Positions 1-64,000 of a stretch of 64,000 bases of DNA are shown piece after piece. Location of the stretch: positions 124,001 to 188,000 of the forward strand of contig JAQZBQ010000009.1 in NCBI GenBank assembly GCA_029237825.1. The letters are read 5' to 3'. The DNA comes from Bacteroidota bacterium. GTDB lineage: Bacteria; Bacteroidota; Bacteroidia; B-17B0; Aurantibacillaceae. The notes under the pieces were generated by a model. That model was not told the DNA's origin. It saw only the letters and a program-made list of their open reading frames with translations, and did not search any database. The translations under genes and the position numbers were made by a program. The stretch's first letter is position 1. Each line of letters starts with the position of its first letter.

Positions 1-459
1 ATATGCTGAAAAAGATTTAAAATTATTATTACCTGTTTCAAGAAAAGACTCCCTATCACCTGAATGGCCTAAAATATAAAAGTCTATGGCTTCAGTCGTA
101 GGAGAGTAGGTTTCAAAAAACTTATTATTGTTCAGTAAATAATAAAAAGTCTCATTATTTTGATACTTGTATTCTCTTTCTGCGTCGAGCACCGTTACTC
201 TATAGTACCATTTTTTTGTACCAGCAGGTAAGTTTACTTTTACAACTCCTCTTGTTTTACCACCTGAAATCCTTGCGTTGGAAGATGAGTTTACGATTAA
301 AGTTTGTGTAGTCACATCTTTAACAATTACCGGATTAGTTCCAGGGCTATTTCCTTCAGACTGTAGAGCAGTTAATATTTGTTTCAAAATTGTTTGTCCT
401 TCACAAAAATTAGAAAAAGCTGATAAAAGAAAAGTTGCGATAATGATTGTAGTTTTCAT
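1..459 (-). CDS. Secreted hypothetical protein, cut by the window edge
   Basis: The minus-strand frame from the ATG at 459 stays open to base 1, giving 153 codons, so the C-terminus lies outside the window. The first 20 or so residues (MKTTIIIATFLLSAFSNFCEGQ region) form a signal peptide, so the product should be exported. The mature part is polar and includes LPAGTKKWYYRVTVLD followed by a Tyr/Asn/Phe-rich stretch. I do not recognise the family. It is separated from the next minus-strand gene by almost 900 bases, so it is probably its own unit. Confidence 0.65.
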   Translation of the reverse strand, partial: MKTTIIIATFLLSAFSNFCEGQTILKQILTALQSEGNSPGTNPVIVKDVTTQTLIVNSSSNARISGGKTRGVVKVNLPAGTKKWYYRVTVLDAEREYKYQNNETFYYLLNNNKFFETYSPTTEAIDFYILGHSGDRESFLETGNNNFKSFSAY

Positions 460-718
460 TTAGTTTAGGTTTTATTTGGTTTATAGAATTGAATTATAGG
501 TTTATAATTGAAGAGAGCTAATGGTTAAAAACTTGCTAATTATAGCGCGATAGCAGAAACCATCTTTCCACTCTTTTTGTTTCAGGAACAAACAATGCTC
601 AATAAAGATTTTTATAAAAAAGACAAAAGAAAATGATTCCACGTTAGTGATTTTTATACCACTATGTCCCAGAATGGCATTTATATAAAAAATCAGCGTG
701 AGACAGTTGCAATTACTC

Positions 719-831
719 GTAGCCGAGGGAGTCGAAGCCCTATACAACAAAGTAAAGCAACGCTCACGCTTTTCGTGAGCGTATGCTTAAACCTTCCCTG
801 TTGTATATTGAATTTTCGACTTTTCAGCTAC
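719..831. repeat. Nested four-arm inverted repeat (113 nt)
   Basis: Four pairs of complementary arms are nested around one centre: GTAGC 719-723 with GCTAC 827-831, AGTCGAA 730-736 with TTCGACT 815-821, TATACAACA 741-749 with TGTTGTATA 799-807, and ACGCTCACG 760-768 with CGTGAGCGT 774-782 around a CTTTT loop. All arms are perfect. The order is what a folded non-coding RNA or an extruded recombination/transfer site would show. No run of T follows the inner hairpin, so a simple terminator is unlikely. Function unknown. Confidence 0.6.
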
Positions 832-837
832 AGGTCG

Positions 838-853
838 ATTAGCAAACGCTAAT
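838..853. repeat. Small hairpin beside the nested repeat
   Basis: ATTAGC (838-843) pairs perfectly with GCTAAT (848-853) around the loop AAAC, seven bases beyond the outer arm of the nested repeat at 719-831. It may be part of the same structure. Confidence 0.4.
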
Positions 854-960
854 ATTAATTTATTATTTCAATTAGTTCATTGACATGTTTTATTTAATAC
901 TAAAGTAGTCAATTTCTTTAAATACACGCAGAACGATTTTGGGCAATTTTTACTGCAACA

Positions 961-978
961 CTTACTTTTCTTACTTTT
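961..978. repeat. Tandem pair of the 9-mer CTTACTTTT
   Basis: Two head-to-tail copies of CTTACTTTT at 961-969 and 970-978. The same word, in both orientations, recurs at 2174-2182, 2230-2238, 2247-2255 and 2262-2270, on the other side of the two small genes at 1335-2069. Confidence 0.5.
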
Positions 979-1142
979 GCTCAAGATTAAAACGCACAGG
1001 CGTTATTAACCGGGGCTAGTATAATTAATCAGAAGACGGTATTTTCCCTGGAAATTGAAAAAAATTCAAATTTTGGGCGTGATCGAAAACGACTAAAGTT
1101 ACTCTGAAATGGTAAAAAAGAGTCAAATCCGTCATAATTCGA

Positions 1143-1168
1143 ATTAAAACGAATTGACTCGTTTTAAT
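1143..1168. repeat. 10-bp inverted repeat
   Basis: ATTAAAACGA (1143-1152) and TCGTTTTAAT (1159-1168) form a perfect 10-bp stem with the loop ATTGAC. It lies about 170 bases beyond the 3' end of the small minus-strand gene at 1335-1661. It could be an operator, or a weak terminator of the small minus operon. Confidence 0.4.
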
Positions 1169-1334
1169 ACGCCTTAAGTCATTTTAATGCAATTCAACGC
1201 TAATTCAGTTGTTTTGAGTCGGTATTATTCGTCTATTTTTTTGTATTCTGAAAAAAATCGATAAAACTGAATTATTGGCGTCGATAATTGAGACCACCTT
1301 ATTGCGTGCATTTAGATCTCATGCCAGGACGAGT

Positions 1335-1661
1335 TTATTCTTCAGTTTCCGGATTTTCTAAGATGGTCCGCTCATCCTCTGGCTCTTTATTGTACCAAAT
1401 GTAAACTCGCCAAACAATTAGGCCCACCAAAACAATGATCGCAACAATTAAAATAATATCGATCCAATCTTCGTTTCGCTTGTCAAAAGTTATGACTTCG
1501 GTCCCCATTGCATTCAGGCCATTTTCAGGAACCGGTGCTTTAGGAATAGGGACATGTATTTCTGCTGTCTGCAATATTTCTCCACTGATTGCGTAAAGTG
1601 ATCTTAATTCTTCATCGTTTAGACCAAAAAAATCAAAAAAATTCTCGTTTTCTATATTCAT
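1335..1661 (-). CDS. Small single-pass membrane protein
   Basis: 108 aa. The N-terminal ~65 residues are soluble and acidic; residues ~68-88 (around DIILIVAIIVLVGLIVWRVY) form one strong transmembrane helix; the C-terminal tail is short and very acidic (EPEDERTILENPETEE). There is no signal peptide. It begins 3 nt after the stop of the zinc-finger gene at 1665-2069, so the two are almost certainly co-transcribed. I do not recognise the family. Small membrane proteins of this kind are common in mobile elements. Confidence 0.6.
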   Translation of the reverse strand: MNIENENFFDFFGLNDEELRSLYAISGEILQTAEIHVPIPKAPVPENGLNAMGTEVITFDKRNEDWIDIILIVAIIVLVGLIVWRVYIWYNKEPEDERTILENPETEE

Positions 1662-1664
1662 GTT

Positions 1665-2069
1665 TTAAATTTTTACAAGGTTTAACATTCTATCTGAATC
1701 GGGCCAAAGGGCAATTTGCCCGTATAGAGCGACTTTTCGTCCATTCACCATACCACCCAAAGGCGAAACTGAAAAATCGAAGCCAGCCAATTTCAGGGCA
1801 GGATAATCCAGCTTTCGATATCCTCTTTGATACAGATCAACTATAATATCCGTATTTTTTTTGTTGATTTTTTTTCGCTGCAGGTATTGAAAATCTTCCT
1901 TAGCCATCAGATAATTATTATGAAGTGCTTTATGCTCATTAGAGCAATATGCAGCATCAATTCTTTTGCCACATAGACAATTGACGCAGCCAGGCAAACT
2001 GCATTTTTTTCCCGCACACTGAGTGTTTTGATGAAGAATTTGAAGTTGATTAAGTGTTATCTTTTTCAT
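1665..2069 (-). CDS. Cys-rich zinc-finger-like small protein
   Basis: 134 aa. The N-terminal third carries clustered metal ligands: C18, C23, C28, C31, C33, then a CGKRID...YCS..H block with C42 and H46. This is the usual pattern of a treble-clef or zinc-ribbon fold. The C-terminal part (residues ~70-134) is a separate basic/aromatic region with no motif I can name. It is the first gene of a two-gene minus-strand operon with the membrane protein at 1335-1661. The repeats at 2132-2270 lie directly upstream and may control it. A nucleic-acid-binding role is likely from the fold but not shown. Confidence 0.6.
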   Translation of the reverse strand: MKKITLNQLQILHQNTQCAGKKCSLPGCVNCLCGKRIDAAYCSNEHKALHNNYLMAKEDFQYLQRKKINKKNTDIIVDLYQRGYRKLDYPALKLAGFDFSVSPLGGMVNGRKVALYGQIALWPDSDRMLNLVKI

Positions 2070-2131
2070 TTTGTATGTAGTTTAATTGCTCGTTTTTTGC
2101 AATGTACGTATGGATAAAAGCTGTTGAAAAT

Positions 2132-2270
2132 GAAGTAAGAATGAAAGTGAAAAAGAAAGTAAGCCATTAAGTAAAAAGTAAGAAGAAGTAAGCATTTGTC
2201 AATGATCTGGAAGGAACGGGTTGCGTAAGAAAAGTAAGAAAACTACCTTACTTTTCTTGTAAAAAGTAAG
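2132..2270. repeat. Iteron-like AGTAAG repeat cluster with a 12-bp inverted repeat
   Basis: This gap between two minus-strand genes contains at least six copies of AGTAAG. AAAAGTAAG occurs exactly at 2174-2182, 2230-2238 and 2262-2270, with the reverse complement at 2247-2255. AAGAAAAGTAAG (2227-2238) and CTTACTTTTCTT (2247-2258) form a perfect 12-bp inverted repeat with an 8-nt spacer. The arrangement resembles protein-binding iterons or a multi-operator promoter for the gene pair at 1335-2069. Confidence 0.55.
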
Positions 2271-2309
2271 ACGAGTAAATGAAGTAATATTAAAAATTGC
2301 GAGCTGGAA

Positions 2310-3182
2310 TTATCCTTTGAACGCACTCAAATATTGCTCGACATCTATTAAATTATGACCATTTTTTGGCCGTTTTGAGCTGCTCATATTCGAGCATAAA
2401 GTCCTGGGATTTTCTTTTGCGAATTGTTCAAAATTCATAATTAGAAGACCCGCATACTTTATTTTGTTGTTTGTGTTGTTGTAGTCATATTTCTGATAGA
2501 ACTGGTATAGAAAATAAGTAAGGGCCGCTTTTGAAACAATATTAATGGAATAATATTTCTGACTATATGACTTGCCAAATATCGCAAAGTTGTTATGTAC
2601 AAAATCAATCACATCGTTTTCTTCCATTAGGGGTTTGCCATTTACATGATGTATGGTTTTGAAAAGTATCATAAAAAAGTCCAAAATCTCTTTTTCTGTA
2701 GCATTGCAATGAATTTGCTTGAAACTCGGTAAACATTTTTTAGCCATATCTCCAGACAACGACAGCTCAACTTCCACTTTCTTCGTTAAATCTGAAGCAA
2801 TTTTGTCTGGATTCAACAAATTCGCTCTTAGCTGCCTTTCAATAACTTTATTAAACGAATCCATTAAAGGATCTAAAACTTCGTCGATTGCCCGCTGATA
2901 TTTTTTTACAGCATAATTGTCACCTGCGCTTATGGCTTCATTGCGATTTTTTTTACACGCCGTTTTATTCCTAGTAAAAAGATTTAACATCATTGCAGGG
3001 TCGCTACCGTGTTTATGTATAAATGGTTCAAGATCAGTACAAAACTTTCTTAAGCCCATATTTTGACTTCCTTCATCAGTCATGACATCGGCAAAGTTAT
3101 TATTTGCCAGTTCCAACTGAATCGAGTCGAATTTTTCAAGTACTTTTTTGTAAATCTCTGTGATAAGGTTGGATTTTTCCAT
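2310..3182 (-). CDS. Hypothetical protein of a mobile-element-like region
   Basis: 290 aa, mostly helical by composition, with no signal peptide or membrane segment. The middle is Lys/Asn-rich, and the C-terminal third has a Tyr/Phe-rich stretch (residues ~205-245) followed by a basic Ser-rich patch. The ATG at 3182 is preceded by an A/T-rich leader. The length is close to RteC-type regulators of Bacteroides conjugative elements, but I do not see their motif, so I do not assign that name. Its neighbours (zinc-finger protein, HTH-like protein, repeats) suggest element maintenance or regulation. Confidence 0.5.
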   Translation of the reverse strand: MEKSNLITEIYKKVLEKFDSIQLELANNNFADVMTDEGSQNMGLRKFCTDLEPFIHKHGSDPAMMLNLFTRNKTACKKNRNEAISAGDNYAVKKYQRAIDEVLDPLMDSFNKVIERQLRANLLNPDKIASDLTKKVEVELSLSGDMAKKCLPSFKQIHCNATEKEILDFFMILFKTIHHVNGKPLMEENDVIDFVHNNFAIFGKSYSQKYYSINIVSKAALTYFLYQFYQKYDYNNTNNKIKYAGLLIMNFEQFAKENPRTLCSNMSSSKRPKNGHNLIDVEQYLSAFKG

Positions 3183-3357
3183 AGTTTTTTTGCCGAAGGT
3201 TTATTTTTTTGTTTTAAGTTCATGTGCTACTAGGTAAGCAAGAAGATGCTCATGCCAGTATGTGACTTTTCGTTCTCTGGTCTTCTCGAAGGAAACCAAT
3301 TTCTCGTTCGTTGCTTAAATTCTGCAAGTTCTTTCAGGACATTTTAAGATAGGCTGC

Positions 3358-3642
3358 CTAATTAATATTATCCTTCGTAAAAAACTCATAAATCGAAGGC
3401 TTATACACCCAAACATCGCCACCATAGTTTTTATGTTTGATTACATGCTGAAATTTTCTGTACCACTTTAACCTACTTATTTGCATACAGTCCCAAGCCT
3501 GCTTCAAAGTGATCCAGTTTGAAATTTCAATGTCAATATCTATTTTATCGGTCAACGTTTTTTGTTTTGATTTATTTTTAATGTATCTTTGTGAAAACAT
3601 TGAAACATGAATGTTCTCAATCTTATCAATAAGTTGTTCCAT
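3358..3642 (-). CDS. Small excisionase/HTH-like DNA-binding protein
   Basis: 94 aa. Residues ~41-88 read as a winged helix-turn-helix of the excisionase/MerR-like type seen in Bacteroidota elements: WITLKQAWDCMQISRLKWYR, then a basic strand pair and VWVYKPSIYEFF as the wing. The N-terminal 40 residues are basic and helical. It is the most upstream member of the minus-strand group (1335-3642), about 175 bp from the next gene. A role in element excision or transcriptional control is likely; no partner recombinase lies directly beside it. Confidence 0.55.
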   Translation of the reverse strand: MEQLIDKIENIHVSMFSQRYIKNKSKQKTLTDKIDIDIEISNWITLKQAWDCMQISRLKWYRKFQHVIKHKNYGGDVWVYKPSIYEFFTKDNIN

Positions 3643-3867
3643 TCTTTTTTTTCAATAAGCACAAATTCCATTTTGATCTTTTATTATACAAATTTATAAA
3701 ATTTTAAAATCGTCTGAACCATCAGTAGAATCAAGTTGTTAACCCCAAATTATGGCGCTCTTTTTTTTAGTAATTTGGATTAACTTGTTGTAAATGAACA
3801 CTACGAAAGTGGATCTCAGGTTGGAGTTATTAACAAGTGGTAGGTGGATAAATGTTAAAACATTTGT

Positions 3868-3888
3868 TTTGCTACGATTTGTAGCAAA
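3868..3888. promoter_or_regulatory. Inverted repeat upstream of the imuA remnant (possible operator)
   Basis: TTTGCTAC (3868-3875) and GTAGCAAA (3881-3888) form a perfect 8-bp inverted repeat with a 5-nt spacer, about 50 bp ahead of the first imuA codon. Position and symmetry fit a repressor operator, possibly the SOS regulator, since imuA-imuB cassettes are usually damage-inducible. I know of no agreed LexA box for this group, so the assignment is tentative. Confidence 0.35.
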
Positions 3889-3935
3889 TAAATACTATTA
3901 TTTGTAGTTAACTTTATATCCCAAATATATGAAAA

Positions 3936-4656
3936 ATGAAGCGCCAGGAGATTATAGAGGAGTTGCAACCAAAAGATGCTTCATTTACAAGGAAACCAAA
4001 AACAAACGGATGAACAGTTAAGTATTGGCCTTGGAAAAATTGAATCAGTTTTTCCCGGAGAGATATTTCCAAAAGGCGTTGTCCATGAACTGATCAGTAA
4101 TACTGCTGAAGAAGCTACCTGCACCAGTGGTTTTATTTCTGTTGTTCTAGGAAGCTAATGCGAAATACCGGTTATTGTCTTTGGATAAGTACAGTACCAA
4201 GACGTAGTATTTTTTCATCTTCTTTAAGAGGATTTGGTATAGATCCTGGACGTATTTTATTTGTAGATGCCGGCAAAACTAAAGAAACTTTGTGGGCTAT
4301 TGAATAAGCATTAAAATGTGATGCACTTATTGCTGTTGTAGGAGAAATTACAGAACTCAGTTTTAATGATTCAAGAAGATTGCAATTGGCTGTAGAGAAA
4401 AGTCATGTTACGGGGTTTATACATCTTTAGACCAAAGACAGAAAATGCTGTAGCCTGTGTGAGCCGATGGAAAAAAAGCTCCATTACAAGTGTGTTAGGT
4501 GATGTGCCAGGCGTTGGATTTTCTAGGTGGGATGTACAATTATTAAAAGTAAGAAATGGTAAGACTGGAAACTGGCAGGTAGAATGGTCTCCAAAGAGAC
4601 TAGAATATATATTGCCTGAACAAATACAAGAAATTGATGAACGACAAATGGGTTAG
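3936..4656 (+). pseudogene. imuA: Degraded imuA (RecA-like SOS mutagenesis factor)
   Basis: Pieces of an ImuA protein run along the plus strand in shifting frames. From ATG 3936 (MKRQEIIEELQ) the frame stops at 4011. The next frame gives LSIGLGKIESVFPGEIFPKG and stops at 4158. A third gives CLWISTVPRRSIFPSSLRGFG and GRILFVDAGKTKETLWAIE with an internal TAA, then IAVVGEITELSFNDSRRLQL. After another shift come RPKTENAVACVSRW, DVPGVGFSRW and QLLKVRNGKTGNWQVEW, ending at the TAG at 4654. The order and motifs are those of Bacteroidota ImuA, which acts with ImuB in translesion mutagenesis. At least three frame changes and one stop make it non-functional. Confidence 0.85.
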
Positions 4657-4658
4657 AC

Positions 4659-4949
4659 ATGAGCAGAAGGATGGTGGTGATATGGTTTCCTCATTTGGTT
4701 ACTGACAGATTGTTACGCAGACAACCCGAACTAAAGGAATATCATGATCCTCTGATTGGTCTTCCGAAGCCCTCGCTTCTGGATTGTCAAGAGGATTAAT
4801 AATCCTGTAAGATCATAACAAAGCCTTGCAGTCTGCTAGTACCATATTAACACCTATTCCTTTTTCTTGCGTTAGTGCATTTACAGCCTTAACAACTCTT
4901 CTACCTTTCTCTGTAATAACTAACACATAGGGCAAATGAGCAGATATCC
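4659..4949 (+). pseudogene. imuB: Degraded imuB (Y-family polymerase-like) with internal inversion
   Basis: The ATG at 4659 sits 3 nt after the imuA stop. It reads RRMVVIWFPHLVTDRLLRRQ then PELKE, a typical ImuB N-terminus, before running into unrelated sequence and a stop. The next piece of ImuB (LPYVLVITEKGRRVVKAVNA, then LTQEKGIGVNMVLADCKAL) is found on the minus strand at about 4816-4935, so the middle has been flipped. Short inverted words GGAATATC (4736-4743) and GATATCC (4943-4949) lie at the apparent breakpoints. All of the catalytic and C-terminal part is missing. The plus-strand open stretch after 4939 is not recognised. Confidence 0.75.
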
Positions 4950-5087
4950 TGGAGCAGAAAAGATATTAAAAGCTGAGCAAGATGATGTTTTTTATATGGA
5001 AGGAATTTTCATTAGATAGGTGGGAAGCTACAAAACGTAGCAAGATTGTTAGTTTTTTTAATTTAGATTTGTTCTTAAACACAATTA

Positions 5088-5333
5088 ATGAAGTTGCTTA
5101 GCGAAGATCTATTAAAGGAATATGGTTTTATAGAAAAACCACATGTAGCCAATCGTCATATTATTAAAATAATGACACGGGATGGTATAGATATAATGAT
5201 TAAAGATGATGGAATCTATTATAATAATTTAGGTTTTGACTATCCTTTAAGAGATACAGCGGCATTAAGAAAATTGTATAAAGAGATCAAGAATAAGGAC
5301 TTAAAGCCTTTGAATCCTAATATTGTTTCGTAG
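5088..5333 (+). CDS. Small hypothetical protein
   Basis: 81 aa, with a start in an AT-rich leader and a clean open frame. It begins MKLLSEDLLKEYGFIEK, continues with a short strand-rich middle (IKIMTRDGIDIMIKDDGIYY) and ends with a charged helix (LRKLYKEIKNK). It looks like a small alpha/beta protein of the type found repeatedly in Bacteroidota phage and element regions. No function is known to me. It stands alone between the imu remnants and the defence operon. Confidence 0.55.
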   Translation: MKLLSEDLLKEYGFIEKPHVANRHIIKIMTRDGIDIMIKDDGIYYNNLGFDYPLRDTAALRKLYKEIKNKDLKPLNPNIVS

Positions 5334-5585
5334 TAATTTGCGTTAGGAAATGTATCGGATATCCTTTTTATTTTTTATAAAAAGAAAGCAGCGGAAAGCC
5401 CGCCCGAAAGGAACGTCCGAAATGGAACTATTTTAATTTTTTACCTAATCATCACATTTTTAATAATTTAGTGTTTGATGATTTCTTATTTAAATTAAGA
5501 ACTGTGGGCATAGACTCCCGAAAAAAAGTCGTACTTTGCTTGTATTATTTTTAAGAATTTTAACTATTTAAAATTATTGTTTTTT

Positions 5586-6449
5586 ATGCGTTATAGCTTT
5601 TCAGGGCACGAATCATTTCATTGCAGACATTTATGGCTTAAAAAGGGGTATGATTTTATAAATAATGGGAAATCATTCTCAGATGAATCGGCTGTTTTAG
5701 AATTAGGAGTTGGTAAGAATATGGTTAACTCTATTCGGTTTTGGATGAAGGCATTTAACATTTTAGATGAAAAAGACAGTATTACTCCTTTGGCAAATAG
5801 GTTATTTAATGATCGAAATGGTTGGGATAAATATATTGAAGATGAAGCAACTTTATGGTTATTACATTATCATTTGGTAAAGAAGAGTCACGCATCAACT
5901 TACAATATGATTTTTAATGAATTTCGTAAAGAAAAAATAGAATTCACGAGAATCAATTTTGAAAATTATGTACAACGCAAATCTGATGAAATAGGTTTTG
6001 CAATTAATAAAAATACAATAAGAGATGATTTTGATGTGTTTCTTAAAATGTATTTACGCCCAGACTCCCAGTCCAAAGATAGGGATGATTCATATTCCGG
6101 TATATTATCGGAACTTGAATTTGTTCAAAGTATTGGCCGTGGGGAAAATAAATATTTTGTAATTGAAAATTCTGAACGTCCAGAAATTCCTGATGAAATA
6201 ATTTTGTATTGTATTTTGGAAAATGGAAATTTTGAATCTTCACTAAATCTTAGTTCCATTGAGCAAGAATATGATAGTGTCGGTTCAATATTTGCCATAA
6301 ACCGTTCGGGGCTATTTAATAAAATAGAAGGAATTACTGAGAAGTTTAAGAAAGAAATGCATTTTTCAGATCATGCAGGAGTTCGAGAATTACAATTTAA
6401 AACAAAACCCGATCCATTAACCATTTTAGAAAGATACTATGCAAACTAA
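5586..6449 (+). CDS. sspB: DUF4007 protein, SspB-like DNA nickase of phosphorothioation
   Basis: 287 aa from the ATG at 5586; a TTG 9 nt earlier is less likely as a start. The N-terminus RYSFSGHESFHCRHLWLKKG is the hallmark of DUF4007. In the Ssp system of single-stranded DNA phosphorothioation, the DUF4007 protein SspB nicks DNA so that sulfur can be placed in the backbone. It is the first gene of a seven-gene plus-strand operon and overlaps the ATPase gene by 11 nt (translational coupling). About 250 bp of AT-rich DNA upstream should hold the promoter; no certain -33/-7 pair is visible. The name rests on the domain and on the neighbouring sspC, sspD and sspA. Confidence 0.8.
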   Translation: MRYSFSGHESFHCRHLWLKKGYDFINNGKSFSDESAVLELGVGKNMVNSIRFWMKAFNILDEKDSITPLANRLFNDRNGWDKYIEDEATLWLLHYHLVKKSHASTYNMIFNEFRKEKIEFTRINFENYVQRKSDEIGFAINKNTIRDDFDVFLKMYLRPDSQSKDRDDSYSGILSELEFVQSIGRGENKYFVIENSERPEIPDEIILYCILENGNFESSLNLSSIEQEYDSVGSIFAINRSGLFNKIEGITEKFKKEMHFSDHAGVRELQFKTKPDPLTILERYYAN

Positions 6450-9400
6450 GTATAATGTCTCCGTAAACATACAGCGTGATGCTAACAGGGATATTCATTA
6501 TATCCCTACACCTAATGCGAATCAGGTAATTAATCAAATATCGAATGATTTCAAGAAAGGGACTAGGTCATTTACTATCGTTGGTTCATATGGTACTGGA
6601 AAATCTTCTTTTCTATGGGCATTACAGCAAAGTTTAAATAAAAAGAAGAAAGTATTTGATGTTAATTTATTAGTTAACCCTAAAGTAGATTTTATAAATA
6701 TTGTAGGCTCTTACGACTCTATTCGAGAAGTTTTTGCTGATGAGTTTAGCGTAAAAGTTAATAGAAACCTAGCCCAAAATATTTTATCAGAAGTATATAA
6801 TCGTTACCATGATTTAGGAAAAAAAAATCCGCTTTTAGTTATTGTAATTGATGAGTTTGGTAAATTTTTGGAATATGCTTCACAACATAATCCTGAAGAA
6901 GAATTATATTTTATTCAGCAATTATCTGAATTTGCGAATAATGATGATCACAACATAATATTACTTACAACAGTTCATCAAAATTTTGATGCCTATTCAA
7001 GTTCATTATCAAAAGAGCAGAAATCAGAATGGACCAAAGTAAAAGGACGTTTTAGAGAAATTACCTTCAATGAGCCAGTGGAGCAATTATTATTTCTGGC
7101 AGCGAAACACATTGAAGAAAGTAAACTAGAAAAAATCAATGAAAAGGACTTTAATAAGTCAATAGATATTTTCACGAAAACGAAAGCGTTTAATATAACT
7201 GAACGTTATGTGGAAAGTATTGCAGAGAAATTGTATCCGTTGGATTTAACAGCAGTAAACATCCTTACATTAGCATTACAGCGTTATGGCCAAAATGAGA
7301 GATCGTTGTTTTCTTTTTTGGAGTCTACTGATCATACTGGGATAGCTGTATTTAACTCAAAAGAAAACCCATTTTATAATATTTCTAATGTTTATGATTA
7401 TTTGATATATAATTTTTATTCATTTTTGAACTCAAAGAATAATGAAGATTATAATGCATGGTCTTCCATTACCTCAGTTTTAGAAAATGTTGATAGTATT
7501 TTTCAAAAGAATTTGTCTGGTTATGTCAAATTAATCAAAACTATTGGACTGTTAAATATTTTTGCTTCGAAGGGTGCAAACTTGGATAGAGCTTTTGTAG
7601 AAAATTACGCAAAAGTATGTTTAGGTATTTCTAAACCTGGTGAGTTTATTGATGATTTAGAATCCCATAAACTTATCATTTATAGAAAATATGATAAACG
7701 ATTTGCTCTTTTTGGAGGAACGGATTTAGATATCCCTGCGGCTTTAATTGCTGCAGGAAATAAAGTAAATGATATTACTGATATTACTACTTTACTTAAA
7801 AAATATATTGATTTGCCTCCTGTAATGGCAAAGGAGCATGCATACAAAAAAGGTGCTCCTAGGTTATTTGAATATCATGTTTCTGATATGGCTATCGACA
7901 TTGAGCCAAGGGATGAAATAGATGGCTTTATTAATTTAATCTTTAATGAAAAGAATATAAAAGAAGAAATTGAGAAAAAATCTAAATTGTGTAAGGAGGC
8001 TATACTATTTGGATTTTATAAAAACACTAAAGTAATTAAAGAGTTACTTTTTGAAATTGAAAAAACTCAAAAAGTAATTGAGGAGAACTTGGATGATAAA
8101 GTTGCAAAAAGAGAATTAACAAACATTTTACAGCACCAAAAAAATCTTTTGAACCATAAATTACACAATAATTTCTATTCAAATGGAAATGAAATTCTTT
8201 GGTACTTTAAAGGAAAGGATGTCACAGATAAAATTATTAGTAAGCGCTCGTTTAATAGTTTTCTTTCAGAGATAAGTAATAAAATTTATTCTTTAGCCCC
8301 GGCATTTAATCACGAGCATGTTAATAGACATAAAATATCACCGTCTATTCATAATGCAAAAAAGAAATATTTTGTTGCTCTTACTCAGAATTGGGGACAA
8401 TCTGATTTAGGGTTTAGCACTGAAAATTTTCCCGCTGAAAAAACAATTTACCTGGCATTACTTAAACAAAATGGACTGCAACCGGAGCCAAATCAAGTAA
8501 ACTTTAATCCTCAAGTTCCAGCAGATAGTACTTTTAGACCATTGTGGGACGCCTCAATTGAATTTTTAAATAGTGCAAAAACAAATCGTAGAAGTATTTC
8601 CGAATTCGTAGAACTGTTATCAAAACGCCCTTTTAAATTAAAACAGGGATTAATAGATTTTTGGATACCAAGCTTCCTTTTTATAAAACGTGACGATTTT
8701 GCTTTATTCAATAATACCAATGGGTATATTCCTGATATAGAAGATGAAACCTTGGAACTTATTCCAAAAGAGCCAGAGGAATATGAAATAAAAACTTTTG
8801 ATGTTGAAGGAGTAAAATTAGACGTATTTAATTCATACAGAGTTTTATTAGATCAACCATCTAAGGGGAAAGTAAGTAATCAAACATTTATTGAGACCAT
8901 AAAGCCTTTTATAACGTTTTATCGTGATTTACCGGAATATTCTAAAAACACCAAAAGGCTTAGTAAAGAAGCATTAGCCATTAGAGAAGCTATTTCTCAC
9001 GCTAAAGATCCTGAACACATATTTTTTGAAGACTTTCCTCAAGCGTTAGGATATTCTGTTAGTAAATTACAGGAATCAAAGGAAAATTTGGCTGCGTATA
9101 CTAAGAAATTACAGAAGGCCATCAAAGAGCTTAGAACCTCATACGAAGAATTGATAAGGAGATTTGAAAGCTTTATTCAAGATGATATTATTGGTGAAGA
9201 AATTCCATTCGATGAATATAAAGAGGCACTTCAAGAAAGGTATAAAAAACTTCGTGTACATTTATTATTGCCCCAACAAAAAACCTTCATATTACGATTA
9301 AATTCTGCCTTAGATGATCGCAAACTATGGCTGGATTCAATTGCACAAGCTACTATAGGTAATACCCTTAAAAAGCTGAAAGACGAAGAGGAACCTGCGC

Positions 9401-9666
9401 TTTTTGATAGATTTAAAAGTTTTATTTTAGAACTTGATAGTTTAACAGCCCTTTCCAAATCAGATTTTGTAGAAGAAAGAGAAGATGTAATTGGGTTGGA
9501 GATTAGTACTTTTAGTGAGGGAGTAAATAAAAAAATTGTACGCCTTCCAAAAAACAAAAGGAAAGATGTAAAATCTTTGGAAGAGTTAATAAAGCAAAAA
9601 ATGACCGGTGACAAATCTGTAAATATTGTTGCTTTAACTAATGTTTTAAAAGAGTTATTTAAGTAA
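6439..9666 (+). CDS. sspC: Large P-loop ATPase, SspC-like
   Basis: 1075 aa. An N-terminal AAA/P-loop domain shows Walker A GSYGTGKSS (residues 49-57) and Walker B VIVIDEFGK (134-142). TTVHQNFDAY further on is probably sensor 1. The rest is a long, mainly helical region with coiled-coil-like stretches (~520-570, ~880-930). In Ssp systems SspC is the ATPase that works with SspB and SspD on the DNA, and this gene sits exactly between them. It overlaps sspB by 11 nt and sspD by 1 nt. The alternative, a general P-loop ATPase of a BREX-like system, is less likely because no pglZ, brxC or methylase gene is present. Confidence 0.8.
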   Translation: MQTKYNVSVNIQRDANRDIHYIPTPNANQVINQISNDFKKGTRSFTIVGSYGTGKSSFLWALQQSLNKKKKVFDVNLLVNPKVDFINIVGSYDSIREVFADEFSVKVNRNLAQNILSEVYNRYHDLGKKNPLLVIVIDEFGKFLEYASQHNPEEELYFIQQLSEFANNDDHNIILLTTVHQNFDAYSSSLSKEQKSEWTKVKGRFREITFNEPVEQLLFLAAKHIEESKLEKINEKDFNKSIDIFTKTKAFNITERYVESIAEKLYPLDLTAVNILTLALQRYGQNERSLFSFLESTDHTGIAVFNSKENPFYNISNVYDYLIYNFYSFLNSKNNEDYNAWSSITSVLENVDSIFQKNLSGYVKLIKTIGLLNIFASKGANLDRAFVENYAKVCLGISKPGEFIDDLESHKLIIYRKYDKRFALFGGTDLDIPAALIAAGNKVNDITDITTLLKKYIDLPPVMAKEHAYKKGAPRLFEYHVSDMAIDIEPRDEIDGFINLIFNEKNIKEEIEKKSKLCKEAILFGFYKNTKVIKELLFEIEKTQKVIEENLDDKVAKRELTNILQHQKNLLNHKLHNNFYSNGNEILWYFKGKDVTDKIISKRSFNSFLSEISNKIYSLAPAFNHEHVNRHKISPSIHNAKKKYFVALTQNWGQSDLGFSTENFPAEKTIYLALLKQNGLQPEPNQVNFNPQVPADSTFRPLWDASIEFLNSAKTNRRSISEFVELLSKRPFKLKQGLIDFWIPSFLFIKRDDFALFNNTNGYIPDIEDETLELIPKEPEEYEIKTFDVEGVKLDVFNSYRVLLDQPSKGKVSNQTFIETIKPFITFYRDLPEYSKNTKRLSKEALAIREAISHAKDPEHIFFEDFPQALGYSVSKLQESKENLAAYTKKLQKAIKELRTSYEELIRRFESFIQDDIIGEEIPFDEYKEALQERYKKLRVHLLLPQQKTFILRLNSALDDRKLWLDSIAQATIGNTLKKLKDEEEPALFDRFKSFILELDSLTALSKSDFVEEREDVIGLEISTFSEGVNKKIVRLPKNKRKDVKSLEELIKQKMTGDKSVNIVALTNVLKELFK

Positions 9667-10769
9667 TGGAAAAAATAAGACATGTATTAGGTATTTCTGG
9701 CGGCAAGGATAGTGCGGCTTTAGCTATATATATGTTTGAAAATTATCCTCAATTAGAACTAGATTATTATACCTGTGATACCGGAAAAGAATTACAAGAA
9801 ACATATGATCTGATTGATAATTTGGAAAATTATTTAGGGAAGAAAATTGCATTACAAAAAGGGACAAAGAATAGTCCTGAATTACCTTTCGATCATTTCT
9901 TAAAAATATACGGAGGTTATTTACCTTCATCAATGGCTCGCTGGTGTACAAAAAAATTAAAATTAGAACCTTTTGAAGATTATGTAGGCAATGATCCTGT
10001 TGTTTCTTATGTGGGGATTAGAGGGGATGAAGAAAGAGAAGGTTATATTTCCCGAAAGAGTAATATTCAATCTATTTTTCCCTTTCGGAAAAATATATGG
10101 AGTGAAGATGTTATTGTTAAGGCTCTTGCTAATGCAAACATTCCTAATCTTATTAATTATCTATCTGAAATTGATACTAATAATAAAAAGGAAAGATTTG
10201 AAGAATTGTTATTGCAACCCCTTACAGGTAGCCATAATCAGCAAACTAAAATGAATTTACTTTTAGATACTGATATAAAAGTTTTTAATAGATTAATTTT
10301 TCGTTTCCTTAAAACTACAGATTATCCTTTGTCAAAAGTTGATGAATTTCCTTTGATTGAAAATGATCAAATCTTAGTTAGGGCCGATATTTTTAAACTT
10401 CTTGAAAAAAGTGGTGTTGGTATTCCTGCTTATTATAAACCAATTGAATTTGAAGTTAACGGAAAAAAAGCTACTTATGCTCGTAGCCGATCAGGTTGCT
10501 TCTTTTGTTTCTTTCAACAGAAGATAGAATGGGTGTGGTTGTTTGAACAGCATAATGATCTATTCTTAAAAGCGCTTGAATATGAGAAAGATGGTTATAC
10601 CTGGAGTGAGGAACCACTTGCTGAATTAATGAAGCCTGAAAGAATACTAAAAATTAAAGAGGACTATATTAAACGATCAGAAAAAAATAACAAGACAAAA
10701 AAATCATCATACTTATTAGACATTCTATCTGATTCTGAAGGAGAGGGATGTGCGGCTTGTTTTATTTAA
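9666..10769 (+). CDS. sspD: PAPS-reductase/ATP-pyrophosphatase, SspD-like
   Basis: 367 aa. The PP-loop SGGKDS is at residues 11-16. The family cysteines are present: C94 (ARWCTKK), the pair in SGCFFCFF, and the C-terminal pair in EGCAACF. In DndC and SspD such cysteines bind an iron-sulfur cluster, and the PP-loop adenylates the substrate before sulfur transfer. Sulfur would come from the cysteine desulfurase at 15066-16208. The start overlaps the sspC stop as TAATG. All expected residues are visible, so it should be active. Confidence 0.85.
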   Translation: MEKIRHVLGISGGKDSAALAIYMFENYPQLELDYYTCDTGKELQETYDLIDNLENYLGKKIALQKGTKNSPELPFDHFLKIYGGYLPSSMARWCTKKLKLEPFEDYVGNDPVVSYVGIRGDEEREGYISRKSNIQSIFPFRKNIWSEDVIVKALANANIPNLINYLSEIDTNNKKERFEELLLQPLTGSHNQQTKMNLLLDTDIKVFNRLIFRFLKTTDYPLSKVDEFPLIENDQILVRADIFKLLEKSGVGIPAYYKPIEFEVNGKKATYARSRSGCFFCFFQQKIEWVWLFEQHNDLFLKALEYEKDGYTWSEEPLAELMKPERILKIKEDYIKRSEKNNKTKKSSYLLDILSDSEGEGCAACFI

Positions 10770-10779
10770 ATAATTAGTT

Positions 10780-11895
10780 ATGGATTATATTTTTAAAGAG
10801 TATTCTATTAAGGAAATTTATGATTTAGTAGAAAATAAACAAATTGATTTGAATCCTTCATATCAACGAAACTTTATTTGGTCTCCTGATAATCAAAATG
10901 AACTCATCGATACAATTTTAAAAGGATATCCATTACCAAGCTTTTTTTTATATAAGAAGCCCGATGGGAAATTTGAAATGGTGGATGGACAACAAAGGAC
11001 CACCACAATTTATAGATTCATACAAGGTTTGATAACCTCTTCTAAAGCTTTTAATAAAATTAATTTTAAAGATATTGACCAAAAGAAGTTTCTTGAATAT
11101 AACATCCCAGTTATAGAAATCACAAAATTAGCTACAGAAGATTCATTAAAGGAGTTTTACGTATTAATAAATAAAAAAGGAGTACATCTGAATCCTGCGG
11201 AAGTAAACAAATCGGAATTTCATGATACAAATTTTTTAAAATTATCAAGCGATTTGTTATCATACCAGAACTTAATAAATCTAAATCTATTTTCTGAATC
11301 TACTTCAAGAAGGATGAACGACAGGGCTTTTATTGAAGAATTGTTAGCCTATTTAATTTCAGGAGTAAAAGATAAAAAGAAATCTGTGGAAGTAGTATTT
11401 AAGGATGATATTTCGGAAGAAGAATATAGACTGTTAGATTCTAAGTTCAAACAAATAATTGATAAGATTGAAATACTTAACTCTATAGAACCTCTTTCAC
11501 AAACAAGATATAAACAAAAAAATGATTTCTTTACTCTCTTTTCATTTATTAATGAAAATCTTAATGAAGATATCAATACTTTAAAATATCAATATCGTAT
11601 TTTATTAGTACTAGATGGTGTTGATAATGAGGGAAGGCAGATTATTAGACCATCTAATGAAGACAGTGCTGCATTAAAAGAATATGCTAATAATTGTATA
11701 ACACAATCAAATTCTAAGAAAGCTAGGGAAAATAGATTGAATTTTTTCAATTCGATCCTAAAAAATAAATCAACTGCAAACAATGAGACTTTCTCAGATG
11801 TTCTTGGTTATCTTTCTTTATTATTGGGTAATGAGAAAGTCAAGCTTAAAAAGATTGATGAGTTTGAATTACTTGATGTAGAACGACTAAAGTAA
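10780..11895 (+). CDS. DUF262 protein without a nuclease domain (SspE/GmrS-like N-terminal half)
   Basis: 371 aa. DUF262 features: NPSYQR at residues 25-30 and DGQQR at 69-73, followed by a helical body and a basic C-terminal segment (KKARENRLNFF). In SspE, the usual restriction partner of SspBCD, DUF262 is an NTPase that senses phosphorothioates and is fused to a DUF1524/HNH nuclease. No HNH-type His/Asn pattern is visible here and the protein ends at DUF262 length. It may therefore sense or signal rather than cut. It starts 10 nt after sspD, in the same operon, and has a paralogue at 12965-14005. Confidence 0.75.
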   Translation: MDYIFKEYSIKEIYDLVENKQIDLNPSYQRNFIWSPDNQNELIDTILKGYPLPSFFLYKKPDGKFEMVDGQQRTTTIYRFIQGLITSSKAFNKINFKDIDQKKFLEYNIPVIEITKLATEDSLKEFYVLINKKGVHLNPAEVNKSEFHDTNFLKLSSDLLSYQNLINLNLFSESTSRRMNDRAFIEELLAYLISGVKDKKKSVEVVFKDDISEEEYRLLDSKFKQIIDKIEILNSIEPLSQTRYKQKNDFFTLFSFINENLNEDINTLKYQYRILLVLDGVDNEGRQIIRPSNEDSAALKEYANNCITQSNSKKARENRLNFFNSILKNKSTANNETFSDVLGYLSLLLGNEKVKLKKIDEFELLDVERLK

Positions 11896-11902
11896 TTTGT
11901 GT

Positions 11903-12931
11903 ATGAATTTCAATTTCCCTGATAACAAAATTGTATCGGAAGGTACAATTCAAAACAGATTAAATATTTGGCCAAATTACGAACCTATAGATATCCTCAA
12001 TCCTTTGGATAACCTTATAGAAATTGACGGCACAAGTTATTATTTTACATATTTAAATGGGGCTGATCCAGGTAATAAAGGAGGACATTCAATTATTTTA
12101 AATCTTTATGCAAGCCAGAGTATTGAGATTGAAGAATTGGAATATGGTATTCCAGACTTAATTTTAAAAGTATCAAAGTATAAGAAATCTCAAAACCCTG
12201 AATTTATAAATCAGAAAGAGAAAAGATTCTTAAAAGAAATTGAAGCTTTAAAAGCCTGTAATAACCAAAATTTTCAGAACGTAATAAAAATATTTCATTC
12301 TGGTGTATGTAAAGTAAAAAATCAAAAAAACACCAGGTACGATGAGCATCTGTTTTATACTATGGAGTATGCAGAATGTGATTTGAAGAGCTATATTGAA
12401 GCCAATCACCATAATTTAAGTATAAATGAAAAGGTTAATTTATGCATCAGTCTTTGTGAAGGATTAAAAGAATTATTTTCCCTTGGGTATTATCATAGAG
12501 ACATAAAGCCTGATAATATTTTCATGATTGATGATTATTGGAAGATTGGTGACTTGGGGTTAATTGGAGACAGAAATAACGTAAATGAGATAGACAAGAT
12601 ATCAGAACGAGTTGGCCCTATCGGTTGGTTGTCACCAGAAGCAATGAACAAATATCTATGTGAAGAGAATGATTTTGTTTATGATCACAGTTGCATAATT
12701 GATCATCAATCTGACATATTCCAATTAGGTAAGGTTTTTTGGTACATTTTCCAGCATAATGCACCAATTGGTTCTATACGTGAGAATGATTTTTTATGTA
12801 AAGATTCTCGTCTTTATTCTATATTTAGAACAATGCTAAATCATTCTAAGTATAGAAGATATAAGGATATTGAGGAGGTCATTAAACTACTGAAAATTAT
12901 CCAACTTGACCTTTTAAGAAGGGCAGCGTAA
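11903..12931 (+). CDS. Eukaryotic-like Ser/Thr protein kinase
   Basis: 342 aa from the ATG at 11903 (an in-frame TTG lies 6 nt upstream). Kinase motifs: probable ATP lysine K89 in LILKVSK, acidic helix KEIEALK, catalytic loop HRDIKPDN (198-205), DLG (217-219) in place of DFG, and SPEA (244-247) in place of APE, then the DIFQLGKVFW helix. No transmembrane segment or sensor domain is visible, so it is a soluble, near-minimal kinase. It starts 7 nt after the first DUF262 gene and precedes the second. The catalytic residues look complete, so activity is expected; its substrate is probably another operon product (inference). Confidence 0.8.
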   Translation: MNFNFPDNKIVSEGTIQNRLNIWPNYEPIDILNPLDNLIEIDGTSYYFTYLNGADPGNKGGHSIILNLYASQSIEIEELEYGIPDLILKVSKYKKSQNPEFINQKEKRFLKEIEALKACNNQNFQNVIKIFHSGVCKVKNQKNTRYDEHLFYTMEYAECDLKSYIEANHHNLSINEKVNLCISLCEGLKELFSLGYYHRDIKPDNIFMIDDYWKIGDLGLIGDRNNVNEIDKISERVGPIGWLSPEAMNKYLCEENDFVYDHSCIIDHQSDIFQLGKVFWYIFQHNAPIGSIRENDFLCKDSRLYSIFRTMLNHSKYRRYKDIEEVIKLLKIIQLDLLRRAA

Positions 12932-12964
12932 AATAAAGTATAAACTGTAATATTGAAATAAAAT

Positions 12965-14005
12965 ATGAAAGCAAATGTAGAAATTTGGACTGTCCAGGAC
13001 TTGTTTGATAATATTGAAAACATTAATAAACAACCTAAATATCAAAGAGGAGCTGTTTGGAAAGATGCTAAAAGAAGTTTATTAATTGATTCTATGTTGA
13101 GAGGGATTGATCTTCCTAAATTTTATTTGCATAAAAAAAGTAGAGGTGCATTTACATATGAAGTTGCTGATGGGCAACAAAGGATGGATGCTATAATCAA
13201 ATTTAAGAAGGATAAATTACCATTAAGAGAAGACAGTGTATGGGGATTAGATTTAAATCTTATAAACGGGGCTAAGCTTGGAGGATCGACTTACTCTCAA
13301 TTAAGGAAAAATTATCAAGAAAAATTTGATAATTATCATGTTACTGTTGCAATTATTGAAGAGGCAAGTAATTCTGAAATTAGAACTTTATTTGGCAGGT
13401 TGCAATTGGGAGAGACATTAAAACCGGCAGAAAAAAGAAATTCATTAATTAGTATTGTTGGGGATCATATTGATTTAATGGCTTTGACCCATGATTTTTT
13501 TAGCCAAAGTAAAATCAAAGATGAAAGATATAATCGCCAGGATTATTTAGCTCATATATTTGCTCTTATATGTTATCAAAACACTTCGGATTTGAAAGCT
13601 GAACTATTACAAAAACTGTATTTAAATGATGAGTTTAAATGGACACAAAAAACTATAAAATGTATAGTTGATGTGTTAAATATCATGAAAGAAATAGATC
13701 AAAGTTCTAAAAAGCGAATTATAAATAAATTTAGTTTCATAGATATATTTTGGTTTTTGTATAAAAAATATGATGGTTATTCAAGTGTTGACGTTGATCA
13801 ATTTGCCAGCAAATATGACGAATTAGAAACAAACCGCTTAGTTAATTATAAATCATCAGATGCATTGCTTCGAACAGGGAAAGCGGCAGATAAAGATTTA
13901 TATGAATATATTATGGCTTATCGTTATGAAGGCGCAAGAACTAGCAGTATTGAGAAAAGAAATGTTATTTTTGGGAAGAAATTCAGCAAATATTTATTAG
14001 CGTAA
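12965..14005 (+). CDS. Second DUF262 protein without a nuclease domain
   Basis: 346 aa. YQR at residues 26-28 and DGQQR at 69-73 lie at the same positions as in the DUF262 protein at 10780-11895, but the rest has diverged, so this is an ancient paralogue. The C-terminal 130 residues are helical and basic, with no HNH or DUF1524 signature. It lies 33 nt after the kinase and overlaps the SIR2 gene by 1 nt (TAATG), which ties it to that effector. It may couple an NTP-dependent sensor to the SIR2 protein (inference). Confidence 0.75.
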   Translation: MKANVEIWTVQDLFDNIENINKQPKYQRGAVWKDAKRSLLIDSMLRGIDLPKFYLHKKSRGAFTYEVADGQQRMDAIIKFKKDKLPLREDSVWGLDLNLINGAKLGGSTYSQLRKNYQEKFDNYHVTVAIIEEASNSEIRTLFGRLQLGETLKPAEKRNSLISIVGDHIDLMALTHDFFSQSKIKDERYNRQDYLAHIFALICYQNTSDLKAELLQKLYLNDEFKWTQKTIKCIVDVLNIMKEIDQSSKKRIINKFSFIDIFWFLYKKYDGYSSVDVDQFASKYDELETNRLVNYKSSDALLRTGKAADKDLYEYIMAYRYEGARTSSIEKRNVIFGKKFSKYLLA

Positions 14006-14865
14006 TGGGATTTGATAATAGTAAGTTTCCAAAGGAGGCTATAGAAAATTTTAAAAAGAAGCAAGCCTGTTTTTTTGTTGGCGCTGGTTTATCAATTGGC
14101 GCAGGATTTCCATCATGGACAGGGCTTATTAATAAATTAATTGTCGAGGTTGAAAACCTACCATGGTATAATAAGGATAAAGTAGCTGAGTATAAACAAT
14201 TGGCAAATGATCAAACCAAGTTTTTATTTTTAGCGGAAGATCTTAAAAGTGAATTAGGTGGAAAGTTTAATGATTTATTAGGCGAATGGTTTGGGAAACC
14301 TGATGCGCAACCGACAAAGAATCACGAGCTTCTGGTAAGTGTTCCTTCCGATTTAGTATTGACAATTAATTATGATAGGTTGATTGAAAATGCATATAGT
14401 CAAGTTAAAGGACATTTTCCTAGAGTATATACATACACGCAAGAGGATAGTAGGCAAGCTGCAAATCTATTTTGGAAACAGGAATTTTTTATATTAAAAG
14501 CTCATGGCGATGCATCTAAAAATCCCCTTGGATTAATTTTATCACAAAAAGATTATCGAAAAACTTTGTATCGAGAAGCTGGTTATAGAAGTTTATTACA
14601 AACGATTTTTACATCCAAATCAATTTTTTTTATTGGAGTTTCTTTAAATGATCCTGAATTTATACAGCTAATGGATTTTTTACATGAATCTTATCATGGA
14701 GGTGGGCCTGAGCATTATGTTTTGTTAGAAGAGTCTAATATACCTCAAACTATAATTAGAAGATATTTAGAAGATTTTAAAATACATACTATAACATATA
14801 AAAATGATTCTGGGACGCATGCAGAAATAACTGAATGTTTAGAATTTATTAAAGCGTCTTCGTAA
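14005..14865 (+). CDS. SIR2-family protein, probable NADase effector
   Basis: 286 aa, essentially one SIR2-like domain. Seen: GAGLS at residues 26-30 (NAD-binding loop), INYDRLIE with N122 and D124, ILKAHGD with the catalytic-type H167, and FFIGVSLNDPEF near residues 210-220. This is the SIR2-like subtype found in Thoeris, DSR and related systems, where it destroys NAD+ after infection. No separate sensor domain is attached, so activation must come from partners. It is the last gene of the operon, co-translated with the second DUF262 gene and convergent with the sspA unit 21 nt away. Confidence 0.8.
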   Translation: MGFDNSKFPKEAIENFKKKQACFFVGAGLSIGAGFPSWTGLINKLIVEVENLPWYNKDKVAEYKQLANDQTKFLFLAEDLKSELGGKFNDLLGEWFGKPDAQPTKNHELLVSVPSDLVLTINYDRLIENAYSQVKGHFPRVYTYTQEDSRQAANLFWKQEFFILKAHGDASKNPLGLILSQKDYRKTLYREAGYRSLLQTIFTSKSIFFIGVSLNDPEFIQLMDFLHESYHGGGPEHYVLLEESNIPQTIIRRYLEDFKIHTITYKNDSGTHAEITECLEFIKASS

Positions 14866-14886
14866 GTGATTAACTTTAGATACTTC

Positions 14887-15063
14887 CTATTTGAGAATAA
14901 TTAATTTTAGAATACTTTTTTTTGAATAGAAATAAGCGTTTCTTTCCTTTTTAAATTCAAGTTTTCCTGCAATACGGAAATGTGCGAGGTCACAGTCAGA
15001 TATTTTTAGTTCTTTCATCGTTTCTCGGCTGGTTAACCAAATATTTTCAGCTTCTTTTTTCAT
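14887..15063 (-). CDS. 58-aa helix-turn-helix protein downstream of sspA
   Basis: The ATG at 15063 lies 2 nt after the sspA stop on the same strand, so the two are coupled. The product reads as an excisionase/MerR-type winged HTH: WLTSRETMKELKIS as the helix-turn-helix, then FRIAGKLEFKKERNAYFY as the wing, and a basic Lys-rich end. It is below common length cut-offs and easy to miss. It may regulate the phosphorothioation genes or help recognise DNA (inference). Confidence 0.65.
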   Translation of the reverse strand: MKKEAENIWLTSRETMKELKISDCDLAHFRIAGKLEFKKERNAYFYSKKSILKLIILK

Positions 15064-15065
15064 TT

Positions 15066-16208
15066 TTAATGAATAAGCTGCAAGCTTTTTATTTGAATAG
15101 TAAGTTCAGAAATTGATTTATCAATATCTTCAAAAGTGTTAAACTTGCCCAGGCTTAGGCGAATAGAACCATTTGCTTTATTACTTTCTAAGTCCATTGC
15201 TTTTAATACATGAGAAGGTTCTATTAAAGAAGTGGTGCACGCTGATCCATTACTGACAGCAACAGTCTTTAATTTACCTATTAAAACGTCAGAATCTAAA
15301 TTTGGAAAATATATATTAGAAACGTTGTAGATTCTTCTTTCAGCATTTCCATTAATGGTGGCGCCTTCAAGTTTCAATAATTCTTTTTCCAGTTTATCTC
15401 TAAGTGACTTTATTTTATTAGAATTCTCATTGAGTTCTTCTAATGCAATTTCTGATGCTCTTCCTATCCCAACTATTGCAGCTGTATTTAATGTCCCACT
15501 TCGTAATCCATTTTCATGCCCACCACCGTGAATTTGAGGAGATATATAATGTGAAGCTTTTTGGGAATAATATAAAGCTCCAATTCCTTTTGGAGCATAA
15601 AATTTGTGTCCGGAAAGAGTCAAAATATCTATTTTTAATTCTGATACATTTATTGAAATTTTGCCAACTGCTTGTGTAGCATCTGTCATAAATAAAACAT
15701 CTGCTTTCTCGCAAATTTCGCTTATGGCTTCGATATTTTGAATAACACCAGTTTCATTATTTACCCACATTACGCTAATTAATAATGTATCTGCTCTTAT
15801 TGTTTGTTTTAATAGGTCCAATTCAAGTATACCGTCCTTTTGAACGGCCAAATATGTTATTTCGAAACCAACACTCTCCAAATATTTACATGTATCTAGG
15901 ATTGCTTTATGTTCGGTTTGGAGGGTAATAATGTGTTTTTTTGGTTCAGAGCTAGAAATGAAACTTTTTAAAGCAAGATTAATTGCTTCTGTGGCTCCTG
16001 AAGTAAAAACAACACGTTTTGGATTTGCATTAATTAAATCAGCGACTTTCAATTTGGCTATATCTATTTCTTTTTTTACCTGGACTCCTAAAATATGATT
16101 ACTTGACGCATTAGCGAACTGATCCTTAAGAAAAGGCATCATTTCATCCAAAACTCTTGGGTCAATGGGAGTTGTTGAATTATTATCTAAATAAATAATA
16201 TTGTTCAT
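15066..16208 (-). CDS. sspA: Cysteine desulfurase (IscS/NifS family), SspA-like
   Basis: 380 aa, normal for the family. It starts IIYLDNNSTTPIDP, has the PLP-binding lysine K202 in LSGHKFYAPKG, and the catalytic C324 in SNGSACTTS, with GGGHENGLRSGTLN between them. The enzyme takes sulfur from L-cysteine as a persulfide. Beside sspB, sspC and sspD it is expected to supply SspD. A housekeeping IscS role is less likely because no iscU or related gene is present. It lies on the strand opposite the rest of the module, so modification requires two transcripts. Confidence 0.85.
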   Translation of the reverse strand: MNNIIYLDNNSTTPIDPRVLDEMMPFLKDQFANASSNHILGVQVKKEIDIAKLKVADLINANPKRVVFTSGATEAINLALKSFISSSEPKKHIITLQTEHKAILDTCKYLESVGFEITYLAVQKDGILELDLLKQTIRADTLLISVMWVNNETGVIQNIEAISEICEKADVLFMTDATQAVGKISINVSELKIDILTLSGHKFYAPKGIGALYYSQKASHYISPQIHGGGHENGLRSGTLNTAAIVGIGRASEIALEELNENSNKIKSLRDKLEKELLKLEGATINGNAERRIYNVSNIYFPNLDSDVLIGKLKTVAVSNGSACTTSLIEPSHVLKAMDLESNKANGSIRLSLGKFNTFEDIDKSISELTIQIKSLQLIH

Positions 16209-16299
16209 TTTGAGCTAATGCAAGATACAATATTCTAAACTAAAATAATTACCTAAAAATGAGGAGTTTTCAAATATAAATTCACCATTTTACCTGGTA

Positions 16300-17106
16300 T
16301 TATTCCCAGGTTTTTCCATTTAATAATTCTGCAATTTGTTTTGAGGACATGCCTTTTTTATAAGCAGGAATATCGTCAAGCCAGAAATACTTTTTAGATC
16401 TTAATGCGTAATCTGAACTTTTAATGTAGTGGGTTTGATTAAACTCATCAACTAAGAAAAACTTATGCCCTTCATCAAGATTATAATACTTTGTATTTTC
16501 AATAACACCTTTTATTCTGTTATATTCATCAGTAGTTAAAGTGGAAATGTCAAACCCATATGTGCCAATCAGCTCTCCATTTTTATAATCACAATACGCA
16601 ATTTTTTTTACAGTACCAACTGCAAATATTTCACCGCTGGCATAAAGCCCAATATATTTAAATGGTGAGTTATGGTTTCGGGATGTAGGATCATAGTACA
16701 AATTATATTTTAAATTTTCTTGTCGAGATGTATTAGCTGTAAAAGCCAGCAGTGTAGTTTCTTTAATGTCAATATTTTCTGAAGAAACTTTTTTCTCTCT
16801 TGGCTCTTCTATTTGATGTGTTATCCTTTTTAACTGGTCAGATATATATTGTTTCTTTAGGATCTCTTTTTCTCCATCACTAATATTTTTTTCACTGTCG
16901 ATATTTTTAAGTGCATCGGTAGTTTCTTCTGTCAAAGCTTCAACTTTTATTTCATTAAGTTTTGCCTTAAATCCTCCGAATTCAACTTCCTTTATATCTT
17001 TGAGTCGAATGATTATTTGTTTTCTGAATATTAATACTATAGTCATAACGACAGTTGGCCATATTAACATTCCAATGAGGTCGATTATTAGTTTTGCTTT
17101 TTCCAT
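16300..17106 (-). CDS. Membrane-anchored protein with a C-terminal beta domain, unknown
   Basis: 268 aa. A hydrophobic N-terminus (residues ~7-28, IDLIGMLIWPTVVMTIVLIF) acts as a membrane anchor with no cleavage site. A charged helical linker (~30-110) follows. The C-terminal domain (~125-268) begins around KYIGLYASGEIFAVGTVKKI, a strand pattern like the small EVE/PUA-like barrels in some nuclease-associated proteins. It is 91 nt upstream of sspA on the same strand, so co-transcription is possible. Function unknown; a membrane-localised sensor or effector of the island is one possibility. Confidence 0.55.
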   Translation of the reverse strand: MEKAKLIIDLIGMLIWPTVVMTIVLIFRKQIIIRLKDIKEVEFGGFKAKLNEIKVEALTEETTDALKNIDSEKNISDGEKEILKKQYISDQLKRITHQIEEPREKKVSSENIDIKETTLLAFTANTSRQENLKYNLYYDPTSRNHNSPFKYIGLYASGEIFAVGTVKKIAYCDYKNGELIGTYGFDISTLTTDEYNRIKGVIENTKYYNLDEGHKFFLVDEFNQTHYIKSSDYALRSKKYFWLDDIPAYKKGMSSKQIAELLNGKTWE

Positions 17107-17121
17107 TATTGGGCTGTTAAG

Positions 17122-17511
17122 TTACTTCAAAAATTTGGTTTCTAAAATCGTGGCGAGGCGTAATCTGGCGCAAGATAGTTGTTTTTTGATTATTGGGTCG
17201 CTTTTTTGGATGTAGGTAACGTTTATGTCGTGGCCGTCGTAATCGGGGACGAAGGGTAAGTATGTTCTTGACTCATTTACCCAGGAAAGAATGTCGATTT
17301 TTTGAATCGTCTTAACGTCTTTTTCGGAATATGTTTTTATGAGGTTAGACGCAAAACTAATATCCTGAATGGATTTGACAGTATAATGTTTTTTTAGTGA
17401 TAAAAAGAAATATATAAAAAAAACACCAGTGAAGTTTTTTGCCATAGCCCACGGGGCCTTAACATATACATCAATTTTTAATAAAATATTTAACCAGAGA
17501 TTTTTCTGCAA
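17122..17511 (-). pseudogene. C-terminal remnant of an S1/P1-type nuclease
   Basis: Up to 129 codons, with only a TTG at the 5' end. The last ~70 residues match the C-terminal part of S1/P1 zinc nucleases: KTIQKIDILSWVNESRTYLP, then PIIKKQLSCARLRLATILE at the end. Full S1/P1 proteins are about 260-300 residues, with a signal peptide and a Trp/His/Asp zinc cluster at the N-terminus. None of that is present, and the first 45 codons look unrelated. It is therefore probably a truncated gene left by rearrangement at the island edge. Confidence 0.6.
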
Positions 17512-17579
17512 AATAGAACTTCCTTTCTCTTAGTATTAAAAGAAGTATATCTTTCTAATTATTAAATTTAAAATTAAAT

Positions 17580-18530
17580 ATGAAAACTTCTAAAGAGGCC
17601 TATGATGCCTTTATTTTCCATTGTAAATATGAGAAAAAATTGAGCTCCAAAACTATTAAAGCTTATGAAACAGATTGTATACAATTTAAATCATTTGTAA
17701 AAAGTAAATTTAAACATGAGACATTCATTACCGATATTAATAAAGATATTTTAAAATTATTCTTCTATCACCTGAAAGAATTAAAACCTAAAACATTAAA
17801 AAGAAAAATAGCGACATTGAAGGCTATGTTCAATTTCTTGGAGTATGAGGATGAAATTTTGATCAATCCTTTTAGAAAGATGAAAGTTAATATTAAAGAA
17901 TGTATTGTTTTACCATCAGTTATGTCACTTTTAGAAGTAGAGAAGGTTCTACTTATTGCTTCAAATGAAATTACTTTATGTAAACCTAAAACGTATACTT
18001 ACTTTGAGAAATTGAGACACCTGACAGTACTTGAATTGCTTTTTGCAACAGGAACAAGAGTATCGGAGATTTGTAACTTAAAAATAGAGGACGTAGATTT
18101 AGTTACTGGTACAATTAGAATAATGGGAAAGGGGAGCAGGCAACGAATTGTTCAAGTATGTCATCCGGATGTTCTTGAAATTTTAAAACTATACCGTTCT
18201 AGACTATCAAAAAAATTAATTAAGAAAGGTTATTTTTTTGTTAATAGGTTGGGGACCAGATTATCAGAACAATCAATACGTATAATGATTAAAAACTATT
18301 CTTCTAAAGCTAAAATTAATAAGAAAATAACCCCTCATACTTTTAGACATTCATTTGCAACACTTATGTTAGAACAGAACGTGGATATAAAGTATATCCA
18401 GGTAATTCTGGGTCATAGTTCAATTTCTACGACTCAAATTTATACTCACATTAATAATCGCAAGCAACGCGAGATTTTAGCACTTAATCATCCCCGGATA
18501 TTAATTAATTCTGTTTTGAATAAAGGATAA
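17580..18530 (+). CDS. Tyrosine recombinase (XerC/XerD-like)
   Basis: 316 aa. An N-terminal SAM-like core-binding domain (residues 1-90) is followed by the catalytic domain with the complete set R160 (TGTRVSE), K184 (GKGSR), H253 and R256 (HTFRHSF), H279 (LGHSS) and nucleophile Y288. It should be an active strand-exchange enzyme. It is divergent from the nuclease remnant and lies 17 nt ahead of the PLP-enzyme gene, so the two are co-transcribed. Because it borders the defence island it may have mobilised it; no att repeats were identified. Confidence 0.85.
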   Translation: MKTSKEAYDAFIFHCKYEKKLSSKTIKAYETDCIQFKSFVKSKFKHETFITDINKDILKLFFYHLKELKPKTLKRKIATLKAMFNFLEYEDEILINPFRKMKVNIKECIVLPSVMSLLEVEKVLLIASNEITLCKPKTYTYFEKLRHLTVLELLFATGTRVSEICNLKIEDVDLVTGTIRIMGKGSRQRIVQVCHPDVLEILKLYRSRLSKKLIKKGYFFVNRLGTRLSEQSIRIMIKNYSSKAKINKKITPHTFRHSFATLMLEQNVDIKYIQVILGHSSISTTQIYTHINNRKQREILALNHPRILINSVLNKG

Positions 18531-18547
18531 CTAAATATTATCAGTTA

Positions 18548-19753
18548 ATGGACCACGATATTGAATGGTTATTTGAAGAAGTTTACAAGATCAAAAGAGA
18601 AAACACCCGTGATGTACAATTTCTATCTGATTGGGATGTTAAAGGTGAAAGCCCTATTGAATTTAGTAGTCTTTTGAGTCAAGTTTATAATGATTCAAGT
18701 GTAAGCTCATTAAAATACAATTACGCATATGAGCAATTTTCCTTAAAGAATCAGATATTAGAATTTGCAAATACAGATCAGTCATTAAAATTACTGGAAA
18801 CCGAAATTACCATTACACCATCAGCTACAATTTCTCTATATCTATGTGCGCAGGCACTAGCTGCTCTAGATATAAAAAGGATTCTGATTATCACACCGGC
18901 GTATTTTTCAACACATGAATCATTTGATAAAGCCGGTTGTCATGTTTTTTATTACCATCTCAAAGACGATCACAACTTGCAATTGGACTTAAATGAAATA
19001 GAATCCTTAATAGAACAACAATACATTCAGGGGATTGTACTTACTGACCCAGTTTACAGTGCCGGAATTGAATTTAATCTTGAAACATACACTCAACTTT
19101 CTGAAATATGTAATAAAAATGATCTCTACTTCGCTGTTGATTATTCCTTAGGCGGTCTTAACTGGAATGAGGAAAATATGTTTGTGTTAAATACAGATAA
19201 ACTTAAAATTCTGAAGAAAAATAGAAAATTTCTATTTATTGATACGCTATCTAAGAGGCTTCTAATGAACGGGATTAAATTTTCAGTAATTATAGGAGAT
19301 GAAGATATAGTTGACAGGATTGATAGAATATCAGAAATCGTTTATGGTGGATTAAGTGCCGCCCAATGTTTTCTAATAAATAAACTTTATATGAAGGAAA
19401 ATCAATGGCTTATTACATTAATGTGTAAAAGAAATATTGAAGCCACGAAAGAAACATATAGACAAATTAATTCATTGCTTTTAGGGACTCAGTTTGAATT
19501 AGCTGAGACTAACAGCGGATATTTTTCACTGATAAATCATAAAAAAATCAGTCTTCAAGACATAGATACAAAGGAGTTTTCACTAACTTTATTGAAAGAA
19601 TGTAATATATTGGCCATTTGTAAAGATCGATTTACCTATTTTCAGGAAAACAGATTTGGATTCAGGATAAACCTGAATAAAAAAAAGGAGGATTTAATCT
19701 TTCCTATTAGGCAATGCATTGGGATAGATTACAGCCGATTTTATAAGAGGTAA
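18548..19753 (+). CDS. PLP-dependent aminotransferase class I/II-like protein
   Basis: 401 aa with the fold-type I pattern: ITPSATISLYL near residue 90, LTDPVY at 165-170, D198 in FAVDYS (pairs with the pyridine nitrogen), and the Schiff-base lysine K236 in IDTLSKRLLMNG. The substrate cannot be read from the sequence. It forms a two-gene operon with the recombinase upstream, an unusual partner. The last 60 nt overlap the 3' end of the pentapeptide-repeat gene on the other strand. All key residues are present, so activity is likely; the role is unknown. Confidence 0.7.
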   Translation: MDHDIEWLFEEVYKIKRENTRDVQFLSDWDVKGESPIEFSSLLSQVYNDSSVSSLKYNYAYEQFSLKNQILEFANTDQSLKLLETEITITPSATISLYLCAQALAALDIKRILIITPAYFSTHESFDKAGCHVFYYHLKDDHNLQLDLNEIESLIEQQYIQGIVLTDPVYSAGIEFNLETYTQLSEICNKNDLYFAVDYSLGGLNWNEENMFVLNTDKLKILKKNRKFLFIDTLSKRLLMNGIKFSVIIGDEDIVDRIDRISEIVYGGLSAAQCFLINKLYMKENQWLITLMCKRNIEATKETYRQINSLLLGTQFELAETNSGYFSLINHKKISLQDIDTKEFSLTLLKECNILAICKDRFTYFQENRFGFRINLNKKKEDLIFPIRQCIGIDYSRFYKR

Positions 19754-21208
19754 AAGTTTCTCAATATCTTCAGATGTCACATCAGATGTTTTCCCTAGCG
19801 CTTTTTTTGAAAGAAGTTGATATTCCTTTAAATCCTTCATTTTTTCAATTTGATCTCTTCCACCTAACTTTTTGCTAAGGAGTAATGCTTTGGTATCTAT
19901 TCTGTAATCTATTGCCAAGTGAATGGATTCATGTATAGTCTGTCTCGTTACTTTAACAAACGCTAATAGCATTTTCATAAGTATCAGAGCTGCACCTGTA
20001 TACGCAACAATTTCGTATATCAAAGATCCCTTTCTCGTGCCAACCACCTGATACGGAATTCCTTTAACAGAAAGCTGTTTTCCAATATCATCCATTATTG
20101 ATTCAAAATACTTGTCAAATTTCCTTTTATCACTTTCATCAATAGTGATCTCCATTAATATTTGCCTTGTATCAATAGAATTTTCTATAAAATTCATTGT
20201 TAAATCCATCCTTTCAATAAGTGCCTTTAACCGGTTAAGTTTTTCTATAAAAGAAATCTCATCCAGGAAATCCAGATTCGATAATTCAAGGCTCTCAAAA
20301 TAACCTATAATCCTAAAATAATCGGATAAGGATACATATCCCGTGTTAATATAGTATTCGAGAAGCCTGAAAATTTTGTCAAATTGATAGGTTCTTTTTA
20401 GTTGACTCTTCTCTTTAAATAGTCGCTCCGATGCCATTTTTACCAGAGAAAAAACAGATTTCTTTTCGTTATGAAGCAGGTTCTTTTGAATTACTATGTT
20501 TATAGCCTCATAATATCTTCCCTTCTGCATTAATAACTTGAAAAGATTGTCTAATAAATCTGATTGACTTATATCTAGATCAAACACTTTTCCTCTGTAT
20601 TTTAATTTAAGGTTATCGAAAAATTTGCCTTTAAAGAAGTATGAACCTAAATAATCAGCGTCAATAATCACATTTTCAAATTTGCAATCGCTAAAAAAGA
20701 GATTTATTGCAGTCATGTTTGACAGATCAATATTCTTAAATGAAGTTTTTTCAAACTCCACTTCATCCATAGAATTTTTCTCAAAAACACTGTTTGAAAT
20801 TTTACAGTTATAAAATTTGCATTCACGAAACGTATTAACATCAAACTTCGTGTTCTCTATCACACAATTTTTATAAACCAGTTTAATTAATGATGTTGAA
20901 CTAAATGTGGAATTAGTAAAAAAAGATTTTTCAAAGTATGAATTGTATATCTCCGAGAAATTAAATTTCGAATTTTCAAATGTCGTGTTTATAACAGAAC
21001 TATCAATAAAATCTGAATTAGAGAAATTATTACCCTTAAACAACACATCTTGAAACTTTGCGCCTCTAAAATCACTCCGATAAAAAGAAATAGGGGACTT
21101 CCTATCGCTCATATCGAGTTTGCTAAACAGAAAGTCTTGAAAATTTTCCTTTTCTCGTTTATTATTTCCGTCGTCTGCAAAAGTAAATGGTTTAATAATA
21201 CTGTTCAT
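19694..21208 (-). CDS. Pentapeptide-repeat protein with C-terminal membrane-like domain
   Basis: 504 aa. Residues ~40-195 form a run of pentapeptide-type repeats (FRGAKFQDVLF, FSNSDFIDSS, FENSKFNFSE, FKNIDLSN), expected to fold as a right-handed quadrilateral helix. Residues ~205-340 are helical. Near 395-425 a GTRKGSLIYEIVAYTGAALI segment is hydrophobic enough for membrane insertion or a buried helix, followed by a charged helical tail. It is tail-to-tail with the aminotransferase gene (60-nt overlap). Not a simple gyrase-protecting protein, because the repeat is only one third of the chain. Function unknown. Confidence 0.7.
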   Translation of the reverse strand: MNSIIKPFTFADDGNNKREKENFQDFLFSKLDMSDRKSPISFYRSDFRGAKFQDVLFKGNNFSNSDFIDSSVINTTFENSKFNFSEIYNSYFEKSFFTNSTFSSTSLIKLVYKNCVIENTKFDVNTFRECKFYNCKISNSVFEKNSMDEVEFEKTSFKNIDLSNMTAINLFFSDCKFENVIIDADYLGSYFFKGKFFDNLKLKYRGKVFDLDISQSDLLDNLFKLLMQKGRYYEAINIVIQKNLLHNEKKSVFSLVKMASERLFKEKSQLKRTYQFDKIFRLLEYYINTGYVSLSDYFRIIGYFESLELSNLDFLDEISFIEKLNRLKALIERMDLTMNFIENSIDTRQILMEITIDESDKRKFDKYFESIMDDIGKQLSVKGIPYQVVGTRKGSLIYEIVAYTGAALILMKMLLAFVKVTRQTIHESIHLAIDYRIDTKALLLSKKLGGRDQIEKMKDLKEYQLLSKKALGKTSDVTSEDIEKLLPLIKSAVIYPNALPNRKD

Positions 21209-21682
21209 CTCTGATAATATTTAGTTATCCTTTATTGGATAATAATATAAAGATATAAAATTTTAGAAAACTGATTCAGTTGACTGTAAATTGCCGCGGT
21301 AGTGAATTGGTAAACAAAAACTCCAAAGGAATTTTTCTATGTGGTTAGTACCCACTTGTCAAGAATAGAATTTTTTAAAGCAGAAAGATTAGGTAACTGA
21401 TAATCAATCCCCAAATTTCAGTAAGAGTATAGATTATGCTTATAGATAATTAAAATGTCTTTGCGAAGAAGTTTCATGCTCTGCTTTTAATTGTTGACAG
21501 ATAATAGTTCTACTGGGGTATTTTTTCAAATTAGGTCACTTATCTTTTTGAGCAAGCTTTATTGATTTGTCCAATTTAAGAGCCTAAAATTGAAATAAGT
21601 CCCTGAATTTTCTCAATAGTCGGTTTCAAAATATACTTTTAACAAATAAAGTTCAAACAAATTCATTAAATTTGTTTCCCTA
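21209..21682. other. Intergenic region ahead of the secretion/pilus operon
   Basis: 474 bp with no credible gene. It separates the minus-strand pentapeptide-repeat gene from the plus-strand secretion operon, so both promoters should be here. A tRNA-like fragment near 21294 does not extend into a full tRNA. A TAAATTTG word sits at 21667-21674. Confidence 0.5.
21667..21674 (+). promoter_or_regulatory. Possible Bacteroidota -7 box (TAAATTTG) for the secretion operon
   Basis: The word matches the Bacteroidota -7 consensus TAnnTTTG exactly, 8 bp before the pilin ATG. No good TTTG -33 box lies at the expected distance, and the leader would be almost absent, so the call is weak. Confidence 0.25.
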
Positions 21683-22111
21683 ATGATTTTTAATAAAAAC
21701 ATAAAAAGATTTAAAAACAAAAAGCTTGATGCATTTACGATGTTTGAGCTTTTAGTGGCAATGGCCATTATAGGAATATTATCAGCTTTGGCTGTTCCTG
21801 AGTTTTTGCCCTTGATAGGTAAATCTAAAGCGCAAGAGGCTAAATTGCAACTCCGTCATGTTTTGATGCTTGAAAAACAGTATTTTTATGTGGATTCAAA
21901 ATACACCACTAATTTAGAGGATATTGGCTTTGAACAAGCTAAATTGGTAACAGCTGATGGCAATGCTAATTACAAAATTGAAATAACAGACGCTTCGGTT
22001 AATAGTTTCACGGCAAGAGCGACTGCTGTTGCGGATTTTGATGGGGACGGGCAATTCAACGTTTGGCAAATTACTGCTGACGAAAAATTAAAAGAAGTAA
22101 CTCCTGATTAA
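21683..22111 (+). CDS. Major pseudopilin/type IV pilin-like protein (GspG-like)
   Basis: 142 aa. The class III leader ends KKLDA with cleavage before F18. The mature N-terminus FTMFELLVAMAIIGIL has the conserved Glu at position +5 and a long hydrophobic helix; the usual Gly at -1 is Ala, as often in Bacteroidota. The soluble domain ends with an Asp-rich FDGDGQFNVW loop similar to the calcium site of GspG. It is the first gene of the plus-strand secretion/pilus operon and shares a TAATG with the prepilin peptidase gene. Confidence 0.85.
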   Translation: MIFNKNIKRFKNKKLDAFTMFELLVAMAIIGILSALAVPEFLPLIGKSKAQEAKLQLRHVLMLEKQYFYVDSKYTTNLEDIGFEQAKLVTADGNANYKIEITDASVNSFTARATAVADFDGDGQFNVWQITADEKLKEVTPD

Positions 22112-22635
22112 TGATCTTATTAAGTATTGTTTTCTTTACGGTACTTATTTTGAGTTCCCTTATTATTCTTTACCAGGATTTTAAAGAAAGGCAGGTTTCT
22201 CTTTGGGTTTTATTGATTTTTGGAGCGGTTGCTATTTCTTCGGTATTATTTTTTAGAGATAAAGAGACGCTCTTTTATAATGGATTAGGTATTATTCTTT
22301 ACGGAGGCTTTATCTGGTTGGTTTTGAAGCTATATTTGTTTATCAAATTCAAAAAGAACAAAACGATTCTTGACGAGCAATTGGGGCTGGCAGATGTTTT
22401 AGTCATTTTCTTTATCGGTCTTACTTTTAATACAGTAGGAATGGTATTTTTCTTTTGTTTCGGTTTCGTCTTCTCTTTATTAATTTTCCTGGTTTATTCT
22501 TTTCTAAAAAAGGATAATGATCGTCAAAGTATTCCTTTAGCCGGGTTGCTTGTTTTTTTTTATGTCATATCATTAATTATCTTAAATTTGATACCCCTCA
22601 ATCCTCTAATTGATTGTAGTTTTATAATGATATGA
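22111..22635 (+). CDS. Prepilin peptidase (A24 family, short form)
   Basis: 174 aa, strongly hydrophobic with about six membrane segments. The two aspartates of the aspartic peptidase are visible: D23 in YQDFKERQVS and D95 in LGLADV, which replaces the usual GxGD. There is no N-terminal methyltransferase domain, as in short PilD/CpaA forms. It should cleave the leaders of the pseudopilins here and at 62743-63595. It overlaps its neighbours by 1 and 4 nt. Confidence 0.7.
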   Translation: MILLSIVFFTVLILSSLIILYQDFKERQVSLWVLLIFGAVAISSVLFFRDKETLFYNGLGIILYGGFIWLVLKLYLFIKFKKNKTILDEQLGLADVLVIFFIGLTFNTVGMVFFFCFGFVFSLLIFLVYSFLKKDNDRQSIPLAGLLVFFYVISLIILNLIPLNPLIDCSFIMI

Positions 22636-24062
22636 CTTTCTTATCCGCTTTATCTCCAGACATAAAACATTTGCTCACTATCGAACAAGCCTGGGCCTAT
22701 AAAATTGTCCCTGAAAAATCGGATGCTAAAGGGCTCCATTTGTTTATAGATGAAAAACAATCTATTACGGATATACAAAACGAACTGGAAATTGTTTTGG
22801 GTAAAACTATTCAATTAACGCCTGTTTCTTTTGACCAAATTGAAAAGTCTTTAAATATTAATTATCCAAAAGCCTATCAGAATGTTAATGAAGTGGCAGC
22901 TGTACAATTGAGCATTAAAGATGGTAATTTCCTGGAGAGTTTAGTTAGGGAAGCACAGAACCTGAGAAGCAGTGATATTCACATTGAAGTTTATGATGAT
23001 AAATGCCGGATCCGTTTTAGGGTTGATGGACAATTAATCGAACGTCATAAGGTCAATAAATCTGAGTATCCAACATTGATTAATAAGATCAAGATTGAAG
23101 CGAAATGTGATATTGCTGAAAAACGTTTACCACAAGACGGAAGAATCCGGTTCACGGTGAATAATTCAAAAATTGACATAAGGGTTTCCATATTGCCAAC
23201 CTTGCATGGAGAGAAAGTTGTATTGCGTTTATTAGGAAACGACGCTACTCATATCGATATTTTAAAATTGGGCTTTACCAAGGAGGAGTTGGAACGATAC
23301 CAAATGGCCATTCAAAAAACACATGGTATTATTTTAATATCAGGCCCAACCGGTTCGGGTAAAACAACGACCTTGTATGCAACCCTTAAATTATTGAACA
23401 AATCCAAATCCAATATTTTAACGATTGAGGATCCTATTGAATATACATTGGATGGTGTTAATCAGGTACAACTAAAAGATGATATTGGTTTAACGTATTC
23501 AGAAGCTTTAAGAACCTTTTTAAGACAGGATCCTGATGTGATAATGCTGGGTGAAATCAGAGATGCGGATACTGCACAGATGGCAATAAGGGCAGCCTTG
23601 ACCGGGCATATGGTATTATCAACAATCCATACTAATTCTGCCTGGGGAACGATTTCGCGTTTAATTGATATGGGAGTACCACCGTACTTGTTGGCAAATA
23701 CAATTAATTTATCAGTAGCACAACGTCTGGTGAGGATGTTATGCCAGCATTGCAAGAAACAGGAAGCTTTTAATAGCCTGGAATTACCTAAAGCATTTCA
23801 AACTGCTGCTATAACAAAACAGTTTAAAGCTGTTGGTTGTAACCAGTGTTATTTTACAGGTTATAAAGGACGGAAAGCAGTTTATGAAGTGATCAACATC
23901 ACTAAAGAATTGGCAGAATATATAAAGGAACAAAAATCTACTATAAGTGACTACTGCAAATTAAATAAAATCAGTACTTTAGCCGAAAATGTGTTAACTC
24001 TTTTTGAAAATGGAGAAACCAGTTTAGAAGAAATTTATCCGTATTTGATCCATGAAAATTAA
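22632..24062 (+). CDS. gspE: GspE/PilB-family secretion ATPase
   Basis: 476 aa. A short N-terminal N1E-like domain is followed by the ATPase core: Walker A GPTGSGKTT at residues 238-246, the Asp box IEDPIEY, Walker B IMLGEIRDADTA and the His box GHMVLSTIHTN. A C-terminal tetracysteine zinc site (CQHC and CNQC) is present. It powers pseudopilus assembly at the cytoplasmic side. The tetracysteine favours the assembly ATPase over the retraction ATPase PilT, which is absent from the window. Confidence 0.9.
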   Translation: MTFLSALSPDIKHLLTIEQAWAYKIVPEKSDAKGLHLFIDEKQSITDIQNELEIVLGKTIQLTPVSFDQIEKSLNINYPKAYQNVNEVAAVQLSIKDGNFLESLVREAQNLRSSDIHIEVYDDKCRIRFRVDGQLIERHKVNKSEYPTLINKIKIEAKCDIAEKRLPQDGRIRFTVNNSKIDIRVSILPTLHGEKVVLRLLGNDATHIDILKLGFTKEELERYQMAIQKTHGIILISGPTGSGKTTTLYATLKLLNKSKSNILTIEDPIEYTLDGVNQVQLKDDIGLTYSEALRTFLRQDPDVIMLGEIRDADTAQMAIRAALTGHMVLSTIHTNSAWGTISRLIDMGVPPYLLANTINLSVAQRLVRMLCQHCKKQEAFNSLELPKAFQTAAITKQFKAVGCNQCYFTGYKGRKAVYEVINITKELAEYIKEQKSTISDYCKLNKISTLAENVLTLFENGETSLEEIYPYLIHEN

Positions 24063-25950
24063 AATAATCATATTGTCTTTTTTTCTGAGTTTTTGTTTTG
24101 TCGCAAAATCGCAGGATCGTTTTGCTATTTTAGAGCAAAAATTAATCGACCTTGGGAAAACTAATCCCGGTTTAAATGAAAAAGTTGATCTATCCATTAA
24201 TGGGGCTACTATCCAGGAATTTATTAGGGCCATTGGTGTGAATAATAACCTGAATGTGAATGTGGATCCAACGATTGACGCCAAGATCGTTAATAATTTT
24301 TCCAAAGTAACAGCACAGGATGTGTTCCTGTTCTTATGTAAAAGTTATAACCTGGATATCAATTTTGTAGGACCCATTATGTCCTTTGTTAAGTATATAC
24401 CGCCTGTAGCACCGATCAAAGCGATTGCTGCAAAGAAAATAAATGTTACCTATGAACAAACAGCCGGTTTACTAAGTTTTGATCTGCAAAACGACACACT
24501 TTCATCAGCAACAAAGGAAATCACGAAGCAAAGTGGAAAGAATATTATTTTCTCACCTGATTTGGCAGGTAAAATTGTGAATGGGTATGTTCAAAGCTCT
24601 CCGATGAACAGTGCCTTGGAAAAACTTGCCTTTGCGAATGATATGAAGGTTTCTGTGACACCGGATAATTTTTACATTTTCGAAAAGAAAGTTCCTGTCA
24701 TAGACCCAAAAAACCAGGCTAACTCTAATTTCGGATTGACGAATTCAAATTCAAAAAATTCGACAGGCTTGACGGTAAAGGATGGTTTTATTTCCATAGA
24801 CGCGCAAAATATTGCGATTAGTGATCTCGTAAATTCAGCTTCTAAGGAGTTAAATAAAGAATATTTTCTCTTTAATGAATTAAAAGGAAATACAAGCTTA
24901 AAAATAGTTGATGCTACTTATGATGACTTTTTAAGGTTATTATTTAACGGTACAGATTTCACCTTTAAAAAAGAAGGAGAAATTTATTTGCTGGGAGACA
25001 GAAACCTTGAAGGACTTCGTCAAAGTAAATTGATTACACTTAAGAACAGGACCATTGATAAGGTTTTAGAGTTCATTCCGGCTGATTTAAAGAAGGGCGT
25101 GGATATTAAAACGTTTGCTGACATGAATGGTTTAATAGTGAGCGGCTCTCAGCCACGCATTAACGAACTGGAAGCTTTTTTGAGACAGATTGATCTTGTT
25201 GTGCCTTTGGTTCATATTGAAGTGATTATCGCCGACGTACGAAAAAGCAATACAATTTCAACCGGAATTTCCGCCGGTATAGGTACAAAACCAGCAGCTG
25301 CAACCAATGGGGGTTTAGTTCCTCAAATTGACCTGTCTTTAAATGCTACAGCTATCAATAATTTGATTAGCGGTATTAATGGATTTGGTGTTGTTAATCT
25401 GGGAAGCGTTACGCCAAATTTCTATTTAACCCTGAAAGCTTTGGAAGAGCAAGGTGCATTAAAGATTCGTTCCACTCCTCAAATTGCCACATTGAATGGG
25501 CACGAAGCAAAATTAAAAGTGGGAAGCACTGTATATTATTTAGAGGTACAGAATAACCTGATCAATAATGTTGGAAATACGACAGTTTCCCAAAGCCAAC
25601 AGTATAAGTCTTTAGATGCTGATCTTTCTATTACTATCAATCCGCAGGTTTCTGGAGACGAGCAAATAACAATGTCTATTGGTGTAACTCAGTCATCCTT
25701 TACAGAAAGAATCAAAGAAACAGCGCCGCCGGGTAAATTAAACAGGGATTTTCAATCTTTGGTTCGAGTGAAAAACGGTGAAATGATCATGCTAGGCGGA
25801 CTGGAAGAAAATTCCACCAGTAATTCAGGAACAGGCTTACCATTGATCTCTAGAGTACCTGTATTGAAATGGATCTTTGGAAACAGGATAAGAAGCAAAT
25901 CAGAAAACAAACTGACCATCTTTATTAAACCAACCATAATTTACAGTTAA
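24052..25950 (+). CDS. gspD: Secretin (GspD/PilQ family outer-membrane pore)
   Basis: 632 aa, with a signal peptide ending about KSQ (residue 21). Repeated N-domain-like modules precede the secretin core (about residues 380-630), which shows ALKIRSTPQIATLNG and the signature VRVKNGEMIMLGG, then GLPLISRVPVLKWIFG. It forms the outer-membrane channel. It overlaps gspE by 11 nt. GspD and PilQ cannot be told apart from the sequence alone. Confidence 0.88.
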   Translation: MKIKIIILSFFLSFCFVAKSQDRFAILEQKLIDLGKTNPGLNEKVDLSINGATIQEFIRAIGVNNNLNVNVDPTIDAKIVNNFSKVTAQDVFLFLCKSYNLDINFVGPIMSFVKYIPPVAPIKAIAAKKINVTYEQTAGLLSFDLQNDTLSSATKEITKQSGKNIIFSPDLAGKIVNGYVQSSPMNSALEKLAFANDMKVSVTPDNFYIFEKKVPVIDPKNQANSNFGLTNSNSKNSTGLTVKDGFISIDAQNIAISDLVNSASKELNKEYFLFNELKGNTSLKIVDATYDDFLRLLFNGTDFTFKKEGEIYLLGDRNLEGLRQSKLITLKNRTIDKVLEFIPADLKKGVDIKTFADMNGLIVSGSQPRINELEAFLRQIDLVVPLVHIEVIIADVRKSNTISTGISAGIGTKPAAATNGGLVPQIDLSLNATAINNLISGINGFGVVNLGSVTPNFYLTLKALEEQGALKIRSTPQIATLNGHEAKLKVGSTVYYLEVQNNLINNVGNTTVSQSQQYKSLDADLSITINPQVSGDEQITMSIGVTQSSFTERIKETAPPGKLNRDFQSLVRVKNGEMIMLGGLEENSTSNSGTGLPLISRVPVLKWIFGNRIRSKSENKLTIFIKPTIIYS

Positions 25951-25957
25951 TTTGAGA

Positions 25958-27178
25958 ATGTGGTGGGAACGATGGATACCTGAATCGTACTTAACGAAAA
26001 GCACTGTCTGTGGTGTTGAATGTGTTGTTGGTGATACAGGCACCTCATTTGAATACTCCATTTTACAAGTTAAAAAAAAGAAAATCGAAATTGTTTCGGA
26101 AGGGAGTTCAACAGATCCTCCTGAGATTTTAACCCTGGCAAAAAAATATTCTTCACCGATTACCTTAGCTATTAATGGAAAAGGAGTAATCATAAAGAAA
26201 ATTATCTTTAGTGAAAATGACTCACTAGAATTAAAAGACCTGTTAGCACAGCACCTGGCCGCTCTTAATGTTAATGACTTTTATGTACAGTTCTATAAAA
26301 ACGCTGATCATACCGGGCACGTGGCTCTTTGCCGGAAGGCACAGGTAAATGACCTGATCAATTTATTTGCAAAAGATAAAACTGAATTGATAAATGTATT
26401 TATTGGTCCTTTGGTCTGTAATTCGCTTGCCCTCGTTGCTTCTTCTTATAACCGTTTGGCTACAAGTACTCATCGTTTAGAGTTGGTCAATGGTTTTATA
26501 GATTCTATTCAATCAGGTAACTCTGAAGAAGAAAATTTGACCATTGATGACTTGAAAATTCCATCTTCAAAAATGGTCTCCTTTGCTTCTGGATTTGGAT
26601 ATTTTACAAAACAAACTAATTATCAATCGGATAATGCCGAATTGAATTCATTGCCGGAACGACATACTGAAAAAATAAAAACGAAATTTTTACTGACTGT
26701 ATTGATCATTGTTGCATTTTTAGTAAGCGCGGTTAATTCTGTATTGTTTTTCCAAAAGTTTGATGAGAGCAGTACCATGGAAGCGGAATTGAACCTATAC
26801 GAATCCAAGAATGCACAGATCACACAGTTACTGGAGAGTTATCAGAAAAAGAAGAATCTCATAGAGCAGGCTGGGATCTTTGATGACAAAAAAATGTCAG
26901 TGTATGCCGATAAAATTGCTGCCAGTATACCGAATGAAATTTTATTGAGAGAATTATATTTTAACCCGGAGGAGGGGGAAACGGAAGAAGACAGTCTTAC
27001 CAACTTTTCAGAAAACCAATTGATCATTAAAGGAAATTGCAGTAAAAGTTCCCTGGTAAACGAATGGATCAATATTTTGAAAAGCCAGAGTTTTGTGAAA
27101 ACGGTGAACCTGGAGACCTTTATTTATAACTCCGAAGGGCATTTACCGAATTTTGTTTTAGAAGTTGATACCCAATAA
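25958..27178 (+). CDS. GspL-like (PilM/PilN fusion-like) inner-membrane platform protein
   Basis: 406 aa from the ATG at 25958; an in-frame TTG lies 6 nt earlier. A cytoplasmic part (1-240) is followed by one membrane helix (~244-266, TVLIIVAFLVSAVNSVLFF), a periplasmic coiled coil and a PilN-like end with ILLRELYFNP and VNEWINILK. This layout (actin-like cytoplasmic domain, helix, PilN-type domain) fits GspL. Sequence similarity is low, so the name comes from topology and position between the secretin gene and the GspM-like gene. Confidence 0.65.
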   Translation: MWWERWIPESYLTKSTVCGVECVVGDTGTSFEYSILQVKKKKIEIVSEGSSTDPPEILTLAKKYSSPITLAINGKGVIIKKIIFSENDSLELKDLLAQHLAALNVNDFYVQFYKNADHTGHVALCRKAQVNDLINLFAKDKTELINVFIGPLVCNSLALVASSYNRLATSTHRLELVNGFIDSIQSGNSEEENLTIDDLKIPSSKMVSFASGFGYFTKQTNYQSDNAELNSLPERHTEKIKTKFLLTVLIIVAFLVSAVNSVLFFQKFDESSTMEAELNLYESKNAQITQLLESYQKKKNLIEQAGIFDDKKMSVYADKIAASIPNEILLRELYFNPEEGETEEDSLTNFSENQLIIKGNCSKSSLVNEWINILKSQSFVKTVNLETFIYNSEGHLPNFVLEVDTQ

Positions 27179-27180
27179 GC

Positions 27181-27720
27181 ATGTGGCAAAGTCTTACATA
27201 TTCTAAAAAAGTATATACCATTTTTGGAGGCTTTGTCCTGTTTTTACTTTTGGCCTATTCGCTTTCATTTTCAAAAACAATAAAGTTATTTAAGGAAACA
27301 AAGATTAAACAGGAGAAATTAGCCTGGCTGATGGAAAAAGAAAAAGAAATACCGGCTTTGCAATCGCAGATGGCTTTATTGGATAAGGCTTATAACTCTT
27401 CCGATTCGAGCTCTATCAGGGATCAACTGACGGCTTTTATATCAGAATATGCTGAAGAAAATGGTTGTGTTGTGACTGAGATTCCGCAAAAATCTTTTTA
27501 TTCAAGTTCCCAGTTGAATATCCAAACCAATAAATTTGTTGTTAAAGGAGATTTTAAATCTTTGTTGCAATTAATGTTGAATGTTGAAAGTCATTATAAT
27601 TATACTGCCAAAGTAGTATCGGCGAAATTTCACAGCGTTAAAGATCTTCAAACCAAACGAACAAACTTATATTTAACACTTATAACTCAATCATTCAGGC
27701 AACATGAAAAAAATACTTAA
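27181..27720 (+). CDS. GspM/PilO-like protein
   Basis: 179 aa. One N-terminal membrane helix (~14-30, YTIFGGFVLFLLLAYSL), a coiled coil (~35-75) and a C-terminal ferredoxin-like domain with the strand FVVKGDFKSLLQLMLNVE, typical of PilO. It starts 2 nt after the GspL-like gene. It probably pairs with the GspL-like protein in the inner-membrane platform. Confidence 0.65.
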   Translation: MWQSLTYSKKVYTIFGGFVLFLLLAYSLSFSKTIKLFKETKIKQEKLAWLMEKEKEIPALQSQMALLDKAYNSSDSSSIRDQLTAFISEYAEENGCVVTEIPQKSFYSSSQLNIQTNKFVVKGDFKSLLQLMLNVESHYNYTAKVVSAKFHSVKDLQTKRTNLYLTLITQSFRQHEKNT

Positions 27721-28705
27721 TTACGCAAATTTAATCTTATGCTTAGGCTTAATCGTAGCCTGCACAAAAGATTTTATTTTAAAAGATATCAAAAACGAGA
27801 CAGTGAGTATCATTGCGCCCGCGGATAATTTAAGTACACCCAATAACAACATTACTTTTTGGTGGGATGAACTGGATGGTGCTGAAAAATATAATCTTCA
27901 AATTGTAAAGCCAAATTTTAATTCTATTTCGCAGTTATATGTTGACACAACCATTACCAAAAATAAATTTTCTTACACGTTTACACCGGGAACTTATCAA
28001 TGGCGTATTAAAGCAATAAACGGAGGTGGGAGTACTGTTTATACTACGAGGACATTAATAATTGATACTACAAGTAACCTGAACCTGGTTTCGGTTGCTA
28101 TGATTGCACCTGCCAGTAATACTGTTCTTGCAAATAATAATGTTATTTTTTCCTGGAATCAACTGCCGGCGACTACTTACTATGAGTTATTAATTACCAG
28201 TTCTACAGGGTCAGTTACGACTGTTTCCAATATTCCTACCACGAGTTATTCTTACATTTTTCCTGTTTCTTCGGGAGTGGAGGAGAAATTCAGCTGGAAA
28301 GTAAAAGCTTATAATTCATTTAGTCAAACACAAAACAATTTGCCACGATCTTTCAGGATTGATCACAAATCTCCTTCTTTTCCTTCTTTAGCTTATCCGG
28401 TTAATGTTACTACCGTAAAAGATTCCGGGGCCTTTAGATGGAATTATTCAGGGATTTTTTCGGATATAAAATTTGATAGTCTATTCATAGGTACTTATCC
28501 TGATAGTACACTCACAAATCCAATCATAATTGTTGTTCCGCGGGCAGCAACCAACACAAGTACATTTAGTATCAAGCCTACTTTGGCATCTCCAACGAAC
28601 ACGCTTACTTCCTCCAATTATTATTGGTGGAAGGTAAAATCTATAGATTCGGTTGGGAATGTTTCCGCTCCATCAGCCGTATTTAAGTTTAAGCTAATGA
28701 ATTAA
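27704..28705 (+). CDS. Lipoprotein with fibronectin-III-like domains in the secretion operon
   Basis: 333 aa. A signal peptide with lipobox LIVAC at about residues 16-20 predicts a lipidated protein. Two or three ~90-residue FN3-like modules follow (WWDELDGAEKYNLQIVKP, then FSWNQLPATTYYELLI). It overlaps the GspM-like gene by 17 nt and the next gene by 1 nt, so it is an integral part of the operon. It may serve as a pilotin-like or surface component; standard T2SS has no direct equivalent. Confidence 0.65.
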   Translation: MKKILNYANLILCLGLIVACTKDFILKDIKNETVSIIAPADNLSTPNNNITFWWDELDGAEKYNLQIVKPNFNSISQLYVDTTITKNKFSYTFTPGTYQWRIKAINGGGSTVYTTRTLIIDTTSNLNLVSVAMIAPASNTVLANNNVIFSWNQLPATTYYELLITSSTGSVTTVSNIPTTSYSYIFPVSSGVEEKFSWKVKAYNSFSQTQNNLPRSFRIDHKSPSFPSLAYPVNVTTVKDSGAFRWNYSGIFSDIKFDSLFIGTYPDSTLTNPIIIVVPRAATNTSTFSIKPTLASPTNTLTSSNYYWWKVKSIDSVGNVSAPSAVFKFKLMN

Positions 28706-29208
28706 TGAGTAAAAAAGCCAAGACATATCTTCTTATTGTTATAATTATTTTATCCTGGGGTTATGTAGGCTATAAAATCTATAAGGCGCTTCAAGGTGAT
28801 GATGAGAAGGATCTAAACCTTGAAAGACCGGAAATAAAAAAAATAGTAGAAATCAATAAAAAAGATAGTGTGATTTTGCTATTAAATTATCCGGATCCTT
28901 TTCTAAAAGGAGGTAACTTTTCCAAAATAAATAATTCTGGGGTTCACTCTTCTTCTCCCAGAACTGAAAAACCTGTTCCTGTTATTAAGCCTGCACCAGT
29001 GGTGTCGCCCCAAGCATTTTTAGATATAAAATACGTCGGATTGGTTAGAAATAACGAAAAGGGAACTTCAACCGCTATGATGACCATAAATGGGAAATCG
29101 TCTTTTGTTAAAGTAAATGATGTGATGGAGGGCTATACTATCTTGGAAGTATCTCCAGTAACCGTTAAGCTTAAAAAGGGAAAAGAACTTCTTATAATTA
29201 CTAAATAA
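28705..29208 (+). CDS. GspC/PilP-like protein
   Basis: 167 aa. It has one membrane helix near residues 7-24, a linker containing YPDPF (the DPF element is common in PilP and Bacteroidota GspC-like proteins), a Pro-rich stretch, and a beta-rich domain (IKYVGLVRNN ... VKVNDVMEGYTILEVSP) like the HR/PilP fold that binds the secretin. It is the last gene of the plus-strand operon. Confidence 0.65.
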   Translation: MSKKAKTYLLIVIIILSWGYVGYKIYKALQGDDEKDLNLERPEIKKIVEINKKDSVILLLNYPDPFLKGGNFSKINNSGVHSSSPRTEKPVPVIKPAPVVSPQAFLDIKYVGLVRNNEKGTSTAMMTINGKSSFVKVNDVMEGYTILEVSPVTVKLKKGKELLIITK

Positions 29209-29549
29209 ACATTCATTTTCGCCTATCGGAATATACTTTAAAGGATTATTTTTTTTCTTAAAAATACCTTTTGAAATGATTTTGTTTTATGATTTCAAAA
29301 ACAAATTCATTTTTATATTACAAAAATCATAGATTAAACAAATAGTTATTAACAAGCATTTGTCAGGGCAGGGGGGCTAGTTTTGTGTCTTGAAGCAAAA
29401 GATACCAGTGTTTTATGGTACACTTTAGTTTTTAGAAGTGAGAATTGTCGCGACAATTACTGTACTTATCAACAATGCGTTGTTTGGTTGTATTTTACAA
29501 CTTGCATGATAGTGTTAATTTTTCTTAATTCGCAGAAAAATTCAATTTT
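29209..29549. other. Intergenic region between secretion and surface-protein operons
   Basis: 341 bp, no gene. TTTTGAAAT (29269-29277) and ATTTCAAAA (29292-29300) form an AT-rich hairpin that could end the secretion operon. A TAGTTTTG word at 29378-29385 fits a -7 box, with TTTG at 29359-29362 somewhat too close. A 16-bp palindrome lies at 29443-29458. Confidence 0.45.
29443..29458. promoter_or_regulatory. 16-bp perfect palindrome, possible operator
   Basis: AATTGTCGCGACAATT is fully self-complementary, with a GC core in AT-rich DNA, about 90 bp before the first gene of the surface-protein operon. It has the form of a dimeric repressor site. No regulator gene is adjacent. Confidence 0.4.
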
Positions 29550-29933
29550 ATGAAGAAACTTACAACATTTTTAAGCTTAACACTGTTTTTTTTAACATTA
29601 ACGTCCTTGGGTGCGAACAATTTTAGTTTTTCACTTAAAAAAGGTGTAAACAATGATACTTTAACCTGCACTTTTATGGTGAATGGTAATTCTACTTGTA
29701 AAACTAATATTGAGACGACACTAACTTCGCAAACAGGAGTTATCAGTGCAGTTTGGGATTCTGGCACAAAACAAATGACAGTAGTTTTTAAAGCGGCTCA
29801 AATAAAAAATTCTGATTTACATTCTTTTTTAGCAATGGCTGGTTACGACACCTCAGAATTAAGAGCTAAGCAATCCGTTTATGATGCTTTGCCGGCTTCA
29901 TGTAAATATACAAGAGAACCGGAAACTGAATAA
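29550..29933 (+). CDS. Secreted HMA-like (heavy-metal-associated fold) protein with altered metal site
   Basis: 127 aa with a signal peptide (about residues 1-21). Residues ~38-105 follow the HMA pattern (NSTCKTNIETTL, then VISAVWDSGTKQMTVVF and a GYDTSELRA helix). The usual metal loop CxxC is NxxC: N47 replaces the first Cys and C50 is the second. A further Cys, C118, lies in LPASCKY. It opens the large surface operon, 28 nt before the 2059-aa gene. Metal binding is doubtful without the first Cys. Confidence 0.6.
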   Translation: MKKLTTFLSLTLFFLTLTSLGANNFSFSLKKGVNNDTLTCTFMVNGNSTCKTNIETTLTSQTGVISAVWDSGTKQMTVVFKAAQIKNSDLHSFLAMAGYDTSELRAKQSVYDALPASCKYTREPETE

Positions 29934-29961
29934 TCTATTAAATTTTTAATATTCATTTTGT

Positions 29962-32900
29962 ATGATAAAAAGTAGAGTTAAACTACTCAGCTTTTGTTTG
30001 ATTTTTTTAATGCTAATCAGTATTAAAACTAAATCGCAAACAACTGTAACTATTGGCGATATTAATACAACCATGTATTCGGAGCGATATCCTTTTAATG
30101 GATATTATAACTATAGCTGGTCAAATATGCTTTACCTGAATAGTGAGGCTGGATCCGCAGGACAAATTACTAAGGTGTCGTTTTATGTGGTTAATACCCC
30201 TTCGAACTATACTATGAATAATCAATTAATTTATGTGAGGAATACGAGTGCTACAAGTTTTACAAACGCAAATTATCCGGGTACTTCAGGTTTTACACAA
30301 GTGTTTAACGGTACAATTACATACAACGGAGGTGGCTGGAAAACAATAACATTAAGCACACCCTTTAGTTATGATGGTACTTCAAACCTTGAGTTTCTAT
30401 TTGAAAACAGAGATGCAACTTATGCCACAGGCTTCCCTTATTTTGCCTATACCACTTCAACAGGAAGCAACCGTATGAGAAGAGATTACAATGACCCAAG
30501 CTTCCCAACATCCTGTGCAAATTGTTTAGCCTTAAATAGCATATTAAATATCCAGCTTACAAAACAATGCGCCAGTAACATGACGCTAACGGCAAGTTCA
30601 GCATCTGTTTGCAGTGGAACAAGTGCAACATTAAGCGCCAGTGGGGCAAGTGCCTATACATGGCTGCCTTCTGCCAGTTTAAATGCATCCAATGATGCCA
30701 GCGTTATTGCCACACCAACTGCCTCTACAATTTACACGATTACCGGTTTGGATGCCAACAGTTGTAGCCAGACAAAAACGTTGTCCCTTACTGTTTTAGC
30801 TTTACCAAATTTAACCATTACTCCAAATACACCATCTGTTTGTATTGGATCCAGTACCACATTAACAGCAACCGGAGCAACTAATTATACCTGGAGCCCT
30901 TCAACAGGATTAAATTCAACTACCTCTTCTTCTGTAATTGCTAATCCAACTGTAACAACCACCTATTCAATAACGGGAAGCAATAGTAACAATTGTATAA
31001 ACACGAAAACAGTTGCGGTAACTGTTTATTCGGTTCCTGTTTTAAATATAAGCCCAGGATCAACAACAATATGTAATGGTGGAGTTGCCAGCCTAACGGC
31101 ATCGGGAGCATCTGCTTATACCTGGACACCATCCAGTGGATTGAGTTCAACAAACTCTTCAACAGTAAACGCTAATCCGTCCTCTACAACAATTTATACT
31201 ATTATTGGCACCAGTAATGGTTGTAGCGGCATGATAACATCAACAGTTTCTGTTTCAAACATTAATGCTGGAACAGCAATAACAACCGGTTCGGGTAATA
31301 TTTGCAATAATAGCCAGGTCACTTTATCGCTTGATAGTAAACAAGCAGTAGCTATTGGAACAGGAACCTTAAACATTGAAAAATATCCGTTTAATGGGTA
31401 TTATAACTATAGTTGGTCTGATGCCATTTATACACAAAGCGATATAGGAGCAAGTGGAAACATTAGTAAAATATCTTTTTATGTAGATAATGCCCCTTCT
31501 AACTATGTGATGAATAATCAGTTGATATATATTAGAAATACTTCTGCTTCTTCATTTACCAATAGTAATTATCCCGGAACTTCGGGATTTACGCAGGTCT
31601 TTAGCGGATCCATTACTTATAATGGTTCAGGATGGAAAGAAATTACTTTTACCACCCCTTATTCATACAATGGCACTGATAATCTGGAATTTTTGTTTGA
31701 AAACCGAGATGCAACATACGCTACAGGATTTCCAACTTTTAGATATTCTGTAGTTTCATCAAGCCGTGTTAAAAGAGATTACCAGGATGCATCTTTCCCC
31801 AGCGCGTGTGTAAACTGTGCAACCTTTTCTAATACGCCTAATGTAAAGTTCACAATAGACAGAGCATTAAGCACTTTTGTAAAATGGCAATATTCCTATG
31901 ACGATAATACCTATAATGATCTGACCGGAGGTACGTCTTCCAGCTATTCAACCCAGGTTAATACATCTACCTATTTCAGGGCACAATCAACAAACGGAAG
32001 TTGTGCTGCTATCTCATCTTCTGTTTTTTACCAAACGAACAATAATTACTACGTAAATGATAATAGTACAATGGGGGACATTTATACTAGTGCTATTGGA
32101 AATTCTTCCAATGATGGGAGAAGTCCTTCAAAACCAAAATCATCCATCAGTGATGTATTAGCAACATATTCACTTACCTCTTGCGACACGATTTATGTAG
32201 ATAAAGGGAGTTACACTGAAGAAGTAAATATTACTTCGGCGGATGCCGGAAATGGAAACGGCTATATGGTAATTGAAGGTGCAGGGATTGATGTTTCTAT
32301 TCTAAACGCTCCTGCAAGTAAAAATAACATATTTATCAACCAGGCAAACAAAGTGAAAATTGAGAAATTCACTATGAATAGCACTCAAAGTACCTACAAC
32401 AATATTAAGATCCAGCAAGCGAATGCTAACATAGTTTCTAATAACAAATTAGTTCATAGCACCTCGTCTAATATTTACATGGTTGGAACATCGATTAGAG
32501 CTAATAGGAATGAATTTTTGAATAATCAAATTAATAATAGCTCCACTTCAGGTTATGGTGTTGCAGTTGTAGGTAATTGTGATAGCTTAGCTATCCGTGG
32601 AAATACTATTACAAATACAGGTTCTCTTGCTGGTATATTAATTTCTTCCACAAAAATATCCAATGATATATATTACCCGGCTTTTGGCGCAATTGATCAA
32701 AATACGATCACAGCACAAAATTATGGTGTGATCTTGTCGGGCCCTGATTTTCCGATTGCGAGCTATACGATATCAAGCAATAATATTGAGATAACAAGTA
32801 ATTCTTTAACCGATGGTGCTGCAATTTGGTTGGGCTCTGTTGGTAATTCTTCCGCTGAACAAAGTTTAATATTTAATAACAGATTGGCAGGTGGAAAAAA

Positions 32901-35900
32901 CGGAATTTATCTTTCTTCAGGAGTTAACTATGAAAAAATCTATAATAACTATGTAAGTAATAATAGTTATGGTTTGTATGTATCATCTTCCACCAGCTCG
33001 ATTGGAGAATTATATTTCAATTCATTTTATAATTCAACAGGTAACGTTTATTTTGTATCAAGCGCTTCTGCTTATTGGAAAATTAAAAACAACATACTAT
33101 ATAATTCTAATAATACGGCTTCTAACGCGTGTTTAAAAGTTGCTAATGCGATGACTTTTGTTGCGTGTAACAACAACCTGTACTATGCATCTAATGGTGC
33201 ATCTGTGGGGAGTTTTAATGGAATAAATTATTCAACATTAACTAATTGGCAAGCAATTGACCATGCAGATGAAACACCAAAAGGGGATGAAAATTCCATT
33301 TACGGAAACCCACTTTATATCAATTTTTCTCAAAACAACCTGGATGTTACTGCTTCTTCACCGGCTGCCGCATCAGGGGTATCCATTAGTGGTATTACAA
33401 GTGACATATATAATACAATGCGTTTGAATCCGCCTTTTATTGGAGCAGAAGAATTTTTGTTTTCAGTGGCAATATGTAATACACAAACAATAACCTGTAG
33501 TATTTCAACAGCTACATTAACAGGAACTACAGCGAGCAGTAATATTAGTTATAATTGGACCGGCCCATCTTCTGGCACACCGGCAGGGACATCACCAACT
33601 TCGTCGCTAACTATTGTCTCCGCAGTTGGAGTTTATACCTTGGTTGCTACCAACTCTAATAACGTTTCCATTACTGCAACTATCCAGGTTGTTGCTGATA
33701 ATACATTACCGAATGTGAATGCTGGTGCGGGCCAAATTATTACTTCCTCTATGCCAACTGCCACTTTATCTGGAAGCTCAACAACAGCAGGGGTAACATA
33801 TTCATGGACGCCCGGAGGTAGTACACCAACAAATTCGACCACAGTAGTTTCTTCCACAGGCGTTTATACTTTATCGGCTACAAACCCTACTAATGGATGT
33901 GTGGCAAGTTCTACGGTATTGGTAGCAAATAAAATGTCGGCTACAGCAACTATTTCAGATTATGAGAATGAGTCAATTAAAGGAAAAGCTATCCTTAACA
34001 TTACCGCAGGAATTCCACCTTACAATATTGCCTGGAATGGTGTAAAGATTCCTTTACCTTCTGTTGCTTACTCATTATTAAAGGATTCTTTATCTGGAGT
34101 AGCGATGGATTCCATTCAATTTATCCACTTTATTGATAGTTTAAGGCAGCGCACTGTATTTGATGGCTTGCAGCCAAGTACCAATTCGGCAGTGATATAT
34201 GATCAAACCAACGACTCTGTTATATTAAGTATCTCTGTAGGTTCAAAAATAAACGCATGGGCCTTTGCCCAAGGAGTTACCACATCCACTAATACTATCA
34301 ATAGCATAACCGTTGGAAACATAAATTATTTTTATGGGAAGGGAACTTCTATTACTCAGGAAGGTATTTTCTCTAATGGCAACCATAAGGCAATTCCTTC
34401 TACAGTAATTAACTTAGCCACAACTAATGAGATCAGTTTTGTAATGCCTGATAACACCGTTACCTCAGATGCAGGTATATTTGAACAAGCGTTCGCTTTA
34501 AGTGTGGATACACCTGATGTAAGCAACAAGACTCTTTTTAGATTTAATGGTAATGGAACGTATGATGTTATTGTTCAAAACAGCAGCATTTTTAACAGCA
34601 CTTTTTTATCAGGAGACTATTTCTCATTAAGGACGAACTTTGTTGCAGGTAAAATCACCTATTATAAAAACGAAGTAGAGGTAACGCAAGCAAACATTTC
34701 ATCGCTTAATGCTACAACAGGTTTTATGGCAAAGTTGGTTATGAGAAGTGCTGGTGGTACCATGTCTGGTTTAAAGGTTAAACTTCCTGTTGTTATTGGG
34801 CCACCACCACCACCATTTAATAAATGTTTAATTTATTCCTTATTATACCCAATTGTGGCGTCTGCCTCGCCTAATCCTATTTGTGCCGGATTGAACATTA
34901 GCCTTACGGGACAAATAATTGGTAATATTACTCCCTCATATGAATGGGTACCTGGAAATTTACCGGGCCAAGCACCGCCTGCGTTCCCCATCTTTTCATC
35001 TCAGATATATACATTGAATGTGACTATTAATGGCTGCACTCTAAAAAAACCTGTTCCGGTAGTTGTATTGCCTGTTCCAGCGGTTACTATTTCAGCTAAT
35101 ATGAACCCTATATGTTTGGGATCAGGCGTGATATTGTCTTCGCCAGTAATTACGGGAGCCACATACAAATGGTTTTTAGCCGCATCTCCGATTATTGGCG
35201 CAACGACTGAAGTGTATAATCCGCTAGCGGCTGGCAATTATTATTTACAGGTTGTAAACTCCTCCGGATGTTCTTCAAATTCAAATATTTTAACTGTTTT
35301 GGAAAGCCCAATTGTAAATGTAACCGCTCCTATAACTAATATATGTGCCGGTTCCGATGTTCTCTTGACTGCAAATGTAACCCCGGCAACTGGAAATTCA
35401 TATGAATGGCATTACAATTCAGGGCCTATTGGAACGAATATATCAACTCACTCTGCAGGTCTAGCAGGCACATATGATGTTAAGGTTACAAACACTAATT
35501 TATGTTCATCAACTTCCAATGTCATCACAATAAACGTTAGCAGCGGTTTAATTGCAAACGCTGGGCCGGATCAAATATTTACTTCAGGAAGTGTATCATT
35601 AGGAGGTGTACCGGCGGCTAGTGGGGGTGTACCTTCATATAACTACCAATGGTTGCCAAACACAGGCTTTTTAACTGGAAATTCAAATACGATACCTAAT
35701 CCCGATGTAGCACCAATTGGTTCAACAACATATACCCTTACTGTAACAGATGGAAATTTATGTACTGGAACTGACGAAGTTTTAATAACAAATGCGACTG
35801 GCATTATTTCCTTTGCAGTACCTTCGAAAATCATTGGTGCAGGATATTATAACGCTATTAGCAATAGAGTTTATTTTATGTTCGAGGAAGAATACAGAAC

Positions 35901-36141
35901 TTCTATTTTAAATTACACGATATATGACTACAATGTAACGACACTTGGCAATCCGGTAAACCAGTTAACTTGTGGCCTATACAATGCCTCTACCGGCATA
36001 GTTAATAATGCAAAGTCAATCGGAGATAATCGTTACTATATAGATATAACTTCATGTGGTACCTTAGTTAGCTCAAAATATTATTTATTAGAAATAGTAA
36101 ATGATAAAAAGGAAAAATTCTATTTAAAGTTTAAAATTTAA
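29962..36141 (+). CDS. Giant secreted multi-domain protein (Ig-like repeats and beta-helix)
   Basis: 2059 aa with a signal peptide ending about KSQ (residue 26). In order: a ~170-residue beta domain (YPFNGYYNYSWS, then NLEFLFENRDATYATGFP); three tandem ~80-residue Ig-like repeats (~205-430, each with GASAYTW or GATNYTW and a Cys at both ends); a second copy of the first domain (~470-625); a right-handed beta-helix region (~700-1150, many Asn turns); more Ig/PKD-like modules; and a C-terminal ~110-residue domain ending KYYLLEIVNDKKEKFYLKFK, which may be a sorting or anchoring domain. It is probably a surface or extracellular adhesin-like protein. 3 nt separate it from the next gene. Confidence 0.75.
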   Translation: MIKSRVKLLSFCLIFLMLISIKTKSQTTVTIGDINTTMYSERYPFNGYYNYSWSNMLYLNSEAGSAGQITKVSFYVVNTPSNYTMNNQLIYVRNTSATSFTNANYPGTSGFTQVFNGTITYNGGGWKTITLSTPFSYDGTSNLEFLFENRDATYATGFPYFAYTTSTGSNRMRRDYNDPSFPTSCANCLALNSILNIQLTKQCASNMTLTASSASVCSGTSATLSASGASAYTWLPSASLNASNDASVIATPTASTIYTITGLDANSCSQTKTLSLTVLALPNLTITPNTPSVCIGSSTTLTATGATNYTWSPSTGLNSTTSSSVIANPTVTTTYSITGSNSNNCINTKTVAVTVYSVPVLNISPGSTTICNGGVASLTASGASAYTWTPSSGLSSTNSSTVNANPSSTTIYTIIGTSNGCSGMITSTVSVSNINAGTAITTGSGNICNNSQVTLSLDSKQAVAIGTGTLNIEKYPFNGYYNYSWSDAIYTQSDIGASGNISKISFYVDNAPSNYVMNNQLIYIRNTSASSFTNSNYPGTSGFTQVFSGSITYNGSGWKEITFTTPYSYNGTDNLEFLFENRDATYATGFPTFRYSVVSSSRVKRDYQDASFPSACVNCATFSNTPNVKFTIDRALSTFVKWQYSYDDNTYNDLTGGTSSSYSTQVNTSTYFRAQSTNGSCAAISSSVFYQTNNNYYVNDNSTMGDIYTSAIGNSSNDGRSPSKPKSSISDVLATYSLTSCDTIYVDKGSYTEEVNITSADAGNGNGYMVIEGAGIDVSILNAPASKNNIFINQANKVKIEKFTMNSTQSTYNNIKIQQANANIVSNNKLVHSTSSNIYMVGTSIRANRNEFLNNQINNSSTSGYGVAVVGNCDSLAIRGNTITNTGSLAGILISSTKISNDIYYPAFGAIDQNTITAQNYGVILSGPDFPIASYTISSNNIEITSNSLTDGAAIWLGSVGNSSAEQSLIFNNRLAGGKNGIYLSSGVNYEKIYNNYVSNNSYGLYVSSSTSSIGELYFNSFYNSTGNVYFVSSASAYWKIKNNILYNSNNTASNACLKVANAMTFVACNNNLYYASNGASVGSFNGINYSTLTNWQAIDHADETPKGDENSIYGNPLYINFSQNNLDVTASSPAAASGVSISGITSDIYNTMRLNPPFIGAEEFLFSVAICNTQTITCSISTATLTGTTASSNISYNWTGPSSGTPAGTSPTSSLTIVSAVGVYTLVATNSNNVSITATIQVVADNTLPNVNAGAGQIITSSMPTATLSGSSTTAGVTYSWTPGGSTPTNSTTVVSSTGVYTLSATNPTNGCVASSTVLVANKMSATATISDYENESIKGKAILNITAGIPPYNIAWNGVKIPLPSVAYSLLKDSLSGVAMDSIQFIHFIDSLRQRTVFDGLQPSTNSAVIYDQTNDSVILSISVGSKINAWAFAQGVTTSTNTINSITVGNINYFYGKGTSITQEGIFSNGNHKAIPSTVINLATTNEISFVMPDNTVTSDAGIFEQAFALSVDTPDVSNKTLFRFNGNGTYDVIVQNSSIFNSTFLSGDYFSLRTNFVAGKITYYKNEVEVTQANISSLNATTGFMAKLVMRSAGGTMSGLKVKLPVVIGPPPPPFNKCLIYSLLYPIVASASPNPICAGLNISLTGQIIGNITPSYEWVPGNLPGQAPPAFPIFSSQIYTLNVTINGCTLKKPVPVVVLPVPAVTISANMNPICLGSGVILSSPVITGATYKWFLAASPIIGATTEVYNPLAAGNYYLQVVNSSGCSSNSNILTVLESPIVNVTAPITNICAGSDVLLTANVTPATGNSYEWHYNSGPIGTNISTHSAGLAGTYDVKVTNTNLCSSTSNVITINVSSGLIANAGPDQIFTSGSVSLGGVPAASGGVPSYNYQWLPNTGFLTGNSNTIPNPDVAPIGSTTYTLTVTDGNLCTGTDEVLITNATGIISFAVPSKIIGAGYYNAISNRVYFMFEEEYRTSILNYTIYDYNVTTLGNPVNQLTCGLYNASTGIVNNAKSIGDNRYYIDITSCGTLVSSKYYLLEIVNDKKEKFYLKFKI

Positions 36142-36143
36142 TT

Positions 36144-36638
36144 ATGAAATATTTTATTGCAGGAATAATCTTTCTTGGATTGGTGTCATGTACTCAAGAT
36201 AAAATTGCTTACGTCAATATTCAAGCGTTGTTCAATGAGTTTGAGTATAAAAAAGAGTTGGAAAAAGAATTGAACTCGATTCGTAACAATCGAAAATACA
36301 TTTTAGACAGTTTAGAGACAAATTTGAAGATAATTTCTAAAAGGTATAACATTGATAAAACCAATAAAGATTTAGTAATAGAGTTTAACGTTACCAAAGA
36401 GATCTATTTAGAAAAAAAATCACTGATTGAAGATGAGGAGATCGCTATGGTAAAACAATTTGACGAAAAGATCATAAAGCAATTAAATAGTTACGTTAAA
36501 GAGTATGGAAAATCTAATAGCTACAAATTTATTTTAGGAGCCACTTCAGACGGAAATATCATGTATTCTGATACAACAAGTGATATTTCAAAACAGGTAA
36601 TTATTTACATAAATAATAAGTACAAAGGAGTAAAATAA
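36144..36638 (+). CDS. OmpH/Skp-like lipoprotein
   Basis: 164 aa. The lipobox is GLVSC (Cys at residue 16). Residues 20-140 show the OmpH/Skp pattern: IAYVNIQALFNEFEYKKELE, a long charged coiled coil, and YKFILGATSDGNIMYSD near the end. Skp-type chaperones hold unfolded outer-membrane proteins in the periplasm. Inside this operon it probably helps export the large neighbouring proteins. Confidence 0.75.
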   Translation: MKYFIAGIIFLGLVSCTQDKIAYVNIQALFNEFEYKKELEKELNSIRNNRKYILDSLETNLKIISKRYNIDKTNKDLVIEFNVTKEIYLEKKSLIEDEEIAMVKQFDEKIIKQLNSYVKEYGKSNSYKFILGATSDGNIMYSDTTSDISKQVIIYINNKYKGVK

Positions 36639-36639
36639 A

Positions 36640-37344
36640 ATGTTCAAAATTTATATATGTATAATTTTATTATCAGTATTTGGTGTAAGCTCGTGCGATC
36701 ACGAGAAATCAAGTTCTGTTGAAATGCCTTATGTATCTACTGAAGAAATACGAACTATTAAACAAATTATTTTAAAAGCGCCCGATCCATTAAATAAACT
36801 GATTGAATATTATAAATTATATAGAACACACTTCGTTCAAAAAAAACAAATCGATGCTTTTGAATTCGAATTATTGTATAAAACCCATTTTTCATTAGCA
36901 GTAAATAATTTGGATTCTTTAATCTATGGAAACAAAAAGGATCTGCTAAAAAGTGAAATCGCACAATTCGATAAGTTACATTATTTCACTTTTCAGATAT
37001 CAAATAAAACCTTGCATTCCGAATTATTAAAATATAATATTTCCTCAGAGCAAGAGTACACTGATAGAATACTATATTATACAGATAATTGCCAAAAAGA
37101 TTTCATCTTAATTGAAGATGGTGATACACTTCGTTCTCCTTTTGTCAATTTCGAAAGAACCTTTGACGTAGCTCCAATAATTAATATGACAGTTGTTTTT
37201 GAAAGAAAGAAAGCTGAAAATTTTAAACACTTAACTTTCATATATGAAGATAAAATATTCAACAGCGGAAAGATAAAATTTCAATTGGAACCAGAAATCA
37301 TATCAGTATTCAACAATCCTGAAATTAAAAAATATAATTTATGA
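36640..37344 (+). CDS. Hypothetical lipoprotein
   Basis: 234 aa. Signal peptide with lipobox VSSC at about residue 19, then a mixed alpha/beta chain with no motif I recognise. It starts 2 nt after the OmpH-like gene and overlaps the next gene by 4 nt, so it is translationally coupled to the RHS-type shell protein. It could be a periplasmic or outer-membrane helper. Confidence 0.6.
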   Translation: MFKIYICIILLSVFGVSSCDHEKSSSVEMPYVSTEEIRTIKQIILKAPDPLNKLIEYYKLYRTHFVQKKQIDAFEFELLYKTHFSLAVNNLDSLIYGNKKDLLKSEIAQFDKLHYFTFQISNKTLHSELLKYNISSEQEYTDRILYYTDNCQKDFILIEDGDTLRSPFVNFERTFDVAPIINMTVVFERKKAENFKHLTFIYEDKIFNSGKIKFQLEPEIISVFNNPEIKKYNL

Positions 37345-40300
37345 ATAGTATAATAGCAAAATATAAAAGACACATCTCGTTTTTCTTTTTGTTGACTTTT
37401 GTAACAAACGTCTTTTTTCCAACTGCCACATGGGCTTTAACCAGCGGACCCACGCAGCCTGAGGTGCATAACTTTCAACCTATAAGTGTTGCCGATATGG
37501 TTGATCCATCAACCGGGGATTTCTCCTACAATATCCCATTGATGGATATTGATGGGTACCCTGTAAATATCAGTTACAAGTCCGGCATTGGAATGGACCA
37601 GGAAGCTTCAAATGTTGGATTGGGTTGGACGTTAAATATTGGCTCTATCAACAGAAACTTAAGAGGTATACCCGATGATTTTGATGGAGAGGAAATAATT
37701 AAAAAAATGAATTTGAAAGAAAATGAATCTGCGGCGGTAACTATTGGTGTTGGCGGAGAGCTTTTCGGTGTTGATCCAATTCAGGCAAGCTATGCGCAAA
37801 CAATCACCTATAATACCTATACAGGTTACGGCTTTACTCAAAAAAGCGGGTTTAACGCAAATCTGGGTGGTGGCGTTGGTGTTGGACTAGGCGTAGCATC
37901 AAGCGGAGATGGGTTAACAATCAGTCCTAGTATTTCATACCAGGTAACACTGTTAAATTTATCAAAGTCGACAAATGTAGGAGGTTCGGTTACCTTAGGA
38001 ACATCTTATAATTCAAGGGTAGGAATTAAGGAAGTAAGTTTAAGTGCAGGGCTTTCGATGTCGGTAAAAGAAGGAAAAGCAGTTGAAACAATAAATGAAG
38101 ACGGAACAACATCAACACACACCGAATATTCTCCAAATGGTACTACCATTGCACAAGCCTCTACTCATTCAAGTATTACATTTGGTTCGCCGAGTTATGC
38201 GCCTATTATTAACATGTCTACACATACTAAGGCATACGCAGGTTCTGTAAAAATAGGTGGCGCCGTTTTTGGACTCGATTTACATGGGGAAGCGGCGGTT
38301 AACTGGTCTAAGGAATCATTGGTAACCAAAGAAACGCATAAAAAAGCGTATGGTTATCTTAATTTACAGAATGGACAAACCGCTACTGATGCCATCCTTG
38401 ATTTTAACAGGGAGAAAGACGGCAACTTTTCAGAAGCCACAACTAACCTCGCTATTCCAAATTTAACTTATGATAATTTCTCAGTGGCTGGTCAAGGCGT
38501 GGGGGGTGCTTTCAGGCCTCACCGAAGTGATGTTGGTTATGTGTACGATCCTGAAACAACCAATAACAGTGAGAGCACGAGTGCCAATACCGAAGCAGGT
38601 ATAGGCAGTATTTTTACCCTTGGGACTGATGTAACTCAAACCAATATAACCGGAAGATCAGGAGTTTGGGTTGACAAAAATACTGCTGCGCCTCAAATAG
38701 GTTTTTCGCATTCAGGTACAGGAAGTCTTGATTATGAAGCTGCTTACTTTAAAGAAATGGGAGAAATGAGTGTGGATGATGATGCTCTTTGGGCAAACAT
38801 ACATGAAGAAAAAGCTGTTCGATATCGCCTGAATGACCTGGAATCACCGGCACAATTATCAGAAAATCTAATTAACGAAAACTCAGTTGAGTTTATTATA
38901 AATTCAAAACACAGAAGAACGAAAAGAGTTAAACGAAATCAACTGTTTTCTTATCTGACTTTATCAGATGCTAAAAATTTTGGGCTTCAAAAACATCTTT
39001 ATGAAGCACAAATAGGACACCCAGTTCCACTTGTTAGTTCAAATGCCCGAGAAAATCATATTGCTGAAATTACAACGACTAAAACAGACGGGGCACGATA
39101 TGTTTATGGTTTACCCGCTTATAATAACAGTCAACTGGAAGCAAGCTTTAGTTTAAATTATAACCCTACCGACGATGCAGCTAAAAAACATGGTACTTTA
39201 ATAGAATATGAAAGTGGTGTTGATGACACGCCGCTAAATCAAAAGGGTGTAAACAATTTTTTTACGTCTACAGAAATGCCGGCTTATGCTTATGGTTATA
39301 TGTTAACAGCTGTTCTATCGGCAGATTATGTTGATAGAACAGGAAATGGGCCTACAAAAGATGATCTTGGTAACTATACACTGTTTAATTACAAAAAACA
39401 TGAAAGTAATTATCAGTGGAGAGGTCCATATTGTATAAAAAGCGGAGGCACACAAATCCGGGATGCAGCTAATCATGAAGAAGGTTTATTAACAGATGAC
39501 TATGATGACAAAGGCAGTTATGTATATGGTACCAAAGAAATTTATTACCTGGATAATATTGAAACCAAAAACCATATCGCCCTATTCTCCTATTCCGACA
39601 GAAGAGACGCGCACGGAGCAGATGGTACAAGTGGAGGATTAAGTACTACAGACACCCAGCAAAAACTGGATCTTATTACTTTATACTCTAAGCCTGATTA
39701 TCAATTGAAAACAACCTACCCTTCTTATGACCCATTTGTGATGAAACAGGTACATTTTACATATGATTATGAATTATGCCCTGGTGTATATAACAACCAA
39801 CATGGCACTGATGCCGCTAATCCCGTTAACCAGGAAGGAAAATTAACCTTAAAGGAACTGTATTTCACTTATGGCAAATCCAACAAAGGTAAATTAAGTC
39901 CGTATAAATTTAATTACAATAATAAAGTCATAGGCGCTGATGTTTATTACGATCCTGCAAGCATAGACAGATGGGGAGGATACAAGCCAAACGATACATC
40001 TTTACCAAATTCAAGATTTCCTTATACTATAAAAGATAAATATTTACAAGACGAATATTCAAGACTCTGGAATCTTAATAGCATCCAATTACCTTCCGGT
40101 GGATTGCTGGAACTGGAATTAGAAGCAGATGACTATGCCTATGTTCAAAACAAACAGGCCTGTGAAATGTTTAAATTGGCAGGTATCGCTAAATATATTA
40201 GCTCTTCGGCAACAAGTTACGCCAGTGAGATTGGTAACAATACGTTATTTTGGAACTTAACCGCAAGCGATGAGATTGTTTTATTATTTGAACTAAAAGA

Positions 40301-42848
40301 TAACATTACTCCTATTCAAGATATTTCCAGTTATTTTTCTGAAATTGACAAACTGTATTTCAATTGTAAAGTGAATGTACTGAATTACACATCAAACAGT
40401 ACAGCCTTCGAATACATTCATGGTTATTGCGACATCAACAAGCAGCATTCCGGATATTTTCAAGCTGGCAACAAGCAATATGGTTATATTAAAGTTAATA
40501 ATGTCAGAAGAGGTGATAAACTAAGCGTAAGTACTACTGAAAACCCAATTTCTAAAGCTACCTGGCAGTTTGATAGATTATATAAACCAAAGCAGGCATA
40601 TTCTATTGATCCTGCTAATGCGTCAGATCCTGCTAGTGGAACTAATGACCCGGCCAGTTTATTAACAGCCATTGCTGATGCTGATTTTATGAAAAATGTG
40701 ATTCAGTTTTATGAGGGTGCAAATGGCGCTCTTAAAGCTAACCATGTAGGAGAAAAGTGTAAAGTAGATGAATCCTGGATCCGATTAAATTCGCCGGATA
40801 AAATAAAATTGGCAGGAGGATCAAGGGTAAAACAAATTACTATCCGGGATCAGTGGGACAAGATGTTAAATGGTCCAGCAGCTCAATTTCAAGGGTTTCA
40901 ATATGGTCAGTCATATAATTATACTGTTGAAGAAGAAGGAAAAGTAATAAGTTCGGGTGTAGCCGGATATGAACCTAGCTTTGGTGCTGATGAAAACCCC
41001 TTCAGGCAACCTGTTTTTATGGATATGCATAAAGAGGAAGCTTTGCTTGCACCGGATAATGATATGTATGTTGAAGAACCTATGGGAGAGTCATTTTTTC
41101 CACCTGCAACAATTATTTATTCAAGGGTTACTACCACTAATCTATACCAGGGAACTGGTAAAACTGTTAACGAATTTTATACCGCCAGGGACTTTCCAAC
41201 CATTGTTCATAGTTTAGGAATGGAGGCGAAAAGACAGAAACCAAAGCCAATAGCTAAATTATTTTCTTTCTTAGCGTATGACCGGTTTTCGGGATCGCAA
41301 GGATACTCAATAGAGGTTAATGATATGCATGGAAAACCTAAGGCAATTCACTTATATGAGGAAGGTATGGCATCCTCTTCAAAATCAAATAAATATTTTT
41401 ATAAATCCACGGGGAATCGCTTAGATAATAAGGTGACAACAGTCGGAAAAAATGGAAGTATTAATTATAATACTAGAATTGGTGTTGATTTCGATTTTTA
41501 CGCAGACTTCAGGCAAAATAAATCAAGAACAGAGGCTTTAGGTGTTAATATAAATGTAGCGATGTGGTATTCCGGAGCGCCCATCATTATTCCTGTTATG
41601 TTACCAACCCGACACGAAGAGGAAATAGAGCTTAGAACAGCAGTAACAAACAAAGTAATATACAAATATGGTATTTTAGATAGAGTTGAAACAACCGATA
41701 ATGCCAACACAATGACTACTCAGAATCTATTATGGGACTCAGAGACGGGGCACGTTTTACTAACAGAGACGAATACCGAATTTGAAGATCCTATTTACAC
41801 ACTAAAATATCCATCTCATTGGGCCTATGAAGGTACCGGTGGTGGCTATAAAAATATAGGTTTTGAAATAAACAATCCCGGTACTTATGGTTTTCTTGCA
41901 TCTGGCCAGGTAAGTGATGTAAACTATAAAAAATTATTGCATCCCGGAGACGAACTAGCTATCTATACCACTTCCGGCGGCATACAAAAAGGTTGGATTG
42001 AAAAAATTGGGGCTCAATACTTTATTATTAATGCCTCAGGAGTTGTTCAAACAAAAGCTGCCTTTCAGTTGGCCTCTGTTTCTAAAATAAAAGTTATCAG
42101 ATCAGGAAGGAGAAACTTACAGGATATGAATGTTGGTGCTATTACAACATTTACAAATCCTTTGTATAACACACCAAATTATTGGCCAGCTTTTAATCAA
42201 AGCTATGGCATCCTAAATGCAACATCTGTTGAGTTAGGAAACAAATTTGGCACCTATTGTGGATGTAGCGATAATCCTTTCATACCAGGTGATGCATATA
42301 ATGGTTATTTGCAAGGAACCGAAGGAAACTATAAAGTTTTGAAAAACTACACCTATTTAACAACACGTAAACAGGAAAAGGTAAATAACAATTCTAACAT
42401 CAGGGTAGATGGTACATTCCAGACATTCAGTCCATTTTTCACACCTTCAGGAGCTAATGACTGGGTGCCTAATACAGCTAACTGGCAGTGGGCATCATCT
42501 GTTACAAAAAATAATCCATACGGTTTAGAGCTGGAGAATGTAGATCCGTTATACAGGTATTCCAGTGCTTTGTATGGTTATCAGCAAACTCTACCTGTGG
42601 CCATATCTAATAATTCTAAATTTAAACAAATGGCGAATGAGAATTTTGAATATAATGATCTTAATTTTTGTGCTGATAATCATTTTGGATTCAATCAGTA
42701 TAGCAGTTATACATACATGACTCAATCTGCAGCACAGGTTGCTAAAGTTCAAAAGTATTCGCATACCGGGAAAAGAAGCATTAAAGTAAAACACGGAAAT
42801 ACAGACCCTGCCATTATTATAACTAAACAATTAACTCCTTGTCAATAG
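37341..42848 (+). CDS. RHS-associated shell protein, N-terminal type (Bacteroidota)
   Basis: 1835 aa. After a hydrophobic N-terminus (residues ~12-32) comes the segment typical of Bacteroidota RHS/YD proteins: FQPISVADMVDPSTGDFSYN, then IPLMDIDGYPVNISYKSGIG and VGLGWTLN. The rest is a very long beta-rich chain expected to form part of a cocoon-like shell. The C-terminus (HTGKRSIKVKHGN, then KQLTPC) stops where family members usually continue into a CKDCIGSF-type segment. That segment is in the next gene, so the ancestral protein appears split. Confidence 0.75.
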   Translation: MNSIIAKYKRHISFFFLLTFVTNVFFPTATWALTSGPTQPEVHNFQPISVADMVDPSTGDFSYNIPLMDIDGYPVNISYKSGIGMDQEASNVGLGWTLNIGSINRNLRGIPDDFDGEEIIKKMNLKENESAAVTIGVGGELFGVDPIQASYAQTITYNTYTGYGFTQKSGFNANLGGGVGVGLGVASSGDGLTISPSISYQVTLLNLSKSTNVGGSVTLGTSYNSRVGIKEVSLSAGLSMSVKEGKAVETINEDGTTSTHTEYSPNGTTIAQASTHSSITFGSPSYAPIINMSTHTKAYAGSVKIGGAVFGLDLHGEAAVNWSKESLVTKETHKKAYGYLNLQNGQTATDAILDFNREKDGNFSEATTNLAIPNLTYDNFSVAGQGVGGAFRPHRSDVGYVYDPETTNNSESTSANTEAGIGSIFTLGTDVTQTNITGRSGVWVDKNTAAPQIGFSHSGTGSLDYEAAYFKEMGEMSVDDDALWANIHEEKAVRYRLNDLESPAQLSENLINENSVEFIINSKHRRTKRVKRNQLFSYLTLSDAKNFGLQKHLYEAQIGHPVPLVSSNARENHIAEITTTKTDGARYVYGLPAYNNSQLEASFSLNYNPTDDAAKKHGTLIEYESGVDDTPLNQKGVNNFFTSTEMPAYAYGYMLTAVLSADYVDRTGNGPTKDDLGNYTLFNYKKHESNYQWRGPYCIKSGGTQIRDAANHEEGLLTDDYDDKGSYVYGTKEIYYLDNIETKNHIALFSYSDRRDAHGADGTSGGLSTTDTQQKLDLITLYSKPDYQLKTTYPSYDPFVMKQVHFTYDYELCPGVYNNQHGTDAANPVNQEGKLTLKELYFTYGKSNKGKLSPYKFNYNNKVIGADVYYDPASIDRWGGYKPNDTSLPNSRFPYTIKDKYLQDEYSRLWNLNSIQLPSGGLLELELEADDYAYVQNKQACEMFKLAGIAKYISSSATSYASEIGNNTLFWNLTASDEIVLLFELKDNITPIQDISSYFSEIDKLYFNCKVNVLNYTSNSTAFEYIHGYCDINKQHSGYFQAGNKQYGYIKVNNVRRGDKLSVSTTENPISKATWQFDRLYKPKQAYSIDPANASDPASGTNDPASLLTAIADADFMKNVIQFYEGANGALKANHVGEKCKVDESWIRLNSPDKIKLAGGSRVKQITIRDQWDKMLNGPAAQFQGFQYGQSYNYTVEEEGKVISSGVAGYEPSFGADENPFRQPVFMDMHKEEALLAPDNDMYVEEPMGESFFPPATIIYSRVTTTNLYQGTGKTVNEFYTARDFPTIVHSLGMEAKRQKPKPIAKLFSFLAYDRFSGSQGYSIEVNDMHGKPKAIHLYEEGMASSSKSNKYFYKSTGNRLDNKVTTVGKNGSINYNTRIGVDFDFYADFRQNKSRTEALGVNINVAMWYSGAPIIIPVMLPTRHEEEIELRTAVTNKVIYKYGILDRVETTDNANTMTTQNLLWDSETGHVLLTETNTEFEDPIYTLKYPSHWAYEGTGGGYKNIGFEINNPGTYGFLASGQVSDVNYKKLLHPGDELAIYTTSGGIQKGWIEKIGAQYFIINASGVVQTKAAFQLASVSKIKVIRSGRRNLQDMNVGAITTFTNPLYNTPNYWPAFNQSYGILNATSVELGNKFGTYCGCSDNPFIPGDAYNGYLQGTEGNYKVLKNYTYLTTRKQEKVNNNSNIRVDGTFQTFSPFFTPSGANDWVPNTANWQWASSVTKNNPYGLELENVDPLYRYSSALYGYQQTLPVAISNNSKFKQMANENFEYNDLNFCADNHFGFNQYSSYTYMTQSAAQVAKVQKYSHTGKRSIKVKHGNTDPAIIITKQLTPCQ

Positions 42849-42914
42849 AAATTCTGTTTATGAAATTAAATATTTACTGATTTTGCAAACGTAAAATAGG
42901 TTAAAAAAAAATTT

Positions 42915-45458
42915 ATGATAAAATACATTTCAATATTTATACTTTGTATAGTGCCATGCATATTTTATGCCCAAAACACTTACATAGTAACATCAGTCAA
43001 TGATCCAGTAAACCCTGCTAGTACAGTATCGGGAGAACTTCGTTATGCTATAGATCAGGCTAATGCTCATCCTGGCCATGATAATATTTCTTTCAATATA
43101 ACAGGGACATATAGTTCCCCTATTTCTATTGATCTTTATTCCAGCATAACAATTTCAGACGAAATTACAATTGATGGAAACACTCAAAGTTTATCAGGAT
43201 ATACTGGAACTGCGCCAAAAATCACACTTATAGCTAATCCAGCAACATTTTCAGGCAATAATTTGTTTTATTTACCAAATGGAAGTGATAATTCAGTGAT
43301 AAAGAATTTAACATTTGATTGGAGATCACAATACTCTTACGCAATATACATTTATCAGGCAAATACGGTTACTTTACAAGGAAATTTGTTTAGCGGCGCA
43401 GGAGGATTTCTTTTTTTACACGAATCAAATTCAAATATAATTAAGGCAAATGACTTTTCTGTAATAACAGATTATGCCTCCTGTATATTAGTTATAGATG
43501 CTAATTCAAACCAAATTGGGGGTAGTGTGTCAGGTGATGGGAATAACTTTCACTCCCCAATTTTAGTGAATTATCCTTATATAAAAATATATGGTATGAA
43601 CGGCAGTGCGGATTTTAACAAAATAACAAGTAATGTTTTTTCGAAATCATCTAAGAACATAGATATATTAAATATTACGCCTCCTGTGCTACCCGGAAAC
43701 CAAGGTAAGTCCGCTCCTACAATTTCAACTTCATATAATGGCTATAATACAATTGTGACGGGAACTTCTGCTCCAAATGATTATATTGAAATTTACATAT
43801 CCAATAGCACGGGGCAAGATGCTATAAATTTGCTTACCACAACAACCGCCGATGCCAGTGGAAATTATGTTGCTACAATAAGCGGTCTAAATATAAGTGG
43901 ACTACAGGCTATTTATAATCATAACTCAGGTATATTTATTTCAGCAACAGCGACAGATATTTCAGGTAATACATCGGAATTTATTGCGACTGAGATTCAG
44001 GTGAGTAATTGCTGTGGTCCTGCGGTAGCGGGTCTTACTCCATTGTTTTCTTCATCAATTGGAGCATATGGTGAGGCGCAGAGTGTTTTTTGTCAGCAAC
44101 AACCGGTTGAATTTAATTTTTCTTATAATACACGGGTTGATGATCCATTTTTCGGGAATACAACTGCTTGTCAAATTGATCCTTTATCAACTATTACGAT
44201 AAATTATGGTGATGGCACTCAGGAAACACATCTAGTATCCAATCCAACATTCAGTCACATATACACATCCGGGAAAACATCTCCATTGTATTACACTGTT
44301 ACCCTTCCCGGAACTTGTTACTATTCATGGAATCCGAAAGATATTTTCATAATAGATTGTTGCTGCAGTATAACAGGAGTTGTTGATGAAAATAGTCCCA
44401 TTAAGGATGCTGTTATCAATCTTGCTGATCTCAATAATATCCCCTTAAGTGGCAATACTTTAAATGCTGATTTTGTAGTCTGTAACAGTGACGTTATATA
44501 CTATAGCAATTTTTCAACCACAGTAACTTTCGATTATGGTGACGGGACGAGTGAAGTAAAAATAATAGACCAAAACACTGATCTTTTAAACATTAACCAT
44601 ACATATCCATCATCGAGTCCACAAAATGTGACTTATATAATAGACCCAGCATATCCAGGCTGTCCAAACGTTACCGGCGGTTTTACATCCGGTACTCCTG
44701 GGCCTTGTACAACAGGACAAATTTCATACAGAGAAGGCAACTGTGTTGATGCATTGGTTAACCTAAGTGTTTTGGATTGTTTTAATCCTTCTGCATCATA
44801 TAGTTGGGCTTTTGGTGATGGGACTTTTGGAACCGGCTTACAGGTTAGTCATGCTTATCATGGGACAGGAAACTATATAATTACTGTTACGATTTCGCAG
44901 CCAGGCGTGGCAGATATCGTTATTACAAAACCAATAGTAATAAAAGCATGTACAAAAGTTGAATGTAAAGATTGCATTGGTTCTTTTCAACCTGATCCGG
45001 GTAACTATATTTTAAGTGCCTGGGTACGAGAAGACGTAACCACTATCCCCAAGACATATAATAACCCGAAAATAAAAGTATCGTTTACCGGTGTGCCAGG
45101 TCCAGGGACACTCTATGGAACTGATGGAACAAAAAATAAAATCATTGAGGGCTGGCAAAGAATTGAAGAGGTAATAGCAATACCTGCCAGTGCTTTAGAT
45201 ATTAATTTGGAATTAGTAAATCTGTCCACAAGCGATGATGTATATTTTGACGACATCAGAATTTTGCCAGTTGACGGTCAAATGAAAACTTACGTTTACG
45301 ACCCTGTCACTTTAAGATTATCGGCCACTCTCGATGAAAATAATTATGCCACTTTTTATGAATATGATGAGGAAGGGAAATTGATTCGCGTGAAAAAGGA
45401 AACAGAAAAAGGTATTATGACTGTTCAGGAAAGTAGAGAGTCGAGCAAAAAGAAATAG
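42915..45458 (+). CDS. Secreted beta-helix/PKD protein ending in an RHS (YD) segment
   Basis: 847 aa. A signal peptide (ending about FYAQ, residue 20) is followed by a right-handed beta-helix region (~25-250), an Ig-like module (~265-365), PKD domains with INYGDGTQE, FDYGDGTSE and WAFGDGTFG (~430-670), then CKDCIGSFQPDPGNYILSAW and a YD segment with TYVYDPVTLRLSATLDENNY and FYEYDEEGKLIRVKKE. The last 170 residues are those normally found at the end of the shell protein encoded just upstream. It lies 66 nt after that gene and 2 nt before the next. Confidence 0.7.
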   Translation: MIKYISIFILCIVPCIFYAQNTYIVTSVNDPVNPASTVSGELRYAIDQANAHPGHDNISFNITGTYSSPISIDLYSSITISDEITIDGNTQSLSGYTGTAPKITLIANPATFSGNNLFYLPNGSDNSVIKNLTFDWRSQYSYAIYIYQANTVTLQGNLFSGAGGFLFLHESNSNIIKANDFSVITDYASCILVIDANSNQIGGSVSGDGNNFHSPILVNYPYIKIYGMNGSADFNKITSNVFSKSSKNIDILNITPPVLPGNQGKSAPTISTSYNGYNTIVTGTSAPNDYIEIYISNSTGQDAINLLTTTTADASGNYVATISGLNISGLQAIYNHNSGIFISATATDISGNTSEFIATEIQVSNCCGPAVAGLTPLFSSSIGAYGEAQSVFCQQQPVEFNFSYNTRVDDPFFGNTTACQIDPLSTITINYGDGTQETHLVSNPTFSHIYTSGKTSPLYYTVTLPGTCYYSWNPKDIFIIDCCCSITGVVDENSPIKDAVINLADLNNIPLSGNTLNADFVVCNSDVIYYSNFSTTVTFDYGDGTSEVKIIDQNTDLLNINHTYPSSSPQNVTYIIDPAYPGCPNVTGGFTSGTPGPCTTGQISYREGNCVDALVNLSVLDCFNPSASYSWAFGDGTFGTGLQVSHAYHGTGNYIITVTISQPGVADIVITKPIVIKACTKVECKDCIGSFQPDPGNYILSAWVREDVTTIPKTYNNPKIKVSFTGVPGPGTLYGTDGTKNKIIEGWQRIEEVIAIPASALDINLELVNLSTSDDVYFDDIRILPVDGQMKTYVYDPVTLRLSATLDENNYATFYEYDEEGKLIRVKKETEKGIMTVQESRESSKKK

Positions 45459-45460
45459 TA

Positions 45461-46177
45461 ATGAAGTTTTGGATATATATATTTATTTTTATTTGTCGTA
45501 TTGCTGTTTCACAGGATTTTGCAAAAGACATGGATAAAGTTTACAATACATATAAGTCGTTTAAAAACTTTGGATTTAATGTTAAATATATATTACATGA
45601 AAACCATAACATTAATTCACGTATTGTGAGCCAATCGGTTGGCAAGTATGTGAAATTTGATAATAAGACACTAAGTGTTTTCGATGAAAATTCGACTTTA
45701 ACTTCGGGTACTAAAATAATTTCAATTAATCATGCGGAAAAGAGAATAAGTATTCTTAAAAATACTAAAGAATCATATGCTAAAACTCCCGAATTTTTAG
45801 CACAGTTTGATACTTACAAAAAACACATAGAGAAAATTTCTTTGCTTAATAGTTCTGACAATAATGTATTATATTATTCTGTAGAACTAAAAAGAAATAA
45901 CATAACTGGACTATCAAAGTATGAAGTAGTTATCGACAAAACGAAGTCTTATATTATCAAAATGACTTTGTTCTATTCAAGAAAATTGGAAAAAGATGAA
46001 AATTATAAAGTTGAAGGTACAGAAGTGCCAAGATTAGACATTTTGTTTACTGAGATTAATGACAAAAAACTTTTTAATCTTAATGAGTTTAGTGATCAGT
46101 ATTATTATTCAAAATTACATGGCAAAATAATGCCATCATCAAATTTCAAAAACTATAATATCAAAGAAAACATTTAA
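45461..46177 (+). CDS. Secreted LolA-like hypothetical protein
   Basis: 238 aa with a signal peptide (to about VSQ, residue 18). The beta-strand-rich chain with DKVYNTYKSFKNFGFNVKY at the start and YEVVIDKTKSYIIKMTLFYS later resembles the half-barrel of LolA/LolB-type carriers, but similarity is weak. It sits between the beta-helix/PKD-RHS gene and the toxin gene, with 2 and 10 nt gaps, so it is co-transcribed. A role in carrying or assembling the RHS product is possible. Confidence 0.5.
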   Translation: MKFWIYIFIFICRIAVSQDFAKDMDKVYNTYKSFKNFGFNVKYILHENHNINSRIVSQSVGKYVKFDNKTLSVFDENSTLTSGTKIISINHAEKRISILKNTKESYAKTPEFLAQFDTYKKHIEKISLLNSSDNNVLYYSVELKRNNITGLSKYEVVIDKTKSYIIKMTLFYSRKLEKDENYKVEGTEVPRLDILFTEINDKKLFNLNEFSDQYYYSKLHGKIMPSSNFKNYNIKENI

Positions 46178-46187
46178 TAATTATTTT

Positions 46188-49100
46188 ATGAAAAATAAAC
46201 TTCTGATAATTTACTCTTTACTATTTTTGCTTTCTGCTTCGTTTAGTTATGCTGCGAAGGAAAAAAGCAATACACGGATTAATAAGAACCAAATTACAAT
46301 TGGTGGATCGATAGCTGTTATGGATAATAAATATCCAAACATCAATGTATCCAACACGGCTGTAGTTGTGGGTTCTAATGGGAAAATAACTCTTGGTTTA
46401 GACAATTATGCTAATAGTTTAGATTATTTAAATACAAGTACAGGGACAACTAATTTTGACATAAAGGTCGGCCTCAATGTAGTGTATGTTACTACAGCCG
46501 GTGTAACTTCTTATAAAACTCTTGAATTATCAATAAATCACCAAAATACTACAAGTTCACCATTTACAGTAGATAAAAATATTGCGATATTTAAAGATGC
46601 ACATATACTAACAGCTAGTATATCTTATGTAAAGAAAAACGGAGCAGCAGTATTACCTTCTCAATTACCTTCAAACTTATATCTTGAAGCAGAAATTGAA
46701 ACAGAACGTTATTATGAACTTAATGTCGCCGACATACCTACTCTGAATCACAACTATCTTACTGCTTCAAATGAATTGGAAGTATATTGGAATTCTGTTA
46801 CCGGCGGTGAAGAGTATGAATTAGAGTGGACCTATGTAAATAGTTTTTCAAGTTCATCTACAGCTTACGATTACAATCCTTTATCTGCTACTCCAATCCC
46901 ATCTTCTATAACTAATTTAGCTTATGCAGGTCTGGAATTTACTTTCCAGGAAAACGCAACAAGGATCCGAACTTCGAAAAACAGTTTCAAAATACCTTTA
47001 AACTATGAAAGGGGTTTAATAGTTTATAGAATCAGAGCTATTGGTAAAGATAAAAGTGATATTAATTATGAAACCATCGGAAATTGGTCTATTGATCAGT
47101 CAAATACAATTCCAGTGCTTACAGTAGCATCGTTAGGCACCAACGACTTTTACGAAATTTTAGTTGGGCATCAAGAGGATAAAAACTGGCAATATACAGC
47201 AACATTTGCCGAAGATGGCAAGAAGAAAGACATAATTGGATATTTTGACGGTTCATTAAAAAGCAGGCAAACCGTTACAAAAACCAACACAGAAAATGTT
47301 GCCATTTTTGCAGAAACTATTTATGACCAGATAGGAAGGGCAACAGTACAGTTTTTGCCCGCGCCCTCCAGGGATTATACCTCCAAACTTGATTTCTATG
47401 AAAATTTTAACGTTAGTAAAAATGTCATTATTAGTGGAATTAACCTTCCTTATGGAAAAAACGATTTGATTCCTCCGGTTAGTGCCGGATCATGTCCTTA
47501 TTCGCCAGGGCCGGTTTTAACTAATACAAATAATGTATTAGCTAATGGCGCAGGAGTTTATTATTCAACAAAAAATGACAAAAAAGATAATCAGGAAGCT
47601 TATATTCCTGATGCACAGGAAATACCTTTCAGTACCACAATTTATACGCCGGATAACACGGGTAAAATTAAATATCAATCTGGTGTAGGGCCTGATCATA
47701 AAATAGGCAGCGGACATGAATCTAAATATCTTTATGGTGACGCGGATCAGGAAGATTTGGATAAATTATTCGGATCAGAAGCTGGTTACAAGGAACGTTA
47801 TAAAAAAAATTATGTAATTGATCCTAACGGACAAATTAGCGTTTCTTATTTGAACACAGAGGGAAAAGTTGTTGCAACCGCATTGGCAGGAAATAGTCCT
47901 GGCAATGTTATTGAGGTTGGTGATTTTACTCCAACGGTAATCGACAAAACATATCTTGATCATCATAGTCAAAATTATACGTCTGTAAACGGTGTAGAAA
48001 ATGGTGCACTAATATTCCGGTATAAGTTGGTTCCAACTATTGATGATATATATACATTTACATATGACCTAACTATCCCCCAGTTTAATGATATTTGTAT
48101 CCCAAGTTTCTGTTATGATTGTATCTACGATTTGGATATAACTATTATGGATGAATGCCAAAACGTGATTTATAATAAAACAGATCCAGTAGGCTTACCA
48201 ACAGGGATAAGGGATTATACCTGCGGTGCCCCGATTCATTATACAAGTCAAACACCAAGTTTTTCGCCTCCATTTAATGTAAGTCTTTTAGCAGGTAAAG
48301 AGTATTTTTTAACTAAAACCTTACGTTTAAATGAGCCGTCAATGAATGACTATTTGAATCATTATATAGCTAATAGTAGTTCGGCCTGTGTAAAAGACAT
48401 TAACTTTTTTAAGGATAAAGAATTGCTAGATATGGATCAAAGCGGATGTGGACAAACATGCGCAGAATGTGTCGATAAAGTTGCGGCATATTATCCTTTA
48501 CATAATGATCCTGATAAAGCAGATCCTACAAAACCTGCATATGATCCAACATATATATACATGAGTCAGCACCAAAAAGAAATTGCCATAAAGAAATGTA
48601 ACGAACCCTGCGATCCTATTTCTTTGTGTTCTGTACAGTTTGAAACGATGTTAACAGATGTGAAACCTTATGGTCAATATGCACAATATGATAATGCCGC
48701 AGGTGTTTTCAATGCCTCAACTCATGAGCTATCTGTATTTAACCCTAATAATTACCTGAGAATAAATTCCTTATATGGTGCAAACCATGGAGGTACCTCA
48801 TTTCCTAATGCAAATGCCGGAAACCCGTTTGGCGTGAACTATGACATGACAAAACAGGGTTTTTGGAAAAATCCTGAATTTTACAATAAGTATCAACATA
48901 GTTTCACTTTACCAACATCTGTTGATTTCTTAAATCCTGCGGTAGGAGAAAGTAATACAAATTTCTTTAACCCAGATGGGAGTGTTACAAAAGTAAGGAT
49001 TACTCAATTATCATCAGGTGCTTATTACCCTCAAATAGATATTAATACTAGTACATGGTTAAAATCTGATGCGCAAGGTTTATGGACATACGCTCAAAAT

Positions 49101-52100
49101 TTAACAAACTTAACCGATTTTATTAATGCCTATAATGCCAATCCTTATTGGGCTTTTTCATTGGTAAAAAATCATCCTGAATTTAATTATTTTTTAGATT
49201 GCGATCGTCAGGGAAATCCAGTATTATATACTACCGCACCTATCGGATACACTAGTGATGATTTTGACAGGGATTTGAGAGCTGAATCTTCTATCGCAAC
49301 GGCATCCGTTAGTCCACACTGGACTTTAAATATGGATAATACAATTAATGATTTAGTTGAATCTGATCCTTATTTTAAATCAAGTGCCAATACATTTCCA
49401 GCTGTTGGTCCTTATTTTAATCTTAAAGCTCTTTTGAGTACTCGATTGCAAAATTATCAAGGTACAGGTAAAACATTAAAACAGGTAGTAGCTGAAATGT
49501 ATTATGTTAATAATATGTATTATAGCGGATGTGCTAATGCTGTATTTGGAGCTGATAATGTAACATGTCTTTCGAATGTTGGTGGTACAAATGTTACCTA
49601 TCAAATTTCCAATGACAATCTTAACAAACAATGGCAATCATATCGAGAAATGTATTTGTCTGAAAAACAAAAATTAATAGCAGAGCAATCACATTATATT
49701 GCTAATAGAACTTATAGTATAAATGGGTTTATGAATAATTATTATAACGGCGCTATTGGCAACTCTAATTTCTCCCATATACAGTCATACACAAATTATG
49801 GCTTTAATATTTTCCCTAATTACACTGGTCTCATTCCACCTTGGCATATTTATACAACACCTTTTTTATGGCCAGATTATACCTCTGGCGATCATGGTAG
49901 TAATGGCGATGATGCATTTCAACCCCCCTTCTCAACAGGACATTTTGATTTTGGTAGCCCTTCATCTATTTATCACAGTTCAAAATATTCAAGTAAAATA
50001 AAACGTTTTCCAGATGTACAGGAACTTTATAACGCAGTAGGCGGAGGCTCCAGTGATCCATCAGAGCTTGAAACAGCTGCAAATAATGCTATTTATTTTC
50101 AAACTGGACAGTGCGCCATCTTTAAAAAACTAGAAACATTTCTTTCTGTTTTAGCTGGAAATGGATCCTTATTTAGCTTTGGTAATACAATTCCCCTTGT
50201 AACTGAGCCGTCTTTTACACAAGACTTGTATAATGCAATTCTTGAATGTCATGGCTTCCCCATGCCTATTAATGAGTGGCATCAAATTGGCTTAAAACCT
50301 TCTATTTTTGGTGGCAATCTATTATTAAAATTTTATGATATTTCTAATCCTTCATCACATATACCCTTAAATGCTGATATATTACTAACGCCAAGTTCTA
50401 TTGTGAATTGGAACGATATCAAAATGTTTTCAAATATTAATTATAATGGAACAATAGTTTCAGGAAGTGGCACACAAAGTGCATTTGGTATAAAGGCTAT
50501 ATTACAACCTAACCCAAATGTTGCTTATACAAATGTTTTATTTAATGGCACTACCTGCATCCAAAATAATTGCGTTCCACCTGCTGCAGAAATCTGTAAA
50601 CCTACTCAGCAAGCTACAGAGCTACAGAATTTTTTAAGTGCAGCGATGACAGATTATAATTATTCGTCACAAGTTACGAATACATTTAACCTTGGTGATC
50701 CTTTAAATAGCAGCTCTCAGCTCTTCAGTGGTTTGGTAAGGTATCCTTTTGGTAATACCCCGGTCACGCAATCTCCTATCTCGCATAGTGTCACCATAAA
50801 TCCTTTAGCTGAACAAATTCAATTGCAAGGTCAAAACATTGGTGCCTCAATAGACTGTCCAAATGGCATCAATATTAATTTCGATTTTAGTGTTTTAGCT
50901 CCTTCTACAGGTGCAATATTGGCAGGCGCAGTAGGGTTTTCAAATATAAAAGTTGATCCTTTGACACCTAACCAATTTACTGTAACTGTTCTATACAATA
51001 ATCCTGCACCTTCAAAAAAAGCGATTGTTTCATTCAATTATGGCGGTTGTAGTAAATGTGGGGATCATCCCTCAAGTTCTTGCAGAATTTACAAACTCTC
51101 TACATGTACTGAATATATTCCTCAACAATGTAACACAGATGGATACAACACAGCGGTTCAACTCGAAAATTTATTGGAAGAATTGGTAACTATTGATTTT
51201 AGCACAACAGTTCCTACTTCTAATTTAACCAGCTATACTACTTTACTTGCTAGTCAAATCGGTACGAGCACGAATAATGTATCTGCACTTTATTCAAGCA
51301 CTTATGATGGAGCAACTAATATAAGTACTAATATATACACATATTTGTTTCAGAACACAAGCGTAAATCCTACAGTTACTAATTGTTCTATAGTTCTCAA
51401 ACTTGATCAGTCTGGTCAACTTTCGGGTCCTCCACCAGTAAATTTAAATGGTTATTCATTTTCGGAAATTAGTATTCTATCACCATTTTCTGGTGTTTTT
51501 GGTGCGGTAGGAACAGAACCAAAATATGGCACTAGATTCGAATTTAAAGGCAATGCTTCTTGTTTGGATATGGAAAATTGCAGTGCATGCATAGGAGAAA
51601 CTATTTACAAAGAAGACTTTGAAGCTTATACAAATGCTGCTGGAGTTGCTAATTCCGTGCCATTGGGATTTGAAACAGAATACTTGATTCCCCCAGCAAC
51701 AACAGCTGTTCCAGGTAGCCAGGTTTATGGATGTTCCCCTTTAGCTTTAGGAACTCAGGAATTTAATATATTTTCGACTGGTAATTGTAGCTTTCAAGGC
51801 TTATTAGACCACACAGGCAGTTTAGTTTCTTCAAGGAATGTATTAGCCAGTTATATAGGGTATTACCCTTTTAATTCAAACGTTAGCAAAACATTGTGGC
51901 AAAATAAAATTGTAACACCTAGTAATACTGCAACTATTAGTACAACAGTGGGGAAATCATACGAAATTTCCGCATTCTATAATCTCTATAAAGGAATTGA
52001 TGGAAAAATTGAATTGGTTGTTAATGATGGTGTTCAGGATTTTATTTTAACAAGCGCTGATTTAAATATTCCATCAGGAATAGTCGGGTTTTCAGGCTGG

Positions 52101-55100
52101 AAGAATATTAAAGGCACGTGGCTCGCGAATTCTTCTAATATACAAATTAAAATAAGAACAACGCCTAGAGAATTAACTCCCGGTGGTAATACGAGTCTTA
52201 ATATGGAGCTTGTATTTTTTGATGATGTTACAGTAAAAGAAAGAACCTGTAATCAAACTCCATTCTACACATTGCCTTCAGAGCCACCTAATAATGATTG
52301 TGCTGATCAATTAATGAATATCGCCTTATCTAACGCAACGCAGGCTTATGCTTATTATATAAATACCGTAAAAGAAAACTTCAAAGACAGTTATCGTAAA
52401 AAATGTTATGAAACTCTTGAGATCCTAAAAGGTACTTCAAGAACGTCCGAACATCATTATACTTTATATTATTATGATCAGGCCGGCAACTTAATTAAAA
52501 CAGTTCCACCTGAAGGTGTCGAAGAAATTAAATTAACAGATACTCCTACAGGAGGATCATTAACTTACGGTGAGTTAATTGAAAATGACAGGGCTAACAA
52601 AACTCATACTTTTTTTACCACGCACCGCATGGCTACCCGTTATGAATACAACTCTTTAAATCAATTGATAAGACAGCATACTCCTGATAATGAAAACCTT
52701 GATCTTTTTTATTCATCTGTTAATGCAGGAATTCCACCATCTTTTCTGTCACAGGATATGGATTTCACAAATGGCACACAAGGCTTTATGGTTGGTAATA
52801 TTGGGGCAGATGGAAAGATCTATTCAACCAATGATGGTGGAAATACGTGGACGCCAACTTCGGCATTTGGGTTAGGAACTATCACCGACATTGAAATTAC
52901 TGGTACTACTGCTTTTGCTGTGACGTCAGACGGTCTGATTTTAAAATCCATAAATTACTCTGCGACAAACCCTAGTTGGCAGCCAATTATTTTACCAGGA
53001 AACAATACCATGAGTTTTACGAATATTGAATTTGTTGGTGTCACGGGTGTGGGATATATTATCGGGAAAACAGGTATGTGTATCTACACACTAGACGCAG
53101 GGTTAACATGGTCTAATCCAATTAGTTTAGATGGTGTACAATATGATTTAAATAATCTGGACTTTAAACTTGACGCCCCAACCAATAAATGGATCGGTGT
53201 TGTTGTTGGAAAAACAGGAACAGTGATTTACAGCTTGGATGCTGAAGATCCAAACTCCTGGGTCGACAAAAGCTACCTGGCCGGCCAGATAAACGTTAAC
53301 GATGTTGAGATTATCCAAACTAACAATGGCACAGCAGTGGAAATTAATGCGTTAATTACAGGTGAATTACATGCCGGTGTTGCTACTAGTGGTGTATCTT
53401 ATATATTAAACGATATTCACAATAATACTACAACTCTTTCCTCGTTACAATTATTAAATAATAACGGTAGTAAGTTTGGTGCAATTGCTTCCGACTATTA
53501 TCTCGCTGGAACAACATACACACAGGATCATTATATAGCAGGATTATCCGCAGGGGTAGGCCCGGTATTATATAAAATTCATAGTGTTCCGGCCTCAGCT
53601 CCAGTAATAACACAAATTCCTTTAACAGGAGTTACTTCTACAACACAACTTAACGATATAAAAATTACAGGCTCTACAGCAAACTCAAATGCGGTGTTGT
53701 TTGGTTGTTTTGATACTGGCAAATTGTTAAAAGCAGTTGTAACAACTAATACGGCCTTGGCCCCTATTACACTGAATGTGTCGCCAGGCGTAGTAAACTC
53801 CTCAGTTCTCAACAGGCTGGTAATAGACCCTAACAATGTAGTTACAACCAGTGGTTTAATTGTGGGTGACGGAACGATCCTGAAATTTGATCATAATGGA
53901 AGCACAACAACGTCATCATCCGCGAGCAACATTATCCTTGCTCCTTTAAAATCCATAGCGACAGCCAAGGACGGTTCGGGCAGAATATATGCCGTTGGAG
54001 ATAATGGAACCATTATTTATTCAAACAACAACGGTGCCTTATGGCAAATTTATGACAACACAATTATCAATTCCAATTTAAAATCTGTGGAATATGTTTC
54101 GGCAACGAATGGTGTGTGGATTGTGGGTGATAATGGTTATGTTGGTGTTATGGATCCTTTGACTAACTTAATTACGCCAAAAAATACAGGGGTTACTGAA
54201 ACGTATTATCATGTTATCAAAAAACCAAACAATATTAACCAGATATTATTAGCGGGAAATGATGGAAGTAACTCGATTATCAAACAATATAATATATCGC
54301 CTATACCTGTCGGCTTTACAACTGATCCGTATAATAATACAGGGTCACCCGTTAACAAAATAGCTTTTGCATCAAATACCGATGTATTTGCGGTTGGCAA
54401 CAACGGCCTAGTTTTGAAATCCACCAATGCTGGTAATACTTTTGCAGCATTCGCTACCGCGCCGATTTCTGCGGCTAATTTCACAGACGTTTCGTTTACT
54501 GATCAGTTTAGAGGTTATATATTTGGAGATAACAATACATTGTATTTAACCAATGACGGTGGTATTACCTGGGTAACCAAAACGCTAGCTTCGGGAAGTA
54601 ATGTAACAAGTGTTTATAATTTTGGAAGCGGTAACGTTTTAACTTCCGGAACAGGGAGCCCTAATCTCCAAAAGATTACCGATCAATCAAACGATCATTC
54701 TTCGCGCTTTTTTTATGACGAGTTAGGTCGACTTATTATTTCACAGAATGCCAAACAGTATAATAAAATTCCACATGCATATAGTTATACCAAATATGAT
54801 GGGCTGGGACGTATTACCGACGTCGGCGAAATTGCCGGGGCCACTTTGGCGGATCCTGCCACGTTAACTATAGTTAACCATGGAATTATCCCTATTAGTT
54901 CATACAATAGCTGGTTATTGATGGGAGCAAAAACCGAAGTCACATCAACGAAATATGATGCAGCTGTAGCAAATACCTGTGGATTCGTCCAGGATAATTT
55001 AAGAAAGCGTGTAGCGGCTACTTATCTCGACAGCGATGATAATTTAACGAACGGTTACTTGTACGCCTCGTATTACTCATACGATATACATGGAAATGTA

Positions 55101-57620
55101 AAATCACTATTACAGGAAAATCCGGCCATGCCTACCGGGCATACCTGTAAAAAAATTGATTACCAGTATGACCTGATTAGTGGGAAAGTGAATAAAGTTT
55201 CATATCAAAAAGGTGAGTTGGATGCTTTTTATCACGAATATAGTTATGACGCTGATAACAGGCTTACTAATGTAAATACAAGTAAGGATGGGATTATCTG
55301 GCAGCAGGATGCGAAGTATTTTTATTATCTCCATGGGCCGCTAGCCAGAACTGAATTTGGGCATGAAAAAGTGCAGGGTATGGATTATGCCTATACTTTA
55401 CAGGGATGGATCAAAGGTGTCAATAGTGCCATATTGGATAAATCGAATGATATTGGTAAAGATGGGGTAGGAACAGGTGCGTCAATTCAATATGATCATA
55501 ATTCTTTGGGCGTAAATGGCTTTGTATCTTATGATGCCGCAGCATTTGCATTAAATTATTATACAAATGATTATGTGGCAGGTGATGGTTCTAAAAATAC
55601 ATCTGCTCTAATGTTTAATAGCGATATTACTAATAATCCTTTTGCATCAAATACTGCTAATAATTTGTATAACGGTAATATTTCATCCATGGTCACTGCA
55701 ATTAAAGAGGGCAATAGTGTGAGCGGTTTAAATACTGTTCCAATGCTCACTGCATATAAATATGACCAGCTTAATCGAATAAAAACGATGGCTGCTTATA
55801 AAAATATTGCAGGAAATATGTGGCAGGGTACAACATCAGGTTTACAGTACGCCCAGGAATTTGAATATGATGCCAACGGCAATATCACTACACAAAAACA
55901 ACGTAATGAGCTTGGTGCATTGACGGAAGACTTAACATATAACTACCAGACGGATGTGACCGGAAAAAAAGTAGCGAACCGTTTATACAGCGTCGATGAT
56001 GTGGCTCCTCTTATTGCGGGTGTACTTGATCAGCCTCAATTTGTTAACGGCCCGGTGAGTGGGGTTGGTTTAGGGCAGGTAAACCAATTAAATAACTATG
56101 CTTATGATGAGTTAGGGAACCTGAAAAAAGATGCTTCTGAAAAAATAGACAATATAGACTGGACCGTTTATGGTAAAATAAAGTCCATCACACGATCTGC
56201 TACCGCGGGATCTGAAAAAAATATGGAATTTGCCTATGATGCAAGTGGTAACAGGGTTGCTAAAACATCATTTGCGAACGGAGCACCCCCTGATGAACAT
56301 GTTACAACCTATTACGTACGTGATGCCCAGGGAAATGTCATGGCGACTTATGATTACAAACAGGTATCCACCGGGCCAACAGCTCCTCGTATATTAACCT
56401 TACAGGATCATTCGTTATACGGAAGCTCAAGGTTAGGCATGTCTACATATCATAACGATAATGACAATTTAACGGCATCTTCTTCCAAATACAATACAAG
56501 TACTCCAGTATATACCCTTAATATTGAATCAGGAAGAAAGCAGTTTGAGCTTGGCAACCATTTAGGAAATGTTATCACAGTTGTATCTGACCGGAAATTA
56601 CCAGTTGAAGGAACACTGGGTTCGGGTGTCGTTGATCATTATGAAGCAGACATAATTTCGGCAACAGATTACTATCCGTTTGGTAGCCCAATGCCTGGAA
56701 GGTCGTATAGCAGCAGCGCCAACCGATACCGCTACACTTTCAACGGGAAAGAGTCGGATGTAGAGACCGTTGGTACTGGTGGCGGGACGCAGGACTATGG
56801 GTTCAGGATATATAATCCTGCTTTAGGTAAGTTCTTGAGCGTCGACCCTTTAACAAGCAAATATCCATTTTACACGCCATATCAATTTGCTGGTAACAGT
56901 CCTATTTGTTCAATTGATGTTGATGGTTTAGAGGGTTTTGTAGCGACCGGTGCTAATGGACATGGTATGGTTATAAGCGTCGAACAAGCAAATGAAATTA
57001 ATAAACGAGTTACAGTAAGTGCATTTAAAGTCGGCTTCTCAGAAGAGCTGCCTAAAAAATTTGTTGAACACTATGCGTATGGAAATAGCACGCTAGTTAC
57101 TTTAAATGAAACAGAAATGGCTGGTTTAAATGTTACTCATGTGGGGTTGGGATCAGGCAAAATAGGACAACAGGTTAATCCACAAATTGAAGGTATTCTG
57201 CCGGGAGAATCCAGAAAAATAAGCTTCACTGCTGATGATGGTGTTGCTGGTACTTCTGGTACGTTAGGTCAGTTCACAATTCATGGTGAGGGAACTTTTA
57301 CTTCAGATGAAAGTGGAGGCTGGTCATTCACTGGTAAAATGATATTTATGGATGTTTGGGATTTTAATAAGGAAACTCCTGAAGAAGAAAAAAGCAGGGT
57401 CGAACAAACGGGTCGAGCTCGAAGTGATAATGGAAAGCGCCAAACTGAATTCGCTGCCGATCACTTACCAGGGAAACCCTTTGGAGTTTTGAGTAAAGTT
57501 GTTGATATAAAACAGACAAGTAAGGATAAATCTTTTGACTGGTTTAATGGGAAAAAAGAGGGAGGTGAAGGTAATAGAGATACTAAAGTAAATTCTAAAT
57601 ATAATGATGAAACAAATTAA
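46188..57620 (+). CDS. RHS-repeat polymorphic toxin with colicin M-like C-terminus
   Basis: 3810 aa with a signal peptide (about residues 1-22). The N-terminal 2150 residues are beta-rich shell. About 2185-2830 hold YCF48/BNR-type propeller repeats (IYSTNDGGNTW, LYLTNDGGITW). YD repeats follow (RFFYDELGRLIISQNAK). The RHS core end DYGFRIYNPALGKFLSVDPL is at about 3536-3555, then a variable C-terminus from ~3581. That end reads LGQFTIHGEGTFT, GGWSFTGK and DVWDFN (D3722, W3724, D3725, N3727), matching the LGNITLKTEGTLT and DKYDFN pattern of colicin M, a lipid II hydrolase. The exact His-Arg after DFN is not clear. The next gene encodes a lipoprotein that fits an immunity role. Confidence 0.8.
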   Translation: MKNKLLIIYSLLFLLSASFSYAAKEKSNTRINKNQITIGGSIAVMDNKYPNINVSNTAVVVGSNGKITLGLDNYANSLDYLNTSTGTTNFDIKVGLNVVYVTTAGVTSYKTLELSINHQNTTSSPFTVDKNIAIFKDAHILTASISYVKKNGAAVLPSQLPSNLYLEAEIETERYYELNVADIPTLNHNYLTASNELEVYWNSVTGGEEYELEWTYVNSFSSSSTAYDYNPLSATPIPSSITNLAYAGLEFTFQENATRIRTSKNSFKIPLNYERGLIVYRIRAIGKDKSDINYETIGNWSIDQSNTIPVLTVASLGTNDFYEILVGHQEDKNWQYTATFAEDGKKKDIIGYFDGSLKSRQTVTKTNTENVAIFAETIYDQIGRATVQFLPAPSRDYTSKLDFYENFNVSKNVIISGINLPYGKNDLIPPVSAGSCPYSPGPVLTNTNNVLANGAGVYYSTKNDKKDNQEAYIPDAQEIPFSTTIYTPDNTGKIKYQSGVGPDHKIGSGHESKYLYGDADQEDLDKLFGSEAGYKERYKKNYVIDPNGQISVSYLNTEGKVVATALAGNSPGNVIEVGDFTPTVIDKTYLDHHSQNYTSVNGVENGALIFRYKLVPTIDDIYTFTYDLTIPQFNDICIPSFCYDCIYDLDITIMDECQNVIYNKTDPVGLPTGIRDYTCGAPIHYTSQTPSFSPPFNVSLLAGKEYFLTKTLRLNEPSMNDYLNHYIANSSSACVKDINFFKDKELLDMDQSGCGQTCAECVDKVAAYYPLHNDPDKADPTKPAYDPTYIYMSQHQKEIAIKKCNEPCDPISLCSVQFETMLTDVKPYGQYAQYDNAAGVFNASTHELSVFNPNNYLRINSLYGANHGGTSFPNANAGNPFGVNYDMTKQGFWKNPEFYNKYQHSFTLPTSVDFLNPAVGESNTNFFNPDGSVTKVRITQLSSGAYYPQIDINTSTWLKSDAQGLWTYAQNLTNLTDFINAYNANPYWAFSLVKNHPEFNYFLDCDRQGNPVLYTTAPIGYTSDDFDRDLRAESSIATASVSPHWTLNMDNTINDLVESDPYFKSSANTFPAVGPYFNLKALLSTRLQNYQGTGKTLKQVVAEMYYVNNMYYSGCANAVFGADNVTCLSNVGGTNVTYQISNDNLNKQWQSYREMYLSEKQKLIAEQSHYIANRTYSINGFMNNYYNGAIGNSNFSHIQSYTNYGFNIFPNYTGLIPPWHIYTTPFLWPDYTSGDHGSNGDDAFQPPFSTGHFDFGSPSSIYHSSKYSSKIKRFPDVQELYNAVGGGSSDPSELETAANNAIYFQTGQCAIFKKLETFLSVLAGNGSLFSFGNTIPLVTEPSFTQDLYNAILECHGFPMPINEWHQIGLKPSIFGGNLLLKFYDISNPSSHIPLNADILLTPSSIVNWNDIKMFSNINYNGTIVSGSGTQSAFGIKAILQPNPNVAYTNVLFNGTTCIQNNCVPPAAEICKPTQQATELQNFLSAAMTDYNYSSQVTNTFNLGDPLNSSSQLFSGLVRYPFGNTPVTQSPISHSVTINPLAEQIQLQGQNIGASIDCPNGININFDFSVLAPSTGAILAGAVGFSNIKVDPLTPNQFTVTVLYNNPAPSKKAIVSFNYGGCSKCGDHPSSSCRIYKLSTCTEYIPQQCNTDGYNTAVQLENLLEELVTIDFSTTVPTSNLTSYTTLLASQIGTSTNNVSALYSSTYDGATNISTNIYTYLFQNTSVNPTVTNCSIVLKLDQSGQLSGPPPVNLNGYSFSEISILSPFSGVFGAVGTEPKYGTRFEFKGNASCLDMENCSACIGETIYKEDFEAYTNAAGVANSVPLGFETEYLIPPATTAVPGSQVYGCSPLALGTQEFNIFSTGNCSFQGLLDHTGSLVSSRNVLASYIGYYPFNSNVSKTLWQNKIVTPSNTATISTTVGKSYEISAFYNLYKGIDGKIELVVNDGVQDFILTSADLNIPSGIVGFSGWKNIKGTWLANSSNIQIKIRTTPRELTPGGNTSLNMELVFFDDVTVKERTCNQTPFYTLPSEPPNNDCADQLMNIALSNATQAYAYYINTVKENFKDSYRKKCYETLEILKGTSRTSEHHYTLYYYDQAGNLIKTVPPEGVEEIKLTDTPTGGSLTYGELIENDRANKTHTFFTTHRMATRYEYNSLNQLIRQHTPDNENLDLFYSSVNAGIPPSFLSQDMDFTNGTQGFMVGNIGADGKIYSTNDGGNTWTPTSAFGLGTITDIEITGTTAFAVTSDGLILKSINYSATNPSWQPIILPGNNTMSFTNIEFVGVTGVGYIIGKTGMCIYTLDAGLTWSNPISLDGVQYDLNNLDFKLDAPTNKWIGVVVGKTGTVIYSLDAEDPNSWVDKSYLAGQINVNDVEIIQTNNGTAVEINALITGELHAGVATSGVSYILNDIHNNTTTLSSLQLLNNNGSKFGAIASDYYLAGTTYTQDHYIAGLSAGVGPVLYKIHSVPASAPVITQIPLTGVTSTTQLNDIKITGSTANSNAVLFGCFDTGKLLKAVVTTNTALAPITLNVSPGVVNSSVLNRLVIDPNNVVTTSGLIVGDGTILKFDHNGSTTTSSSASNIILAPLKSIATAKDGSGRIYAVGDNGTIIYSNNNGALWQIYDNTIINSNLKSVEYVSATNGVWIVGDNGYVGVMDPLTNLITPKNTGVTETYYHVIKKPNNINQILLAGNDGSNSIIKQYNISPIPVGFTTDPYNNTGSPVNKIAFASNTDVFAVGNNGLVLKSTNAGNTFAAFATAPISAANFTDVSFTDQFRGYIFGDNNTLYLTNDGGITWVTKTLASGSNVTSVYNFGSGNVLTSGTGSPNLQKITDQSNDHSSRFFYDELGRLIISQNAKQYNKIPHAYSYTKYDGLGRITDVGEIAGATLADPATLTIVNHGIIPISSYNSWLLMGAKTEVTSTKYDAAVANTCGFVQDNLRKRVAATYLDSDDNLTNGYLYASYYSYDIHGNVKSLLQENPAMPTGHTCKKIDYQYDLISGKVNKVSYQKGELDAFYHEYSYDADNRLTNVNTSKDGIIWQQDAKYFYYLHGPLARTEFGHEKVQGMDYAYTLQGWIKGVNSAILDKSNDIGKDGVGTGASIQYDHNSLGVNGFVSYDAAAFALNYYTNDYVAGDGSKNTSALMFNSDITNNPFASNTANNLYNGNISSMVTAIKEGNSVSGLNTVPMLTAYKYDQLNRIKTMAAYKNIAGNMWQGTTSGLQYAQEFEYDANGNITTQKQRNELGALTEDLTYNYQTDVTGKKVANRLYSVDDVAPLIAGVLDQPQFVNGPVSGVGLGQVNQLNNYAYDELGNLKKDASEKIDNIDWTVYGKIKSITRSATAGSEKNMEFAYDASGNRVAKTSFANGAPPDEHVTTYYVRDAQGNVMATYDYKQVSTGPTAPRILTLQDHSLYGSSRLGMSTYHNDNDNLTASSSKYNTSTPVYTLNIESGRKQFELGNHLGNVITVVSDRKLPVEGTLGSGVVDHYEADIISATDYYPFGSPMPGRSYSSSANRYRYTFNGKESDVETVGTGGGTQDYGFRIYNPALGKFLSVDPLTSKYPFYTPYQFAGNSPICSIDVDGLEGFVATGANGHGMVISVEQANEINKRVTVSAFKVGFSEELPKKFVEHYAYGNSTLVTLNETEMAGLNVTHVGLGSGKIGQQVNPQIEGILPGESRKISFTADDGVAGTSGTLGQFTIHGEGTFTSDESGGWSFTGKMIFMDVWDFNKETPEEEKSRVEQTGRARSDNGKRQTEFAADHLPGKPFGVLSKVVDIKQTSKDKSFDWFNGKKEGGEGNRDTKVNSKYNDETN
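56672..56693. repeat. 22-nt block shared with the orphan RHS module (copy 1)
   Basis: This segment inside the main RHS gene, encoding the YPFGSPM turn before the core, is identical over 22 nt to the minus strand of 60395-60416. Flanking bases differ immediately on both sides. It is a likely crossover point for exchanging toxin ends. Confidence 0.75.
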
Positions 57621-58173
57621 AAATACGAAGTTTTCCTTCTATATCCTTGTTTTTTTGTTTTTCAGTTGTGAAATAAATTCAGTAGATGAAAGTAAGATAA
57701 AGAATTATCCACTATTAATAGATAGTCTGACGAAGAGTATAAAGATCGAATCTTTTGAAACAAATAGCTTCAGTTATGATTACATATATCCGAGGCATAG
57801 TTATTTAGTACTTTCAGGTTCTAATAATGAACTACAGTCCTATATAAAAAGGATAGGTTTATTGACATATTCTCCTGAAAATGTTAAGGCGAATACTTCA
57901 AAAACGCTTCAAGAATACAACGCTAAAGAGTTATGGAGTATTAATGGTTTCGAATTACAAGAAAAAGATAGTTTAATCAGAGTAAAGATTGGTATGCCAC
58001 TTAGAGGCGAAGCTCAATATGCTGCATATTTTAATAGCGCAGTTCCTAATAAAGTATTCCAAGACTTCCACAATAATTGGAATGGAAAAATAGTTGCATA
58101 TGTTGTGAATGAAAAGTGTGTTCTTTTTATTGACGAACTAAGTGATCCGACCTTTAAAAGAGGTTTTAAATAA
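57604..58173 (+). CDS. Probable immunity lipoprotein for the RHS toxin
   Basis: 189 aa, beginning MMKQIKN. A signal peptide ends in lipobox FFSC (Cys about residue 22), so the protein is anchored in the membrane facing the periplasm. It overlaps the toxin gene by 17 nt, the usual place of an immunity gene. Location in the periplasm agrees with a toxin acting on lipid II there, as for the colicin M immunity protein. No family motif recognised; immunity is inferred from position. Confidence 0.65.
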   Translation: MMKQIKNTKFSFYILVFLFFSCEINSVDESKIKNYPLLIDSLTKSIKIESFETNSFSYDYIYPRHSYLVLSGSNNELQSYIKRIGLLTYSPENVKANTSKTLQEYNAKELWSINGFELQEKDSLIRVKIGMPLRGEAQYAAYFNSAVPNKVFQDFHNNWNGKIVAYVVNEKCVLFIDELSDPTFKRGFK

Positions 58174-58207
58174 AATTGTGGATTGTTTTAAATACGACCG
58201 TTATAAA

Positions 58208-58236
58208 AAACCGCCAGGCTTAAAGCTTGGCGGTTT
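58208..58236. terminator. Rho-independent-like terminator after the RHS operon
   Basis: AAACCGCCAGGCTT and AAGCTTGGCGGTTT form a long stem with one G-T pair, beginning about 35 nt after the immunity stop, preceded by A-rich and followed by T-containing sequence. It should end the 29.55-58.17 kb operon and may work in both directions. Confidence 0.75.
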
Positions 58237-58336
58237 CTATTTAGTAGCCACATTTAAAAATATGGCGATAGCCTGTAATACAAAACCAATCAGCAGGATA
58301 ACTTTTTGAATGTGGATCTTGGAGATAACATCTTAC

Positions 58337-58495
58337 CTAATCTACGATCCTAAATTCTAGTGCCGAAGTCTTGACCTCCTTCACTAATTTCTTTATCGTT
58401 TTCTTTCCATTAAAGCCGTTCTGTTCTGAATGAAAAACTTCGATACACCGAAGTTTTTCATTCAGAACAGCATATAGACCAAATTTTGTAGCCAT
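58337..58495 (-). CDS. Possible 52-aa ORF across the inverted repeat
   Basis: From the ATG at 58495 to the TAG at 58337 the frame is open. It encodes a basic peptide with GKKTIKKLVKEVKTS near its end. It includes the whole 22-bp inverted repeat, so its protein sequence is constrained by that structure and it may be only a chance frame or the remnant of a longer gene. Confidence 0.2.
   Translation of the reverse strand: MATKFGLYAVLNEKLRCIEVFHSEQNGFNGKKTIKKLVKEVKTSALEFRIVD
58421..58470. repeat. Perfect 22-bp inverted repeat with 6-nt loop
   Basis: Bases 58421-58442 are the exact reverse complement of 58449-58470; the loop is ATACAC. The stem starts with CTGTTCTGAATG. There is no long T tract after it. 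It may be a transcription barrier between convergent operons, or a small palindromic repeat element. Confidence 0.7.
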
Positions 58496-58590
58496 TCAGG
58501 CTGATTGAGCCGATTTCAGCGGGATTATTGATGGATTACAAGATATATTTTACCAAAATAAAAGAGAGTTTTTTAGGCTCTCTTAACTTA

Positions 58591-59340
58591 TTAGTAAAAA
58601 ACAGTATCCTTGATTAAGAGGTTGTTTTTCTTATAATATTCATTATTATAATAAAGAAAGTAATTCACATCGTTCACATCAAAATCGGGAAAATTAGCTG
58701 GGTCGCTGGCTAAGAATTTGATTCTTTGCAAAAATTCCCTATAATGATTTCCTTCTAGTTTTCCTTGACATTCTAGTGAATACTGTTCTAAAATCTCAAA
58801 ATAGTCTTCATAATCATCGTTCGTGATTTTTTGTCCGCTATGCAATTGGTAAATGCCTTTCACTACTCCATCAAATTCATATAACTTATCACCTCTAATG
58901 TTTTTTACTATATAACTTTTAAAATCAAACAGTGTTTTGTTTTCAGTAGCTAAATTTTGTAACCATTCTAAAGAGCTTTTTGGTAAATATTTTTTTGAAT
59001 AATATTTACTTTCACCTTTATGCTTATTATTATAGTTTACAAATACTACTCCTTTAATTCCCTCCAATTGACTAATTATAGAACACAAAGCCATTTCTCT
59101 AATTATTTTCATTTTAGTCTGGCTATAAAATTCTAATTCAGGCAGTTCCATTTCAATATTAAGAACAGTATCATTACTAACAAATACTTTTGATGGATAA
59201 TATTGTTTATTCAGGATAGAATCACAGACTTTAATTTGACTTAGAACATTATCTTTAGCCTGTTCATCCTTTGAATTTTCATCACACGAAAAAAAAACAA
59301 ACGATAAAAACAAAAAACAAATTATTTTATGGTCGAACAT
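58591..59340 (-). CDS. Lipoprotein, probable immunity partner of the orphan RHS module
   Basis: 249 aa. A signal peptide with lipobox FFSC (Cys about residue 19) is followed by an acidic mixed chain with no known motif (SLECQGKLEGNHYREFLQRI near residues 190-210). It lies 22 nt after the orphan RHS C-terminal gene on the same strand, in the position of an immunity gene. A membrane-anchored periplasmic product suggests that the toxin acts outside the cytoplasm. Confidence 0.55.
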   Translation of the reverse strand: MFDHKIICFLFLSFVFFSCDENSKDEQAKDNVLSQIKVCDSILNKQYYPSKVFVSNDTVLNIEMELPELEFYSQTKMKIIREMALCSIISQLEGIKGVVFVNYNNKHKGESKYYSKKYLPKSSLEWLQNLATENKTLFDFKSYIVKNIRGDKLYEFDGVVKGIYQLHSGQKITNDDYEDYFEILEQYSLECQGKLEGNHYREFLQRIKFLASDPANFPDFDVNDVNYFLYYNNEYYKKNNLLIKDTVFY

Positions 59341-59362
59341 AGGTTTTGCTATTAAAAATTAC

Positions 59363-60397
59363 TTATTGTTTCTTAAAAGGATTGAAACTTCTCATTGCAC
59401 CATTCCTTTTATTAATATTATTACTAATTGAATCAGATTTTCCTTTCGCAAAGTCCACCGAGTCAGATGTCGAAGGTATTGGCATACTCATTATCAGTCT
59501 AAAAACCCCGTTACTCAACGATAATCCAATAGATTTTGACGTAGACTTGTTAAGGGGCAATCTAACCTTAGGAAAGCCTTGGAATAACGAGTTCATTCTA
59601 TTTTGATACGCTACACTTCCACCATAAGCCAATCCAATTGAACCATAAGTATATTGATTTTTATTGTCGGTTGCAAAACTACCGCCAATTGACACTGGAT
59701 TGAAACTAGCATTTACATCGAAATTACTATTGCTATTTATTATGATGTCCATCTGATTACTATATTGTCCCACACCTATCATCGTACCATCAAAATAAGA
59801 TACACTACCACTGAGACCCTCTCCAGCACCTCCTTCGATATCAATTTCCATTGCTGTCACGACAAAATCTTTTTTAAAGGTATTAATATTATTTGGATTT
59901 TGAGGCCATACATATGTCTTATAGCTTACAGTACCGCCCACGAGCCCCGTACCCCCACTACCAGCTACAGAAACACCCCACATATCAAAACTAGGATTAT
60001 GCATTTTAGGACTTACGTTTGCACCTCCATATGTTGTTGCCGCAGCTAAAGGATTACCTGTTGTTTTGCCATCACATGTTATGCATGCACTAACTTCAAC
60101 TTCGTCTGCTGACGATGTGTATGATTGACCATTTCCTAAATCAACACTTTGACCTTTTTTTATAGGTGGTTCACCATCCGCACCTGATGGGTCTGCAAAA
60201 TAGATAGGATTATTATTAAAACAAGCATAAGGACTTTGCCCAGATTTAACGACGGGGTCAGGATTCCATCTACGACCTAACCTACTATCATACTCCCAAT
60301 ATTCGGCCGTCATAGCCCCTTGGAAAATCTCGTCATCCTTCTCTTGCCCATTCATCCCATATTTGTACTCTGGAGTATTAAAACTACGTTCATACAT
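59363..60397 (-). CDS. Orphan RHS C-terminal toxin module (truncated RHS gene)
   Basis: 344 aa from the ATG at 60397. The first 75 residues are the end of an RHS core: YKYGMNGQEKDDEIFQGAMT, then YDSRLGRRWNPDPV and FNNNPIYFADPSGADGEPP. The remainder is a Gly/Ser-rich beta domain (~90-310) with no cysteine pattern or nuclease motif I can name. The frame extends only a few codons upstream, to a stop at about 60435, so the thousands of residues of shell are absent. It has no signal peptide and cannot be delivered alone. It is a stored cassette that could recombine into the main RHS gene through the shared 22-nt block. Confidence 0.7.
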   Translation of the reverse strand: MYERSFNTPEYKYGMNGQEKDDEIFQGAMTAEYWEYDSRLGRRWNPDPVVKSGQSPYACFNNNPIYFADPSGADGEPPIKKGQSVDLGNGQSYTSSADEVEVSACITCDGKTTGNPLAAATTYGGANVSPKMHNPSFDMWGVSVAGSGGTGLVGGTVSYKTYVWPQNPNNINTFKKDFVVTAMEIDIEGGAGEGLSGSVSYFDGTMIGVGQYSNQMDIIINSNSNFDVNASFNPVSIGGSFATDNKNQYTYGSIGLAYGGSVAYQNRMNSLFQGFPKVRLPLNKSTSKSIGLSLSNGVFRLIMSMPIPSTSDSVDFAKGKSDSISNNINKRNGAMRSFNPFKKQ

Positions 60398-60416
60398 TGG
60401 GCTACCAAACGGATAG
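60395..60416. repeat. 22-nt block shared with the main RHS gene (copy 2)
   Basis: The minus strand here equals 56672-56693 over 22 nt. It lies exactly at the 5' edge of the orphan RHS module, as expected for a recombination junction. Confidence 0.75.
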
Positions 60417-60487
60417 GGATGTCTGCTTAAATTCAGTTACTTATAGGATTTTAAAGAACGATTTTTGTCAAGATACCACTTTTTTAC

Positions 60488-61582
60488 CTAAGCAAAAACA
60501 CTTTTTTGAACTTCCATATTGCTTATTTTTTCAAATACCATGTCAGTGTGTTCGTCTACATAACTTTGGGCAAACTCCACATACCTGAAAAACTCTTTAC
60601 TGTTGGCCGAATGTCCTGAGATCTTCCTTACCACCTGATCGGGCATACCCAAACGCAGCATGGTGGTAATGGCAGTTCTTCGCATGGTATGGGTGGTGAT
60701 GTGGTCTGCCAATGTATAATGCTGTCGTTTAGCCTTGTTTTTATATACCACACATTTTACACCCCGCTTTGTACGGTATTTAATTAAGGGCTCAGTAAAA
60801 TCCAGGTATTTTGCAAGTTCTTTGAGGCATTTATTGAGCCAGGCATTACTTTGAAGCGGCAATAAGGTTTTTTGTTTTTTGTGGTGTTTCATTAAAATAT
60901 CCACCGCATAGGCTGGCAACTTAATGGTGGTATTGGTATTTGTCTTTATAGAAGTTACTTTTAAATAATGGGTATTATTATAAAACTGCAAATTTTCGGC
61001 TTTCAGCTTCATTAGATCCGAAAAACGCAAAGCCACCGTGCATCCGAAAATAAAAATATCTTTTACTTTTAGTAAATAGTCAGGTAATTTGGTGTTCAGA
61101 TTTGGATCGTAGATCAGGTAATTGAGTTGTTCAGGTGTAAGCACAACAATATCCACCTCCTCAGTAGGAATATAGAATTTTTTGTGATAATCGCCAACCT
61201 GGATGTTAAGTTCGGTATTCAAATAATTAAAAAAAGTTCGAAGTCCCTTTACGATTAAGCCTACGTAATTATCATAAAAATCCTTTTTAGTATATAGGTA
61301 ATCTGTAAAATCGGCAAAGAATTTTTTATAGTATTTGGCAGCCTGTTCTTTTTCTTTGGTTGTTAAATTGTTGATGAGAAAAAGCTTTAGGCCATAATTA
61401 GTTTCTGTTACAAATTCCCGTAACTGTTTTTGTATATAAATATAATTATCAATGGTGGATGACCTAATACGCTTACCGTCTTTCTTAATTCGTGTGCCTT
61501 TACCGGTATCTTTAATTAATTTTGCGTACAATTCAAAGAATTGATCGGTTGTTAGATATTTGGTTTGTTTGGTGATCCGCAT
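60488..61582 (-). CDS. Tyrosine recombinase (phage-integrase family)
   Basis: 364 aa. An N-terminal SAM-like domain (~10-125) is followed by a catalytic domain with R186 (ALRFSDL), probable K213, H298 and R301 (HTMRRTAIT), H324 (SGHS) and Y334. All catalytic residues are present. It starts 1 nt after the gspF stop, on the same strand, and is followed by the orphan RHS cassette. It resembles Bacteroidota transposon and element integrases more than XerC/D. It may have carried in the RHS block; no att repeats were identified. Confidence 0.85.
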   Translation of the reverse strand: MRITKQTKYLTTDQFFELYAKLIKDTGKGTRIKKDGKRIRSSTIDNYIYIQKQLREFVTETNYGLKLFLINNLTTKEKEQAAKYYKKFFADFTDYLYTKKDFYDNYVGLIVKGLRTFFNYLNTELNIQVGDYHKKFYIPTEEVDIVVLTPEQLNYLIYDPNLNTKLPDYLLKVKDIFIFGCTVALRFSDLMKLKAENLQFYNNTHYLKVTSIKTNTNTTIKLPAYAVDILMKHHKKQKTLLPLQSNAWLNKCLKELAKYLDFTEPLIKYRTKRGVKCVVYKNKAKRQHYTLADHITTHTMRRTAITTMLRLGMPDQVVRKISGHSANSKEFFRYVEFAQSYVDEHTDMVFEKISNMEVQKSVFA

Positions 61583-61583
61583 A

Positions 61584-62756
61584 TTACATTCCCTCCAATC
61601 CTGAACTCATTTTAAACAACGGCGTGTACATGGATATCAGGATAAATCCAACTAAACCACCCAGGATCACTAAAAATAGAGGTTCGATAATTTTTCCAAT
61701 CACTAGCTGTTGGTGTTCTATTTCTTCGGCATACTGCTGGTTGAGTTTTTCAAAGATCACTTCAGGAGCATTCACTTCTTCTGATACTTTGATGAGTGAA
61801 ACCAGCTTTTTAGGAAAAATAGTATGTTGCGCTAAGCTTTCATGTAGTTGCTTGCCCGAATACACATCTTTGATTACGGTATCCAAAGCAAATTCTATTG
61901 GATAATAACCGATCATGTTTTTTACCAGGTCGAGCGCATCGATCAATAAGACCTTAGAGCCTAGCAGTAATTTCATCGACTGACAAAAGCGTGCCAGGTA
62001 GATCTTTTTGATCAGTTCATTGACCACAGGTACTCTTAAGAAAAACCAAGATGTGTATTTTCGGAACCAGAGTTTTTGCTGTTGCGTTTTATGAAAAATA
62101 ATTCCTGCAATAACCAGTATGATCAAACTGTAAAATATAAGTCCTGATTTTGCACTTACCTTAATTAATAGTTGAGTGGTCATTGGCAACTCTGCTCCTG
62201 TGTGCTTGAAAATATCTGTGAACATTGGTACCACAAACGACAACATAAATTGTACGATCAATACGCTCATGGTTAAAACCACAACAGGGTAGGTGAGGGT
62301 GCTGATCACCTGCCTTTTTAATTTAATAGCACTGGTATAAAATTTCCCAAGTTCAATTAAGACCTCCGGTAACTTTCCTGATTCTTCCCCGATCTTAATG
62401 CTCTGGTATTCATATACAGAAAATGTTTTTGGATGTTTATGAATGGCTTCCCAAACGCCCTGACCTGAAATGATATCGTCTTTGATCTGTGATAGTATGG
62501 CCTTGTGTTTTTTAACCTTGAGCTGATCTTCAATGATCTCTAAAGCAGTTTTAATATCAATTCCGGATGACAATAATAAGCCAAGTTCAGAATAAAAAGC
62601 CTCCTTTTGGGTTTGCCCGAATTTTTTTTCAAACAGAGAAATGTCCTTATTCAGTGAATCGGATAATTTCTCTACCATAGAGTTTTCGGCCTCCCGGTTC
62701 ACAGGCGCTTTCTTTTCTGGCTTTTGCTTGTATTTGGATAGATCAATACTGCTCAT
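61584..62756 (-). CDS. gspF: GspF/PilC-family inner-membrane platform protein
   Basis: 390 aa. Two GspF domains are visible: the first (~55-180) with FYSELGLLLSSGIDIKTALE and EYQSIKIGEESGKLPEVL, the second (~255-375) with RFCQSMKLLLGSKVLLIDAL and LVSLIKVSEEVNAPEVIFE. Membrane segments are near 158-180, 205-225 and 360-382. It is the platform for pseudopilus assembly by GspE. It lies on the strand opposite gspE/gspD and 32 kb away, overlapping a minor pseudopilin gene by 14 nt. Confidence 0.88.
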   Translation of the reverse strand: MSSIDLSKYKQKPEKKAPVNREAENSMVEKLSDSLNKDISLFEKKFGQTQKEAFYSELGLLLSSGIDIKTALEIIEDQLKVKKHKAILSQIKDDIISGQGVWEAIHKHPKTFSVYEYQSIKIGEESGKLPEVLIELGKFYTSAIKLKRQVISTLTYPVVVLTMSVLIVQFMLSFVVPMFTDIFKHTGAELPMTTQLLIKVSAKSGLIFYSLIILVIAGIIFHKTQQQKLWFRKYTSWFFLRVPVVNELIKKIYLARFCQSMKLLLGSKVLLIDALDLVKNMIGYYPIEFALDTVIKDVYSGKQLHESLAQHTIFPKKLVSLIKVSEEVNAPEVIFEKLNQQYAEEIEHQQLVIGKIIEPLFLVILGGLVGFILISMYTPLFKMSSGLEGM

Positions 62757-63258
62757 CAGGTGGTAATAAAACTAAAGTCGCATTTAAGGTACTGAATGCG
62801 TCATATTCTTTATGGAAAGATACACGAAATTTCTGAGTCTGGAACAGGACCTCGCATTCAAAATTTTGGATTAAAGAAGAGGCTGTTCCGGTTCCTGTTT
62901 TCAGGAAATCAAACTTCGGTTTTTGTGATCCAAGATTAAAAGTGTCCGTATGCGATTTGAATTTCAAAAGCATCTTTTTTTCCGCCAGTTCTAATTCAAC
63001 GAAGTTGGAATCGGTTTTAAAGGCAAGGGTATGTTCTCCTGTTTTTTCAATGGTTTGTGACCGGTCTGCAATAATAAAGAGGGCTTTGTTCAATTGATTG
63101 TAGTCCGAAATGAATTCACTCTGATCGGAGTAATTAATAAACAATTGCTGAATCTGGTTAAAGCCCATAAAAGCAAATACCACCAGGATGCCGGTAAGCG
63201 TCATCGTGATCAATAACTCGATCATGGTAAAGGCTTTTATCTTTTGTTTAATTGGCAT
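62743..63258 (-). CDS. Minor pseudopilin (GspJ-like)
   Basis: 171 aa if started at the ATG at 63258, which gives a leader MPIKQKIKA cut before FTMIELLITMTLTGILVVFA, with Glu at +5. An upstream ATG at 63279 would overlap the previous gene by 32 nt and is less likely. The soluble part is beta-rich, ~140 residues. Size and position before gspF suggest GspJ. Confidence 0.7.
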   Translation of the reverse strand: MPIKQKIKAFTMIELLITMTLTGILVVFAFMGFNQIQQLFINYSDQSEFISDYNQLNKALFIIADRSQTIEKTGEHTLAFKTDSNFVELELAEKKMLLKFKSHTDTFNLGSQKPKFDFLKTGTGTASSLIQNFECEVLFQTQKFRVSFHKEYDAFSTLNATLVLLPPDEQY

Positions 63259-63595
63259 GCACCAGTTTTTGAATTTCACATATTTTTTTTTCTGTTTTGC
63301 CTGATATTGAAATTTTCAGAAGCACACAATCAGGATAAGCCTCGGAGACCGTGGATGTTTTTTTGACAGTGAATTCTTCTTCTTTGAAGCTCTTGTCGAA
63401 ATAATCATGTGTCCGTTCACTTTCCACCAGGTAATGGTTGGCAATTTCATTAGCCTTTAATTTTAAGAAAGGTTGCGTGTTTTGTTGAATATTGATATAG
63501 ATAGTCACGCCCAGTGCAGAAGTGAAAGAAATAATAACAATGGCTATTAAAACTTCTGGTAGCGTATTACCTTTAAATTTTTTGTTTAAAACCAT
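63248..63595 (-). CDS. Minor pseudopilin (GspI-like)
   Basis: 115 aa. Leader MVLNKKFKG, then NTLPEVLIAIVIISFTSALG, with Glu at +5 and Asn instead of Phe at +1. The short soluble domain has two Cys (DCVLLK and KICEIQ) that could pair. It overlaps both neighbours by about 10 nt. The small size fits GspI/GspH. Confidence 0.7.
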   Translation of the reverse strand: MVLNKKFKGNTLPEVLIAIVIISFTSALGVTIYINIQQNTQPFLKLKANEIANHYLVESERTHDYFDKSFKEEEFTVKKTSTVSEAYPDCVLLKISISGKTEKKICEIQKLVHAN

Positions 63596-64000
63596 TGTGC
63601 GCAGGAGCTATGTTTGTTCTTTTCTGTGAACCAATGAGGCACGGTTAAATTGGCGCCATACCGTTTAGGGTCGATGAGGCAGTTCAGTAAATGGTTCTCA
63701 TATACACCGGAAGGTGTTTGCAATAACAGGGTGCGACAAAAAAAAGAGCCATACAGGTTGCCTTGTGCATCTGCATAATCGGAGCTATATAGATTACCGA
63801 TCAATTCAAATTGTTTGTTTAACCTAATCATCATTCGGGATGACTGCGATTTGATATTGGCAGCCAATAAACCACCCTTAAATTTACATTGAGTTCCAAA
63901 GAAAATACCTCGCACAACCGGATTAGTAGTTGATGAAGATGAAGTGGAATAAACGCAGAATGAAGAGGGGTAATTAAATTCACATTCGTCTTCAGTAATG
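63586..64000 (-). CDS. Secretion/pilus component, N-terminus outside the window
   Basis: The frame is open from 64000 down to the stop at 63586 (138 codons); an internal GTG at 63915 gives a shorter version but is unlikely to be the true start. It contains KGGLLAANIKSQSSRMMIRL, SSDYADAQGNLYGSFFCR and CLIDPKRYGANLTVPHWF, which I do not recognise. It overlaps the GspI-like gene by 10 nt, so it belongs to the pseudopilin operon; a large minor pseudopilin or tip protein is possible. Confidence 0.55.
   Translation of the reverse strand, partial: ITEDECEFNYPSSFCVYSTSSSSTTNPVVRGIFFGTQCKFKGGLLAANIKSQSSRMMIRLNKQFELIGNLYSSDYADAQGNLYGSFFCRTLLLQTPSGVYENHLLNCLIDPKRYGANLTVPHWFTEKNKHSSCAQWF

What the first reader, a model, noticed from the sequence alone, without database searches (positions are those of the whole stretch)
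5586..16208. Phosphorothioation (Ssp) module with kinase, two DUF262 proteins and a SIR2 effector instead of SspE
Seen: DUF4007, P-loop ATPase, PP-loop enzyme with Fe-S cysteines, two DUF262 proteins, Ser/Thr kinase and SIR2 in one tightly packed operon, plus a cysteine desulfurase convergent with it. Known: SspABCD place sulfur in one DNA strand, and SspE (DUF262 plus DUF1524/HNH) restricts unmodified phage. Inference: here the nuclease is missing and the response may be NAD destruction by SIR2, with DUF262 proteins as sensors and the kinase as relay or off-switch. I know of no described Ssp variant with this set.
Basis: partly seen in the sequence, partly recalled or inferred. Interest (0 to 1): 0.92.

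Follow-up and report, generated by a model that had tools for sequence, protein, structure and literature searches.

The report
Phosphorothioate defence locus stacking two effector cassettes
A bacterial locus of the kind that tags its own DNA with sulfur carries, instead of the usual DNA-cutting partner, two plug-in gene pairs, one ending in a protein kinase and one in a probable NAD-destroying SIR2 enzyme, and each pair also turns up alone with the same tagging genes in other bacteria, which suggests sulfur tagging can be wired to suicide-type as well as DNA-cutting responses.

Summary
In detail: SspB, SspC, SspD, DUF262, kinase, DUF262, SIR2 in one operon-like row, SspA convergent. But it is not one conserved seven-gene system. 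It is sspBCD plus two separate two-gene cassettes. In 80 SspD loci from GTDB genomes the DUF262-kinase pair occurs in 15, the DUF262-SIR2 pair in 7, both in none; the window stacks them. DUF262 lineage follows its effector, while cassette type is scattered over the SspD tree as in shuffles, so pairs swap as blocks. Linkage also holds starting from the effectors: 3 of 3 strong kinase matches in 395 genomes, the 5 best-ranked kinase and 3 best-ranked SIR2 plasmid records all lie in ssp loci, from Bacteroidota, Alphaproteobacteria and Cyanobacteria. Best reading: DUF262 proteins are SspE-like NTPase gates for a kinase and for a SIR2 NADase. PT sensing, NAD loss and defence are inferred. A kinase-to-SIR2 relay is not supported. 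In relatives the cassettes mostly coexist with PbeABCD-like or GHKL-ATPase modules; I found neither PbeA nor that GHKL protein in this genome. My searches listed no paper on these cassettes.

The parts
5586..6449 (+). SspB (DUF4007, DNA-binding subunit)
   Evidence: PADLOC SspB E 5.4e-112; Pfam PF13182 E 1.8e-77
6439..9666 (+). SspC (P-loop ATPase)
   Evidence: PADLOC SspC E 0
9666..10769 (+). SspD, long form (PP-loop/PAPS-reductase-like with cysteines C94, C278, C281, C362, C365)
   Evidence: PADLOC SspD E 3.2e-89; these cysteines invariant in 9 of 9 rows
10780..11895 (+). DUF262 protein a, partner of the kinase (cassette 1)
   Evidence: GmrSD_N E 3.9e-25; Y28-Q29-R30 and D69GQQR73; tree: its supported groups of 2, 4 and 8 rows are all kinase-linked
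11903..12931 (+). Ser/Thr protein kinase (cassette 1); longer TTG start at 11897 less likely
   Evidence: Pkinase E 3.2e-21; HRDIKPDN and DLG kept
12965..14005 (+). DUF262 protein b, partner of SIR2 (cassette 2)
   Evidence: GmrSD_N E 6.4e-15; Y26-Q27-R28 and D69GQQR73; tree: inside the SIR2-linked group, 99/99
14005..14865 (+). stand-alone SIR2-domain protein, probable NADase (cassette 2)
   Evidence: SIR2_2 E 5.1e-24; N122 and H167 invariant in 8 of 8; best solved matches include ThsA, KomC, DSR2
15066..16208 (-). SspA cysteine desulfurase, convergent
   Evidence: PADLOC SspA E 2.6e-155, DndA E 1.5e-153

Best explanation
The locus is an SspABCD phosphorothioate (PT) module that carries two independent effector cassettes in tandem. 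Each cassette is a DUF262 NTPase plus a separate effector: a Ser/Thr kinase in the first, a SIR2 protein in the second. Shown here: the genes, the kept catalytic motifs, the pairing of DUF262 lineages with one effector, the exchange of pairs as blocks behind sspBCD, and linkage to ssp genes across phyla. Inferred: each DUF262 protein reads the PT state of DNA and/or nucleotides through an SspE-like N-terminal domain, and its NTP cycle gates the partner. On infection the SIR2 partner would destroy NAD+ and stop growth, and the kinase would phosphorylate host or phage proteins. The two cassettes would work in parallel, as SspE and SspFGH do with one SspBCD.
For: Gene calls. In 80 GTDB loci: kinase pair 15, SIR2 pair 7, both 0; directly behind sspD in 14 of 15 and 7 of 7. 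Starting from the effector rather than SspD: the kinase profile gives 3 matches under E 1e-90 in 395 genomes, all three directly behind DUF262a and SspD, while the 4 weaker kinase loci and the 27 other SIR2 loci fetched have no cassette DUF262 or ssp match within about 1.5 kb. The five plasmid records that rank first for the kinase (of 97) are the five that rank first for DUF262a (of 318), and all five hold ssp genes. The three that rank first for SIR2 (of 180) are the three that rank first for DUF262b (of 54), and all three hold sspBCD. DUF262 tree: SIR2-linked rows one group (99/99); partner labels together need 3 changes, the least possible. SspD tree: kinase label 13 changes against 13.8 for shuffles, SIR2 6 against 6.8. 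Predicted DUF262 folds: residues 1-135 and 1-150 align with SspE (Z 7.8, rmsd 3.4, 126 aligned; Z 8.3, rmsd 3.7, 138 aligned). Precedent for PT-stimulated NTPase gating in SspE: passages of PMC9646914 and PMC13251355.
Against: No experiment. The PT-reading tyrosine is not diagnostic: Y in 25 of 30 cassette DUF262 proteins looked at (24 of 24 in alignments A6 and A7; then Y in Hymenobacter L182, F in L045 and in three distant kinase-linked proteins, W in Sinorhizobium), and Y also in 9 of 27 control DUF262 proteins (F 12, I 6). The SspE fold scores tie with ParB CTPases and BrxU, which ranks first in both searches, and Z near 8 can mean only a common arrangement. Kinase-linked DUF262 rows are not one group (2 changes; L045 joins the long DUF262 rows, the three distant plasmid rows join the SIR2 side), and the tree has long branches. 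The cassette-type SIR2 is rare: only the window's own genome in the phylum draw (25 of 395 match at E 1e-10, the next best at 1e-56 being a fusion) and in the class draw (1 of 395 at E 1e-35). In Pseudanabaena and Sinorhizobium sspBCD lies about 10-17 kb from the pair, not next to it. The window is the only locus seen with both cassettes, so their co-operation has no comparative support.
Confidence: 0.65

Rival explanations
1. One integrated seven-gene system: DUF262 proteins sense, the kinase relays or restrains, SIR2 kills.
For: All genes lie in one tight co-directional row.
Against: In the stretches held, kinase pairs occur without SIR2 in 15 of 15 GTDB and 2 of 2 phylum-sample loci, SIR2 pairs without the kinase in 7 of 7; cassette type is not clustered on the SspD tree.
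Confidence: 0.1
2. The cassettes are passengers: two unrelated defence pairs that landed in a defence hot spot behind sspBCD and do not use PT.
For: Cassettes move relative to sspD. In Sphingopyxis, Sinorhizobium and Pseudanabaena the pair or its parts lie some distance from or convergent with sspBCD.
Against: The cassette-type kinase was found only with ssp genes (3 of 3 genomes, first five plasmid records). SspD matches only 72 of 72,556 plasmid records, so chance co-location is unlikely. The pairs follow sspD on the same strand in 21 of 22 GTDB loci.
Confidence: 0.15
3. The kinase pair is not an effector but a regulator of the modification (dose or timing of PT), and only SIR2 is an effector.
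For: A gene annotated DndB stands beside ssp and DUF262-kinase in both Asticcacaulis plasmids, so regulators may gather here; 12 of 15 GTDB kinase loci also hold PbeA or C9, possible restriction parts.
Against: 3 of 15 kinase loci have neither PbeA nor C9 in the stretch held; the kinase pair sits in the slot where other loci have other gene sets that may be effectors.
Confidence: 0.25
4. PT restriction is still nuclease-based, with the nuclease elsewhere in the genome or unrecognised in the two DUF262 proteins.
For: SspFGH and DndFGH families were not searched for in this genome; the helical C-terminal parts of the DUF262 models have no assigned function.
Against: No SspE-type DUF262, no PbeA above generic helicase level and no C9 match in the assembly (one search has no positive control); no DUF1524 match in either DUF262 protein.
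Confidence: 0.15

Closest known systems
SspABCD-SspE
   Same: SspBCD and SspA; DUF262 with DGQQR
   Different: SspE fuses DUF262 to an HNH nuclease domain (PMC9646914, passages); here DUF262 stands alone and its partner is a kinase or SIR2
SspABCD-SspFGH
   Same: second reported effector set of the same modification, additive with SspE in one cell (PMC8092258, passages)
PbeABCD
   Same: PT-linked module; PbeA-like helicase found in 36 of 80 relatives' loci
   Different: not found in this genome above generic helicase level
SIR2 proteins of defence systems (KomC, SIR2 domain of ThsA, DSR2)
   Same: matched by sequence, E 5e-25 to 9e-19; catalytic N and H kept
   Different: partner is DUF262; 286 aa without further domain; no partner gene of those systems recognised among the 10 proteins scanned
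MADS kinase MAD6 and BREX PglW
   Same: protein kinase in a DNA-modification defence locus; best PADLOC kinase hit is mad6 E 6e-26
   Different: far below the NCBIfam cut-offs (29.5 against 460 and 19.4 against 990 bits); here paired with DUF262 and PT modification
Menshen (that PADLOC's NsnA belongs to it is recalled)
   Same: DUF262 without DUF1524; NsnA E 7e-31 and 6e-30
   Different: Menshen pairs DUF262 with a predicted OLD nuclease (PMC10952713, passages)

Membership tests
Ssp modification module (SspABCD) | SspB, SspC, SspD and a cysteine desulfurase SspA together | tested here: met
   PADLOC matches E 5e-112, 0, 3e-89, 3e-155 in the window
Ssp modification module (SspABCD) | phosphorothioate in host DNA | not testable with these tools
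   needs LC-MS
SspABCD-SspE | SspE: DUF262 fused to DUF1524/HNH | tested here: not met
   two DUF262 proteins of 371 and 346 aa with GmrSD_N only; no other DUF262 gene over the cut-off in the assembly
SspABCD-SspFGH | SspF, SspG, SspH | not tested
   none of the 10 window proteins scanned hit a model so named; the rest of the genome was not searched for them
PbeABCD | PbeA helicase | tested here: not met
   own genome: best E 4.5e-6, generic helicase level; the model rings in all 14 control genomes too
BREX type 4 | PglZ and BrxL in the locus | tested here: not met
   none of the 10 proteins of the locus scanned hit them; rest of the genome not searched
Thoeris (ThsA) | SIR2 with SLOG domain plus TIR protein ThsB (definition recalled) | tested here: not met
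   286 aa, SIR2 only; no TIR match among the 10 proteins of the locus scanned
SIR2 NADase | catalytic Asn and His of the SIR2 pocket | tested here: met
   N122 and H167 in 8 of 8 rows, aligned with Asn and His of ThsA; the catalytic role of these residues is recalled
SIR2 NADase | NAD+ hydrolysis | not testable with these tools
   needs an assay
Active Ser/Thr kinase | beta3 Lys, HRD Asp, DFG-type Asp (motif names recalled) | tested here: met
   K91, D202, D219 (TTG numbering) invariant in 16 of 16 rows
PT-reading DUF262 (SspE N-terminal domain) | Tyr-Gln of the hydrophobic patch and DGQQR | tested here: inconclusive
   both present, but Tyr is also in 9 of 27 control DUF262 proteins and is Phe or Trp in 5 of 30 cassette members

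The most novel reading that the evidence does not exclude
Phosphorothioate defence has a swappable effector slot: a PT-reading DUF262 NTPase is paired with non-nuclease effectors (SIR2 NADase, protein kinase; other loci may use still others, such as a nucleoside-deoxyribosyltransferase-like enzyme), so that a DNA-backbone mark licenses metabolic suicide instead of DNA cutting. This locus stacks two such effectors as a double safeguard.
Probability: 0.45. Interest if true: 0.87.

Novelty: new variant of a known kind. Interest (0 to 1): 0.74.

Why it matters
A published survey reports that 2,211 of 2,678 sspBCD loci had neither sspE nor sspFGH, and names more kinds of restriction partners as one possible answer (PMC8092258, passages read). 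The cassettes here are a concrete, recurrent candidate: of the 72 GTDB loci with at least 5 kb behind sspD, 22 carry one of the two pairs. If the SIR2 pair works as proposed, PT defence would join the systems that abort infection by NAD+ depletion. What orphan sspBCD modules do could then be tested with two-gene constructs.

Tried and rejected
Considered and dropped: (1) a single seven-gene system, because no other locus seen has both pairs. (2) SIR2 as a simple replacement of other modules, because all 7 GTDB SIR2 loci also hold PbeA or C9. (3) The tyrosine of the SspE patch as proof of PT reading, because the control set has it too and distant members lack it. A Fisher test of 24 of 24 against 9 of 27 gave p 1.7e-7, but it ignores relatedness and left out the cassette members with F or W, so I do not rely on it. 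The control took 30 loci; 3 without the PxxQR pattern were not counted. (4) The 700-750 aa DUF262 proteins behind sspD in L103, L129 and L051 as SspE: Pfam and PADLOC find no DUF1524 or SspE match.

Led nowhere: Rfam and tRNA scans of the window gave nothing. The viral-contig scan with the SIR2 alignment gave no relative; with the kinase alignment it gave five distant kinases. No phage record matches the SIR2. Promoter-like and terminator-like matches are near shuffle level (69 against 70.3; 7 against 4.8). No solved structure matches DUF262b by sequence up to E 0.1; DUF262a matches BrxU at E 1e-4 and two OTU proteins above 0.02. A class-wide SIR2 search added no genome. The Stenotrophomonas SIR2 relative (H4) has no ssp match within 9 kb. 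The Vibrio kinase (H21) and the Rhizobium DUF262 (H50) show no ssp gene in the stretch read. Lower plasmid records were not opened, and plasmid ranks are by coverage times identity, not E-value.

Nine of the 80 were left out of the SspD tree (eight with under 2 kb behind sspD, and L058, whose sspD reads as two pieces), leaving 71 plus the window; they stay in the counts of 80. By tblastn 75 of 80 hold SspB and 78 SspC; the five without SspB start inside the operon at a contig end, and L105 lacks a recognisable SspC. L042's DUF262 starts late and was left out of the DUF262 tree.

Papers: passages read of PMC12839542, PMC10853773 (also its outline), PMC13251355, PMC9646914, PMC10952713 and PMC8092258; all others were seen in search listings only. 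That nothing is in print rests: open-licence PubMed Central only, no preprints, lists cut at 15 to 30 papers in all but.
Full report
What is there. The window holds an open, co-directional row: SspB (5586-6449), SspC (6439-9666), SspD (9666-10769), a DUF262 protein (10780-11895), a protein kinase (ATG at 11903, to 12931), a second DUF262 protein (12965-14005) and a SIR2 protein (14005-14865). A cysteine desulfurase SspA is convergent at 15066-16208. PADLOC and Pfam support every name. The two DUF262 proteins share 24% identity in the alignment. Both keep the DGQQR motif and neither has a DUF1524 match. The kinase keeps its catalytic Lys, HRD and DLG residues in 16 of 16 aligned rows. The SIR2 keeps N122 and H167 in 8 of 8 rows, and its best solved matches include ThsA, KomC and DSR2.

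Origin. The genome (3.55 Mb, 33 contigs) is the only one of 87 searched in its order with a match to this SspD at E 1e-20 or better, so the locus was probably acquired horizontally. A phage-type integrase gene lies at 17580-18530. In the assembly the only DUF262 genes over the Pfam cut-off are the two of the window; a third match is far below it (19.2 against 33.2 bits). PbeA shows only generic helicase matches, and a relative of the GHKL-ATPase protein C9 was not found (that search has no positive control).

Comparison of loci. I scanned the GTDB contigs with an alignment of nine SspD proteins. In these 80, tblastn finds the kinase in 15, the SIR2 in 7 and both in none. PbeA is in 36 and C9 in 14, never in one locus. 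The kinase pair directly follows sspD in 14 of 15 loci (in L124 it lies behind a Pbe set) and the SIR2 pair in 7 of 7. Of 21 genomes with a strong SspD match (E 4e-48 or better) among 395 of the phylum, the 20 other than the window's were fetched: 2 have the kinase pair and none the SIR2 pair. The Dyadobacter locus L085 has sspBCD, DUF262a (62%), kinase (59%) and convergent SspA, like the window without the DUF262b-SIR2 pair.

Starting from the effectors. To avoid choosing by SspD, I searched with the other genes. The kinase profile gave 7 of 395 genomes at E 1e-20 or better. Three were under 1e-90 (the window's genome, G188, G385), and all three stand behind DUF262a and SspD. The other four, 1.8e-22 at best, have no DUF262 or ssp match within about 1.5 kb. 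The SIR2 profile matched 25 of 395 genomes at E 1e-10, but apart from the window's own none of the 27 loci fetched has a DUF262 or ssp match within about 1.5 kb; the best of them (1.1e-56) is a fusion. So pairing with DUF262 marks the cassette type, not SIR2 in general.

Plasmids. The five records that rank first for the kinase (of 97) are the five that rank first for DUF262a (of 318): Pseudanabaena, two Sphingopyxis, two Asticcacaulis (rank is by coverage times identity). All five hold ssp genes: next to the kinase in Sphingopyxis and Asticcacaulis, about 10-17 kb away in Pseudanabaena, where a cysteine desulfurase follows the kinase. In Sphingopyxis the DUF262 gene lies about 38 kb from the kinase, with an insertion-sequence transposase gene beside it and a Tn3 transposase gene beside the kinase. 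The three records that rank first for SIR2 (of 180) are the three that rank first for DUF262b (of 54): Hymenobacter and two Sinorhizobium americanum. All three hold sspBCD, adjacent in Hymenobacter and about 10-14 kb off and convergent in Sinorhizobium. For scale, SspD matches 72 of 72,556 plasmid records. Three lower-ranking records that I opened (Vibrio kinase, Stenotrophomonas SIR2, Rhizobium DUF262) are not ssp-linked in the stretches read.

Pairs move as blocks. On a tree of 34 DUF262 proteins, SIR2-linked rows form one group (99/99), and all partner labels together need 3 changes, the least possible. Kinase-linked rows are not one group (2 changes), some joins are weak and three branches are long. 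On a quick tree of 72 SspD proteins (71 loci and the window) the kinase label needs 13 changes (shuffled mean 13.8) and the SIR2 label 6 (6.8), so cassette type is no more clustered than in shuffles. The DUF262 and its effector therefore look like a unit that is exchanged behind sspBCD. This is the main reason to reject one seven-gene system with a kinase-to-SIR2 relay.

Other occupants. The slot behind sspD holds other sets in other loci: a protein with two GHKL ATPase domains plus two unknown genes, a three-gene set with a member weakly like BrxC/D, long DUF262 proteins without DUF1524, and a small nucleoside 2-deoxyribosyltransferase-like protein. Many loci have in addition a PbeABCD-like set. 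Of the 15 kinase loci, 9 have PbeA, 3 have C9 and 3 (L072, L075, L085) neither in the stretch held; of the 7 SIR2 loci, 4 have PbeA and 3 have C9. The window, with neither found in its genome, is unusual for a SIR2 locus.

Mechanism. In SspE, PT-DNA binding at a patch with Y30 and Q31 raises GTP hydrolysis at DGQQR and frees the HNH nuclease (passages of PMC9646914 and PMC13251355). The AlphaFold models of DUF262a and DUF262b (mean pLDDT 89.6 and 87.7) align over residues 1-135 and 1-150 with SspE (Z 7.8 and 8.3), level with ParB CTPases and BrxU. I infer that these proteins are SspE-like gates whose output is a separate kinase or SIR2. The PT-reading step is not shown: the tyrosine is in 25 of 30 cassette members looked at, Phe or Trp in the other five, and present in 9 of 27 control proteins. 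NAD+ destruction rests on family knowledge and kept residues. The target of the kinase is unknown.

What is known. Partners of Ssp modification in the passages read are SspE and SspFGH; the SspFGH paper reports 2,211 of 2,678 sspBCD without either, and that SspE and SspFGH add up in one cell (PMC8092258). A review names DUF262 in GmrSD, BrxU, SspE, Menshen, Dazbog and PD-T4-2, and treats SIR2 systems apart from these (PMC10952713, passages). Six searches of the open library listed no paper on DUF262-SIR2 or DUF262-kinase pairs of Ssp loci; preprints and subscription papers were not covered.

Verdict. Real locus, real and recurrent linkage, new effector cassettes of a known kind of system.

Noticed in passing
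L071:11067-12184, also L057, L090, L110: A nucleoside 2-deoxyribosyltransferase-like protein of 130 aa lies near sspD; tblastn finds it in 4 of 80 loci. In L071 a 241-aa protein of unknown family stands between it and sspD. Possibly another nucleotide-directed effector of Ssp loci.
   Followed up: partly
L060:13133-15643 (C9), 14 of 80 loci: A protein of about 820 aa with a weak GHKL-ATPase match, often on the opposite strand to sspBCD, recurs in Ssp loci and never together with PbeA in the 80 plus 20 loci examined. No PADLOC match.
   Followed up: partly
L053:11083-15140 and L063:11108-14711: Two three-gene sets, mostly directly behind sspD (double-GHKL protein plus two unknowns; unknown plus a protein weakly like BrxC/D plus unknown), recur in about 8 loci each and look like further cassettes.
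   Followed up: partly
L103:11139-13238, L129:11132-13288, L051:10200-12449: DUF262 proteins of 700-750 aa behind sspD with no recognised C-terminal domain and no SspE model match.
   Followed up: no
window 16300-17106 and 17122-17511, minus strand: Two unknown genes upstream of sspA on the same strand; the first shows no Pfam, PADLOC or NCBIfam match and starts with a hydrophobic stretch (by eye).
   Followed up: no
window 19694-21208, minus strand: Pentapeptide-repeat protein of 504 aa with a sub-threshold match to the Hailong effector HalA (36.2 bits against a cut-off of 250).
   Followed up: no
window 29962-57620: Giant open frames of 2059, 1835 and 3810 aa and an 847-aa frame among them; Ig-like (CHU_C associated), BNR, RHS-repeat and PKD matches in three of the four, probably surface proteins.
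   Followed up: no
L134 (G255): A SIR2 domain (E 1.1e-56 to the profile) in one frame with histidine-kinase-like and response-regulator-like sequence (the domain reading is by eye).
   Followed up: no

What the first reader, a model, noticed from the sequence alone, without database searches (positions are those of the whole stretch)
59363..60416. Orphan RHS toxin cassette joined at a 22-nt identity with the main RHS gene
The module begins at the YPFGSPM codons, and exactly this 22-nt stretch is identical to 56672-56693. It has its own core end, toxin-like tail and lipoprotein. This fits a silent cassette that can replace the expressed tip by homologous recombination; the two copies are inverted, so a crossover would invert about 3.7 kb.
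Basis: partly seen in the sequence, partly recalled or inferred. Interest (0 to 1): 0.62.

Follow-up and report, generated by a model that had tools for sequence, protein, structure and literature searches.

The report
Recombinase-driven switch of RHS toxin tips
Next to a giant toxin gene this bacterium keeps a spare, silent toxin ending in reverse orientation beside its own DNA-flipping enzyme, and in a related bacterium the same arrangement is seen in both orientations, so the cell can apparently swap which toxin it fires.

Summary
A 22-nt block is repeated exactly, inverted, at 56672-56693 (main RHS gene) and 60395-60416 (orphan tip), and occurs nowhere else in the genome. Homologues of this recombinase in Chitinophagaceae, Flavobacteriaceae and other Bacteroidota sit beside orphan RHS tips in 66 of 83 distinct loci; 12 of the 17 exceptions are contigs ending within 255 nt of the recombinase. 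Orphans (1-8 per locus) begin at the same place, the xPFG codons, and 20 of 21 full-length RHS genes on the same stretch have an inverted orphan. Main and orphan share a core CNTTYGGN in 29/29 pairs, including third codon positions that vary between genomes. In one relative (G061) the overlapping chromosome ends carry a 5.2-kb segment in opposite orientations, breakpoints at this site: the inversion exchanges expressed and silent tips. Best explanation: a shufflon-like, recombinase-driven toxin-tip switch. Inversion has not been seen in this genome itself. Silent cassettes often carry a boxA-like leader, suggesting they are transcribed, untranslated, to make immunity protein. I found no published description.

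The parts
46188..57620 (+). Full-length RHS/YD-repeat gene (3810 aa, signal peptide), the copy presumed expressed
   Evidence: TIGR03696 core at its C-terminus; only full RHS gene of the genome
56672..56693 (+). 22-nt exchange site inside the main RHS gene (codons YPFGSPM)
56677..56684 (+). 8-nt core CGTTTGGT, candidate strand-exchange (overlap) region; the homologous position is identical in all 29 orphan-main pairs of related loci
56679..57617 (+). Main-gene tip: RHS-associated core plus colicin-M-like toxin domain
   Evidence: Pfam Colicin_M 2e-4, below its cut-off; phmmer to colicin M structures 1e-4; TIGR03696 2.9e-12
57604..58173 (+). Putative immunity lipoprotein of the main-gene tip (overlaps the RHS stop)
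   Evidence: lipobox LFFSC; no family match
58421..58470 (.). Perfect 22-bp hairpin between the two convergent immunity genes (possible bidirectional terminator or IS remnant)
58591..59340 (-). Putative immunity lipoprotein of the silent tip
   Evidence: lipobox FFSC; no family match
59363..60416 (-). Silent orphan tip: site, RHS-associated core, unique toxin-like tail
60395..60416 (-). 22-nt exchange site of the orphan tip, inverted copy
60404..60411 (-). 8-nt core of the orphan's site
60448..60460 (-). boxA-like element CGTTCTTTAAAAT in the leader of the silent cassette; same string in the 16S rRNA leader of another carrier genome
60468..60475 (-). Weak promoter-like -7 element TATCTTGA upstream of the boxA-like element
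   Evidence: group enrichment of TA..TTT[GA] in leaders
60488..61582 (-). Tyrosine recombinase (364 aa), all catalytic residues present (R186, K213, H298, R301, H324, Y334)
   Evidence: PF00589 3.4e-13; invariant in 11-member alignment A1

Best explanation
This is a site-specific, shufflon-like toxin-tip switch. The recombinase at 60488-61582 acts on two inverted copies of a short site, one within the xPFG codons at the start of the RHS-associated core of the main gene and one at the start of the silent cassette. Recombination inverts the 3.7 kb between them. Because both copies are read in the same frame, the silent [core + toxin + immunity] cassette becomes the 3' end of the giant RHS gene, and the previously expressed tip and its immunity gene move to the silent slot beside the recombinase. 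Shown: site identity, fixed boundaries, recombinase linkage, inverted orientation, and an actual tip-swapping inversion in one relative. Inferred: that this recombinase catalyses it, that the window locus itself inverts, that the tips are antibacterial, and that the adjacent lipoproteins are their immunity proteins.
For: (1) Direct inversion: genome G061 (same family; 2 contigs) has overlapping chromosome ends; flanks are colinear with 0 mismatches over 13.2 kb on the recombinase side and 2 in about 6 kb on the other, outside the repeat; the 5.2 kb between recombinase-proximal orphan and main RHS gene is inverted with 0 mismatches; breakpoints fall in ACTATGCCTTCGGCATGG..., the exchange site; the tip ending NKTTKEIETAYPQY is orphan at one end and fused to the main gene at the other. 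(2) Linkage: 66 of 83 distinct recombinase loci carry RHS tips; median recombinase-site distance 127 nt; most sites lie 50-142 nt after the stop or 67-135 nt before the recombinase ORF, or about one cassette away. (3) Fixed boundary and core: 29/29 orphan-main pairs identical at -2..+5 around the F codon, third positions included; between-locus identity there is 0.33-0.48. (4) Shared blocks as short as 11-22 nt. (5) Orientation: 20 of 21 loci have an inverted orphan (26 inverted, 3 direct). (6) In G017 only one of the two RHS genes on the contig shares the orphan's >50-nt site; the other does not. (7) Tips silent in one species are the main-gene tip in another. (8) Catalytic residues invariant.
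Against: No alternative orientation was seen for the window's own species; only one assembly shows both orientations, its recombinase is 46% identical, and the 46-bp perfect repeat there could also serve homologous recombination. No biochemical evidence. Three recombinase loci with adequate flanks (L022, L044, L089) have no detectable tip. No clear symmetric binding arms were identified around the core.
Confidence: 0.83

Rival explanations
1. Ordinary RHS tip displacement: the orphan is a leftover or reservoir tip exchanged by RecA-dependent homologous recombination through conserved core DNA, and the recombinase is a bystander.
For: Orphan tips and polymorphic-toxin cassettes are a known feature of such loci (PMC3482391). 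Many main-orphan pairs share 50-150 nt, and G061 shares 46 bp perfectly within a 261-bp, 77% repeat.
Against: Several pairs share only 11-22 nt; orphans start at the same place; orphans are inverted relative to the main gene (20 of 21 loci); recombinase linkage recurs across distant families.
Confidence: 0.1
2. Integron-like capture array: the recombinase mainly acquires and rearranges tip-immunity cassettes in a chromosomal array, and exchange with the main gene is a by-product.
For: Co-directional arrays of up to 8 cassettes (L028) and tips rarely shared between genomes point to acquisition; in one group the cassettes follow the recombinase gene as in integrons.
Against: Most loci have one orphan, and the partner full-length gene is consistently inverted and convergent. 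The two functions are not exclusive.
Confidence: 0.15
3. Recombinase-associated immunity array (rAID or polyimmunity type): what matters is the orphan immunity gene, and the tip is a passenger.
For: XerC/D-type recombinases beside polyimmunity loci and rAID arrays are published (PMC3482391; PMC12247911). Leaders look built for transcription.
Against: The orphan tips stay open over about 300 aa and in frame with the main gene, and the main gene's tip is swapped in G061; passengers would decay.
Confidence: 0.05

Closest known systems
Shufflon of plasmid R64 (Rci recombinase, pilV)
   Same: Tyrosine recombinase gene beside inverted sites; inversion joins alternative C-terminal segments to one constant N-terminal gene part (PMC3414803)
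   Different: The product is a secreted RHS toxin with a paired immunity gene, not a pilus adhesin; the site lies in conserved xPFG codons; host phylum differs; homology of the recombinase to Rci was not tested
RHS/polymorphic-toxin tip displacement and orphan cassettes
   Same: Constant RHS body with variable tip plus immunity gene; silent tips nearby (PMC3482391)
   Different: There the exchange is described as recombination with cassettes without a named recombinase; here a dedicated recombinase, a fixed site and inverted orientation
rAID / polyimmunity arrays
   Same: Tyrosine recombinase next to a co-oriented array of orphan immunity genes with intergenic motifs (PMC12247911; PMC3482391)
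   Different: Cassettes here carry the toxin tips themselves, in register for fusion with an RHS gene
Integrons
   Same: Tyrosine recombinase next to an array of cassettes (L028)
   Different: Sites lie at the 5' end within coding sequence; partner is an inverted full-length gene; attC-type folded sites were not looked for

Membership tests
Shufflon-type inversion system | Tyrosine site-specific recombinase encoded at the locus | tested here: met
   PF00589 3.4e-13, catalytic residues invariant
Shufflon-type inversion system | Short inverted recombination sites flanking an invertible segment | tested here: met
   22-nt inverted repeat; conserved core in relatives
Shufflon-type inversion system | Inversion gives one gene alternative C-termini | tested here: met
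   Seen in G061, not in the window genome
Shufflon-type inversion system | Recombinase homologous to Rci | not tested
   Only distant XerA/XerC-type profile matches far below cut-off were found
RHS polymorphic toxin | RHS-associated core followed by variable toxin domain and adjacent immunity gene | tested here: met
   TIGR03696 above cut-off in both tips; different tails; adjacent lipoprotein genes; immunity function itself not testable here
Classical RHS orphan-tip displacement by homologous recombination | Orphan boundary set by homology, orphan in the same direction downstream of the main gene | tested here: not met
   Fixed boundary at xPFG and inverted orientation in 20 of 21 loci
Integron | Integron integrase with array of cassettes each bounded by attC | tested here: inconclusive
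   Arrays present; attC structure not examined; integron integrase profile 0.0089, far below cut-off
rAID | Recombinase followed by array of orphan immunity genes without toxins | tested here: not met
   Cassettes carry intact toxin tips

The most novel reading that the evidence does not exclude
Silent tip cassettes are kept as transcribed but untranslated modules: each has its own promoter and a boxA-type antitermination leader that carries RNA polymerase through about 1 kb of untranslated toxin DNA to the immunity gene, so a cell stays immune to every tip that sibling cells may switch on, while the recombinase switches the single expressed tip.
Probability: 0.4. Interest if true: 0.88.

Novelty: new variant of a known kind. 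Interest (0 to 1): 0.8.

Why it matters
How polymorphic toxins change their tips is usually put down to recombination with cassettes, without a named enzyme. A dedicated recombinase with a defined site would make toxin switching a programmed, reversible process within a clone, testable by reads and a reporter. It raises the question how switched cells avoid being killed by, or killing, unswitched kin, which the boxA-like leaders may answer. The recombinase clade is found in about 5% (19 of 395) of a sample of genomes of the class.

Tried and rejected
Chance or pure codon conservation: rejected. Another RHS partner in the genome: none. Named match for the orphan toxin: none in Pfam, NCBIfam (beyond the RHS core) or 395 genomes. 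16S leader in the window's own genome: no rRNA in the assembly; other carriers used instead: the boxA-like string was found in two (G061, G111) and not within 500 nt upstream of 16S in two others (L160, L161). tRNA origin of the long left arm in L030/L090: ARAGORN finds none there. Start codons for orphans: in-frame ATG in 26 of 111 versus 19 expected by shuffling, so no sign of selection for translation. Solved structure of a recombinase relative at E<=1e-5: none by sequence profile. Contigs ending at the sites (e.g. L068, L099, L105) are consistent with inversion but also with plain repeats, so not used as proof. I did not build the inverted window sequence; frame agreement follows from the shared codons. 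Literature: ten searches found no description of recombinase-driven RHS tip switching; only open-access full text was searched.

Full report
Observation. The 22-nt block CTATCCGTTTGGTAGCCCAATG occurs at 56672-56693 (+) and inverted at 60395-60416, exact, with 3701 nt between; no third copy exists in the 3.55-Mb genome even with 3 mismatches. In both places it encodes YPFGSPM in frame. The main RHS gene runs 46188-57620 (+), and its tip is colicin-M-like. The orphan runs 60416-59363 (-): RHS-associated core, then a tail with no relative in 395 genomes. Each tip is followed by a small lipoprotein gene. The genome has no other RHS gene.

Directly upstream of the orphan, on the same strand, lies a tyrosine recombinase (60488-61582; PF00589) with the catalytic R-K-H-R-H-Y set invariant among homologues. 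Its stop is about 80 nt from the site.

A family of loci. Homologues of the recombinase were collected from 60 relatives, 87 family members and a scan of one genome per species (80 loci: Chitinophagaceae, Flavobacteriaceae, Sphingobacteriales and others). Profiles for recombinase and tip start were run over all six frames. Of 83 distinct loci, 66 have at least one RHS tip; of the 17 without, 12 are contigs that end 0-255 nt from the recombinase. The geometry is tight: the nearest site is typically 50-142 nt after the recombinase stop and co-directional (window type), or 67-135 nt before the recombinase ORF and divergent (Chitinophagaceae type), or the recombinase lies between two convergent tips (Flavobacteriaceae type). 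Loci hold 1 to 8 orphan cassettes. In a sample of 395 genomes of the class, 19 carry the recombinase clade.

The site. Orphans start at the same place, the xPFG codons, in these genomes. Aligning 29 orphan-main pairs from the same locus, positions -2 to +5 relative to the F codon (CNTTYGGN) are identical in 29 of 29, including the three third-codon positions, at which orphan-main pairs from different loci agree only 33-48% of the time. Upstream of about -13 identity falls to background; downstream it decays through the core. The shared block is only 11-24 nt in about half of the pairs, too short to be kept by homologous recombination in my judgement. Identical bases across the exchange point are what a tyrosine recombinase overlap region (6-8 bp) requires (general knowledge). 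As a control, genome G017 has two full RHS genes on the contig; only one shares the orphan's site (>50 nt), the other differs at the synonymous positions.

Orientation. Where a full-length RHS gene and orphans are on one stretch, 26 orphans are inverted and 3 direct relative to it, with at least one inverted in 20 of 21 loci. This is what an inversion system needs.

Direct evidence for inversion. Genome G061 (same family) has a 5.65-Mb contig whose two ends overlap by about 24 kb. The overlap is colinear with no mismatch over 13.2 kb on one side and 2 mismatches in about 6 kb on the other, but the 5.2 kb between them is inverted with no mismatch at all; the remaining differences are single indels of the kind left by long-read errors. 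The breakpoints lie in ACTATGCCTTCGGCATGGAAATGCC..., the site beside the recombinase and its inverted copy in the main RHS gene. One tip (ending NKTTKEIETAYPQY) is the orphan at one end and the C-terminus of the main RHS gene at the other. So both orientations existed in the sequenced material and the inversion swaps main-gene and silent tips.

Exchange over longer times. Tips are nearly all different, but several that are silent in one species are the main-gene tip in another: L039 main and L074 orphan (74% identity), L054/L073, L018/L039, L094/L099, L112/L088, and the window's own colicin-M-like tip and orphans in L062 and G214.

Are silent cassettes transcribed? In 150 nt upstream of 110 orphans, GTTCTT[TA] occurs in 58 versus 2.9 expected; GTTC[AT]TTGA occurs in 26 versus 0.1 expected and in 0 of 22 main genes. 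The string resembles boxA antitermination elements: the 16S leader of G111 has CGTTCTTTAAAAT, identical to the window's orphan leader, and that of G061 has CGTTCATTGAAAA; in two further rRNA loci (L160, L161) the motif was not found within 500 nt upstream of 16S. Promoter-like TA..TTT[GA] is also enriched (50 of 106 versus 25.5). There is no clear excess of start codons. I infer, without proof, that silent cassettes are transcribed but not translated, with antitermination letting polymerase reach the immunity gene.

Comparison with the known. The logic is that of the R64 shufflon (PMC3414803). Silent polymorphic-toxin cassettes are known, as are recombinases beside immunity-gene arrays (PMC3482391; rAID, PMC12247911). 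A recombinase that exchanges RHS tips through a fixed coding-sequence site was not found in ten full-text searches, which cover open-access papers only.

Limits. The window's own locus has not been seen inverted, catalysis by this enzyme is inferred from linkage, and the toxicity of the tips and the role of the lipoproteins are inferred.

Noticed in passing
window 58421-58470: Perfect 22-bp hairpin (z -8.1) between the two convergent immunity genes, within a gene-free stretch 58174-58590; perhaps a bidirectional terminator or IS remnant.
   Followed up: partly
L030 3490-3535, 4980-5024, 8220-8264; L090 near 8517: Cassettes of this subgroup share a much longer left arm (CGTCGGTATTCGAACCTGCTC...) that resembles a tRNA T-arm; no tRNA gene is predicted there.
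   Followed up: partly
L022, L044, L089: Recombinases of the same clade with adequate flanks but no detectable RHS tip; they may serve another target.
   Followed up: no
L037, L038, L045, L048, L071, L077, L078, L079, L092, L100, L102; also G447:C22, G118:C4, G467:C2, G451:C51: Contigs end within about 250 nt of the recombinase, where the site would lie, as expected if assemblies break at repeated or mixed-orientation sites.
   Followed up: partly
G013 (L028 and contigs C30, C50, C54): Eight silent tips in tandem behind one recombinase and further tips on small contigs: an unusually large repertoire.
   Followed up: partly
window 61584-63600: Pseudopilin / type II secretion F genes next to the recombinase; the same recombinase-T2SSF neighbourhood with a different tip is in G019 (L004).
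   Followed up: partly
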